Below, piece after piece: positions 1-64,000 of a stretch of 64,000 bases of DNA (its first letter is position 1; each line of letters opens with the position of its first letter). This DNA comes from Apostichopus japonicus (lineage: Eukaryota > Echinodermata > Holothuroidea > Aspidochirotida > Stichopodidae): NCBI RefSeq assembly GCF_037975245.1, contig NC_092564.1, positions 16,880,984-16,944,983 of the forward strand, given 5' to 3'. The position numbers and the translations under genes were made by a program. The notes below the pieces were generated by a model that saw only the letters and a program-made list of their open reading frames with translations, ran no database searches and was not told the origin of the DNA.

Positions 1-2076
1 TTTAATGATTGTAAGACAGATAGACATCTTTTCATTTTATAACAAAATATGGCTACTCTAACTTGTCATTTCAAAATTTTCATCAGTTTCGTGACAATTT
101 AAATTAAAAAAAAAGTTGTCAGTATTTTGCATCCACAGCTGCGAATATTTTATCGCCAGACGCGCCAAATTTTCTGGGGCGTTAACCCCTGGACCCCTAC
201 AAGGGGTTCCACCACATGACCTCACCGGGGGACTACCCCACGCCATTATGCTACGCGTGCTAATTGTGTTTGCTGCGCGAACTCAGGCGGGAAATCGACA
301 AGGTGTTCGCGGGAAATTTTACAATGTTCTCCACACTTCCCCCCTACCCTGTGCCTACCCCGCCACAATGCACAAATTCAATATATCTGTGACCCATTGT
401 TGTACTTGTAATTGCGTAGGCCTAGCCCTACTACCGTACACTTGTGTAGTAATCACTTCCTAACAACCGACTTTCCTAACCTTGGCCTAGCTGGTGAAAG
501 CCTTGTAGTCTAACACTCCATATGATCGCGAACTTCAATACACAATGCCAATATTAAGTAGGCCTAGTAATATTAGGCTTATAACTGCCATACAATGCCT
601 GCGCTATTACAGTAGGGGCTACGCAATTAACAAAGAAATATTTGCTTCAAATATCTCTGTGACAGTTACCGATGAACTGAAAGAGAAACAAAAATCTGTT
701 TAAAACTTCATGAAAACGCGCGATTCGTCTTTATCAATGCAACGATCGTCAAACCTAAGCAAATACAACCAAATTCTTGACATACGCGTTACGAAAAAAC
801 GATACTTGCAGCGCTATTTTGAGAATGTACTTCCGCATTAATAGTGGTGGCGCTCTTTCGGAATTATAATCTGAGCTATATAACTCTGATTTTCGGCTCT
901 TATTTTGAGGCAACAACACGGGTTACGTTTAAACGTTAACCGTTCAGTTAATAGAAACGGTTAACCGGTTAGTGAATTAACCGGAATGACACAGCCCTAC
1001 TTTGAACCGGAAAGCATAGATTTACAGTTGCTGGCTTGAATAAAGAAAGTATAGCTGATGGTTGTAAAATTAAATATGGTGTATATAGACAGGTCTAAAC
1101 TGGAGCTCCCACCAATTAAGAGGAAAAACAAAATCCTGGCGAATCAATTTTCTTAACTTGTTGAAGATGGTACAATGTGTGTAATAGCCCTTTGAAGTTG
1201 CTTTGACATTTATCATTCTCTTTAATGCTGTGTCACACGTTGTTTGTTGTAGCTGTGTGCGTAAACATCAAACTTGAAGCATTGTGCATATGCAGTATTA
1301 TATTTATATAAGAATGGTTGGAAATCCGATCCAGATAATCTATGAACTACCGAGCCCGATAATCAAGGTTGGGATAATCATGTCTTTACTGTATGTATAC
1401 AAGTCATATTCAATGCTTGAGAAATTGAAGGCAATATTAATACCACATAAAGGTGACCAAGGAACTGATGGACACAAGAGTTGGGGTGAAGAGAGGGTGG
1501 GGATGAAGAGGGGGTGGGGATAAATTGGGGTGGGGATAAAGAGGGGGTGGGGTGATGTAAATAGGACTACCAATAGCATACAACGATAAAATAGTCTGTA
1601 ATATAATATATTATAGCAAATGGATTGATATGAAGTAGATAATGATAGAATTTCAGTACAAATCTAAAAAATGTCTAAACTTACTTCTTGCGTATCATGT
1701 ATGTAAAAATTATCAAGAAGACCAAAATATATCTACCTGCTACCTGGAAGCACCATCTCAATATCTTGCCCTTAATTAATTTAACATCTAATTGTTTTGA
1801 TTTGCTGCTAAGGTTGTAAGTTGTAACAAGTTATTTCAACTTAACAGTCAATATTAGTCACTGCCAGCAATTCTCCTGACTCTCTCTGCTCCCCTTCATC
1901 CACATGATCTGCTCCTCACCTCCCCTCCCCCCCCCCCTCCACTCTCTTCCTTTCCCCTCTTGCTGGAGTCTGTTCCCTTTTGCAAGTTAGTGACTTGTGT
2001 CATGACTCCACACTTTTGCATTTCAAAGAATTTAATAATTTTAAAATCAATGTTTTTTTTGTTTTTTTCTTGGCAG
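1..2076. other. Left flank, no confident gene
   Basis: No convincing exon was found here. It may be intron or upstream sequence of the LEDGF-like gene that follows, since that gene's expected N-terminal PWWP domain is not visible. Near 930-985 there is a small cluster of inverted GGTTAACCGG-like words ending in a motif (GACACAGCCCTA) that resembles the terminus of a hAT-type element; no partner end was identified. Around 1488-1557 there is a G-rich array of short units containing GGGGTGGGGAT. A weak open stretch after an AG at about 1091-1150 has no good donor, so it was not called. Confidence 0.4.
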
Positions 2077-2099
2077 TGACAATGTTAGTAATCACAATG
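2077..2099 (+). CDS. Tentative 23-nt micro-exon of the LEDGF-like gene
   Basis: A polypyrimidine tract and cag acceptor precede 2077, and a gtaagt donor follows 2099. The phase (1 + 21 + 1 nt) reads DNVSNHN and joins in frame to the exon at 2925. Splice signals are good, but an exon this short cannot be confirmed without transcripts. Confidence 0.4.
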
Positions 2100-5000
2100 G
2101 TAAGTAGCTACATTGATTATAGATCTGTTCATTGTGCTTTATTATTCTTGTATTGCAAATTACAATACTGATACTATATGTTTCTTAGAAATTAATATAC
2201 ATTATTAAAACTCAACCTAAAATTCAATGTTGCCGCCCCTCACCTCCCTCCCCTCCCAAACCCCCCCAACCCCCCAAAAATCCATCTTGCATGCAGATGT
2301 TAACATGTACAAATTATCTATGTTACCAATACATCTTTACGTGGTGAAAGTATCAACAGTGAAAGTTACTTTCTGACTGCAAATTGATCACATTACATGT
2401 AGTGTTAGCATGTAATAAGTGTAGAAAACTATCTAACAATGTTGATGGTTTTTGAAACTTGAAATGTTAAGGTCTCACCATGGCCGTCCACTAGTACATG
2501 TGGTGGTAAACATGTGATGGTGTAGCTCATGAAGTTGCATGCAGATGAATTCCGACATTTTGATACCAAAGTAAGGTCCCTGTCATCCACTTGTGCAAAT
2601 TAATTGGATGCATTAAAACAGATTATGTAAAATGATGTGAGAAAAGGAAATAGTTGGCACAGTTAATAATTGGTTTGAACAAAGGTGAATATTTCACAAC
2701 ACTCCCATATTTCACATATGACTGAAAAAGAAAGTACAGTAGCATGTCCAATCTGCCACGCAGTGTTTGACGTCAGACCTGGTAGTTTGTATTTACTGTA
2801 CCTGCTTCACCGGGTGTCGGTTGCGGCGAAAGTAGCTTCTAGTAGGTGTACACACCACGTCTTTTGGTAATTACACAATGACCAATTTACATCTTGCAAA
2901 AAGAGTTCTTTGATTTGATTCCAGATCCAGACCAAGATGCTCTGTTGGAGGGCCTACACGTAGAATTAAAGAAATCTCTCAGCGTGGATAATCCTGTGAG
3001 TTGCATATATCTCTCTCTTTTTTTTTAAGGTTCTGAGATGATAACATCAAGCTATATAGGACAGTTCTGTGGAATGAGATAGATGTAAACACGCTAATGT
3101 ACCGCTTATCACTTAGTACAGAAAAACTGGCATGCTTTATGCATGACATGTTAGAAGAGGATCTGAATAGTTTGATCCTACCAGGATCTTCTTCAGAGCA
3201 ACTTACTTGAATTTATCGGGCGGTGCAACGAGGAACGACAGTAGAAGCCAAAAGGGGCTGGCTCAAAAGTTTATGATTATTATTATTATTACGATTGTTG
3301 TTATATAATTTTATGGACTGTGCATGTCAGTTTCATTGAAATTGAAGCATCAGTATTTTGTAGAGCCCTTGATGATGGACATGTATCTGCCCTCCCTCCC
3401 CCCCCCTACCCACAACGTTGAATTTTTGTTTTTAATTTATTTACTGTCGTTGGATTCTATTTCGCTAGGATCCTTTAAGGTGCTGTCGTGTAATGGAAGA
3501 AATTGACAAACTGCAGCTAAATCCAGTCTTACTCAAGAAACATGCAGAATTTGTACAAACAATAAAGAAGGTAAGATTTTTACATCTTCCGAATGGATTG
3601 CTGTAGTTTTGATTTTGGTCCATTGTTCACATTACCCACATGATAACAAGTAATAAAATTGTGAAAAATGCTGTTTCCCCCCCCCCCCCATTCCCCCGGT
3701 TGAGGCACATTGTGCAATATCCCTTTGCTCTTGTCATTGCCCCTTCCCCAGCACCTGTTTCATTAAATTTAGTTTTAATCAGGCAAACAATACTATATTG
3801 CTTACGTTGATCATATTGGCTTGTTCACTTCAACTTGTATGGAAGCAGTATTCAATGCTTGCTGATACTGTAGTTTCATTGGTATTTCTCAAAATTACAC
3901 GACTACATTATGACAAAATTGTTACTCGCTCGATCTCCCGTTATTGAAAATTCTCAGATCAGACGGTACAAGAACAGTGAAAAGGTTGCCAAGAAAGCAG
4001 AATACCTCTACAATAAATTGAAACTGGTCTTTGTGATGCAAAACTCTGCACCTGCTAAACCCGTCAGTTCTAACAAGTCTGCAACAAACAAGGAAAACTT
4101 GAAAGAGGAAGAGAGAAAAACTACAAAGGTGCCCTCTCCAAAGGAAGGTAAGGTTTGGTACTATAGAGGAATGGGTAGATGCAGAAGGAGAAGGGTCATT
4201 GTGAGGGTGGGGGGGGGGAGGAAGGGTACAGTGCAAGAATGTTACCAGTTCTAAGGGTAGGGTAGATTTGGAGTGTGTTACACGTGTAGGAGACAGGTAA
4301 ATATCATAAAATGGAAAATTCTCAAACTAGTAAGTTTTGGGGTAACTTATAATTTCCCCCGAGTCAGTTTCTGTTGTTCATTTGTTTATGGCACAGAAAC
4401 TGTTGGTTTGGTGTATTAATGCGAGAATTGTTTATTGTAATGAAGCTTTGTGTATTTTGTGAACAAATTTGATACCATCCTACTACTCCTACTAGGTAGT
4501 ACTTTTAAAGAAAATAGCAATCCGTTTGCTCGGAGAAATTCACCAAAAATATTTGAGGCATTGAGAAAGTCTGTAGCTAGGGGAACGAATGTCAACACTT
4601 TATACACTCATACCAATCACACTCCCTGTTGCAAATTACTTAGCCAACTTTGCCAGTAATAATTGGGGCAGAAGTTTTCATTGTCATTTAACGTTAACCT
4701 AGGTCTTACGTTGCTTTTGTATCGGATGTGCACTTGTTCTTAAAACCATCTAAATGTCATACATTTTAATTGTTTTGAATTGGACATTTTTGTTGACTTT
4801 TATTGTTGTTGCTATTTATTTATTTTTCCAGAAAATTCAAATGTAAATAGAGAATCTAACACTTCCGCTGAAATAACAAGTAAACCGACAGAGGTGCAGA
4901 AGGAGAAGCCGGTAGCCACTCCACCAGCAGCCTCAGTCTCAACAACCGATGATAAGACAGACGTTGCTCCCGTCCAGAAAACCCTGGAGAAAGAAGTACC

Positions 5001-6787
5001 TCCTCCATCAGAGCCTGCTCAAACTGACGATGCTAATAAGGAGAGCATAAACGGAGCATCACAGAATTCAGTGAAAGAAACTGAGGATATGCCATCGAAG
5101 CCTTTGGAAGAGGTCGTAGCACCTCAAGATGAAACTGATCAAGTGAACAATGCAGAGAAGGAGGCCGACAAAGTCGAGGTGGAGCAAAAGGAACCGGAAG
5201 TCTCCGACAGTAAAGAGACTTTAGCCGAAGAGGAAGTCAAAGTTAAAGGCGACGAGAGTTCAGTCATCCCGAAAGACGATAAAGCACACGACGACGGTGG
5301 TGTAGCAGAAATTCCAAAGACGGGAGAAAAAGTGAAAGTTTCGGGCAGTCCACCTAACTCTCCGCATTCATCAGGAGAGGAGTCGGAGCAAGAGAGTGGT
5401 GGAGGCGGTGGGGGTGGCCTGGAATTAGATTTTGATTCCCGTCTAGAAGAGTTCGCTCAAAGAGCCTTCGGTACGAGTGTGTTAGAGGATGAAAACAAAC
5501 GGAGGGGTCGGACGGGGTCACGGAATAGTCAGGAGGCAGAGACGGGAGAAGAGAAGGAGAAAGGAGAGGCGGACGTAGGGAGAGAAGACGCGGTGGAAGA
5601 TGATGACAAAGCGAAAAAGAAAAAGCCGACAGAGGGCAAGAAGAAAAGTCCGAAACTAGAGCAGAAGGAAGAGGAGAATAGTAGCAAAGGAAAAGTGACA
5701 GGAGAAGAGAAAAATGATGGGGATAAAGAAGAGGATGAGGAGGAGGATGAGGAGGAGGAGAGGTTGGGTGAGGACTGGTGGGATAAAGCCAGAAGCTTGC
5801 TACAGATGACAGAGGAGTTCAGAAAGTTGGAACCTGATTATGGTGAAATTCCAAACGAGAAAGGTTCAAACTTGGAGAAGGAGGATGGGGAGGTAGACAA
5901 GGAGGTAAAAACAGCACCTGAGGTGAGCACAAAGAAGACTGCTGTAGAGGGCGACATCCTGAAAGAAGAGGATATGGAGATTGGCGACGAAGATGAGGAG
6001 AAGAAGTGAGTCGCTTTATCTTTCCTTGTTTTTTGTTTTTTTGATCAGCTGACCATAACAGCTTGCACTTTTAATGGGTATTAGTCAGTGATTATGTTTA
6101 TGTTATCGCCTCTCCAAGCTTGGCAGAACAATCTGCTATTTTATGGCAGCTGGAGAGAGTTGCATCGGTAGAATTATACTTACATTACCCGTGATGCAAT
6201 ATTGGCATTTCCCTTTAAAGTACCACGTCTTGTTTTAAGAGGTTTCATTGCGAGCAAACTGCCATTGCCTAAACAGATAGATTAAGAAACCAAGCCCTTG
6301 CTTTCCTGTTTAGCTGGGGGGGGGGGGGGGGGGGGACACTCCTTCGTTTGTCTAAAAGATTGTGTATTGTAAGAATGATATTTTTGGCTTGAAAGGTTGG
6401 TTAGTTCAAGATTGTATCATGTGTTGGAAACAGGACTTAATACTGTCAAAAAGTCACTTCAATTAAATGCAATGTTTCCTAAATTCTTTCAATTTCTCTA
6501 ATTTCTGTACGCTGCGTTACAAACATTCCCTGAGGCTTTTAAGAACTGATCCATGTATATCTGAGTTAAGTTGTCTTTATAGTTTGGGAGGACCGTGTAC
6601 ACGCACACAACACATGTCATCTTGTGTGCTCTGTTTGCTTACTTTAATGACCTTTGCACACAAATAATTGGCTCATTGTCATTGCAGAATACCTTTACCA
6701 CCCGCTGTCAGTCAACCCGTGTCAAAGGTCACACCCGTAGACGACAAAGTATTCCACGACGATAGCATGGACTTGGATTCAGACTGA
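2077..6787 (+). CDS. HDGFL2/PSIP1-like: LEDGF/HDGFL2-like protein with integrase-binding domain (3' part of gene)
   Basis: Joined exons: 2077-2099 (tentative), 2925-2995, 3469-3570, 3958-4147, 4832-6005 and 6688-6787, with TGA at 6785-6787. All joins keep phase, with consensus donors (gtgagt, gtaaga, gtaagg). Exons 2925-4147 encode an IBD-like helical bundle. It has SLSVDNPDPLRC, then KKHAEFVQTIKK, then IRRYKNSEKVAKKAEYLYNK, matching the order and spacing of the LEDGF/p75 and HRP-2 domain, including the Asp-Asn loop and the KKIRR helix start. In that family the domain tethers partner proteins carrying an IBD-binding motif to chromatin. The 1.17-kb exon encodes a low-complexity Glu/Lys-rich tail with a Gly run, a hydrophobic FDSRLEEFAQRAF segment and a long Glu/Asp stretch. 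The protein ends DDSMDLDSD. The PWWP domain must lie further left or outside the window. The domain call is firm; orthology to HDGFL2 rather than PSIP1 is not settled. Confidence 0.85.
6316..6335 (+). repeat. Poly-G tract of 20
   Basis: Uninterrupted G20 in the last intron of the LEDGF-like gene. Long poly-G or poly-C runs recur through the window and could impede polymerase or sequencing, so its length is uncertain. Confidence 0.9.
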
Positions 6788-9600
6788 AGGACCAGAGAGG
6801 TCAGTCGTATCGCGGAGAGAGAGATCTACTCTCAGAAAATGCAGAGGTGTTATTCATGAGAGAACTAGTGCTCCAACGGGGGTAGCCGAAGAGGAACCGA
6901 CCACGAGGTGATGCCAAAAACAGTCTCAGCCACCTGTAAATAAGAACCAAAAACTGACATGACAGTCACAAAAACAAGACAATTTCTTTTAATCTAATGT
7001 GGTGTTTAAGCTCCCCTGTGACTGAGAAGTCCTAGAGAAGCTGTCCACTTTGTTACGATGATAATTTCCATGGATTTGGTCGATAAGGATGAAGTTGTTA
7101 ATGCCTTTTATTAAGAAGAACGTTTCTGAATGGTAGTTTTCAAGTACCAAATGGTTTTTTGTTTCAGTTTGAAAAGGTTAATAAGGCTAATTTGTGATTG
7201 GCCAAGAGGGATGAGGAATCGAAAATATAAATGGATTGGCAGTCGAGGTTACTTTCAAAGCTAGTATGGATATGTAATGAACATACGTGGAAGTAGCAGT
7301 ATGTGGTAGTAGTGTTCACTTAAAAGCTGGAACTGATAACAAATTGTATGTTTCCTTGTATCATCACTAATCTAAAGGAAAGAAGGTGCTTGATTACCAA
7401 TTTTTTCACCCTAAATTTATCACTCATCATCAAAGTTACAGACATGAAGAGAGAAACTTAATAATAATGCAGCCTTTTTTACTTCTCTCGTAAAATTCTC
7501 GAAACTTTACCAAATTGACCAGTATAACTAAAAGAAAAAGGATTAAGTTAGTCAAACCAATCCGCCCTCCTAGATTTTTTTTCTCACCATATGAATGCCA
7601 CATTTGTATCACATTGAAGGAAAATGTTTAAGGTGAACTTTGTTTCTAAGACCCTTTTCCATGTTGGTGTGTAGGACATGCACAATGGCAAAATCTGAAT
7701 TTTTCAAAATGTTTGAGTTTCTTTCTTAATTATTCAAAATAAGAAAATGTTCTCCTATGCCTTTCTACATTTGTTTTTCATGCTTACTTCTTTGCAATGA
7801 CCGAACTTATAAGGAAAACTTGAAACCCACTGATATTTGGAATCCATTTGAAGGCCAAAAAAGGAGGGTTTTGCTTAAATGAAATGTATTATTACTGACC
7901 AGGGTGACTGGGCAGTTGTCAGCTGTGAATGATCAGCATTTTTTTTCTTGTGCTTAAAGTGGCTGGTGCATTGTTTGGAATAGAAAAAAGAAATTGGGAA
8001 GAGAAAACCATTGGAAAAAGATACAAATTTTAATCAAAATATCTGGAATTCTCTATGAGCTTTCTCGGTAGAAAATCTTGCAAGCATAAAAGAATTATAT
8101 TTAGCAGCTGCTCTTATATACTATAGTGAGTTACTCAGTAATTAGACGAGATGGTAAACAATTGTCTTTGTTTCAATCATGTCTTTGAGGTTTTTTGCTC
8201 CACCCAATTTTTTTTTTTTCATTTATAGTTTTCCTTTATCTTTCAAAATCACGCAAGAATTTAGTGCTCACAGATTAAAAAAGAATCAGATTGCATCTTG
8301 ACTTAGAGAGAGCAGCAAGTTGAAGCAGAGGATAGGTACAAACATTCTATCGGAATAGAAAGTTAATAGGTGTTTTACAGCAAAACTGGGCAGTTATATA
8401 AACCCTTTTTTTACTAATGATAATTCAATAGAAATGTAGATAGTTTTCTTGTTCTTCCGAAATCCTTTTTATGGAGAGACAAGCAACTTAAAGGCCAGAA
8501 TTTTTACCAATCAAATTATTTCTATGGGAATATGATTGCTGTGTTTAATGTAACTTTGCTAATGAACACCGATACGCAACACTCGTGTCATGTTCCAGAA
8601 GCTGTGAGAATTTTTTGGACAGTAGGTTCACAGAATGCGGAATGTCAAATGCAAAATTGCAGTTGCGAAATTGACAAAGAAAGTATTGAAATGAGAGAGA
8701 GCCTTTGCAAGGGTGTAAGAGATAGATTGATCTCTCATGGCCATGGATGGAAAGTTTCATCATCTTCATCAACAGGGCTGCATGTTTCTTTTAATGGTTT
8801 TCATTTGTATATGTACTTCATCATAATCAAGAATGGGATCATATTCTATAACAAAACAATAATGATTTTGTGGAGGTAATCTACCATCCAATATTTCCCA
8901 AACATCAAAGTGATTTGTAAAGGAGGATTTGTGAGGATGTACAAAAAGTCAGTGGATGCCTGTAGTGATTTTAGGAGATCAATTTTGACCTGCCAGTAAT
9001 GTTTGATGGTTATATTGGTTTGCTTTCATTGGTTAGGAAAAGACAAAAAGTATATGGAACTGAATATAATCTTGGGTGTGTACAGCATGATGATTGGAGT
9101 TTGCCATTTGCCAGTAAAAAAAAGGGGGCACTGGCATTTTATGCCGGTAGACATTAAGAACATAAGGATACGATGTGGAGTGGATTAACTATGGTCAGCC
9201 AATGAACCCGCATAACTTATCGTGCCTACATAAGGGTCCAAGATTTCTGGTTTATTGTCAGCAAATATTATAGGGTTGCTCTCCAAAGCCTGTACAGTAA
9301 GGAATGTGTGCTCTTTGGGTTTTTTATTCCGGAAATTGACAGTGCGAACTTGATCTTAGTCAGTAGATTTCTTTAAGCACTTGTCTTTCTTAAGCATAAA
9401 GGGTAAAAATTGTGAAATTCTAGACCCGAAATATCATGGGAAGCTTCAAGATCAATTAAGAGGAAAAGTGCAGAGAACTAACTCAATATGTCACTCTGAG
9501 AACAATCTTTCATTGATATAAGTTTTGAATGCCTATGGAAAGCAGCAGCATGCTATTTAAAGGTGGAGTGATGTGGCTGTTTGATGATAATAAATAAAAT
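6788..9600 (+). other. Probable long 3' UTR of the LEDGF-like gene
   Basis: No coding potential was seen over 2.8 kb of AT-rich sequence directly after the stop codon. Overlapping AATAAA signals lie at 9589-9598. Treating the whole stretch as one UTR is an inference, because earlier polyadenylation is possible. Confidence 0.35.
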
Positions 9601-10320
9601 AAATTGAGCAGATCGAACAAGAAGTTCATTGTCGGTATCTTGTAAGAAGTTCATATTGATTCATATCTTAAATTACTGGAACTTTGTGTTAACACGAAAC
9701 TGAATATCAGCTTAGGTAGAGAGTATGTATGATGTAAAGTCGGAACATTGGACTAACGTAACAGAGCAGAGAATAAAGTTGATACCTCCTCCTACCCTCT
9801 TCCATTGCCCCCGACACCCATCCACAAACTCTCATTCTCTTCGGTTGAGTACTTTCGCTGAGCCAATTTTTTATATAAAATTGAAGGATATGGCTTTTGT
9901 TTGGAAACTAAAAACTGGGGATAAGTTGAACAAAAAAATCATTGTATCATTTGACCACTTCAAGCATTTTTGTAAGCTGGTTTGCTGGTAGCATTGTTTT
10001 CAAATTTTACACATTCAGTTTGATATTATGTGATATTTTCGACAAGTAATGAGAAGAGAATAATGTTGACTTTCACACAAATAAAATGTACAAAGTAGTA
10101 CACTGATAAAAACAAGGTTGTTTGTAATTTATTCTTGATGCTGATGTAAGGTATGTAAGAGAGGGCTCAACCTCAAGACACTTTATCGGGTCATTAAGAT
10201 GAACCCCTTGTAGTTTGACTCTTGTTATGTATTTCAGGATTATGTAAGAGCTCCCCCCCCCCACAGAGTATATAGACCCAAGTTGAACAGTCATCTTATG
10301 AATGTCTGTAGACAGTATGC

Positions 10321-10953
10321 CAAGGGCGGCAGAACCGGGGGGGGGCACAGGGGGCAGGTGCCCCCCCACTTTTCCTCAGGTTAAAAATGTGCCCTTTTTC
10401 TACATAAAAATTGAGGTGTCTCAAGTTAGCAAGAGGCCAGGGAACCAGAACACTCGGGAAGGGCCGTTTCCGGCCATCTGAGGGGTTTGTAAAACCAAAA
10501 ATTTTCTTGTACGCTCCGCGCCAACCGATGGTGGAGCTCCGCTCAGATAGTCGTGCATACAACTTTGCAAATCCTGGCTACGCCCCTGACTTTTAATGAA
10601 TTTCTGTGGGTCAAACTCAAAGCTATTTCGAATGGAAAAAAATTGGTTAAGATATTAACAAGAAATAAACTCTAATTCGGAAGATTCCTACATTAGCAAC
10701 TAGCATGATTTCACCTCATTTTGTCTCAAAAGAAAACTTGTTCCTTGTTTCCCAATTTGCACATTGGATATTGACGGGGGGGGGGGGGGGGGCGGCGGGA
10801 CGTTGATGGTGTGATGTGTATACGCAAATAAGTGAATACAATAGGAGTTATCAAGGGTACTAAATATAAGGCTGCATCAGTCCAATCGAATTTCTGCAAA
10901 GTGCCCTTTGATGTCGGTGCCCCCCCAGATTAAAAGTGCTTCCGCCACCCTTG
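10321..10953. mobile_element. hAT-like non-autonomous element, family 1 copy 1
   Basis: The termini are inverted repeats (left CAAGGGCGGCAGAACC, right ending TTCCGCCACCCTTG). A perfect 8-bp target duplication, CAGTATGC, flanks it at 10313-10320 and 10954-10961. The 8-bp duplication fits the hAT superfamily. The 633-bp interior has no transposase. It holds a captured right end of a different element (CCTGGCTACGCCCCTG at about 10573-10588) and a poly-G run near 10777. Copies 2 and 3 are at 12032 and 20197. Confidence 0.88.
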
Positions 10954-11039
10954 CAGTATGCTGAGTATGGAGTGACAACACAAGTTTGAGATGGGCTAAG
11001 GAAGAAGGGTGATGGATGGGGAGAAGCCTCATATGAGAG

Positions 11040-13235
11040 CAGGGACGTAGCCAGGGGGGAGCAGGGGGAGCGACCGCTCCCCCCTTTCAGTGTCGATTTT
11101 TTTTTTTTTAAACTGTCGTTTTTTTAGCATGGTATTTTGTCAGTGCTCTTTTGATCTTGAATACTCGTCAGCTCCGTTAACTCGATTGTAATCGTAGTAA
11201 TATTCACGCCTACTGATTCAACTACTTACTTAGTTTGGCAGATGCAATTAGCTAAATTTAGCTTATAGCCAATTACAAGCCTACAGTTGGCCACTGCGTA
11301 ATAAAATACATATTGCCTACCTAACCGCACTCTATGGAATGTCACGAACTGTATGCACAACAACGTCGACAATGTTCGTTAATGAGTCGTTCTAAGTTGT
11401 TGCATGAACAGCATGTTATGAAGCTAAGCTAGCAATCGTACGTGATACGCACTTCCTATAAATAATTATTACACTGCTAATACACTGCGATAACGATATT
11501 TGTTTTTAGGCCACTGCATATCTGGCTGTATTACAAAATATGAAAGTTTATATTGTCCATCACTTAAGTTCGTCAAATGTATTAAAGTCCAGACATTGGA
11601 CAATAAACAAGAATCATCCTACTGGAAAACTTGTAAAAGAGCACTATGTTTGTCTTTCTGATATATTATGTAAAAGAACATGTAAAAGAATTTAAACAGG
11701 AAACAAAATCTGCTGATACTGATGTCATATGATCAGGGCATAGCCAGTATGTAGCACGATAGTTTCATTCAACACTCTACCCGCCGAAATCCGATCTTGT
11801 CAGTTTTTTAACATGTAGTTAAGAACCCGTTTACGCAGATAATATTTCAGTTGAGAAAACACTTGAGAAATTTGCATCACTAGATGGCAATCGTCGGATA
11901 GCTCTCGCCTTCTCTTAGTAGGCTAACTTAAACATGTACTAGCTACAGTTGTATCAAAGACATTTCTGGACTATCTTTGTATCTACAAGTATCAGAAGTT
12001 GAAAAGTAAGACTACTTTGTACATGTACCTTCAAGGGCGGCGGAACCGGGGGGCACAGGGGGCAAGTGCCCCCCACTTTTCCTCAGGTTAAAAATGTGCC
12101 CTTTTTCTACATAAAACTTGTACTCTTGATCACCTTATTAGGTCAGCGATATTTCAGTAAGAGATCTAATCCTAACTTAGAACTATCAGGGGCGTAGCCA
12201 GTATGTAGCACTGTAGGCCTGGGCCTACACTTTTTTTGGCCAAGTTATCTTTTTTATTAAAACACCCATAATTCAAATCCATAAGCTTGCTGGACGAGTT
12301 TAAGAGTCTAGACAGGAAAAACTATTGAAATGAACGTAGCAAGATTATGGCTAAATTAGGTGACCTATTCTTCTGTCATCTAGGCTGTCATTCATATCGC
12401 GTGCTGTTTCATTCAATACTCTACCCGCCAAAAAAAAGACTAGGATACGATCTTGTCAGTTTTGTAATATACTTAAGAACCCGTTTACGCAGATAAAATT
12501 TCAGTTGAGAACATTCCACAGTCAAATAAGCCTATCGTTGATTAACAGACTTTGTATGTATAGAGCTGCAGCACTTTGTTGCCTGTTGTTGTCACGATCG
12601 GCGTTCCAAGTTCCAAACAGCCTTTTCGATAAACATTTACTAGCTACAGTTGTATCAAAGACAAATACTGGCTATGGTTGTATCAAAGACATTTCTGGCC
12701 TATCTTTGTATCTACAAGTATCAGAAGTTGAAAAGTAAGACTACTAAGACGGGGGGGGGGGGGGGGGCGTTGATGGAGTGATGTGTATACGCAAATAAGA
12801 TAATACATCAAGATTTATAAAGGGTACTAAATATCAGGCTGCATCAGTCCAATCGAATTTCTGCAAAGTGCCCTTTGACGTCGGTGCCCCCCCCCCCCCC
12901 AGATTAAAAGTGCTTCCGCCGCCCTTGTGTACCTTGCTAATTTTAATACATTATGTATTTTTGAATTACGTACTATTCTAACTCGTTTGTTTTTTGGGTT
13001 TAAAAGTGATATTGAATGAGGTGTCTCAAGTTAGCAAGAGGCCAGGGAACCAGAATGAACACTAGGGAAGGGCCGTTTCCGGCCATCTGGGGGTTTGTAA
13101 AACCAAAAAATTTCTTGTACGCTCTGCGCCAACCGATGGTGTCGCTCCGCTCAGATAGTCGTGCCTACAACTTTGAAAATCCATATCAATCGCAAAAAGG
13201 GCTCCCCCCCTTTCAAATTCCTGGCTACGTCGCTG
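11040..13235. mobile_element. hAT-like composite element with nested insertion
   Basis: The ends are CAGGGACGTAGCCAGG and CCTGGCTACGTCGCTG, flanked by a perfect 8-bp target duplication TATGAGAG (11032-11039 and 13236-13243). No transposase reading frame was seen in 2.2 kb. A family-1 element is inserted inside it (12032-12927). A segment of the host interior occurs twice, at about 11740-12012 and 12190-12745, sharing the ACCCGTTTACGCAGATAA and CTACAAGTATCAGAAG words. The right end carries the roughly 150-bp module shared with several other elements here. Confidence 0.85.
12032..12927. mobile_element. hAT-like family 1 copy 2, internally rearranged
   Basis: It has the same termini as the element at 10321, flanked by a perfect 8-bp duplication TGTACCTT (12024-12031 and 12928-12935). 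The first about 90 bp and last about 180 bp match copy 1. The middle has been replaced by about 630 bp resembling the surrounding host element, so it looks like a product of nested insertion or recombination. Confidence 0.82.
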
Positions 13236-14857
13236 TATGAGAGTAACTTGTCTTTAGCTCAGCCAAGGGCATGTCGTTATCTCTTTTATAGTGGCAGAGG
13301 GTGGGAGGGTGGGGAATTTATTTTAAAATACTCTCTTGGGAACAGCAAAATATAAAGAATTTCCTTTTTATAAACTTTATCACTATCAGATTTAATCCTG
13401 CATCTCCATAAATTCTTCTATGATGTCAAAGAAACTACCAAAAGTCTTTTAACGAAAGAAATAACATGACCTCTATTTCCAATCATGATTCATAAAAATC
13501 TATAAACGAGATGAAAGACACAGTTGTTGTCTAGTAAAATTCAGTCTCTTAGAACTGTTGGTTGATATTACAGCCTTTTAACCTATTATAAAAGTGACAT
13601 ATGATGATAAGTAACTACCCACAGAGTTATGTCCAGTAGAATGGCTCAAGAGGTTTCTGCCTGAAAGAGACAAACAGACCAGTACACTTCAGCTGTAAGC
13701 AAGAGTTGTAATGACAATGGTGGCGTCTTCGTTTTAAAGGCTGAGAGTCGAGACATTGTCAGGGGAATTTTCCAACTCTTGTTCCTGATGAAAGTCGACA
13801 GACTGGGTTTGAGTTCCTTCCCTTTTGAAATTTAAATGACTCGAGCTATGACTCATGACTCATTCACGACACCACTGGCTGCAGCAGTCAACAGGGACTG
13901 CCGACTAGAAACGGTATTCATGTTGGCAAGGTGAGGCCTGGCTAAATTGTTTGCAGATTTAAACTGCATATTGATATGTTGTGAAAACAGAAAAACAACA
14001 AAAATTCTAGAGATGTGGAACATTGCTTGTGCTACAAATGCATGCAACCAAAACGAAAAAGAATACAATAAGTGTTGTACCCAACAGACCCTACATGATG
14101 AGATTACATTTATAATGCAAAAGCAAGCAGCATCTCGAACAGGGGAATTAAAATTCTGCAATCGCTTTTCACACAGTCTCCTGCTGTAAAATATCAAACT
14201 AGGGCATATGGGTCAGAATAAAAAGTTTCCAACAGGTAGGTGTCTACCAGATTTACAAATGAATAAATATGAAACAAGAAGAAAGAAATACCCTGATTTG
14301 GCCAGATAAATTCAGAAAAAAAAAAATACCTAGCTACAAGCCTCTTGCACTCTTTGGGGATCTTTTGGATTTATTAATTACAATTTTTATTTCAGCTCTA
14401 GCACTTCTTTCAATGGTAAAATTGCGTGCTATTTACGTCAAATGAAAAGAATTCATAGAAATCAATAACATCATAAATGGACAGTGCTATATTACACGGT
14501 CTTGTATAAATATTTGCAAAATCATGGAAAAACAAACGATGTCTTTACTGTTTCGGCAAGAATTGGATTTGATCTCAAATTTGAACTGCACTATTGATAA
14601 AATTTCAGTCATCTCAATTTTATTTTTTAGACATGGAATCGTATCCATCTTTATATTGTATCTGCATGCCAGTCACATAAGGGACTGCCTTACACCCCCC
14701 CCCCTTTTACATCGTCCCCCACTCCTCCCCCTCTATCCTTACTGTAACATTAAAGCTTAAAATAGTTAATTGCAGTACACACTATTAACTACACATGCAA
14801 TCTTTTACATAATCCATCTTTGACCAAAGTAAGTCATCTGCTCGTTTTTGTTTTTGC
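13236..14857. other. Intergenic stretch, no gene seen
   Basis: AT-rich sequence between the composite element and the 3' end of the first GST-omega gene. Short open frames on both strands overlap each other, lack splice context and show no family resemblance. Part of it is presumably the 3' UTR of the GST gene. Confidence 0.5.
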
Positions 14858-17800
14858 TTAATTTGGGGTTTCAACTCTGTCAAAGATGGTCGCATCCTTC
14901 CTGTAGTACTTATTAAATTCGGTGTAGGCGCTGTCCGGGTGGATGGTGCTCTGGACAGCCTTATCCTTCATCATCCTCTCCACCCAGGGTGCCAGAACCT
15001 TCAGAGACTTAGGGATGCCTTGGCCCGCACCAAAGCAACCGTGGGAGGGAACTCGGGCAAAGATTGGCCAGATCATGTAATCGAGATAACCTGGTTGTGA
15101 ACCTGCGTAAAAATGTATCATGCAAGCCATCAAATTAATGATTGGAGAAGACGAAATGAAAAATGTCTTCAAAAACAGCACTTCAGTGGTAAATAATTCT
15201 CCAACAGTAAAAGAGCCTAGAGGGACTGTTCATTCAATAGGAACCTAAGTGAAAGTTGTATTGGAATTCTTATTTGCTCTGTTTGAGAATAACGATAGAT
15301 AACTGTGTCACAATTAAAGTGAACTTGAAGTAAGCATGTGTGATGTCATAGACGTATGAACTAATGAACTGTAAGAACCTATTCTGGTTCTCTTTCTTTT
15401 ATCACTCTACTGTTGAGAAATTATCAACACATTAGGTTCTGAACCTACCGTCACAAAAATCCTTGATGGGTATGTCTCTTAGTTGGCATACATGATTGTA
15501 CCATAGAATTTTATGTTGTTCAAATTCCGAAGCGTTCAATATTTGACATTGCAACGAGATGCAAGGTTTGAAGAATTTTTTGGGGGGCCAAGTTAACTTT
15601 GCAGTAAGCAGAAATGTTTCACAACAAGGCTCCTTTTATTTACACCACTGAGGGAGGACACAGACAGACCTATGACATAACTCTCACAAGTGCTCAATGC
15701 ACCCCTCCTCCCCCCTCACCCTATCCCATTCCTCAGCTTATTCCCACACGAACTGTCATAAGCTTACCATAAAAGAAATCTGTTCCTCTCTCTTTTAAAT
15801 CTTGATCCAGTTTCGCCAAGTCACCTTTCAAAGCTTCCACCTTCTCCTCGTTCACACCATCCTTAGCTCCAAAGAAGTTAGGGATAACCTGTCAATCATA
15901 AAAGTCAAAGTTGAAGGTTTACAGTCTTGTATGAGATAAGGTCTCCTCACACGACTTTAAAACTTAACCCCTGGTCATTGGTAACTTGTCACACCCACAC
16001 ACCAAAGTGTGCACAATTCAAACAGTCCCTCCTGGGTCCCACAGTACACCACATCCACAGGTCTCCTAGTGGACTTCCCATAGGGTGCAGCCCCAAACCG
16101 GAGCCACAACTATATTTACAAGTTACCTTCCAAGTCCCCATTTGTGGGCAATGGAATGGTTGGCTTCTGTACATTCAACTATTTGCTACAGAAACATTGA
16201 AGGACATTGCGAGGTACTGTGCTTTGCGATGACAGCCGGCAGACACTAGTATTACAAACTCCTTGTAAGTCTTTCTCAGTTTGATGATGTTTATCACGTC
16301 GTTAATGATTACCATCAGCTTGATTTATAAACGAGTGATTGACCCTGACATACTGTGTATTCTTTTGAGAGAAGTTTGGTTCAATATTTATTTGGGTTTT
16401 CCAATCATAAGTTCTTGCATTGTACATACCTAAATATAATAAACCAAGTGGCTGGGTCAGTCTCTTTAATAACTAAAACTATATACAGCCACTATTTTAC
16501 TTTCTATAGCACAAATAAAGAATAGTTGTTTTTAAGCTGTTTCCAATAACTTCTTTCAATAAGCATTTGTTTGTTACCAAGTTCATACAAGAATTGTATT
16601 GATGAGTAAATACCAAAGAAAATCTGATTTTTGCTTAAATCTCTCAAAAAGCTTTTCAGTATATATATAAACTATTGTGCAGAATTAACCACAAAAATTT
16701 CAGACCTGGGTTAATTGTTTCCATCATGAAAGTCGTCACCTTCTCTTTTGCTACAAACACAAAAGTACAATTTCTAGTAAAGCTAAATAGACAGCCTGTT
16801 TTGTCTTTTCTGTTCTGATGTCCTTGGGGGTAGAGGTCACTCTGTGCTGCATTGTCTAAATTCTCAAGGACATTGCGAGTGTAATTGCTGTTTTTGCCAG
16901 GTTTCCTTTAGATGAAATGCCCTTTTTTTTTCTTTCCTATGTTCATAGATCTTAGTTTAAATGCTAACACTAAATACAAATTTATTCTCCTTCCAGTTTC
17001 GATTCTCTTATTTGTATACAACAGATCCAACTGCTTCGTTCATCTATAGGCATGAAGCATGTACATGTCCTAATTTGCCGAAAGGTGGTATATATTAATT
17101 ATTAAACCAGAAAGCCAAATGGCGTCTCGTGATTCCTTGTCACGATTTGGATGAAAACAGTCAACGGTAACATGGTTTCAAATGTTGACCATTACCTGAC
17201 TTTTGTTCACTAGTCAAGACATCACATGCACAATGATACAGCCTATGCACCAACTCACACACAGCAGCTAATACGTTTAGATAGCAATCAAATTCAACCT
17301 TTCAATGACAGTTTACTACTTGAGCTCATACTTTAAAGATCTGCTTTATTGGCTCCAAGAGCTAGGAAAGTTTTGTGATTACGTAATCGACCTGCCACGG
17401 TCGTAAATCGACCTCTGGTCTCTACAGTTAGCCTGTATAACTTCTTGACACCATATTAGGCTCATTGTGTAAACACTGTGTGCAAATATCTTCATGTCTA
17501 CAGTGTAGTTAATCATACAGCGTTCACACAAGACTCTCATACAAAGAAAAAATATGTGGCAGGCGTTGCAGACTAATTGGTAAAAAGAGGTCATTTTACG
17601 ACCAAGGCAAGTCGATTACGTAATCTGAAGAAACTTTTCATGATAGCGTGCTATAGTTGGGGTCTATACAGCAGAGAGGCAGACCTTTTATATGTCAATA
17701 AGATACATGTATACTTACTGTAAGTATACACCTGCTATTGAGGTGTTATACTGTAAGCCTATTGTTATAACAGTCAAGTACTGAGCTATGTTTCAAACAG

Positions 17801-20800
17801 TGAGAGGGTTTCATTAAAGGTTCTGCACCATAACGAGCTAATTCGTTATTGATTCTCATGCATACTTTATACATACAGTAGGGTGCAATTGTCACACCAG
17901 CTGTTACGAGGGATCAGCTTAAATTGCAGAATATCTATTCTCAAATACATACCAGTTGGCAAATAAACTCACATATATTCCTTACATGGAAAATATTGTG
18001 CAAGAATTTGTAATCATCTGGATAATGATTTCATCTTCCACAGCAGTTTAAATATCACTAATTATGACTGAGAATATTTTGGTGATTGGGGGGGGGGGGG
18101 GGATTTGAAGATTATTTTCACAGGTCATCGTAGATGAGGGGCTTATATATATATATATATATGTAAATCGTTCTGAATTGATATTCTTTTAAGAGTAAGT
18201 GTGAAGAGAATCTGTTACCTTCCCTCCATGGAATTCTATCAGCATGGCATCTTTAGCTCTCGAATAGGGATCCTTGGGCACCAGAGGGTGTTTATCTGGA
18301 TAGAGTTCTTCCAGATATGCGCTCACTATCAGCGATTCGTAAACAATTTTCCCATCATGCTCTACGATTGGAACTTGCTGGTTTGGATTTTTATCTGCAA
18401 ACCACGTGGGTTTCTCCCATAGGTTCACGTTGATTACTTCATGCCTGCAAATATAATGGATCCGGTAATAAAGCAAGATATCGTCAGTTTACTCAGTTCT
18501 CTATTAAACATATAATTTCACAGCTAGATCTAGTTTACTTTAGTTCATTATAGGCTACTTTACATTGTTAGCTTATATTTTTCATTTAAAGTAATATAGC
18601 AGTTAAAGGGGGCAACTCATATTGATCAAAATATCCAATTACAAAATATACAATTACAAAATATCCAATTACAAATTCACTTTGTAGAAAGGGGGTGGGG
18701 ATGGTAGAGATGGGGGGGGTAGAGGGGGAGGGTGGTAGAGGGGGAAGGTGATAGAGGGGAGAGGTTTAATGAAAGCCTCAAGTGAACTCAGATCCCATGA
18801 CCCTGCCATAAGTGCTGAAAAAGGCCTTATTAAGACGGCGTCATATTGTATCTTGTCCAAACTGTTCGAATTAAGTACTCTTCTTTTAAATTTTAAATGA
18901 ATAATCAAATAATCATAGATCATTATATTTCTTTCATGTCATGTCATGTCCAGTACTTTTATTCATTTGACAAAAAAACAAAAAAATGCGTCAATTGTGT
19001 TTACTCAATGATAAAGCATCTCTTTGGGAAACCTTTCACAGTATACTGTATTGAGGTACATGTACATGTCATATTGCGCTCCCTGACGTGTATTTTGGTG
19101 ATCAAAAATCGCTACAGAGGCGAAAAATGAATGCAAGTGCTGCATCTTCTGTGGTCCCTTCATTCCTAGCCAATAACAATTCCTAGCCAATAACAGTGTA
19201 CAGTACATGCAGTTGTAAGTATAAGCTTTGATAAACATTTTATGTTTTTTTCTAGTATCCTGTATACCATTACTGCACAGTTTTTGTATGTCTATGTATA
19301 AGTGAAATATATTAACTGAACTGAAGTATAAAGCAATTTGTCACTTTTGCTGGTTCAGTTTTTCGAAACATATGCTCAGCTAGTCACATCAGTCAGTTGC
19401 AAAAAGCTGATCTCGAAATCGATCAACATCCCTCTTGAAAAGTGGTTAATGTACGACCCTGGTTAAATGACATACATTTAGTCACACATTTTGCCCTGAA
19501 GAAGAGTGGGTCCGCAGGTTGGCAGGGGGTGGGGGGGGGGAATGTGCTCCCTAGTGCCTCAAATGTTCCTGTATGTTTAGTACTGTGCAGTTCATGCAGG
19601 TGCATTTTTGCACAACCATTTTTTTGCCACTCCCAACTGCTTGCTTGCCTACAACTTGCCCCACCCCCTCCCCCAACTTTGGATTTTCTGGTGCTGCCAG
19701 TCTGTCCTATGAAATGACAAAATTACATCAGCAAACTAGAACTGCATTTGCCTGCAAATACGCAGTATTGTAGTGCGCCTGGAGTGCACTTGCAGTATAG
19801 CCCGGCAGCCCAGTCATAGGCGTATGAGGCGGGGGGCAGGGGGGGCAGACTGCCCCCCCAAATTTCCAGAGGACAAGAAATTCGGGCAAAAGTCCTGAAA
19901 AATTCGGGCAGCCTAAGAGGAGAAAAAAAATATATATAAATATATATATTTTTTTTTAGGCTGCCCGAATTTTTCAGGACTTTTGCCCGAATTTCTTGTC
20001 ACCTGGAATATAAATATGCAGTAGCTTGCCCGAATCTTTTTCAAATTTATGCCCGACAATTCCATGATTTTCTTTATTCAGCATCATTATGCCCAAATAT
20101 TTCCGTGTAACACCACCGTAAGCGCAGTTCATCTGGGCTACCACGCTTTTTGCAAGATCATTTTTTTTTTCTAACTAGTCAATTGTTTACCTGGACCAAG
20201 GGCGGCGGAACCGGGGGGCACAGGGGCACGTGCCCCCCCCACTTTTCCTCAGGTTAAAAATGTGCCTTTTTTCTATATAAAAATTGAGGTGCCTCAAGTT
20301 AGCAAGAGGCCAGGGAACCATAATGAACACTCGGGAAGGGCCGTTTCCGGCCATCTGAGGGGTTTGTAAAACCAAAAAATTTTATAGTACGCTCCGCGCC
20401 AACCGATGGTGGCGCTCCGCTCAGATAGTCGTGCATACAACTTTGCAAATCCTGGCTAAGCCCGTGACTTTTAATGAATTTCTGTGGGTCAAACTTAAAA
20501 CTATTTCGAATGGAAAAATTGTTAAGATATTAACAAGAAAAAAACCCAGTCTAATTCGGAAGATTCCTACATTAGCAACTAGCATGATTTCACCTCATTT
20601 TGTCTCAAGAGAAAACTTGTTCCTTGTTTCCCAATTTGCGTATTGGATATTGCAGTGCTAGTATGCATATTTTCCTTTAGGGGGGGGGGGGGGGGCGTTG
20701 ATGGAGTGATGTGTATACACAAATAAGATAATACAATAAGAGTTATAAAGGGTACTAAATATAGGGCTGCATCAGTCCAATCGAATTTCTGCAAAGTGCC

Positions 20801-23800
20801 CTTTGATGTAGGTGCCCCCAGATTAAAAGTGCTTCCGCCGCCCTTGACCTGGATATCCCCAACATGAGTGTATATAGAAGAAACATTTTCTTTTTCATGG
20901 ATGGTGGGGGGGGGGGGTGCCTACAAGCATAGAAGTACGGGTTTATCATATTCTTTGTTAGCTGGTAGCTGAGTACTGTGTTAAAATAATAAATAAGGTA
21001 ACTAAATAGGAGCTTAAAAAATATACTGTCCCATTTTTCCCCTTCAAAGTGATGTTACCATTTTTTCTTCTTCTAATATACCAAATTCTTGGGGAAGTGT
21101 AAATTTCTAAAACGTGAGATTATAAAATAAAGAATGTTTAGATGCAACTTGCAAGGCCTCAGAAGTGCCGTTTCCGGCAATCTCAGAGGCATTGTGTGCC
21201 CAAAATTTTCTTGTACGCTACGCACCAACCGATGGTGGCGCTCCGCTTAAATAGTGTCACGGGAACTTTCGGGCACAAAAAGTTCTGCCCCCCCAAACTG
21301 AAATGGTCCCGTACGCCTATGAGCCCAGTGCACTTTGATCAAACGAACGAGGTACAGTACCAATATCTGAGTATTAGAACATTTGTGGAAAAACCCAGTA
21401 TATCCAAAAGTGGATGTCTGCCGTGGTCCCTCTGCTGCATGTGGCCCCTGGGGAACGAGGTACCACTTGAAACCAATGTCAACTTAATGCATGAATGCCA
21501 CATAGTACTGAATGGCCCATGCCAGACAAATTTTCTGCTACAAAGGGTCCGCCAGACGCCCCAAAAGGGCCCCTAAAAATGCATCTGATCAAACGAACGA
21601 GGTACCACTTGAAACCAATGTCAACTTAATGCATGAATGCCACAAAGTACTGAATGGCCCATGCCAGACAAATTTTCTGCTGCTAAGGGCCCGCCAGACG
21701 CCCCCAAATATGGCCCAAATGCCCATTATCGTAGCATTGACCCAGATTAAATATGCAAGGTACCACTCAAAACCGGTTTGGAATGTTCGGGTTGATCTTA
21801 CAGACTATGGAAATCATCATGCCAGACAAATTTTCTGCTACAAAGGGCCCGCCAGACGCCCCAATAGGGCCCCTAAAAATGCATTTGATCAAACGAACGA
21901 GGTACCACTTGAAAACAATGTCAACTTAAGCATGAATGCCACAAAGTACTGAATGGCCCATGCCAGACAAATTTTCTGCTGCTAAGGGCCCGCCAGACGC
22001 CCCCAAATATGGCCCAAATGCCCATTATCCAAGAATTGACCCAGATTAAATATGCAAGGTACCACTCAAAACCGGTTATTAAAGTTTCAACATACAGTCA
22101 TGTAGGTATCATTCACACGGCCAGTAATGCCAATATTGTAGCCCACACCTGCACTACAATAACTACAGTATGTACACTAAATTATTGTCTACTATATTAT
22201 CCCAACTTTTTTCTATCTCAGATCTCGCCAACCACTTGTCGAGATTTACTGTATTCAGGTCATGGGTCAATGACACAAACACCTGTAAGCATCACGTTTG
22301 ACCTTCCTCCTACAATATGGACAAAAAGTCCTAAAACCTGCTCTTTAATTCTCACACTTTTCGTGAGTGATTACAGTAGGTGGTCTTCACTGCAGTACTT
22401 CATGATCAACAGAGATTTTTATCATCTGGTTGCCAATTATTTTTTGTCTTTTTTTTTCATTTATTTATTTCCAATATAAATATTTATAAACAAGACATCA
22501 AAGGTGAGTATGTAATAAGAAAATATTTTTTTAATTGTTAGGGTACAAAAAGATAAACATATAGATATAAACAAAACAGGTGCATCTGTCTACAATAAAT
22601 TATCCAGATTACCATTTTGTAAATAAATAGCAGCACGATAAATAAAGCTTTTTTTTATACAAATTAATTCTGAATTTTGGTGTTATTGCTTTTTTTCTCA
22701 AGTTATACCAAATAGTTTCTTGAAGTAGAGAGTTAAGTTCGGTATGCAAAGAATATCTGTCATTTCTCTGTATGCAATTTACACTTCTAATGAACTAATT
22801 TTTAGCAGCATTGTTTACAGTACTCATAAGAAAGTTAATATCTATATTAAAAATTCTAGAACAATACTTTAAAAAGGTACTAATTCTCTTATATCTTTTA
22901 TCAGTAAAAAGTGATACCAAGCAGAAACAGCTAATGCATGGCAAACACCAAGACTACCACGAATAACTTCATGCACACATGTGTAGTCGGAATCATGCAT
23001 TGACTGGTACTCACTCAATATTTTTAGCATTGAGAACAAGCCTGGCTCGCTCGGCAAACGGGCAGAACTTCATACTGTAGAGGCGTATAACTCCAGGCTT
23101 CAGGGGAGGGAGTGCGTCGCCTATGAATTCAAACACATCATATGTCGTTTCATAATTTATAGGATTTTTGTGGTAGCAGAGAAACAATTTAGCAAAATAC
23201 ATGGAATGGGAACAAAAACATAGTGCAGGGATGACATAGAAATATCTGACAAGCAGACTTATTTCCACTGAGGTCCCTATAAACATGAAAATACTACACT
23301 AACAATACATCCAAATACAGATACAACATAAATCTAATGTTAATAACTGTGCAAATTTATAGAACCCTACTCTTTTTTCAAGTTAGTAATGAATGAAATA
23401 CATTTTAATTGCTGATTTAGAGATATTAAGATTAATTGACTTCTGGAACTTGGCAGGCAGGCATTGAGTTTCATAAAGTAATATAACGAAATTTTTTAAC
23501 ACCATTCATACTTTGTTGAATACCTAGGAACAAAATTAGATGAAAGACTGTATATGGTACGTATTATAAAAAATTACCAATAGTAAACAAATTACTCAAG
23601 AATGATAAAAACACCATGGAAAATATTGTAGAAGAAAATTCTTGACATGCCAGTGTGTAAACATAATGGAAATGTACATGATTAAAATCATTCATCATAC
23701 CCAAATTTGCGAAATTGTTCCATTACACTGTGAACATGTGATACCGATATATGTGTATTATATTTTTTCGTTACTTGGCAGTTGATTAAACATGTTTTCA

Positions 23801-23986
23801 CCACAAAACGCTGAAAACGACTACGGCCATTACCACGATACCACTTACCAGGCCAGAATTCAGGGATTTCGTGGAATCGGTATCAAATCATAATTTAAAT
23901 CGATGAGCTAAATATTGGCTAGCGTATTAAGGAAGTATTTAGGAAATTCACTTACCTGAGTTTAAATGTGGTGGAGAAGGTGCCAT
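14858..23986 (-). CDS. GSTO-like: Glutathione S-transferase omega, copy 1
   Basis: Minus-strand exons in order: 23956-23986, 23015-23120, 18219-18444, 15768-15888 and 14858-15102. They encode 242 residues from ATG at 23986 to TAA at 14858. All introns have gt donors and ag acceptors and the phases agree. The thioredoxin-like N-terminal domain contains [14 protein letters not shown]. Cys30 is the omega-class catalytic cysteine that forms a mixed disulfide with glutathione. [16 protein letters not shown] forms the glutathione site, with the cis-Pro and the Glu-Ser pair. The helical C-terminal domain follows ([18 protein letters not shown]). Omega enzymes carry out glutathione-dependent thiol transfer and dehydroascorbate or methylarsonate reduction in the cytosol. 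Intron 2 is enlarged by an hAT-like composite and a satellite, and intron 4 neighbours a SINE copy. The start is supported by an identical 31-nt first exon in copy 2. Confidence 0.93.
15905..16143 (-). mobile_element. 5'-truncated SINE copy (same family as 54722)
   Basis: Its reverse complement matches the body of the tRNA-headed SINE at 54722, including the words ACTTGTAAATATAGTTG, CACTTTGGTGTG and CATACAAGACTGTAAACC in the same order. The tRNA-like head is missing. It lies just upstream of GST exon 4 (15768-15888) on the minus strand. Confidence 0.75.
18660..18770. repeat. G-rich minisatellite
   Basis: Imperfect short units such as GGTAGAGGGGGA repeat over about 100 bp in intron 2 of GST copy 1. 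This strand could form G-quadruplexes. Confidence 0.6.
19872..20000. repeat. Perfect 45-bp inverted repeat
   Basis: Arms 19872-19916 and 19956-20000 are exact reverse complements, separated by about 39 nt of A/T-rich loop. The transcribed sequence would fold into a long stem. It lies at the left end of the composite element. Confidence 0.92.
20197..20846. mobile_element. hAT-like family 1 copy 3, nested
   Basis: It has CAAGGGCGGCGGAACC and TTCCGCCGCCCTTG termini. Flanks ACCTGGAC (20189-20196) and ACCTGGAT (20847-20854) are a 7/8 target duplication. The interior is collinear with copy 1, including the poly-G run and the captured foreign terminus. Confidence 0.85.
21335..22080. repeat. Satellite array with about 300-bp higher-order period
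   Basis: The unit starting GATCAAACGAACGAGGTAC recurs at about 21336, 21588 and 21889. The word GCCAGACAAATTTTCTGCT recurs at about 21522, 21662, 21821 and 21962. Spacings alternate 141 and about 159 bp, giving a 300-bp dimeric period. The array starts just outside the right end of the composite element. Confidence 0.85.
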
Positions 23987-24341
23987 TGTGTTCTTGTTGA
24001 GTAAATTATTGCCTGTAAATCTTTCAAAGATACTTGTTAGTAGTTTAACCCACGGTTATCTAGAGTTCTATCAAGAGCGATGCCTGACAGTATAGTAACA
24101 CATTCGTATATCTCGCCGATCTGAAAAGTGCGGCAGCCAATGATGATATGGTATTGTTATTGGATTGTGAATTTGCTCGTCTAGCAATGACTAAGCGTTT
24201 TGCATGTACATTACAAGAACGAATGTGAATATCAAATATCATATGTAGAAAAAATCAATAAAAAAGGGCGTCGACACTACAAGATTATTCAAGGAGAACG
24301 ATAAAACCAACGCGATGACTTTGCAGTTATATGCACTGAGG
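23987..24341. promoter_or_regulatory. Upstream region of GST-omega copy 1
   Basis: This is the 5' side of the minus-strand gene. No TATA box at a convincing distance was identified, and no other exon is visible. The transposon at 24342 begins about 355 bp upstream of the start codon. The promoter role is inferred from position only. Confidence 0.3.
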
Positions 24342-25505
24342 CAGGGCCGTCTTAAGAGATCACCGGGCCCTGGGCCCGGCAATGGAGCGGGGCCCCTCAA
24401 TCAAGTGAGTTCGAAAAAGTTGCTATATCGTTTAAAAAAAAATTGAAAAAAATACCCACCAGCGTAGAAAACGATAAGGAATCGAATGATATATAATTGG
24501 ATATGGTATCCGGGGGAGAGTCTTGAGAAAAATTTTTCAAAGTCTTGGACCAAAAATGACACAAATTTTTGGGAAAACAGGGTTTCTGTGATTTATTTGA
24601 GCAATAACTCCCTAATCCGAAACTAAATGCAGCTGTAGGTCTCTGTACAGAATCAGTATGTATTGGGAGGTCTTTTTTTTTTTTTTTCTTTTTTGTGGGA
24701 GTTAGATTTTTGTTTGACCTGGAGTCAAAATCGGGGTCAAATGAGGTCAAATGAAATGTAAACAAAGTTTCGAGAAAAATAATTAACAATTTCTCCCCCA
24801 AACCCACCCCCCCCCGCCCCCTTAAAACTATCTTAAATTGAAAGCCATGACTGTTCTCTTTCAAATAAGCCATGTTTCCCTTCAGTGGGGTGTTGGGTTA
24901 TGGAATTTAAAAAAAAATAGAAATTTTTTTTCTCCAATGTATGACACACTCATACATTGGGACGCAAAGGATTGTCGAGACATCGCGCATAGCATAGGAG
25001 CAGTTCACCTCTACTACCAGGACATCATGGACATGCCTATAAAGAGCTCACAAAGTAATTACAGTAGATGAGATTTAGGATCAATTCCACCTGATTATTG
25101 ATGTGCCGAAAGGCTCATTTATTTATGGCCATATATATTATGACGGTAATCGATTTTAAGTGATGGAAAATGAATATCAACCGGATATATTCTCCTGGGT
25201 GAGAATTGCACTGAAAAAATGACTGGTGCTCGGACCGCGGACCCGAGTTGTCTGGTGTTGTAAGCCTTCGGGGCATTGTATATTCCAGGGTTGCCAACTC
25301 AGATTTGAATACTTAATGTCAAAGTCTCGAGTGTTTCACCAACTCTCGTCATAAGTTATCAAGTATCGAATTCAATCAGGCATAGTGGCCTATTAAATAC
25401 GTTTTCCTCCCAGATTAAGACATGGGCTTACTACGATTGCGAGGCCCCTGACATCGCGGGGCCCTGGGCCAGGGCCCAGTGGGCCCATGCGTTAAGACGG
25501 CCCTG
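24342..25505. mobile_element. hAT-like non-autonomous element
   Basis: The termini CAGGGCCGTCTTAA and TTAAGACGGCCCTG are inverted repeats. The 8-bp target duplication CACTGAGG is perfect (24334-24341 and 25506-25513). The 1.16-kb interior has no recognisable transposase; the longest open frame there is low complexity. Confidence 0.92.
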
Positions 25506-25541
25506 CACTGAGGTATAATCGTCTTTCTTGAGGGTATCTCA

Positions 25542-25912
25542 CAGTAGCGTAGGAAGGTACTTTTGAGTGGGGGGGGGGGGGCTGAAGACTGATGGCCGGC
25601 CTGGGGGAGGGGTCTAAGGGGAGGGAGCCCTCTCCCCTTTGGATTTTTTTTTGCATTTTCAGGTGGCCTCAGATGCAATTTGATGCAATATAGCACACTT
25701 CAACCCACCCGCCACTCCATTTTGTATATAATTTTGCATTTTCACCTGGCCTTATAGATGCAATTTGGTGCTCCAAATGAGATTTTTTTCTCATTTGGAA
25801 ATGAAAAAGGGGTTTTCTGACTTGCGAAGCGGAATGATACTTCCGCCCCTCCGTATTTTTCACTGGGGGGGGGGGGCTGGCGCCCCCCAGCCCCCCGGTT
25901 CCTACGCCCTTG
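25542..25912. mobile_element. Short hAT-like MITE
   Basis: The ends read CAGTAGCGTAGGAA and TTCCTACGCCCTTG, with a perfect 8-bp duplication GTATCTCA (25534-25541 and 25913-25920). It is 371 bp long, has no coding capacity, and contains two poly-G runs. Confidence 0.9.
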
Positions 25913-27477
25913 GTATCTCATACATTTAGGCAAACTCACTGGCAGAATTAAGAGACGGGGAGGGGTAAGATTTGAGCTGTCGAAGGGGGTGACTACGGCG
26001 AAACACGATCTTTGTCTATATTAATGTGCACAAATTAAAAGACCATTTGGATACACACTTGTGCACACTTGACTAAATTTTGTTACAATTATTTTACTAA
26101 TAATGTGGGATATTTTCGAAATGCCTGAACATTTTAACGAATCGGGACATTTTCGGGGACACTTGTTCATCGGGGACAGCACACTGTAATCGGGGTCTGT
26201 CCCCGAAAATCGGGGACGTCTGGTAACCTTAACCTTAACCACTAGGCTATGGACGCTGATTGTATGTCCAGAGGTTTGAAACCGGTAAGGAAGGTCGTAA
26301 TTCCACTGTAGGCGTTTGTCACCTGTATCGAACAATATACTTGTTCTGTTTTTTGTGACATATATATTTTGCCTTACTCTAGAGATCAAACATCATGCCA
26401 ACCAACTCGAAATCATTTGTGATTCCTAAAGCCGGATCTCGAAAGAGATACTTTAAACAGACTTTATGTTACTGAAATGGAGGTAAACGACAAAGGCAAA
26501 TGAATATATATAATTGAAAATCGTAACTTGAGTTGGAAAATCAAGAACAGTGAAAAAACTTCCAGCCTCCATGCACTGGGAGTCGAACCCGGGCCTCCCC
26601 TATTATATGGTGCCGACGGTGACGAATTCGTATTGTTCGCGAAAGATTTTAGGTTCGTCCGAGGAGCCCTGCAATTATATAGGACGGTGAGATCACAGGG
26701 CCAATATTAACTTATGCACCAGTCCGCCCTGAGCCCGTTGATTTAATTTTCCCAGAGTCCTATACCTTGCACGCAATACACCTGTCTATGTTAAAACTAA
26801 ATCAATCTTTATTCGTCCTTTAAATAATAATTAGGCCTAAACACTTAAGGTAACCATAGCTTTTCCAGGAAATTCGGGACAAGCATTTTGTCGAAGATAA
26901 AAAATCCAATGCCAAAACCCTGTAGGTCAATTCGGGAAAATTTGTGCGGGGTCACTACGGTAAGCCGGGAATATTTCAACCCAAGAACGGTCAGGCACCT
27001 TAATAATGGCTCAATAAGAAGTGCAGAGACACCAAACTACAGTTTATGTATCATGTGTGTAATTTTTCAAATCCCCCCCCCCCCCCCCAACCAAGATTTA
27101 TGCCGGTCTGATAGTAAAAACCTGCTGCGCACAGCGCAATAATCCCATTCTTTAAACAATATATTCACTAACCTTTACAGAATATAATTAAGCAATAGTT
27201 ATGACCGTCTTAGTAACGAAGAGATCCTTTTGAAGCGTTGGCAGTTCGTGCAAGGTTATAATTGCTGAACCAAAACAATCCAATTAGTTTAAGCTATATA
27301 TCTACTAGTAAAGAAACGGACAACAACTCAAGAGGCCGGGGTATATATCTATATTGATTGATATCCATTTATACACAAACTAACACGGCTGTAATTACAC
27401 AATGGTGCAGATTTTGTTTTCTAATTGTTAATTGTGGGAATCTCGGTGACAAATGTTGTTCACTGCACAGTAATACC

Positions 27478-27570
27478 GGTGCTGTGGCCGAGTGGATAAA
27501 GGCGGTGGCATTTGAAGCAATGAGGCTTAGCAACGAGGAGGTTCGGCGTTCGATTTCCGGCCGGGTCATA
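27478..27570 (+). other. Type II tRNA-like sequence (Leu/Ser-like), probably a pseudogene or SINE head
   Basis: It has an A-box-like TGGCCGAGTGGATAAAGG and a B-box-like GTTCGATTTCC about 60 nt apart, with an expanded region between them as in tRNA-Leu or tRNA-Ser. I could not draw a clean acceptor or anticodon stem, so a functional tRNA is unlikely. Confidence 0.4.
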
Positions 27571-29283
27571 GTAAGGTGGGGTTTTCATCAAAGGGCAATC
27601 TACGGTTTTCCCATCTGAAATGACTTTCTAAATTGAAAAGATTCCAAATTTGAGTTAAAATGTTGAATTGGAAGCCATCCGACGTGTAAGTTGTAATCCA
27701 TAAGCCCTTGCGGGTTCTCCCACATTTGTGGTCGCCTAATTAAGCGTCGTAAAAATAACTGCTGATTAATATTATATATGGCAAAGTTATGGAGTCTCCA
27801 ATAGGCCTGATCGGTATTAACATTTGGTACTGTACATGTCTTTCGACAGTCGAAGATTCTATAACATTGTTTCACAAATTGCACCAAATATTTTGCCATT
27901 TTGCATCTTAGCACCCAGGCTGCATTTTACCAAATTTCTGAAAGGAGACGTAGGGGCACAAGGCTCCCCTTATAGACCACTCCTCTGGACTACATAACGT
28001 AAATTAGCCCCCTCCCGACACAACATTTGTAGTTGCGTTTCTGTCGTAATGATGGTCTGCTGGTGTAGTAATGTTTATCACACGACGTTCCATCTACACG
28101 TGTCGAGTATCATCTGCCTATAAAGATGATGCTCAAACCGTACGTAAGTTGCTCATCGCGGTGACAATCAATCTGCTTCTAATGTCATAACAACGAGTAA
28201 GCATTTTCTTTCCACATATTTGATTTTTGGTTTAACAATTTCAAGGTAATGATAGTATTTTATTTAAGCTGAAGTATAAATGTTTTCTATTTAGTGTTCA
28301 GAGGATGGCATGAAAGGCAGGTACATATTTCAGTGCTTTTTCACGTTTCATGAATGTAGTTATGTTTTTGCATACTTTGCAATATGCTCTTTTATCATTT
28401 AAAATCACCTGTTTATAGGTTCATGATGAAGAATGTTCAATGTTAGTGGTCAACTTGACAAATTTGCATTTTACGTAAAAAGGAGAAAAGTAATGGAAAG
28501 GTACATTGCAGTCTTAAATCCCTTTTAATATCCATTTTCACCAACCTTGGCAGACATTGCAGTACAATCAAAGGCTGTTGTTTCACCTCCAAAACCACCA
28601 AATAAATCAATTCATTATTCATTGGTGGATATAACCAGGGAGTTGTTTTATAGCAATTCCCTGATATAACCAATTATCTTTTTTTCAAACCAACGAATGG
28701 TCAGCATCACCTCCACATTTGCTTCCCAACAGTTATGTACTTTGTAGTAGTGGTAACATCAGAGAGGGGAGCACATGTTTGCACATATTGGTCTTCTATC
28801 CACCAACCTACACATCTATCCAACAGTGTACATATTGATCATTCCTTGTTATTCTTTTTTTGCTCGGATGACCAACTTTGATGTTCGAATAACCATGTTT
28901 GATGTTGGGACTAGCAAACAGTTCGACCTAGTTCTCCAAGGGACAACCAGGAAACAAAACCCTTAAAGATTTGTTGTAAGAATAATGAAAAAAACAGTAT
29001 TAATAATAATAATAATTGCACTTAGAATGCAACACACATGCTATTCATACTATTCATACCATTTTAATTACTTGATTAAATGAGCCCATGGCTGGCACCT
29101 AAAGCACGGTTACCATGTGATTGACAGTCTAATAATATAAGACAATAATCTAAGATTATATTGCAGTGAGGTGGAGGCAATTAAAAAAAGAAAGGAAAAA
29201 AAGGGTTTAAAAGATCCGTAAAATTTAAAGTAAATTATAATACCATCATACAGTGTAATTGACCAATGGACTGTAGTATAAAC

Positions 29284-29690
29284 TGCACAAAATTGAATAA
29301 AATTATGTTACCGTGTGAAAAAAATGGAATAAACTTAATAGTGCGTAGTTTTGGCTTTCATAGTAATTTAGAGTTTTATTTCTCGACATCTCTTCTGTTT
29401 ATTGGTTCTGTGCACAAGAAAGTGAGCATCACACCTTTTCACTTGTGAAGAAATTTGGTAATTTTGCTGAATCGTATAAAATATATAAGCTACACAAAAT
29501 TGAATAAAAATATGTTACCGTGTGAAGAAATGGAATAAACTTAATAGTGCATCCTTTTGTTTTTATAGTAATTTTATAGTTTTATGTCTTGAGGTCTCTT
29601 CTGTTAATCAGTTCTGGATACAAGAAAGTGAACATCACACCGTTTCACTTGTGAAGAAATTTGGTCATTTTGCTAAATGGTATAAAATAT
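29284..29690. repeat. Two-copy tandem duplication, about 208-bp unit
   Basis: ACACAAAATTGAATAAAA, TGGAATAAACTTAATAGTGC and TTCACTTGTGAAGAAATTTGG occur in the same order twice, about 208 bp apart. No gene is evident here. Confidence 0.8.
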
Positions 29691-29979
29691 TCAATGGATC
29701 TAACAAATGCATTAACAACTTATTCTCATTGCGTAGATATAAATATATATATTAATTCATTTCCTTGTAATGATATGGCTAATCGCACTAATTTAGCAAA
29801 CCTGTTTGATCACATTAAATAACATACCCGCATTTTTTTAAGAAAGTTAAAACACTTATAAGACCTCATATAATACTGAAATAATTATTGTAACAAGATT
29901 TAACAACTTCATCAGTAGCCCCTTCCCCCCCTCCCCCCTCTCCTCACCCACCTATTTGTTGCCGTAATCGCCGATATTT

Positions 29980-32900
29980 TCAATTATGGGTCTCTATTTC
30001 ATCAAACAATGTGTTTTCGGTCCTGTAGTGCTTGCTGAACTCTTGATAGGCACTGTCTGGATGGAGGATGCTCTTCACGCTGGGATCATTCAGCATGCCA
30101 TTGTACCATGCGTGCAAGGTTTCCATGGATACGGGAACGCCTTCACCAACACCCAATGAACCAGAAGCTCTCAGTCTGGCAAAGACAGGCCACAACATGT
30201 AGTCCAGGAAACCTGGTTTGGACCCTACAGAGAGAGGATGAATGTGGAGTAATATTTAGTTGCAACCTGTGTTTAACTTGTGAGCTGCAGTGCTGCATGG
30301 AATTATATGTGATCGATTTTGCCACCATTTTGCTGTAATGGGGGTCTTCAGCATTTATGCAGAGGGTAGGGTGCTGCCATTTTGGTCCTTACAGTGCCAT
30401 AGATACGGCCAAGGGTGATTGTGATTGCCTTTGGGCAAATGTTACCGAACAGATACTGTGTAAGCTTTACAACCAATCTTTCTGTCCAACAATACGGTCG
30501 CATATTGTTCCTTGGCACTGTTTTCGGAAGAAGTTGTGGCCTTGGGATGCAAGTGTTAAAATACTAATAAATAGAATTGTTAATTCCAGTGATATCTAAT
30601 CTAGGTAAGGGCAGTGGGGATATACTCAGCAATTTCAGTGATATCTAGTCTAGGCAGAGGCAGTGGGAATAGACTCAGCAATTCCAGTGATATCTAGTCT
30701 AGGAATAGGCAGTGGGGATATACTCAGCAATTCCAGTGAAACAGGGCCAATTTTTACGGATTGTCCCTTGGACCATTAGGTCTTAGTGTTGGTTTTTCAA
30801 ACAGTTTATATTTGCTTGTCCAGGAAAATGTAGTGACAACAAACAATGACTGATATGTACACTGTAAAAGAGAAGTGTAGTTTTTGTAAATCAGACACCA
30901 GCTTTTGGTCCAGTAAAACGATCCCTTTTTGGCAGATCATAAGCCTACAAACTATTTTTGTTTTACTTAAGAATCTCCAAAATGACAGAGGTGAATACCA
31001 ATACAATACCTACTGTATTCGGGGGCACAGTATTCAGTAACAATCTGAATTTGAATTTGGAACCAGTCCCACACTGAAGAAACCACTAAAGCCGATTTTA
31101 GTTGTCCAACAGAAATTTGGTCTTCTAGGATTAACTGTTGAAACTTTGCTCTGTGTGATATCTAGTCTAGGTAAGGAAAGGAAGCTATCCTTAAAAATAG
31201 AAAACCACATCCATTGCTCTGTTGCTTACCATACCCCAAATCTTCTCCATATTTATTTTTAGTTAGTGCTTAAATTATAACTTTCCGTGGCAATACTTGG
31301 TTCATCAAAAATGATTTCTCACCGAAAAAGAAAGCCGTCCCTCTCTTCTTCAAGTCGTCGTTGAGATGCTGCAGGCTATCCCTGAGGTCTTTGACTTTCT
31401 CCTGATTTTGTCCACCTTTGGCACCATAGAACGAAGGAACTAACTAGAAAGTTAGAGAGAGAGAGAGAGAGAGAGGTGGAGAGGCCATATTGCATTGTGT
31501 TTCTACTTTTAAACCTCAAACACTACACAGAAGTAATGTCATTTGATTTCATGCAGGATGAAATTTTCTATTTCAACTGGGAATGATTTATATGGTACCA
31601 TGTCGGTTCTTTACCAAAATGACCAATAAAAAGATAAAGGTGAAGTTTTACAGTTGGCATATAAATCAAACCATAGTTTTCCCAGTATGTACTGTATTTT
31701 TAGGTATTTACAAACAAAACTACGATTAATGTTTTAAATTCTTTTCCCAAGCTGATAGAAAAACCGACTTAATTCAATGTTTCATATGTCAATGGCATAA
31801 CAATGTTTGGATAGCGTTTGCATTGTTGTACCTTGTACCCAATACTTAAACTCTTTGAAAAAGACTCATTTGTTTACTTAACTGAAATAATTTGATAAGG
31901 CCCAGAAAAAGGGTTCACAATCGCATGCATCACTGACCTAAATGGAGTCTACGAAAATTACTGTGTCTACTAAGCATGACAGCAACTATTTTTCTAGGTA
32001 CAACTGCCTTTTTCTGAAATGTTTGTACTTGCTGCACGATACCAATGAACAGGCTGCATCTCAATAGTTCTCTTCTCTCCAATTGTCAGGAAAACACTAG
32101 CATTACATAAAACAGTGTAGTGGACTACCAATATCATTAACATCACCATCAATCATTACCATGATTATTAGAAATCATTAGTATATTTACTGTTAAGTGG
32201 ACACATGCTACGTCTAGCCATAATTTGCTACTTTTGAAATGTTTTCAAATTTTGTCATGGCTTCGAAATGAGATTGGCTCAAGCTTTAATATTTTGATTT
32301 GTCTTCCTAGATCTATACACCAAACACTTCCCGAGCTCCATTCAGCAGACTTTTCAATGTCTGCTAGTCAATGATATCTGACGGAACAAATTAATGCAAA
32401 TATCTCACCTTGCCTCCACAGTGGTCAAGAATTATTGCATCTCTGGCTCTCTGGTATGGATCTTTAGGAATGAGTGGGTTCTTGTCGGGGTAAATGTCCT
32501 CCAGATACTGTGCGGTAATTATGGATTCATAGACGATTTTGCCGTCTTTCTCTAAGACTGGTACTAGTTGTTTGGGATTCTTTTCCACAAACCACTCTGG
32601 CTTCTTCCAGGTGTTTACGTTAACAACTTCGTGCCTGGAAGAGAGGAGAGAGAAGATCTGTGATCTACAGAACACAACAAATTCCTGACGCTATATATAT
32701 GCATGCCAATAGTTTGACAAATGGTTGCAGCAACCATCTAATCCTGCTGATAGTGTTACATTGTGAAGGTTGATCTTTGACTTTAGATTCACTTAAGTGT
32801 GACAGGCATAGAATGTCTCAAGTTTAACCACTGGCTTGCTAAATAACATGTGCTTGAAAAATTTACTGTTAAAAATCAACTTCCCATTGGCATTGTCTTA

Positions 32901-34492
32901 AATTACAGCACACATTATTAACTGAACAGGGTATGGGAGAGGCAGCCTAATTTACATTTGCTGATAAAACTCAGTAAAACATGGGTTATTTTAGCTACCA
33001 TAGTCTGCCTGATGCTGTTACTGTATGTGACTTATCATTTGTTTATGTTCTTAATATGTTGTCTCCTTTTGGAAAAATGTCAGCGCATTTTTTTCTACTG
33101 GTAAACAGTGAAATGCACTGACTAAAAGCTAGTTAATAGCCTGAATTTCAAGGCATGTATGACTAATTATATGAAAGTGACAGTACAAGAGACCTACGGA
33201 ACTTGAAAAAAAGCCTCTGAAACTTAAGAAAAGAATAAAGGAGCTGATAATGTAGCTCATGTTAGGACTTCAGTTACAACATTCAACAAAGAGTAAGATT
33301 CTACCATAAAGAACAGGGAAGGGAATATCAACATGCTTATGTTTTGCACAGAATGTTTTCAGTGCCACACAATTTTTAAATTATAAAATATTGAGAAGAA
33401 TAAGGTTCTGGGAACAACATCTTTGCAGATTGTGTTGCAAATTGGACATTTTTAGCAGATAAACTATTTCCTAGACTGTTGAACTAATTAGCATTAAATT
33501 GTACCTGCACAGTACAGACATTTTGAAACACTTTCAGTTTTAATAGATTTTAGTAGCCTAGTACTTACTCAATGCCTTTCGCATGCAGCATAAGCCTTGC
33601 TCTGTCAGCAAATGGGCAAAACTTCATGCTATAGACACGAAGAATGCCAGGCTGAAGGGGTGGAAGTGCATCACCTGAGAGAAAGGAGAGAAACTTGGTG
33701 GTTTTTGCTACTGGTAAGCTGTAAAACAAATGGCTTCTAGTATACTTCAAGGTTTTGAAGAACTTCCAAAATGTACTAACACCTATATATACTGTAGGAC
33801 TTGACATGTAACTATAATGGCCGTGGCTATTCTTACGACTAGTCGTAACAATTATTTATAAACTATTCTTACGACAAAGGCGAATTCAAGCGCAGTAAAG
33901 TAAATAAAGCAACTGCGCATGTAGTAGGGGTAACCCTAACCCTAAACATAACCCTAAACCTCAATCCTAACCCTAACTCTAACCCTAACCGGAAATTATT
34001 GTTACTCCTCATTGTAAAAATAGTACTCCTTTGGTCATAAAATAGCAACTGCGCATGCGTAGTCGGAAATAATCCTTACGACTAGTCGTAACAATAGCCA
34101 CTTTGAACTATAATTGTATTAAGATCAACAACATCAGCAAAAGAGTCCAATAAAAAGAAATTTACCTTTTACTTTAGGGGATATTTTTGGAAACTTAAAA
34201 AAGAAAATCAGAAGTTACAGAAAATATGATGAAATGTTTCTGATGTGCATCAAGTTTACATAATGTTTCGCTACATCAATCCAATAGGCTATCCTGTATG
34301 TATCGCAAACTATTTGTCATAGCCTGGCCTAGTATGGTAGTGTATAGCATTAGGCTTGTACTAGGCTAGCAGTAGAGCCATAACTAAATCCTTCTACGCT
34401 AGGCTTACTCGGTGAAGGCTGACTAAGCTACTGTATTATTATTAGGCCTAAATAATCTTACCAGTTGTTAAATGTTTTGGACCAGGCGCCAT
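29980..34492 (-). CDS. GSTO-like: Glutathione S-transferase omega, copy 2
   Basis: Minus-strand exons: 34462-34492, 33569-33674, 32409-32634, 31323-31443 and 29980-30224, giving 242 residues. Every exon has exactly the same length as its counterpart in copy 1, which shows a tandem duplication. The catalytic cysteine is Cys30 in [14 protein letters not shown]. The glutathione site reads [16 protein letters not shown]. The C-terminal domain holds [11 protein letters not shown] and HPDSAYQEF. The two copies have clearly diverged in the C-terminal helices, for example [11 protein letters not shown] versus [11 protein letters not shown], so substrate preference may differ. It lies head-to-tail with copy 1 on the same strand, about 6 kb apart. 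The same enzymatic roles are inferred from the family. Start choice: the identical MAP-type first exon. Confidence 0.93.
30587..30745. repeat. Three-unit minisatellite, about 50-bp period
   Basis: The unit CCAGTGATATCTAGTCTAGG followed by a GGCAGTGGGGATA-type half recurs at about 30587, 30636 and 30685 in intron 4 of GST copy 2. A stray copy of the GATATCTAGTCTAGG word occurs near 31158. Confidence 0.8.
33819..34105. mobile_element. MITE with internal telomere-like repeats, copy 1
   Basis: A 287-bp element in intron 1 of GST copy 2. The ends contain TGGCTATTCTTACGACTAG and CTAGTCGTAACAATAGCCA as imperfect inverted repeats. A perfect 9-bp target duplication AACTATAAT lies at 33810-33818 and 34106-34114. 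The centre (33931-33990) is an array of CCCTAA-type hexamers. There is no coding capacity. The 9-bp duplication would suit a Mutator-like origin, but that is uncertain. Confidence 0.9.
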
Positions 34493-34650
34493 TCTGAAGT
34501 TCGGAAAATTGGATTGGTTTATGATGATCTCCTACGAATACTAAAGTAGATCTTACTTTGGCCTAACTGAGCAGCAATTGCTTTTCAATGGGAATGTCGA
34601 TCGAACTAAGTTATTAGTTATATAGGTGTACCTTGTGTCGTCTGCTACGG

Positions 34651-35303
34651 TACGGAGCTTTTAAAGTGCGAACAAGATATTAATATAGTTTAGGTGAATT
34701 ATCTTAGTACCTTTATATGTGTAATATTACAATATTAAGATACGAGATGGTAATATATCAGTATCTATAAGTTGAGAAGTTGCAACAGTGAGGTACAAGA
34801 TCTTCATATCCTAATGTCTGTACATTAAAATATTGAAGTCGGATACGATATCTTTATATATCAATATGAGCTGAACATTAAGATATTGAATTATCAATGT
34901 ACGAGATCTTAATACCCCAATATCTTTACATTCAGATATCAATATCTCTATGTACAGATATTAGCATATTAAGATCTGATATTATAATATGTCAATATCT
35001 TTATGTTCAGATAATGAGATATTAACATATCGTACCTAAATATGTCAATATATAATGTAAAGATATTAGCATATTAAGATCTGGTTATAATTCAATATTT
35101 TGATGTGCATGTATTAAACTTAATATTTCAATGTCTGAATGTTCAGATATTGAGATATTTGTATTTCAATATTTCAACATCTCAATGTAATGATACTGAG
35201 ATATTAACATCTCTAATCTTAATATTTTAATGCACGTATGTTTAGATACTTAGGTAATTCACCAAACATATTCATATCTCGTTGTCTCTTTAAAAGCTCC
35301 GTA
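34651..35303. mobile_element. Foldback/Tc1-mariner-like MITE built of GATATT repeats
   Basis: The left end TACGGAGCTTTTAAAG and right end CTTTAAAAGCTCCGTA are exact inverted repeats bounded by TA. Similarity continues inward on both sides (GGTGAATTA followed by CTxAGTA). Between them lie hundreds of bases of degenerate AATATC/GATATT words. A TA target site is consistent with the Tc1/mariner group. It lies about 160 bp upstream of the GST copy 2 start codon. Confidence 0.7.
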
Positions 35304-38300
35304 GTCCTGCACACATGCATAACATGTTAATATTATAGATAACTTGATTTTATCCCAATGACGGTGCAGTTATTAGCATGACTTTGCAATATTTCCAGTG
35401 GACTGAAGCGTACCAGGTCAAGAGAGGAACTCAATGGAAAAGCGTACAACAAACACGACATTACCTTGTAAATCAAACCTGCCGTACAGTATGAACCCCC
35501 GCTCTCCCCCCCCCCATCCCGGGAAAGGAAGTGAGGGCGATATTGATGAACTTAGCATCCATAGATACCGGATGTGAGACCTGATTAATTCACTTTGGGT
35601 TTGAGTACATTGTTTTTGTATGCTGCCGTGTTGAACGAATCTAATCGTTTTAGTCTTTGCCGACTTTCGGGAAACCAAAATGGCCAAATGAAACTCAAAC
35701 AAGCTTAACTATGTTTGTAAGAAAAAAATACTGAAAGGATTGATTTCTGACCATGCATGGACGGATAAGGTTTGAAGCTTGCATGTGACACACTTTGAAT
35801 CTTAGGCAAAAGGATATTTTTAGTTTAAAAACAAATGAAGATAAAGTCGGTAAGGAATTCAGCTCATTTGAAAATGTGATGAAAAGGGGAACCGTAATAA
35901 ATTCATGAATAAAGATACAGTAACACTTTTTTGCTTTTTCAAAAAGATAGTGTGGAAGTTTCAACTGTGCGTCTCCGCCTTGGCTTTGGCATTTGCTTTA
36001 GATTGACCTCGAAACGGCCTTTTCACAATTGCTTTAGAAATGTATCATGGCGAAGTCACTTACATAAGAATACTTTACTGGATGAGCAACATTGAATTTT
36101 CGGATTAGGGATGTAATTATACAAAAGTAATTTCAACATTGTTCTAAAACCACTCGTGTATTTTGTATGTATTAAAACTGATTAATTTTCATTTATACCC
36201 GGGGCATTATCGATATTTCAGTGGCGTGCATGCGCAAAGTGGGCGGGAATGAACCTCGCTCAAGGTGACCTTCATCGTTATGTGGAAGGTGTCCCTCCCG
36301 TTTAAGTATTTGATGGTGCGTGCATGCTAGATATAGAAAAAAAAAAGGTGCTGTATTTTGCCACTTGAGAAACAATGTTAAATTTTTTTTGACTGTATTG
36401 TTGTACTGCACAAAGATGCTATGCGTTTATATTCTGTGCGTACCATATAATTGTTTTGTAATATTCTGCCTGCCAGTGGGGGGGGGGGGTGGGGGGTTCC
36501 CTTCAATTTTGTGGGGTAAAGTATTTTCGGCGTACACTGGTGTGCTCCCTCCTCTACGTATACCTTCTGTCTCGAATTGGAATTGCTCCCTTTGTTTCGG
36601 ATAGGGGAAGTGAAATGCAAAATGGTACTTTACACCATTTAAAAAATTTGAATTACATTTGTGTAGTAGGCTACAACTTAAATCTTGCATGCAGTATTTT
36701 TTATTGTAGTCCCTGAAAAATGTGTGCGTTGGGGGAGGGGGGGGGGTGACGCCATTGGTTGGAGTGCCCTGATGCCACCACTGTTCTACTGTTGCCGAAA
36801 GCGTTTACAAAATATTACAAAATTCAGGAAAGAAAAAAATTCAAAATGCATATATGAAGATGTGCATGGTTCAGAAATTTTGCTGACAAATCAACTTCAG
36901 CCACCATAAAATCTTTAGAATAGGACCTTGGAGGCACGGTACGCTACAGTAACTATCGAAACGGCCTTAAGGAGCTTATCAGGTTGTTCTTATTGATATT
37001 ATGGTACATCGAGCCCGGCGTCCTTTTTGTCAGTGCGTGCAATGCTAATTCGATACCAAAACCTAACAATTAAAGACCAACTCGACAAAATGAAAAAGAG
37101 AATTAATGAGAAAAAATAATCCATGTAACACTTTGATACTATTAAAGACTTGTTGAAGGCCTCAGTTTATTCGACATGATAGAATATAAGGATCCGAATG
37201 AGAGCAAAACAACGAGAAAAAACTCTTAGTCTTTTGGTAGCCTATACATTATGAACATTTTTAGTAAATTTGAAAGAATGAATTTGGGCAAAATTTTAGT
37301 CCTCATATGCTATAATCGCAAAAAGAGAGAGAAAAAATACTACTGATTTGTTTCTGTATGAGCATTTTTAGCTTTTCCTTACTTTTGTTTTATTTAGTTT
37401 ATCCATGCAGGGGGAGGGACGGGGTGGGGGGGAGTATATCCAACGGTGTGCCATCATTTAGACCAACAAGTTTCGGCCATTGTCCATTAATACAAGGGGA
37501 GGGGCGAAGCTGGGGGGGGACTTTACTACGACTTATTTTATTTGCTAACACAATTTAAAAATCTTGATGATAAATTGTGATATACTTTCACCAACACGTC
37601 AAGTTTTCGAAACTTGAGAGTCGCTTCGAATTCTGGAGCTCAAAACAATATGAAATTTGAAACAAGCAGCTCAGTCCCGAGAGAAAATTAATCGGAAAAT
37701 GTTGGTCAAAAAAGACAATAGAAGTGTTAACGCTAAGGGTTACAGAAAACACCGGACAATACTATCAATGTATATTGGCCTATCGTGAGTTCAGTACAAG
37801 TTAGCACAGAGTTGTGATTACCAAATTCGTACACTACCCCATTCCTACCCCCGTAAATTCAAAGACATACTGTATGTTGCGTACCGTTTGAAAGTTTGAA
37901 GCCGAATGTTCTCGAAAATCAAGCTATTATATGTTGCGTTCATGTCAGGATATGATTAAGACTATTAATTTGAATGATTTTCAACAAAAAGGTACTTTGT
38001 ATAGCCTAATTCATTTTAAACAAAAGGAAATTTTGGTACTTTGTAATTACTTTACTTGTAAACCTGTCCTTTCTATTAACGCAAAAAGCACACTTAATTA
38101 TAATTGAAGAAGCAGGGCACTTTTTATGTTTTTCATAAGACTGGGTCCATTGTGTCGAATGGGAGAGAAAGGAAGGGGAGGGAAGAATGGAGAAAGAGGG
38201 GTAGGGTAGGCGGAACTTGTATACCCTGATGATCGTGCATGCGCACTAGCAGTCATGCGAAACTTTCTTACTGTTGTGCAACTCCCCAGGTATACGGTTT

Positions 38301-38960
38301 CTCCATCAGCGTTCGCGCATCGACCTCTGAGCATGGAGGTCAAAACACTCCATGGTCCGAGTTAGGCCTAAGTGCCATTTATTTTGGAATGAATGCGATA
38401 GCTGACTGGAGAGGTAAGAATGAATAGTCACTGGCATGATAAAGTTGTTTGGTTTTGCTGCATGCAAAGACCTTAGTTTATTTGGGTATGCCACTTCTAT
38501 TTTTTTATGTGTTTGTATTTTTTTCTAGAGATCTAGATTCTAAGTAGCAGTTAGACTCTGACCCTAGTACAAGGCTGCCCTAACCATTGCTGCACGGTAT
38601 CCACTACGACTACTGTACAACACTGGTGTCCTATGGTAGTTTACGGTAAATTCGCGAGTTTAATAGGCATTGAAGACTCGCCCCAAACCGCGTGCCCCCA
38701 TCTGTAAATGTTAACTCTCAGTTGCTTGCAAGTTCTTTGTTAATGGTGTGTTTTGAATTGAATGGGGCTCTAAAGAGAATTGAGCAAACTAAGCCTGGTT
38801 CCATTGACCCGTGTGATAGAGATGCCCTATATTCAATATGATCAGCGGTTCTACAAGTTCATAAATTTGGAAGATGCCAAGTTGTAAATGACCTTTTATT
38901 CGCCATTGGACGATTGTAACTAGTGGTAATTATTTCATTAATAACAGAAACTGTCTAGAA
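35304..38960. other. Intergenic stretch upstream of the hydroxyacid oxidase gene
   Basis: No gene was recognised. Poly-G runs occur near 36480 and 36738, and short frames there are low complexity. A possible noncoding first exon of the oxidase ends at 38413 in GAGAG before a good gtaaga donor, and could splice to the ctgtctag acceptor ending at 38958, two bases before the start codon. That join is inferred from splice signals only. Confidence 0.4.
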
Positions 38961-41900
38961 ATGGCTGAAGAAAGTGTGAAGACTTTGAATGACTTTGAAA
39001 TGGTTGCTAAAAGGAAAATATGTCATGAAAAAAGGTGGTTATGGAACTATATTTCAGCTGGGGACGAGAAGACAAGAAGTGAGATGCGAGCAGCTTTTCA
39101 AAAGTGAGTCTTTACTATAGATATTGACTAGAAATATATTTATGAGGAATGCATTTTTACAGTACTCTAACCTCAAAATTTTACTTAAATATATAGCGTA
39201 TACTGCTAGCCTACGGTGCTCGTTTAAAGTACAATTTATAGAAATGGTAGTAATACTAGTATGCTTGTAAGTTAATTGTAACTGTTGATACATGTATAGC
39301 CATGATTGCACAATGTGAAGGCTAACTACCTACTGCATAATTTGCACTGTGAAGCTCTGTACTAATTATTTGCTTAATATATTTGATTTCAAAAACTTCT
39401 TGAGGTAAATTCATTCAATGACTCCAAAACTGATGACTAAAGAGATACAGATAAATTTATTAATTTGGACTACTGGAGGACCCGATTTCATTTTAGACTA
39501 AAGTTATCAATCTGCTCCATGAGCAAATATGAAATTCATAGTGAAAGTAGGTGGGTTTGGCTGAAATTAGGTCCAGTTGGTAGAAGAGGTACAAGTGGGC
39601 TGAGCTGGCCTGAGGGGTGATTCCGAGAGATTGTGGGACATTTGCAGGTCATCAGTATTGCTCCCACAGGAGTGTTAGCTCAGTGGTTAACACCAGTGCC
39701 TTTCAATCATAAGGTCCCCGGTTCGAGTCACTCCCAGATTAATGTATGTCGTCCAGTTACAGAGTTGTTGACAATTAACAATTCATAATCATGGACGTTA
39801 AATATGAATGTTAGAGACTGACTTCGGTCAGCTTGCGGCTTTGATAAGCCAATGATGGCTTCTTCGCGAGTTCCTGCTTGCAGGAGGATCTAATATATAT
39901 ACATACTGTACATACATACATACATGCTAGAAGTTCATATAATGGTCAACCTTGTTTAAATTTCAACAAGCATTTCATACAGTTCATTTATGGCATGGAA
40001 CTATAAAGGCAAGTTTTCATGTATCATTTCTAATGATACAGAAAGATTTTAAAAAGTTTTCAAGTTTTTCTGTATGAAAATGAAGTGCTAGAATCAAATT
40101 GAATGATTATTCATTTTATCGTACTCAATGGTGACCAAACACAAAAAGCTATGTTCGACCATTTTATATTCATGAAGATGTAGTTGATCTGTTGTATATA
40201 TACTTATAAAGCTTCAATCTGCGAGATTCAAGCAATTGCTTTAAAATACTATTTACAATTCTACCCATGGTACATTACTGTTGCACATACTTATCAGCTT
40301 TCTTATATACATACAAACATTAACATACAATAACTGAGGTGGTCATTTTCTGTACATTCGACTGTTAGGTATTGGCTTCAGCCAAATGTGCTGACAGCAC
40401 GAGTGGCAGTCCCAAGCACATGGACGACAGTCCTGGGACAACCGATCAGAATGCCCATTTGCATATCGCCCACAAGTGCCCCGACGTTTATAGATTCCCC
40501 AGACGGAGATGCTCTCGTGGCAAAAGGTGACGTGTGTTAATTTTATATCTCTATATGTGCCACTGCCTAAGTATTTTGAGGTACTTTTTCCCGTTCGATC
40601 GCAACTTCCGCGGCAACACGCCCACGGAGAAGAGATGGAGAGGATTCCAAAAGTTACTTTTTTTTATCACCGTGTGAACTGATGTGGAAGACAAGAGTTT
40701 GGGCTCATTTCAGTTTTTTTTGTGCATTCTGTAATGTAAAAATGGTGGCTTTCTGCATTAATTATATGTTCATTGCAAAGCTATAAACATACAGTAGTTG
40801 CACAGTTTTGAGTGATGTATCAGTGAGCTGTTTTATGGTTTAAAAAGGAAAATGGGTGATGCAACAAAGCTATAAACCACTCCTGCTGTTTTCATTTTCT
40901 GATTTTGGTCACTCGTTTAAGTAGGCCTATTTCAACAACAGAGGTTTAGTTCACTATTCAACCAGTTCAACAAAGATTGGCAAAGATTGGCAAAGAAAAA
41001 CAGGAGTGGTTACTCTGTAGCTTGCAATCCCACCTTTGCGGTCTTGAAGACAGTGACAAAACAATATTTTTACATTATAGTTGATGACTACTGGCTAGCA
41101 TTCTGCTTGGTGACCAATTTATCTGGTATATATATATACTGCTGCATCATTGAGAATTTCTTTAATCTTAATCTTCTATCTTCTTAATCTTCTATTAGAA
41201 TCTTCTTAATCTTCTATAAGAAACTTAATCTTCTATTACTGAATACTGGTAATCTTACAAAAAGTTATTGCATTGTGGACACCTAGAAATGGTTTTTGAC
41301 TTACTGGCTGACAGATTAAATTAGATATAAAAGGAGAAATTTATTTACATTCTGATTGTATCCCAGTAATGTCGAATGAGTAATGAGTAATTCTGTGTTT
41401 TCATATTAATATTTACCCATTATCCTACAGTACTTACTCTATCAAAACACCCTGAGTAACTAATGGTGTCTTTTCCCCATTTCCATTACATATATAGTTG
41501 TGGCAGAACGTGGTACTCTCATGGTGTATTCGTCAGTAAGCAAAATGAACATTGAAAAGTTTGGAAGTAAGCTACCCCCAAATGGAATCTACTGGGCCCA
41601 GACGTACCTGTTCCGAGATAAGAGGAACACACTGCACCTAGTAAGACATGCAGAGAAGTATGGCTTCAAAGCATTAGTTGTGACAGTTGACTCACCGATT
41701 GACTTTGGTTCCAACTTTGTATCGGTTGACGATGTCCCGGATTACCTTCCAGAACATGTGACTGAAGACAGGTAAGTAATAAAGATATTATATCACATAA
41801 TACAACTTCGCCTCTAGTCAATTGCTCAGAGATAAGACACAAAATTTTTCCACCTACAAGAGAAGTACACCCTCACCACCAAAGTGGTGGCTACCGAGTG

Positions 41901-44900
41901 TGGAAATACTGGCTCTAAGATGAGAGAAACACTCATAATATGCTTGATTAGTTAGAAATGTAGAAAGGTATATCCTCAAACATTCAAGTGGTTGTAACGG
42001 AGGTTGAAATATGGCTCTAAGATAAGAGAAACACTCATAATATGCTTGATTAGCTAGAAATGCAATACAGTAATCCCTCAAACACCCTAAGTGGTTGCCA
42101 TTGATTGCGGATGCACCTCATTCCAAGATAAGAGAAACACACTAATCAACAATTTATAATATGCACAGTGCTTGTAGAATATGAAACACATGTATTGGTC
42201 TGACTTGCAGCTTCATGGTTTATAACCTATTTGATAACATCTACAGAGTTGTCATGTGAAGCTTTGTGAATGTTTTCGTTCATTTAAAATACTTTCTTTT
42301 AAACGGTTTTCTCATTGATGAAAGTGCGTCAGTTCCTCTATATTTTCTGCTGTTTTCAGTTCTCCAAATTTGGCATTTCTTGACGGGAAACCCAGGGAAA
42401 AAAGACCGTATGGTGAAACTGAACTATGGACACCATTTAGTGGACTAGGCTATAAAGAGATTTTCTGTGTTTCCACCTGGGAAGATCTTGCATGGTTGAA
42501 AACTCAGACCAAATTACCCATTGTACTTAAAGGAATACTGACAGGTTGGAACATATCTTCTTCTGTCTCTTCATTTTTGAGATATATCTTTGTTTACCAA
42601 TTACTAGCTGAGGTTGGGTTGTAGACTCGTAGGTAAAGTATATGAACTTGCAGATTTTGTTAAAGTAACCTCCCTGTTCTGGTGTCAGTCAAAGTTATAT
42701 GTCCGTACTTAATCGAGTTTTGCTTTCCGTAGATTGGAAATAGTTTATATAATTTGTGAAAAAGATTCACTTGCTACTTGAGCAAAAACAGTGATTTGGG
42801 TCTTTGTGGGAAGAGAGTTTAGTTTACAGTTTATATATGAAATGCTGTACATTTATGTATTCATGTATGCGTATTTGTGACCATTTCATTTTTTCTTCTT
42901 TTTTTTCAGCCAAGGCAGCCAAACTTGCTGTAAAGGCTGGCGTTGATGGCATTCTGGTTTCTTCACATGGTGGACGTCAACTTGTTGGAGCCCCACCTCC
43001 CGTGAGTTGACAGTCGACGGATAGTCTTTTGTATCTCAACTGTTAAATGTTATGCGTTCAATCTGAGTAATCTTGCTAATTTAATAAGAACACGAAGAGA
43101 GCAAGTTACCTACTTGAAATCAAAAACAGTAATCTTTATTGGGTTCTCTCGTGTAGGTCTATCGGCTAGCAGGACACGATGGCGCTCTTCACCTTTGACA
43201 TTAAGACACTCACAGATCATGACGGGGGGATCTTTCATTTCATTACACCTACCAGTCAGTTGAACATCAATTGCCCGTAGGCTGAACCACTGGTCAAATA
43301 GGATACTTATGTAGTTAACAACTTATCTTTTGTTGTCACACAATTGAGAAACTTACAGCTCTGTTTGGATCATTTCAAACTGTCTGAACAAAGAGAAAGA
43401 TATCTTCCCGACGAAGAAAGTTCGCTTTCTTTTTGAACAGGTCACTCTTGTTCCATTCAGGCTCAACCAATCATCACATACGGTTATATTCTTAAAAATG
43501 CTTCTCCCAGCATAAAAAGCTTTTAAATATTACTTTTATAACTATTTTATTTTCTAATTCACACATTCCTGTAATACTGTATGTCTAAGAAACTCTTACC
43601 CGCTCACTCCTCATTCTGTACAACAAAAAAAGGTTTCTTGTGATGCCTCAGGGTTGGGAGTGGATTTGGGGCTGTGAGAGGGTGGGAGTTGGACTTTTGG
43701 AAGAGCACGAGTGGAGTATTTTCAGAGCTTCATGTAGTAGTGCTTATACATTAATTTCATAACTTCATAACTTATTTGAGTTATTTCATATCACCAGCTG
43801 GCAGCTTTACCAGATGTCATTGAAGCGGTCAAGGGCACCAACATAGAGGTTTACTTGGACGGAGAAGTCAGGTCCGGGAGTGATGTTTTCAAGGCTATTG
43901 CTCTAGGGGCTAGAGCTGTTTTCATCGCAAGACCGATCCTGTGGGGCCTAGCTGTAAATGTAAGTAGTTTAGAAATAGAGTCATAAGTCATATCAAGGTT
44001 TTGATTGAAGCCCTTTAATATCGTGATGTGATTTTGTAGCAACATCAATTAATGAAGTTGAAGCCATCTCGGTCTGGCGACTAGTTTGGCAGTTTTCAAG
44101 GCAGACATAAATAAATTTCTCTTTTTTTCCCTGCTGAGGTATAGTTATTTATTACATTAGTTTAAAATGGGCAATAAAAGCACCCATATCTTATACTGTT
44201 TATACCCAATCCACGGTTGAGAAACCAATGAAGTAGATTCCAAACTATTACCTAAAACCAACATCACAATATGTTGTCCCTAACCCGAGATACGGTTGAT
44301 TGGTTGTTACATGTTTTGACTGGGTAAACCCTCCTTGACAACCGGCGGTGTAGCAGTAGTTCTACTTATTACAGATGTCCTTAGAAACCTTTACTTTCCT
44401 TTCATAATCTTCTTGTTGAAGTGTGATACAGTTTGATATTCTTCTTTAGCTGCCAATGTTTACTGTCTGTAAAATTTCATCAACAGTACAACCGTACAGA
44501 AAAATTCCAACTATTTTCTTAAAAAAAGCAATCAACTTCAACTTCAACCGCTGCAATAGTCCTTTTATAGTTGTGTAGTCTATAGTTTGTATGCATTCGA
44601 TAGCTTTACCGTTACCAGGTGCTAGTCCCGGCCATATAAAGAGCTGATGTTTTTCATTGTCATATATATGTAGACCGATGAGGTCTGATAATAAACCAAA
44701 AGTTGCATCATTATTGAATGAAATATTTACATTCGTGTTGTTGACATTAAATAATGTGTTGTTATGTTTTCTTGGGTACATTTGCAAAATGTCACAACAA
44801 TCACAAAATTTGAACGGTTGATGGCTGGGTTGAACAGATTTTTCTTCCAGGCCATCTGCAGATTAATTTGATAATAAGTTGAACCAGGCACCATGTTGGT

Positions 44901-47323
44901 ATCATCTTTGTTCTTTCTCACATGTATATTTTATTTCCCCTACCTTCACCCTATCCCATTTATTTACATGTAATTGCCCTTTGGATTAATTTTTGCTAAA
45001 TTATCTATGGTTTACTTTGTAGAGACTAGAAGGTGTGCGAAACGTACTGAAAATCTTAGAAGACGAATTTACAACGGTTGTGACAATGTGTGGTAAAGTA
45101 TAATGTTGATATCTTAACACTGTGTACGCTAATAGAAACTACCCTTTGTAAAGCTATTTTACAACCGTTTCAGAAAATGTGCGGTTATGTATAATGTTGA
45201 TATCTTAACACTGTGTACGCTAATAGAAACTACCCTTTGTAAAGGTATTTAACACCGATTTCAGACAATGTGCGGTATTTGTATAATGTTGATATCTTAA
45301 CACTGTGTACGCTAATAGAAACTACCCTTTGTAAAGGTATTTATAACAGCGATGAGTATATATATTTTTAAACAAATATATGATTCTTGACCCATATGTT
45401 TCATTGTGATAGTCGATTTAAGTTTTCAACAGTATAGTCAACAAAAAGTCTAAGCACAGTGGCGTAGCCACCGAGGGGCGTTGGAGGGCAACAGCCACCC
45501 CCATGAAAGCTTGTCGCCCCCGAGTCTAGGGATGCACCGGATCCAAATTTTTGGATCCGGCCGGAACCGGATTTTGCCGGATAGTACATGAAATCCGGCC
45601 GGATAAAATCCGGCCGGACCGGATTTTTTCATTACTCAAAAGAAACTCATTAATAAGAAGTAGAAGTATGAAACAAGGAGCAAATGTTAGGTGAGGTATA
45701 CGCATATTATAAAGAAGGTGAAATTAAGACCCCATTTAGTGGGTCAGACCATTGAGAAAATTAAACTAAACATGTTAAACCTAATTTTTCCTTACTTTGA
45801 ATGTTTTTATTATTTTTTGGAAATAGTTTACATTGATTTAAGTTAATACCAACACCTTTTTAAGGAATAATTCAGGCCAGATTTTGAAAAATATCCGGCC
45901 AGAACCGGATAATTGCTCACTATCCGGCCGGATAGTCCGGCCGGACTGGATATCCGGTGCATCCCTACCCTAGTCGCCCTCCCACTGGGATTTTGGGTGT
46001 CGAAAAAATATGATATCGCTAGTAATTTCAAAATAGAAAATGCTTAGATGCAACTTGCAAGGCCTGGGAAGTGCCATTTCCAGCGATCTGAGAGGCATTT
46101 TCAACAAAAATGTTCTTGTGCGCTTCGCTCCAACTCATGGCGGCGCTACGCATAGATAGTTTCCAATGCCGAATCTACGGCTCTGATAATTTGCCTACAG
46201 GTTCGCCCCTCCCTTGGCAAATTCCTTGCTATGCGCCTGAATAAATACTAATACAAACAGCCAATCAGGATCATGTAACCAGTGCGCATTAACTGATCAA
46301 CAAGCTAGTGAGCAATACTATACCCTTATAGAAAGGTGGTTTCCAGGTATTGGAATGCCAAAGAAGATGTTAAAAGGTAAAAAATGCTGACATCATACAG
46401 GTTTATCACATAATTGTTCGCGTCATTGCCTCGACACTCTGTTACATTTTCAATTGGGATTTCACTTCTGGTGCTTGCTCTTAAAACCGCTAAAAAACAA
46501 ATTTTCAAGATAAGAGACAATACTATCGCTGAGAACCACCGGCTTATCAGTCTATCACCCTAATAATATTTCAGACACAATCTTTGATGTCAGTTTGACA
46601 TATAGTTTGGTCATTTCAGTATGTTACTTGCCTGAAAGCACAGTCAATCTTTCCTTATTTTCTATGAGCAATTTGCAGATTTGTCTAAAAATGTCAATGC
46701 CGGTGTCAAACTCAGAAAAGATATGTCATGATATTTCAAAGTAACTTACCAGACTGTTTTTTTTTCTATTTCACCAAACTATTTGATGACCATATCAAGA
46801 CATCTCAAAATAAGGGATGTTAAGAAAACTTTAGAGCAGCTTACAAGGCCTGGGAAGTGTCATTTCCAACGATCTAGGAGGCCTTTTTAGCTAAACATTT
46901 TTGGTATGCTGCGCGCCAACCCATGGTGGCGCTCCGCTTAGATAGTAACAAGACGCCATCCCAGCGCCCCCCCCCCCACTGAAAAAAATCCGGGCTACAC
47001 CACTGCCTAAGCACAGCATTTGAATAGTAGCTTACCAAGTGTAATGTACCATAGTTGCATAGTAGTTATTCCTAGCTTAGCCTACTGTACAGGAAAGGCC
47101 TAGTACAGGTCAAGTTATACAAATACATGGTTTTGTCCCAAACTTCCATTTTTATGTCAAACTTGATTAGTCAGTGGTTGATTGGTTATTTGTTTTTAGA
47201 CTTAATAATGATGTTGTTCGTTTCTCGTGTTCACCCTTAAACTATTTCATGTTTGAATTCACAGGTTGCTCTAGCATTCAAGAAGTGGATTCTTCCTACC
47301 TCAAGTTAAAGTCACTATATTAA
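38961..47323 (+). CDS. HAO1/HAO2-like: FMN-dependent 2-hydroxyacid oxidase (glycolate oxidase family)
   Basis: Exons: 38961-39103, 40369-40526, 41498-41771, 42360-42544, 42910-43001, 43798-43959, 45023-45092 and 47265-47323. They encode 380 residues, close to the usual 350-370, in continuous phase. The TIM-barrel flavoenzyme oxidises 2-hydroxyacids such as glycolate to 2-oxoacids with release of hydrogen peroxide. Active-site residues are present: Tyr30 (WNYISAGD), Tyr137 (QTYLFRDK), Lys249 (PIVLKGILT), His273 and Arg276 (SSHGGRQL). The Lys-to-His spacing of 24 matches human HAO1. FMN-phosphate segments [18 protein letters not shown] and IARPILWGL are present. Oddities are SSHGG in place of the usual SNHGA, Ala for the usual Gly in the GRP motif, and a C-terminus ending KSLY instead of an SKL-like peroxisomal signal. 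The donor of exon 4 (gttgga) is weak. AATAAA signals lie at 47515 and 47860. Confidence 0.92.
39668..39895 (+). mobile_element. tRNA-derived SINE in oxidase intron 1
   Basis: The head has A-box GTTAGCTCAGTGGTTA and B-box GGTTCGAGTCA at tRNA spacing. A tRNA-unrelated body follows (GACTTCGGTCAGCTTGCGG, CTTCGCGAGTTCCTGC). It ends in a short ATATATACATAC tail. Confidence 0.7.
41160..41240. repeat. CTTAATCTTCTAT microsatellite-like array
   Basis: Imperfect units of TCTTAATCTTCTAT repeat about five times in intron 2 of the oxidase gene. Confidence 0.7.
41865..42165. repeat. Tandem repeat, about 100-bp unit, in oxidase intron 3
   Basis: GGCTCTAAGATGAGAGAAAC and ACTCATAATATGCTTGATTAG recur at about 41912 and 42012, with a decayed third unit near 42119. 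All copies lie within the intron between exons 3 and 4. Confidence 0.82.
45078..45345. repeat. Three-copy minisatellite covering the exon 7 donor
   Basis: The word GTTGATATCTTAACACTG recurs at 45105, 45196 and 45288 (period 91-92 bp). The first unit begins inside exon 7, so units 2 and 3 carry copies of the exon's last bases (ACAATGTG) and of its donor. The donor in the copies has decayed from GTAAAG to GTTATG and GTATTT. Confidence 0.85.
45457..47005. mobile_element. hAT-like composite element in oxidase intron 7
   Basis: The ends CAGTGGCGTAGCCACC and GGGCTACACCACTG are imperfect inverted repeats. Flanks TCTAAGCA and CCTAAGCA (45449-45456 and 47006-47013) form a 7/8 target duplication. The 1.55-kb body holds a nested MITE (45527-45967), a second right-type terminus near 46238 (CCTTGCTATGCGCCTG) and two copies of the shared GC-rich module (about 46045 and 46840). 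Confidence 0.8.
45527..45967. mobile_element. Nested 441-bp hAT-like MITE
   Basis: Inverted termini are TAGGGATGCACCGGAT and ATCCGGTGCATCCCTA, followed inward by several CCGGCCGGA words at both ends. Flanks CCCGAGTC and CCCTAGTC form a 7/8 8-bp duplication (45519-45526 and 45968-45975). Confidence 0.85.
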
Positions 47324-48611
47324 AAGGTAAACCCCCTTGTAACATGAGTCGATGAAATATTCCATTGTTATAACAGAGATGTTTTTATTACTCGCCCTTC
47401 ACAGTGTTCGCTCTACTGTGATGGAAAGACTTGCTATAGCAAGTCAACCTTTGTACAATGAACCGATGATGATCCATCTTATTGCTTGGCTCTTCAGAAA
47501 GGATGCTTTACTGAAATAAAAATTTTATTTTGGCTCAAAGTTAGGGTTAAACACAAGTTTTTCATAGTAACTGCTTTTGATTGCATACCTGAAAAAAAGG
47601 AGTCTGTTAGTGGGAGAAGCATTTCCAAATATAAAATTATAACAATGCTAACCATTTCAACACATTTTCTATTGAAAAATACCAGACAGTCAGTGCATTA
47701 AAAAAAGTAATTAAAGGAAATTAAAGGAATTAATGAAACGACAGAAATTAATGGGGAAAAAGGAAATTACAGAGGTGACAGAGGAAATTGAAGGGGAAGG
47801 GTATAAGCTCGTACATTCTTTTTTACCATTGAAATTGATACCTGAAACTAAACCGCTGAAATAAAGTCAAAGAATGTTGAAACTGTGTTTTATTTAACAT
47901 TTTGAAATTGTTTTGCTTTATTAATTAAATATCTATATATCTATTTACATATTTCACATTCGTTCAAAAGTCACACAGCATAACATGAAGGCATATTGTA
48001 GAATAAGAAAATCACTGACAAACTCTGTACTTAAGCCGGGATTGCATGCACAGTTAATCGGTTACGTCATTGTAAAATTTCAACTATATTACAATATTGT
48101 TATTCAATGAAAACTGCCTGTCCCCTCATATGTGACAAATTGCATGTCGGTGATAACTCCACTAGAATATGGGATTCAAGCGGGTGAGGCGAGAGGTTGG
48201 TTGAATAATGTTACAGAGTAATCATATATTTAGACAATTTTACACTTGTAAATTTCTTGTCAATAAAGTATTGTGATTTATAACCTAATTTCAGTATTTG
48301 AATGTTTTGTTTTTTCTTAAACATGTGAAATTCACATGTTGAAATTATACTAGTACAATATTATGCATTTTTAACTAAAAGTTGTTTTACTTAATTTCTG
48401 AAAACAAAAGATCACATTTAAAATGTGCCATCGCCTCCTCGGACGGCATCACCCTGAGGTTCTTGCATTAGACCTGCATGATGTGTGACAATGTTATGCC
48501 CAGTTATGCACATGAGCATTGTGAAGGGTCACAAACCAAGTTACTTTTGATCAACTTGGTCCACTTGATTCCTCACTACCTGACTTCCCCCTACCCTACT
48601 CCCATACCCCT
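47324..48611. other. Convergent 3' regions of the oxidase and tyrosine-tail gene A
   Basis: No further exon was seen. The plus-strand oxidase and minus-strand gene A face each other across about 1.3 kb. Polyadenylation signals for the oxidase are at 47515-47520 and 47860-47865. TTTATT words around 47886 and 47915 could serve gene A on the other strand. Confidence 0.5.
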
Positions 48612-49380
48612 TCAACCATTTACGTTTCCGATCTGCTTAATCAGTGTTGTTTCGTACTGATGAGGGTCATTAATTTGACTTTTGTTCAGGCTTTGAATGT
48701 CTTGTTTGGTTCGATCGTCGTTTACACTTTCTAGTACGTCATATGTAGATGAGCTTACTACCATGTCATCTTTAGTACTACGAGCAGTGACCTGACGGTC
48801 TAAATGATCGTATGACTGGTCAGTCGTCGGTGTAGGATTTGTCGCCACTGAATATTCATGATCGCTGATCTCTATTGCCTGTGAGGGAAAGATTCGTTCA
48901 ACATGGTCGTATCCGTTATTGTGTTTAGGCCTGGTTGCCTGATAGTCTAAATCTGTCTGCTTGTTAACGTTATTTATCAACGATGGATCGCCTTGTCTCA
49001 CGAGTTTATCATACTCTTCATCTCTACTCATCTCGTTATGGTGAGAATTATTCACTGCAACCATTGGCAACCTGTCTGTGTCTGATTCTAACAGTTGGTA
49101 AAACGAATCGGGATGCCTAGATGAAACCCTCTGGTCCTCTGGAAAATTCAAGGTAGCATAGTCACGTGTCTGCAGCGACATTCTTCCATCAGTATCGGAT
49201 ACACCAGTTTTGGGGGATTTACCGAGATAAATCTTCGTGTGTAAATTTTTTCCATCTGTGTCAAAGACAGAACAAGGTTAGCGAAGAAACTTACCCCCTC
49301 AAATACATTTAAAAAATAAATGTAGACAATCGCACATCCACACATACTCGCGCGCACACACGCACACAAATATACACACT

Positions 49381-49433
<53 letters not shown>

Positions 49434-49440
49434 GTTTATA

Positions 49441-49519
<79 letters not shown>

Positions 49520-51800
49520 TTATATATATATATATATCTATAACAGTAGGGAATTTACTCACTGTCTTTTCTTGAGATAGACCTTCTATTTCTCCAACTG
49601 CAAAGGAATAAAAATAAGTAAATTAAGATAACGGAGGAGACGTTTTCGTCTACACATTTTCTTGATAGGAAGTTTCATGTCATCAAAAAGGTGAGAATAT
49701 TGTGTAAGGGTGATATCATTCCCAACGCATTCGCTCCACATTCCTTTCTACCCTCCCTCCCCTCTAATCCTTTCAGTCAGCGATTGCTAAGTACCAAACA
49801 AATAAGTTATATATTTCCATTGCACACAACAGTGAAAGTTAATTAATTGGAAAATAAAAAAATTATAGATGTTCATGACTGTTATGTCTGATTGAACTAA
49901 GGTCTATATCTCATTTCATACAAAACCACCGTCTTAATGAACATGTGATATTTCAAGGTATAGATGTAGGCATAGTAGTAGTAGTAGTAGTTGTAGTAGT
50001 GAAAAATAAAACAAACACAAAAGTTGAACATAACGAAAACAACACTCAGAAGTTTCTACAGCATTTCGTGAGTATATGAATTTGGAAGAGAAACTTTGCA
50101 TCCAATGATTGTCAATATATACCGAAAAAAATCACACAAACGAACAACAACAACTATAACAAGAAATAACAATAGAGTCAACTTGAAATGAAGATGCATA
50201 CAGGCCTAGCTAAATTTCCATCGTAATTTAAAATCAAGGACGGGATTACTAGAGGAAGTTGTGCTTTAACCGGATTGCAATTTTGAGCACCAAGCAATCG
50301 GATAACCTCAAGTGAACATAAGAACCACGTGACATACCATACGGCAAGTAATTTATAACACTCATATTGTACAGGAGATTTTAATAAAAGGATCGGGGCG
50401 ATCACTGATATACGTTTTTGTCTACTATTACTAGGATAAAACGAAAGTTTTCTTAAAAAGGAGTGCAATTCTGTTTCTATTCAAGCTATTCCAAGACAAT
50501 GCTAGTTCAATAAGACCAAATAACTGTGTGTGTGGGGGGGGGGGGGGAGGGGGAGAGCGTCCCGGGTGGCATGAAAGTGTAGGCTACAGCTGAGAACATG
50601 ATCGACCAATATTTCACCTGTCAGCATATTTTGGTAAACTAATAATTGTGCCTACCGCTTCAAAAGAAGAAACACAGCGACGATGACGAACACGGCGAAT
50701 AGGGAAATCCCAACACCCAATCCGAGTTTCAGCGATTTATTATTCGGCGTTTCAACCTCCTCATACAGTTCAGTCAATGGTCCTGTTGTGACGTCACTAC
50801 TTATACGATTCTGTGATACTGGTCCTATCGTTGAGAACATGTGAAACAGTATAAAATATAAGTCTCCGGGTCCCTTTTTGTCGAATCTTCATAAAGTCCT
50901 GGTACATACTTAACAGGCATTGATCATTCTTCTGTTTTCTCCTTTCTGTATCTCAAAAACAAAACTGTTTATAATCGTTTTTTTTTATGTACCAGTTTGA
51001 TTGTTTGAATGTCACTGTATTTACATAATTCCATATCCCACATGTAAAGGATGTTATGGGACCCTTGGGTTTTTGAAGCCGATTCCCATATCGGGCGACG
51101 GGAGAGGGGGGGGGGGGGGGTGGGGGTCGAAGGATCTTCCCAACGAGACTGACTGGAGAGTAGAGTCTCGTTTACAGTTTAAGCTCATGTTGGCATTCTT
51201 ACTACGTTCGAGACCATTTCAGATGGAAAACCCGTGGATTTTTGGATGAAAAACCCATCTTTAGCCGATCTCCTCCCTGCAGAAGCTATAGGCTTTATAA
51301 CTTCTACTCGCCCATAGCAATGTAACCACCCCAATCACGTAGCCTCTTCCTCCCCCATCCTTCCCCTCCCCGCATTAATCTGATGTTCCCCTATGTTTAA
51401 AAGAGGTTAAAACCTGCCATATACGCAAATGGGATGATAACCGACGTGCCATTATGGCATATAAGTCACTTAAAACTTGCCCCCCCCCCCAAAAAAAAAG
51501 AAGGAGGTCAACGGCTATATCTATAGATATGTGATGCAGATGGCATGCATGCAATGTGTCGTATATAAAAAGAATAACAGGCCTATGCCAAATACTTGAA
51601 TACATAAATACTGCATGGGTACAAAAAGTATCGTCGGAGATTATGTGAGATACTATAGCATGACATTGCCAGGACATTTTGAACAAACAACAGATATGCT
51701 TCAACGATACATTTATCTTTGTAGCCTATTATATACTTACTCGTAGTACTTGGCATTTTAGTCGTTGACGCAGAAGCTGACCTGGGAGGTTGACTTGGTG
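48612..51800 (-). CDS. Tyrosine-motif single-pass membrane protein A (5' end unresolved)
   Basis: Minus-strand exons: 51741-51800 (Ser/Thr/Pro-rich stalk), 50656-50824 (stalk plus transmembrane), 49563-49597 (35-nt juxtamembrane) and 48612-49255 (tail, TGA at 48612). Phases agree throughout, giving about 301 visible residues. The membrane segment reads [20 protein letters not shown] and is followed by a basic stop-transfer run KRWRNRR. The roughly 215-residue tail contains YATL, YQLL, YDKL, YDHV, YDHL and YDVL, plus YQAT, YSVA and YETT. Phosphorylated YxxL/V motifs generally recruit SH2 proteins, so a receptor role is inferred. No signal peptide or ectodomain exon was found; the first visible exon needs one base from an upstream exon. 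I do not recognise a named family. It shares exon layout and motif style with gene B at 57638. Confidence 0.75.
49384..49541. repeat. (TA)n microsatellite
   Basis: Nearly pure TA dinucleotides with a few interruptions, in the last intron of gene A, close to the 35-nt exon. Confidence 0.95.
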
Positions 51801-52839
51801 CTGACATTAATTAAATGAATTTAATTTAATGACATAAATTAAATGAATTAGAGAACAAAATCAATACATGAAAGACTAAAACTATCAAACTGTTTTCGAT
51901 TTTTCTCTCTACACATCTTACTAAGTTATTTGTTGCAATCTATTGTTAAAATTTTAAAACCGAATATAGGCCTAGTTCCAATAATAATATTTAAAAAAAA
52001 CATAAATAAAAGACAGGCAAGTAGCTGAAGTAAAATCAACAAAGTAACAAATAGAATAAAAAGTGGTAAATTTATTCCTCCTGCGCATTTAATTTCTACA
52101 AATGATACCAATTTACTTAAAATAAATTATGAACAAAGATAAATAAAAGTAGTATATATAAAACTAAACGTCACCTCATTTATATACCCCTGTTGCTTTA
52201 ATAATTATGCAAATGGACTCACCCGTCTTTAATGTTTACAAATTGTCCTATACTTAAGCCCAGATAGGCCTATACTATACATATATATATGTATAAAATA
52301 TGCTTTTATTTACTGGTAAACTGAATTATTTCACGAAGAGGAATAAAAAATGCAGGAACAATATTGATAGGCTTCCGTCCTTCCACTTACAGTGTCGTGG
52401 TATTATATATACAAACTTATAACGCACAGGCCTATATAAATATATACAGTCCTATATAACTGTACTACATTATGCATGACTACCATGCATATCTATATAT
52501 AACCTGTTTACAACTTACAGCGATATATTTAGTACATGGCTAAAGAAATACAGAAAGTTTGTTTAGGACGGTGTTCTACGCGTGTTGTTGTACACCATCA
52601 AGGCTGGATGGTGGTGTGTGTGTATATATATACGTGGGCGGCGTTAGACGTGTAATATAATATATATTGTCCTTACTTTTCCATTTTGACTAATGAAGCA
52701 TTACGACCGATTGTCGTACAACGCAAGCAACGTTTATTCGTCGTTCGTGGCAGACCACTTATAACAAACTAGTCGGTTTATTTGAACTCGGTTCCCATCG
52801 TGCCAATTATACGAAGTTTAACCGTGTTTTGCGATCTGC

Positions 52840-52986
52840 AAAACACTGAAACGGGAGAAGGGTAAGTAAGTCTGGGGGAAGTACGGTACGTAAAAATCTA
52901 AAGTTTGGGGATGGACGAATAGCTGGTATGAGGCGGGTGTATCTTAAAGGATTCTCCTACAGACTGATCGTCTTGGAATAAAGCAA

Positions 52987-53064
<78 letters not shown>

Positions 53065-53185
53065 TTTATTCCAAGACGATCAGTCTGTAGGAGAATCCTT
53101 TAAGATACCCCCGCCTCATACCAGCTATTCGTCCATCCCCAAACTTTAGATTTCTACGTACTTCCCCCAGACTTCCTTACCCAGT
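52840..53185. repeat. Large palindrome with (TA)n centre
   Basis: The left arm, about 52840-52987, is repeated in inverted orientation at about 53064-53185. Long stretches are exact, for example GGTATGAGGCGGG opposite CCGCCTCATACC and CTTGGAATAAAG opposite CTTTATTCCAAG. The spacer 52988-53063 is pure TA repeat. It could be a foldback element, two facing element ends, or an assembly artefact. Confidence 0.88.
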
Positions 53186-53405
53186 TTCCACCTTTGCAGA
53201 TAATTTCCGTTGCTAAAAACCTCGGTGCCAAATATCCGTCATGTTACCCAATACAGGCACTGTGGTAAAAATTCCCTCTCTGGTGATCATTTTAGCAATG
53301 GCATTTACATATTCTACTGTGTTCTTTGTAAAGTGGGCAATTATGTAGGTGAAACAGGTTCTCGGTTCCGCTTGCGTCTTAATAATCAGAAAAAAATCAA
53401 AACAA
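53186..53405 (+). pseudogene. Decayed GIY-YIG endonuclease fragment of a retroelement
   Basis: The plus-strand translation contains NGIYIFYCVLC followed by YVGETGSRFRLRLNNQKK, which is the GIY...YVG core and Arg-rich helix of GIY-YIG nucleases. This domain is found with Penelope-like retroelements. Upstream residues (IRHVTQYRHCGKN) also fit a zinc-knuckle region, but the frame is disrupted, and no reverse transcriptase is visible nearby. It adjoins the palindrome, which may represent its terminal repeat. Confidence 0.6.
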
Positions 53406-53654
53406 CTACCAGTTCTACAAACATCTGTAATCCGTTCTTCATATTCTTTGCTTCCTGTATAGTCATGTATATGTATGCAACTTACACTTATCTAGCGTCA
53501 TACTTTCATTGTGTTACATTTTGTACTTTTCATTTGACTGCCAAGATATTGCTGACGAAGGTTCCATGGGAGCGAAAATTCCAATATATTTTCTAAAACA
53601 GTACTCCTTATTGGTCAATTATATGAGATATATCTTATTTCTCTGTTTTTGTCT

Positions 53655-53699
53655 AATAATAATATATATATCTATATATATATATATATACATATATAT

Positions 53700-53730
<31 letters not shown>

Positions 53731-53770
53731 GATATAGATATATATATATATATATATATGTACATACATA
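53655..53770. repeat. TA-rich microsatellite
   Basis: Interrupted (TA)n with a few CTATA and GATATA units, ending in TACATACATACA. Confidence 0.9.
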
Positions 53771-54215
53771 CATCATTGCAAAAATAAATAAAATAAAATA
53801 AAATACAATCTGGTTATATTTAGTTTATGGGAAGCATTAAACCGTTATAAAATATGTATTGTTTGGAAGGAATTTATCCTAATCTTGTAGAGTAGGTTAT
53901 TTTCCATGCACTCGATATCTGAGTAATAAGGTTTTTCCATTGGACTGGTAATCTAAGCTGCCTGAAGAAAAAAATAATAATATTATGATTTCGACAACTG
54001 AAGGTTTCAAAAGTGAACGAAGTTAGTTGCTAAAGCTCACGCGGCAATTATATATAATATAATGTTTGGTGTTCATCATTTCTGGTTTTATTCAATCCGC
54101 GCGATTTTACTGAACGAATAGATTTATAATTTGGCAAGTTTGCCAACATTGACTAGTAATTATCCGAAACGACTGGCAACATTAAACTAATATATGCGAT
54201 ACGTTTTGTTTACAG

Positions 54216-54417
54216 GACGATTACACAATTTTTACTCATTTAGTTGATGACCGAGTACGGTACTGCGGGAAAATTACTACCGGCTCAGAAATCCAACCCA
54301 GGGCGGAGATGGGACCTCGTACAAGCGATATATTTGACGCCTCGGTCGAAACTAACACCTTTGGTGACCAAGAGGAGATCGGTACCTCGGACCCAGCGGT
54401 GCACCGGTACAGAGCCG
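54216..54417 (+). CDS. Putative orphan exon, product unknown
   Basis: A 202-nt open stretch lies between a good acceptor (tttacag) and a good donor (gtaagt). It is markedly more GC-rich than its surroundings. It starts in phase 0 as DDYTIFTHLVDDRVRYCGK and ends RYRA plus one base. No family is recognised and no partner exons were found. The complementary strand is also open, so strand choice depends on the splice signals. Confidence 0.35.
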
Positions 54418-54721
54418 GTAAGTTTGAAATGCACGGTGAATTCCTGACTAGATAACATTGGAAAGAATCTATGGCATCTACAAACAAATTTATTTATTTT
54501 TTCAAGACATGGTACAAATGGAGATGTTTTGTACGCTTTGTATGCCGGTATTCTTTCTATTTTGCCGATATCTTGTTATTCACCGATATATCGCTAGTAT
54601 ATATTCGCCATCGTGTCAATACTTGTCCGGGCCGGGTGCCCTCCTCCGAGAATGCCTGTATTCACCGCTGAGTTATATGTATAAACTTCCGGTCTGACAT
54701 TGGTGCAGCAAAGTATATTAA

Positions 54722-55110
54722 TAGGAGGGCGTTGTGGTCAAGTGGTTAAGGCAGTGGACTTGTGATCTAAGGATTACAGGTTCGAGCCCTGGCCAGATCA
54801 TTGCGTTGTGTCCTTGGGCAAGGCGCTTTATCTCCATTGCCTCTCTTCACCCAGGTGTATAAATGGGGACCTGCGAGGTAACTTGTAAATATAGTTGCGT
54901 GCGCCGGTTTGTGGCTGCACCCTATGGGAAGTCCCCCGGGGGACACGTGGATGTGGTGCACTGTGGTGCCCCAGGAGAGATTGATTGAATTGTGCACACT
55001 TTGGTGTGTCGGTGTGACAAGTTACCAATGACCAGGGGTTAAGTTGTAAAGTCGTGTGAGGAGGCATTAGCCTCATACAAGACTGTAAACCTTCAACTTT
55101 AACTTTTTTA
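54722..55110 (+). mobile_element. Full-length tRNA-derived SINE
   Basis: The head contains A-box TGGTCAAGTGGTTAAGGC and B-box GGTTCGAGCCC at tRNA spacing. A body of about 300 bp includes CTTGGGCAAGGCGCTTTATC, a motif common to tRNA-SINEs of aquatic animals. It ends in a run of TTTAACTTT. A truncated copy of this family is at 15905. Confidence 0.82.
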
Positions 55111-55162
55111 ACTTTAATATTGTTTCTCCTCGGGCTGTGTTGATGCAGTGGAAAATATTATA

Positions 55163-55447
55163 GGCCGTGGCTATTCTTACGACTAGTCGTAACAATTATT
55201 TATAAACTATTCTTACAACAAAGGCAAATTCAAGCGCAGTAAAGTCAAGAAAGCAACTGCGCATGTAGTAGGGGTAACCCTAACCCTACACATAACCCTA
55301 AACCTCAATCCTAACCCTTACTCTAACCCTAACCTGAAATTATTGTTACTCCTCGTTGTAAAAATAGTACTTCTGGTCGTGAAATAGCAACTGCGCATGC
55401 GTAGTCGGAAATTATTCTTACAACTAGTCGTAAGAATAGCCACTTTG
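55163..55447. mobile_element. MITE with internal telomere-like repeats, copy 2
   Basis: Same family as the element at 33819 (285 bp versus 287 bp). A perfect 9-bp target duplication AATATTATA flanks it (55154-55162 and 55448-55456). The telomere-like core lies at about 55275-55334, and differs from copy 1 at only a few positions. Confidence 0.9.
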
Positions 55448-56700
55448 AATATTATAACCTTGCAATTGTAGCATGGCGCCATAAATCTAGTATGTACCGT
55501 TGATCATACCGTTATGACGTCATATGCGGCCTCACTTCGTGGCGGAAGTATTTTGAAAAGGTCACGTTATAGAAATTAGCCCGTGACTGCTTTACAGTGT
55601 GTCATAGTGTGGTAGAAAGGCAATTCTTTGTCGGAATGAAGGCCAAATGAATGAAACAGCAAACTTGTTTTATAAGGGCTATATCATATATAAGAATCTT
55701 CTAATTTTTTGTGGTACAAATTGAACAAAGACTTGACTGACTGAATCCGTAAAGACGTTTGAAAACAAAAATGTACCCAAAAGTATGAACACCGTACCAC
55801 AGGGATATCATCCAAATTGTCAAACCCCTTGTTCCTGTATAGGCTCTTCTATGTTTTTAAATGAAAGTACCGTAAAATAATACAATTGAAAGCATTCGTA
55901 TATTCTCGATTGTACCACACATCTACGGAAAGCACGTATACTGCAACAACAACAAAAAAGGCTCACAAATTTGTTATTAGTAGGCTATGTATCACAATTG
56001 GTATTTTACCTAAGGCACACTTTAAATACCTGTATTTGAGGGTTTAAGGCAGGGTTTCCATAGCTTTATGCTCCCCTCTTGAACCCCCTGTGGATGTCAG
56101 AGTTGTCCACGTACCCCCAACTTTTCGAGACACGATCTGAGTTATTATTATACTGTTATAATCATAACAGTGCTTAGTCAAAGATCAAATTCATAGTGTA
56201 ATATTGTAATGAAAAAACAAGAGATAAACAAATGTTTATTTGGAAACTTGAAGATCAGATCAGCTCTTTATCTTCACGACGTAATGTCATGCGTACACCA
56301 ACTTCACCAAAGTCATGCGGCCTGTGTCTGTTTCATAATTCAGATATTAATCACATGCACGGTACGGTACTATACTATTGCAACATATGCGTATGGAACG
56401 CGAAAAGAGTTTGTCAATATAGGTAAGACTTTTGTACATGACTAAATTATATGCTATATCAGATTTTATTTCAACAAAAGTACTCTAGTTTTGACTTTCA
56501 GAAACGTCCCACGAACCCACTGGGATGGACTCAGGCACCCCCTGGGGATTCATGCACCCCAGTTATAGGAAACCCCTGGATTAAGGTATAGGGGAAGGAA
56601 CATTTGTCATTTGGGGGAGGTGGGGGTACTGAGGAAGGGAGGGGTTAAACTAGTTTGCTTTGTTAAGGCACAGTCGGAGGGTTAGGTTACAGAAATGGGT
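55448..56700. other. No gene seen
   Basis: AT-rich unique-looking sequence with short overlapping frames on both strands. It shows no splice-bounded exon, no RNA gene and no element ends that I could pair. Confidence 0.5.
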
Positions 56701-56724
56701 ATATTTCTTCTGAGGGCAATGACA

Positions 56725-57190
56725 GCAGTACCAACGAACAATATGAGTAGCAGCAACAACAACACTGCCAAGAACAACATCGACAAAAGCAACATAAAAA
56801 ACTACACCACTAACAACGTCAGCAACACAACCAACGGCAGGCAGACACTGAACAGCAACAGCAGAAACAACAGCAGTTGAAGCAACAGCACTGAGATCAA
56901 CGTCATCAACAACAATATAAAATAACAACATGAACAACACACTAGCAACAGCAACAACATTGAGAGGAACATCAACAACAACAACAACATCAGAACCGAC
57001 ACACTATAACAACATGATCTCCACCACCAAAAACAGCGAAGCACTAAACAGCAACATAAAAAACATCCACGGTAACGGCAGCAACTCTGAACAACATCAA
57101 CAACACCAGAACTAACACACTAACATCATCAACAGCCACACCGACAACAGCGAAATAGTGATCGACAACAACAACAACATGGTAAAGAAC
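56725..57190. repeat. Degenerate (AAC)n trinucleotide array
   Basis: About 460 bp dominated by AAC/ACA triplets with interruptions. It opens reading frames rich in Asn/Thr on one strand and Val/Leu on the other, none of which looks like a gene. Confidence 0.9.
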
Positions 57191-57637
57191 ACCACCAGTA
57201 TACAACATCGCCAATCTAGGGCATCCCTGTTTCTACAGGTAGAATAAGTTATCCAACGCTTCATATAATTGCAACCGTTTATTAAAGGATGTTGTTCACT
57301 GAAATCATATTTCTTATAAGAACATTAGCTTCATCCCGTCATGATGATGAGTTATATGATAGCCATCATATGACACTGTACATTAAACTTAATTTTAACA
57401 TGAATGTTTAAATCGGAATCGTGTGTTCTAAGTTCAAGATAGTTTAAAATGTCTCTAATTACTTAAACGAATGTGCATTTACATTTATTGTCCTATTAGT
57501 TGAAACCGATACAATATTCTTCTTGAGTGCTTGGATTAGTTGAGGGTATTCAATACATTAAAGTTATTCGTTCATGTGTGATTATTAGCTTCACCTTTGT
57601 CTCCGATCTCGGATTTGTATAGCGAAGAATCTGAGTA

Positions 57638-60600
57638 TCAAGGATAACTGATGTGTGAATATTCATTAGCATCGATGACGTCACCTTGGGAAACTCCTCT
57701 TGATAACGTTCCTCTGTTGAGTGAATCATAGGAAATGCCACTACCCGAGTTCGTCGCATTCAGTTTGTCGTACCATGCGGGAACTGTATGGTTGTACTCT
57801 GCTTTGCGTAGTAGAGCATCTTCATATTCTTCTTGCGGACGGTTTTGGTTAGGAGAGTTAGTCGAGTTAGCCTCACCTCTGTCATTGACTTTGCCTTCAG
57901 TGCGTTTAAGCTTATCGTAGGATGGCGAAACTAATGATGTCGAATTACTGAGTGTTGAATATTCATTAGGATTGATGACGTCATGTTGAGAAACTCCTCC
58001 TTTCAAACCAATGTTGCCATCTCTGTTTAGTATATCATAAGAGGTGCTTTCTGAGGTCAGATTCAATCTGTCATACCCTGCAGCTCTGTTAATATCCTCG
58101 TTGTCAATCATCCTGGAATGGGCATCTCTATCCACCTGATCGTAATCGACATCTTTGTGTGACGTCACTATCCCATTCAAGGCCATATCCGGTTCCAGAG
58201 TCTGGTAAAAGGGTGTCGTTTCTGCGGTCTTCTTTGTACTACCATGGAGCTCCATGGTACTACTCTCCTTGGCTTCGGGGATATTTTCGTTAACCTCTTC
58301 GTACTGATCTGTTGGACTAGCTCCTTCCATCCCTGATGTAAAAATGAGTAGATTTGATAACAGACACAATATTTGTATTACATTTGTCTTTCAACAAGTT
58401 TGGCAAACTCTTTCGCATCGGTTTTAGTATGATGTCGTATCATACAACGGCATGGCACATATACTTTCTTGGTTTACGTTAAAACATGTGTCAATTCTAT
58501 CTTAAGCCTTTAGCGTATACGCATGGCCATGACCGACACCTCATTCAGTCGTTTGAAACGGTTCAGTGTCAGTCATTCTTTTTCATTCAGCCGGGGAGAT
58601 TAAGACTAATGCTTAAGTGCATACCCCCCCCCCCCACCCCCACTTTTTCTACCTCACATGCACATGCACACACAGCCAGGAACACACACACATAAATGAG
58701 AAAACCAATTGGCACAATCGTGCCTTGAGAGAGTAAATTATAGACGTAATCTATAGTCCAAATATGACTCAGAATGCAACATTTGACTTAGTAATGCTTT
58801 ATGTTTTTTTTTTTCTGGGTAAGACCCCCAAACCCCTAAAATCCGCTTCAACGACCCAGTGCCACGTTGCTTCCGGCCCTGTCCTTGGGGAAGGGACTTA
58901 ACTTGACCCCCACCTCTAAATTCATGTGCACGCTACTATTTTAAACCTCATACACGAAACGTAAAACTTGGATTAAAAGACCGAAAGAAGTGTCTACGTA
59001 CGGTTTTTATAATTATATCAGCAACTTGTATAGGAACCGCTTCGCTGCTGATATTTTTATTTCCTCTTCAAATACACGCTTGCTACTGGCAAAATATATA
59101 CAGTGCCGTGCACAGGGTTTCAAAGGTAGGGTTAGGGGCATCAACTTGCATAGAAGGGTAATCTGGGCCTGGAGGAGTCATCCAAAGTCTACCCCGACTG
59201 AATGTAAACAATCCCGCAACTGAATGTTTTACCCCCGACTGACCATTAATGTGGAGCCCACACCCTTTGTGCCTTCGTCACTATACACACATGCACAAAA
59301 CATATCATAACATTTGTGATTGAAAACCTATAAAATGTTTACAAGATTTACCTTTCATATTTACACCGTCACTGTCCGTTGTGTATACCGGATTCCTTCG
59401 CTGTTGAAGTCTGTTGAAACAAACAAGCGAACGTTTTTGTTCAACAACACAGAGAAACACTATATAGTACTGTCGTCACCGGATACTAACTATAACAATA
59501 TGTTCAGTGTAAAGTATTCAGTATTTTAAAGATTACCGGAAAGATGGCAGTCAATATGACGTAGAGTCCGACGGATACACGGTATAGGCTTACATGATAA
59601 AGGTATTGCAATGTATTTACCAATGTACTGCATGGCAACGATAGGCATACTATATCCATGTACCCTGCATGTAACCGATGGAATATAGTATTGTGTGAGT
59701 TGAAAGATTTTTTTGAATGAATCTACAAAATGTCGACAAGATGCAAGTTTGATATCTTATATCGCTATACAGTAATTATTACATAAGAAACACCTTTCAT
59801 TCCAAGCATTTAAGGTAAAAGCCATCCGAGTTGGTTTAATTTTTATTGACAGCGTGGTTAATTTAGTTTATGAAAAGATGTGTTTTGTGTGAAATTTTAA
59901 AGAGTGATTCCTTCATGTTCCGGTCATGTGTTATATCGTATTAATTGTAAACTTATTGGCAATCATGTTTAGCAGGTAAAAGTAAAATTTAGGATTCAGA
60001 ACCAGGGGTGGCGGAAAAAATCCAGCCTGGGCCGGGGGGGGGGGGGCTCGATGGACAGTGGGACATGTGACTTATTTTTGAGTGGGCAATCACAAACTTA
60101 CCTCAAAACATTCCGAATAAATGGATCCGTTGTGCAACCCGTAACACAAATTCTAATAATTGAAGGTTTATAGTACAGGATAATTAGAATATTTCCTTAA
60201 AGTTCTTACGGTGCATTTCGCTAGGTAACTTGATTAAATTCGGCGGGAAATGGACTTCGTTGGTTAGGAAACTCAATGATCAAATTCGTTCAAGTGGTTA
60301 GGAAACTCAATGATCAAATTCGTTCAAGATAACGTCAGCCTTCAAATAGATTAATAGGGTGAACTGTTTTTTTTTCGGTCTTGTCTAACACTATAGACTA
60401 AATGTATCTAACAATGAAGGTGTCAGAAAGGTGGATATTAAATTAGTTATCAAAATCTAGATCGACCATACGAGTAATTGAACTTTCAAAATTGGTTTCG
60501 TTAATATCCCCCCCCCCAAAAAAAGCGAAAATAGAAGAAAGCAAAATGCGTGTATAATCAGGGGCGTATCCAGGGGGGGGGCGCAACAGGCGCGCGCCCC

Positions 60601-62535
60601 CCTATTGGCCGTCACCCCAAAAAAAAAAGTTTAGCAAAAAAAAAAAAAAAATTGATGACGACCTTTATGTGAGATGTCGGTGATCGCTCAACCCCCCCTT
60701 CCCCCTCCCGTATGCTTTATTTTTTGTTTGCCAAAAAAAGGTTCTGGCGAAGTTCGGCGGCATAATAGTTTTAGAAACATAGATGGTAATTGTGTTTGTA
60801 TTATCACTATAAACACTAAGTGACATGCCAGCCATACTAAATTGTGCATTTTGTGTCCATATTTACTGGAAATGTTGCTTATTATTAAGGTCGAAAAATG
60901 GATCACATATGGCACCATTTTGCATTTCAGCCCTTCTTCGAAAGCAAAAATTGTCCACCCCTCCCCTTAGACCCATCCCCCAGGACGGCGATCATTCATA
61001 TCTGACCCCCCCCCCCTAGTGGAAAATCCTGGATACGCCCCTGATAATTATTTCAAAGAAAAAGACGCGTTTCATAATACCGTAATAAGTGAAATATCAC
61101 GTAGTGAACTTGAATAGGGAGGGATACATGAGTAGCGTTATGCAATTGTAGCTGTAGGCCTTTATATCCAAATCGGAATAATCCAGAACGTTTTACTAAC
61201 ATTTGATGCTTAATAATGTCATCTTCCGAGTGAAATACTTACCGTACGATCGATTTCTTCCGGATAGACCATATTACCAGTAGCGCAATGACCACCAAGA
61301 GAACGGCTGGTAGAGTCACCAATATAACTACATTTGGACCCGTCTGGGTATCCCTTGGTGGTACTGACTGCAGGGCGAACGTGGACGTTGGTATCTCTCC
61401 CGTCGAGAGCAAAGGCGTGGTTCTACTGGTGACCGAAGTAGAGGTACTCGAATGCACTGTTGTTATCATCGATGTAAAAGTTTCATCTCGTGTAGTTGTG
61501 GGGGCAGTCGTTGATACCCTATTCATCGTCGTCTCATCATCATTCCGACTGTCATCGACATCGTCACCACGTCTACGTTCACTGTAATTGAGAAAAGAGG
61601 ACAAACACCATGAACAGCTTATGCTTATAAATTTCTATTTAGTCCGTTACGGGTCCCCCGTAAGGTGTTTAGTGCCAAGACCGGAAATTGACAAATGATT
61701 TTTGTTGTGATGTAATGAAAATGATAAAAAAGGCGTATTTATATTTCTATGAAAGCGTTCCAGATGTGCTTGTCTCATAGACCTGTAGATTTTCTTATTA
61801 TTTAGGCCTTCGTGATCAATATTATAATATACAACAAGGATGTGTTTGGATTTTTTTTTGGCATCTATATCAAAAAATGCCTGACAGGTTGGAGAGAGGA
61901 GCTGCGTTTTCCCACCTCTTACATTAACTTAAAAAAGAAGCGACGTTAGATTGATTGTCTATTTGTACGAATATAGAATTTCTTTACTAGTATGTAAATA
62001 CCACACTAGTAAGAGACGTTAAACTCGCAAAGAAGCAACGAGATGACATCACAATCCAAATATTGTGATCCAGTAAATGAAGTTTTATCATGCAACAAAG
62101 TCGAAATAAGTTAACAAGCACCCGTGTAACGTTAGACACAAAGTATTAATTAAGCCGTGGGATGGGGGTTTGGGGGGGGGAGGGGTTCATCTAACCGTAT
62201 GTACTATGTTCTTTTATTTTAATGCTGTAGTAGTATGTACGACGTAAGAAGTATTTCTTAATATGTTGGAATTATTACTACGTTTTCCGCGCGAGGAGCA
62301 AATGTAACAAATTGGAAATTTTAAACTTATGGATATAGGCCTACTTATAGAAAGTTGTACGTTTACGCAATCCATCTTTCGAACGCTCTGTTGCAATACT
62401 CAATAGGATAGAAAGGCATACCAAGTAGCTACAATTTTTACCAATCTTTAATTTATTAACATATTTTACTCACTCTGATCTATTAATACCGCCACCAATA
62501 GACTCTTCCCTTCCCTTCTTTCTGCCTTTCTTCAT
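57638..62535 (-). CDS. Tyrosine-motif single-pass membrane protein B with ITAM-like tail
   Basis: Minus-strand exons: 62474-62535 (tentative first coding exon), 61243-61581 (Thr/Ser-rich stalk and transmembrane helix), 59352-59410 (juxtamembrane) and 57638-58332 (tail, TGA at 57638). The joins are in phase and give 384 residues. The membrane helix spans about residues 104-127 (NVVILVTLPAVLLVVIALLV) and is followed by IRKKSIVR. An NPVY motif ends at Tyr143. The tail has 13 tyrosines from Tyr164 onwards, ten of them in YxxL/V/I context. Pairs Tyr240/252, Tyr278/292 and Tyr341/355 have 8, 10 and 10 residues between half-motifs, close to ITAM spacing. A unit SYDxLNR...GVSQxDVI..NEYS occurs twice. 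No signal peptide is present in this model, so the first exon may be wrong and an upstream ectodomain may be missing. Function is inferred as SH2/PTB-coupled signalling. Confidence 0.75.
60262..60331. repeat. 34-bp direct duplication
   Basis: GGTTAGGAAACTCAATGATC followed by AAATTCGTTCAAG occurs twice back to back, in the intron of gene B between the membrane and juxtamembrane exons. Confidence 0.85.
60559..61043. mobile_element. hAT-like MITE in intron of gene B
   Basis: The ends are CAGGGGCGTATCCAGG and CTGGATACGCCCCTG, inverted repeats of the GGGGCGTA type seen in other elements here. It is 485 bp with poly-A and poly-C runs. Flanks share only ATAAT, so the target duplication is not clean. 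Confidence 0.75.
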
Positions 62536-62605
62536 GTTGTTGTCAATTCCTTTGCGAAATCACTATACAATACAGAACTTTGTGTAGTACATTAAAGATA
62601 TTCAC

Positions 62606-63172
62606 GTGTACGTTACTAGTCGGTTTCTGACTATAGTGGCTTTATACTGCGTAAAAGGTGGTAGGCAGCTACTTGATATATTATGTCAAGCACTATTGCA
62701 GAGTAATCACTACTTCACATCCGTTTGGAAAGAGAAAAATTCGTATATTGACGGAAATGAATCATGGAAAACCTTTTTTAAAGTGTATATATACGTAAGA
62801 AAGGGTATAGCAGGAGTATGTATCCTCATATTGCCAAAGCGAAAGTTCACGATTAATTGTCTGTTGGTGAAAGCTACCGGGAATCTTAGGAACCCTCATA
62901 TCTTGCCAAAATATAGAATTCAACTTTATAAGAACTTTTTCATCTACCGTGCTGCAATTTACATTAAATTTGGTAATTTGGAACCTTTCATTTAATTTTT
63001 ACTAATTGTTTCACCTAGTTCTAGTAATGTACATAGTTTTAACGCTTTCTTGATGTGCAATCATTTCAACATCTTATCTATCATGGTTTTCATATTTATT
63101 TATTTTTAGTTTGACATGTGTACTCCTTTTTTATAAATACGCTATATTTATAGTGGTTTCAATAAATGAAAT
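62606..63172 (+). pseudogene. 5'-truncated non-LTR retrotransposon fragment (tentative)
   Basis: A 129-codon frame (62606-62995) contains RKGIAGVCIL and GNLRNPHILPKYRIQLYKN, weakly like the C-terminal end of LINE reverse transcriptase proteins. The sequence then runs through an AT-rich tail ending GGTTTCAATAAATGAAATGA, a 3' end typical of LINE copies. Similarity is by eye only. Confidence 0.4.
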
Positions 63173-64000
63173 GAAAACAAAACAAACATAGTATAATAGG
63201 ATATGAGTAGTACATTGTGCGTACCACGCGAAAAAAACCCTACCTTTACACCAATCATTCCTCTTTATTCTCTGAAGACTTTACAAATTGTATTTACAAA
63301 AAATGGCAACTATTAAACTTTTATTAGAAAAGAAGATTGTAAATGTGAAATACTTAAGTTTAATCCCCCCCCCCCCCCGGCCGCGGTTGCTAATTTAACC
63401 ACCTATTTCTCTCTAGCCGTATCTCTATATCCCTTTGAATGTTTGTTTCTGTTCTTACATATATAGGGTAAGCTGTAAAAAACCTAGAAATTATTTGCGT
63501 GCTTTTTATGTTGCTATTCTGTAACAATTTGCACAATAGTGTGGATTGCCTTTGATATATTATTCAAAATAGATATTTGGTGACACCAATATTCCTGCTC
63601 AAAATTAGTTATTAGCCGTTCAGCTATATATCCCAACAATGATGTGGGTCCATCTAATGTTACGTATATACTATTTATAAAGATAATCATACTGCAACAA
63701 AAAAAAGGTTAGCTTTAAGCATGAACAAAACATCAAGTCTGCTACAAACATTATAAACATATATGTTTGTATTTAATAGTATTTACATATGATACAAATA
63801 TTATGATACAAATAATATTAGATACAAATATTATTAGATACAAATAATATTTTCACTACGGTGATTATGTGAGTTTAATTGCTTCAAGAAAAACAAAATT
63901 ATTTAGTCGGCTGTTATGCCATGGTAACATCATTCCTTCCCGGCCCTGTTGCCAGATGCTTTCACAAAATATCACCAAATTTGAAAAGAAAATCATGTCT
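63173..64000. other. Right flank, no gene seen
   Basis: AT-rich DNA with a poly-C run near 63366-63378 and a short ATACAAATATTATxxxG-type direct repeat near 63790-63850. If gene B has further 5' exons they may lie here or beyond the window. Confidence 0.45.

Follow-up and report, generated by a model that had tools for sequence, protein, structure and literature searches.

An excerpt of a review on Botryllus (PMC12065747) lists nearly every component of the ITAM/ITIM pathway; homologues of LAT and slp-76 are stated there not to have been found in ascidians. The same excerpt describes the Botryllus fester co-receptors (FcoRs) as type I receptors encoded by clustered genes, with YxxI/L/V tails, some of them carrying an ITIM or hemITAM. 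For amphioxus, part of a published study (PMC5431462) reports that partners of slp76 were found and a LAT-like molecule was not; its authors consider that the role of the latter may fall to a membrane-bound molecule not yet known. Here we describe, in a stretch of 64,000 nucleotides of the echinoderm Apostichopus japonicus (the window), two minus-strand genes, A (51807-48612) and B (62535-57638), which together with their relatives C and D form a family of membrane proteins whose tails bear as many as 17 tyrosine motifs of conserved type, a concrete candidate for that role. A ferritin exon of the genome matches 7VHR, in keeping with A. japonicus as the source. We propose, with a probability of about 0.6, that A-D are single-pass membrane proteins whose phosphotyrosine tails would dock SH2 proteins. 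They would be multivalent scaffolds for signalling, resembling the docking platforms of immune cells and working like either an ITAM chain or the adaptor LAT.

Each of the two genes was modelled with four exons (Table 1), and all exons named in a preliminary description of this DNA, which had taken it to come from an invertebrate, were found at their positions and on their strand. That description had also claimed matching intron phases, which is correct for the junction between transmembrane (TM) and juxtamembrane (JM) exons (phase 2) and for that between JM and tail exons (phase 1) and incorrect for the splice junction that precedes the TM exon, where A is in phase 1 but B in phase 2. The intron between TM and tail exons holds in both genes a single micro-exon candidate (20-119 nt, phase-compatible, combined splice score at least 6), which is the exon named in Table 1; candidates at the score of gene B (8.6) occur at 0.06-0.08 per kb across the window. 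The acceptor of the gene A TM exon is weak (splice score -0.4), and the first coding exon is the weakest part of the gene A model because B and C have nothing alike. The first exon of gene B shares its phase with a 74-nt ATG exon of gene C, and in A, B and C alike the short ATG exon is preceded by an in-frame stop. A minus-strand exon scan of 48.6-64 kb at a combined splice score above 6 returned only parts of known gene B exons and a short frame at 50430-50338, at a sensitivity that leaves the gene A TM exon (score about 3) below threshold.

Table 1. Coding exons of genes A and B and the duplicated stretch in the tail of gene B (positions in the window)
Feature	Position	Strand	Remarks
Gene A first coding exon	51741..51807	-	ATG; in-frame stop two codons upstream; donor GTAAGT, phase 1
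Gene A ectodomain end and TM exon	50656..50824	-	phase 2 donor; KD19 2.93; C-side flank +8/-1
Gene A 35-nt JM exon	49563..49597	-	phase 2 to 1
Gene A terminal tail exon	48612..49255	-	6 YxxL/I/V; homologous to tails B, C, D
Gene B first coding exon (MKKGRKKGREESIGGGINRS)	62474..62535	-	upstream in-frame stops; donor GTGAGT, phase 2
Gene B Ser/Thr-rich ectodomain and TM exon	61243..61581	-	KD19 3.31; C-side flank +6/-0
Gene B 59-nt JM exon	59352..59410	-	phase 2 to 1; 59-nt same-phase counterparts in C, D
Gene B terminal tail exon	57638..58332	-	10 YxxL/I/V; 3 ITAM-spaced pairs
Tail B duplicated stretch, first copy	57944..57999	-	86% identity to 57699-57644, 57 aligned positions, E 5e-13
Tail B duplicated stretch, second copy	57644..57699	-	directly before stop codon

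The local expansion suggested by the preliminary description, which had proposed a scan for further copies, was borne out by a genome search. Intact-looking gene C adjoins B just beyond the window edge, so that A, B and C stand in tandem, the intact-looking gene D lies elsewhere on a different contig, and five degraded copies of the family are present in the genome. All four genes combine a TM exon, a JM exon of 35 or 59 nt and a single tail exon in phases 2 and 1, and since C and D lie outside the window this common architecture is independent support for the models of A and B. The TM segments of B, C and D have VTxP in common. A candidate resembling a TM segment at 23884-23816 (E 2.4) was dropped, as its frame ends soon after and no splice context was seen, and the C11 match (E 0.48; E 0.004 in a small set) was judged to be due to chance.

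The tails carry 6 (A), 10 (B), 17 (C) and 8 (D) Y-x-x-[LIV] motifs, the first two counts agreeing with those given earlier, and composition shuffles matched the count in 42 of 20000 cases for A and in 0 of 20000 for B. The tails of A and B are related in BLASTP with masking (E 7e-5). This homology extends beyond the motifs in all six tail pairs, none of 300 shuffles per pair that held every YxxL/I/V in place reaching the observed score, with a narrow margin for A-B (score 90 vs a shuffle maximum of 89) and a clearer one for A-D (111 vs 83). Among B, C and D, dS for pairs with A being not estimable, dN/dS values of 0.45 (D-C), 0.36 (D-B) and 0.32 (B-C) indicate that the tails are under purifying selection. 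The tyrosines are conserved in these pairs (9/9 in D-C, 7/8 in D-B and 7/7 in B-C, compared with 90/168, 61/138 and 61/123 of all residues) and make up 6 of the 23 invariant columns in an alignment with the first unit of C only. The form YD.[LIV] was found 4, 6, 11 and 3 times in A, B, C and D, a count reached in 0 of 5000 shuffles for each of them; Asp is the commonest residue at +1, being found there in 20 of the 36 different motif strings, and acidity around the motifs exceeds the tail average in all four genes. Acidic motif surroundings are likewise described for ZAP-70 substrates in an excerpt of a published study (PMC5889215). Gene C has 93-residue modules in tandem, and beside the duplication listed in Table 1 the tail of B has a weaker self-match in the same register (58081-58021 to 57778-57712; 69%, E 0.13). 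Similarity past the stop codon is clear in gene C and weak in gene B. Paralogues with 6, 8, 10 and 17 motifs offer a natural series for relating site number to signalling or clustering.

With respect to known families, scanning the models and tails of A-D against Pfam (gene A taken without its first three residues in one scan, and gene C as the first 356 of 525 residues in another) gave nothing above the curated cut-off, a ligand-binding domain and an EGF or EMI match being among what was not found in the models. Sub-threshold matches (Psg1, MLANA, SIT, Herpes_U44, TBPIP and others) were judged to be matches of TM segments or composition, that of gene D to SIT having E 0.29 and 12.1 bits vs a cut-off of 27.6. 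A PDB search with gene B returned three integrin TM matches with E at least 1.1, and one with a four-tail profile no match up to E 10. The preliminary description could not match the genes to a named family, and these searches concur; a description of the A-D family was not found among the matches listed in open-access PMC. Matches to YxxL/I-x(6-12)-YxxL/I number 0, 3, 5 and 2 in A, B, C and D, and random placement reached this number in 525, 770 and 959 of 5000 cases for B, C and D; ITAM membership was rejected because the spacing is at chance for the given number of motifs. The ITIM pattern [SIVLT]xYxx[ILV] occurs, by letter, 2, 3, 3 and 1 times in A, B, C and D, reached by shuffles in 525, 173, 215 and 1723 of 5000 cases. 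YxN Grb2 sites are a feature of LAT-type adaptors, and none occurs in the four tails. Cys is absent from all four tails and a membrane-proximal CxxC was not found, the cysteines elsewhere being a CC in the ectodomain of C and one in the TM segment of D, with none in A and B.

The Ser/Thr-rich stretch noted earlier ahead of the TM segment was recovered in both genes (32% Ser+Thr in A, likewise in B) and is 57-208 residues long across the family. All four proteins have one strong hydrophobic stretch with a positively charged C side, and by the positive-inside rule the amino terminus would lie outside and the tail inside the cell. The reverse orientation, a type II protein with extracellular Tyr-rich repeats, would suit the lack of a detected signal peptide and the basic amino terminus of B and of the first modelled exon of D, but the charges flanking the TM segment in all four genes and the tail sequons, which are at chance level in each, make it very improbable. 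If the family were instead ordinary type I receptors, with the Ser/Thr-rich part as a stalk and ITIM/ITAM-like tails, exons for a signal peptide and ligand-binding domains would have been missed or would lie further upstream. Mucin-like stalks are usually found on secretory-path proteins, and phase 1 entry, seen in A and D, is common after signal-peptide exons. The FcoRs described in the Botryllus excerpt (PMC12065747) are a precedent for type I proteins with YxxI/L/V tails. Against this, a single-exon search, uncalibrated on known signal peptides and with a background of 6 and 5 matches per 102.6 kb in two phases, detected no first exon resembling a signal peptide within 6.8 kb ahead of A, 5.7 kb ahead of B or 11.1 kb ahead of D, and for C, over 21.9 kb, a single poor candidate. 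The next family gene lies directly upstream of A and of B, and the in-frame stops ahead of the ATG exons and the models' lack of a Pfam family above cut-off also count against such receptors, which we therefore regard as rather unlikely. A signal-peptide exon may have been missed, because the first exons of A, B and C differ and the modelled start of D is provisional. Since a convincing one was not found upstream, the word receptor used in the preliminary description is unproven, and as the models also lack a detected ligand-binding domain it is not supported as put; a transmembrane scaffold or adaptor fits the anatomy at least as well.

The motifs could also be read as YxxPhi signals for clathrin adaptors, carried by mucins that recycle, tyrosine phosphorylation not being their function. 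All 6 motifs of A and all 10 of B fit YxxPhi, YxxL/V is an endocytic signal as well, and the ectodomains are mucin-like. One signal is enough for sorting, however, and a copy number of 6 to 17, the preference for Asp at +1 and the amplification of modules would seem a better fit to multivalent docking, which renders trafficking cargo improbable.

In the signalling scaffold that we favour, the basic JM segment encoded by the micro-exon would be followed inside the cell by a long, presumably unstructured tail, whose tyrosines would be phosphorylated by Src- and Syk-family kinases. SH2 proteins would then dock in a number set by the motif count, and the protein could serve a separate ligand-binding subunit as an ITAM-like chain or act as a LAT-like adaptor, with module duplication tuning valence between paralogues. 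In ITAM chains it is a tandem-SH2 kinase that the phosphorylated pair binds. SH2 domains are encoded in the same genome, one exon matching ZAP-70/SYK best, and an excerpt of a study on starfish eggs (PMC11593052) lists Syk and HTK16 transcripts. For a locus at first taken by eye as Shark-like (L038), Pfam gave SH2-type models only and no ankyrin repeat, so that it may be either Syk or Shark. A dispersed SH2 repeat accounted for 16 of 30 loci. More tentatively, it is possible that these are echinoderm LAT-like transmembrane scaffolds, multivalent and acted on by Syk/Shark and Src kinases, with their valence set by copying of YxxL modules within one exon (6 to 17 sites). If true, an echinoderm LAT-like family would fill the place of the LAT reported missing in ascidians and amphioxus.

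Compared with known systems, the family shares tyrosine-motif tails with Draper/CED-1/MEGF10, and also NPVY in the JM exon of gene B, but an EGF or EMI domain was not detected in A-D. Like the Botryllus fester co-receptors and Hydractinia Alr, A-D are invertebrate proteins with ITIM/ITAM-type tyrosine motifs, whereas FcoRs, as type I proteins, have a signal sequence as well as Ig and sushi domains, of which none was detected here. With ITAM chains (CD3-zeta, FcR-gamma, DAP12) they have in common a single pass, no ligand-binding domain detected and, in B, C and D, more than one YxxL/I pair 6-12 residues apart per chain. They differ from these in long tails with many single motifs and a preference for Asp at +1, in TM segments without an acidic residue, in the long Ser/Thr-rich part, in pair spacing at chance and in the failure to find a sequence relative in PDB. 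From LAT, LAX, SIT and PAG they differ in having YxxL instead of YxN, no CxxC and a longer ectodomain, yet they resemble them in combining one TM helix with a long tail whose many tyrosines stand in acidic surroundings and, as far as the uncalibrated search goes, in the lack of a signal peptide.

The minus-strand exons of genes A and B named in the preliminary description were all recovered, and the tandem pair of uncharacterised membrane-protein genes is real. Gene A now begins further upstream than its transmembrane (TM) exon, since its first coding exon was placed at 51807-51741. In each gene the TM exon is followed by a juxtamembrane micro-exon, of 35 nt in A and of 59 nt in B, and this by one tail exon; within the intron between TM and tail the named micro-exon was, in each gene, the sole phase-compatible candidate above threshold. 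The intron phases had been described as matching, which holds at two of three junctions: TM/micro-exon is phase 2 and micro-exon/tail phase 1 in both genes, while the intron preceding the TM exon has phase 1 in A but phase 2 in B. A simple splice score rates the acceptor of the TM exon in A as weak.

Positions of the genes and other features (plain coordinates are window positions; C4 is the contig carrying the window, C9, C14, C19 and C20 are other contigs of the same genome, and L numbers are loci taken from it)
Feature	Position	Strand	Remark
Gene A	51807-48612	minus	model including new first coding exon
Gene A, first coding exon	51741-51807	minus	assigned in present analysis
Gene B	62535-57638	minus	model
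Gene C	C4:16953302-16948241	minus	found with tail B; ~4.7 kb upstream of B, outside window
Gene D	C9:14718696-14715914	minus	found with tail B
Degraded inverted tail-exon copy	C4:16945268, within C4:16945200-16945950 (L012 1201-1951)	plus	between B and C
Glutathione transferase-like exons	14858-33855	minus	tandem, by eye, several frames
GST_N exon	32394-32690	minus	Pfam; only confirmed frame of the preceding region
FMN-dependent dehydrogenase exon	41467-41772	plus	Pfam FMN_dh, E 4e-12
Frame with YVGETG string	53204-53596	plus	
Open frame between A and B	54216-54417	plus	good splice signals; without Pfam match
Dispersed SH2 repeat	L049-L051, L053, L054, L056-L066		contigs C4, C14, C19, C20

Elsewhere in the window, the gene of the FMN_dh exon is probably a hydroxyacid oxidase, and the YVGETG string resembles that of GIY-YIG nucleases of Penelope-like elements.

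Further copies were looked for outside the window, as had been proposed, by searching the 671.6-Mb assembly (35 contigs), counts from which are lower bounds. A ferritin exon of this assembly could be aligned with PDB 7vhr over 91 residues, 89 of them identical without a break; since 7VHR is named in a paper on ferritin of Apostichopus japonicus (PMC8886333), the genome belongs to this echinoderm or to a very close relative. Tail B retrieved gene C, adjoining B, and gene D on C9; similar results were obtained with tails D and C, and tail A matched itself and D. The anatomy of C and D is that of A and B, with a TM exon, a 59-nt juxtamembrane exon, a single tail exon and phases 2 and 1. The juxtamembrane segments are basic and carry RR[NS] in all four genes, and VTxP is common to the TM segments of B, C and D. 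Degraded tail copies were found between B and C, where neighbouring sequence is similar to the 3' flank of D as well, and on contigs C21 and C23 (two each); no additional member was seen in loci L013, L014 and L016-L018. Genes A-D are a small gene family.

The homology of the tails was tested against 300 shuffles per pair in which every YxxL/I/V was left in place, C being represented by its first unit in C-D. All six pairs scored above every shuffle, most narrowly A-B (90 against a maximum of 89); the scores were 90 against 85 for A-C, 111 against 83 for A-D and 411 against 168 for C-D. The dN/dS ratio was 0.45 for D-C, 0.36 for D-B and 0.32 for B-C, dS being not estimable for the two A-containing pairs tried. 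Tyrosine was kept at 9/9 aligned positions in D-C, 7/8 in D-B, 7/7 in B-C, 6/7 in D-A and 5/8 in B-A, as compared with 90/168, 61/138, 61/123, 38/107 and 41/129 for all residues, and accounts for 6 of the 23 invariant columns of the four-tail alignment.

The Y-x-x-[LIV] counts reported before, 6 in tail A and 10 in tail B, were reproduced; same-letter shuffles reached them in 42 of 20000 trials for A and in 0 of 20000 for B. YD.[LIV] occurs 4, 6, 11 and 3 times in tails A, B, C and D, matched by none of 5000 shuffles each. We also considered that the motifs might form ITAMs. Spacings of 8 and of 10 residues are indeed seen repeatedly in B, C and D; however, as many YxxL/I pairs at a distance of 6-12 residues as observed were reached by random placement in 525 (B), 770 (C) and 959 (D) of 5000 trials, and tail A has no such pair, which argues against the ITAM idea.

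Tail B holds an internally duplicated stretch (86% identical), and tail C, with 17 motifs, contains three tandem 93-residue modules, the last shortened to 77 by the stop, which differ pairwise at 11/279, 17/231 and 6/231 nt. As 56 nt 3' of C's stop codon still match the module (91%, E 2.5e-19; L012 4241-4186, minus), this last module has been cut short. Such evidence is weaker for B, where protein alignments continue 8-14 codons beyond the TGA (57637-57580, minus) but at DNA level this stretch has no significant counterpart in D or C, and within B it matches over 12-13 nt only. The tail nearest to a single unit seems to be that of D, which has 8 motifs.

A single strong hydrophobic stretch is present in each model. 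The charges flanking it, +6 to +8 on the C side against +1 to +2 together with up to -3 on the N side, predict that the tail is cytosolic; the tails have no more N-glycosylation sequons and no fewer than chance would give. Ser and Thr make up 32-37% of the parts before the TM segment (57, 105, 128 and 208 residues), and these include Thr-rich repeats in C and repeats of Ser-Gly in D. An uncalibrated scan for a first exon of signal-peptide type and suitable phase found none upstream of A, B and D and one poor candidate for C; the first modelled exon of D is open at its 5' end.

Thus far, at the level of sequence, we established that conserved, repeated and selected tyrosine motifs adjoin a predicted membrane anchor. 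We infer that Src- and Syk-family kinases would phosphorylate the tail tyrosines and that SH2 proteins would dock in proportion to motif number, so that the family proteins may be either LAT-like adaptors or ITAM-like chains that serve a ligand-binding subunit encoded separately. Syk/Zap70 homologues are described in invertebrates in PMC5978004, and starfish eggs have transcripts of Syk and HTK16 according to PMC11593052. The surroundings of the motifs are more acidic than the tail mean in all four genes, resembling the acidic preference of ZAP-70 noted in PMC5889215. The genome gave 82 SH2 exon matches, one of them to an exon that best matched ZAP-70/SYK; copies of a dispersed repeat inflate this total. 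The repeat, up to ~2.7 kb, includes an SH2 exon whose frame is open in most copies and whose best match is Fer kinase (E 1.5e-13); 16 of 30 fetched SH2 loci share long stretches with L057 (itself counted), the longer ones 88-97% identical, and L055 shares 293 nt only. Its features suggest a mobile element, or else a segmental duplication, that has captured an SH2 exon.

Tyrosine-motif tails are not new in invertebrates, since ITIM, hemITAM and YxxL proteins are known from Botryllus (PMC12065747) and Hydractinia; among the matches listed in open-access PMC, none described a family that is poor in domains, amplified by modules and built with these micro-exons. In function A-D come closest to ITAM chains and LAT-type adaptors, but membership in either group fails on the features tested: YxN and CxxC are absent from all four tails, the match to Pfam SIT (SIT, like LAT, is a vertebrate transmembrane adaptor) lies far under the cut-off, and ITAM spacing is no commoner than random placement gives. 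The models also have no EGF match in Pfam. LAT has reportedly not turned up in ascidians (PMC12065747) or in amphioxus (PMC5431462). The family is of interest since the invertebrate chordates studied reportedly lack LAT-like scaffolds, and its paralogues because they offer a graded series of 6, 8, 10 and 17 sites.
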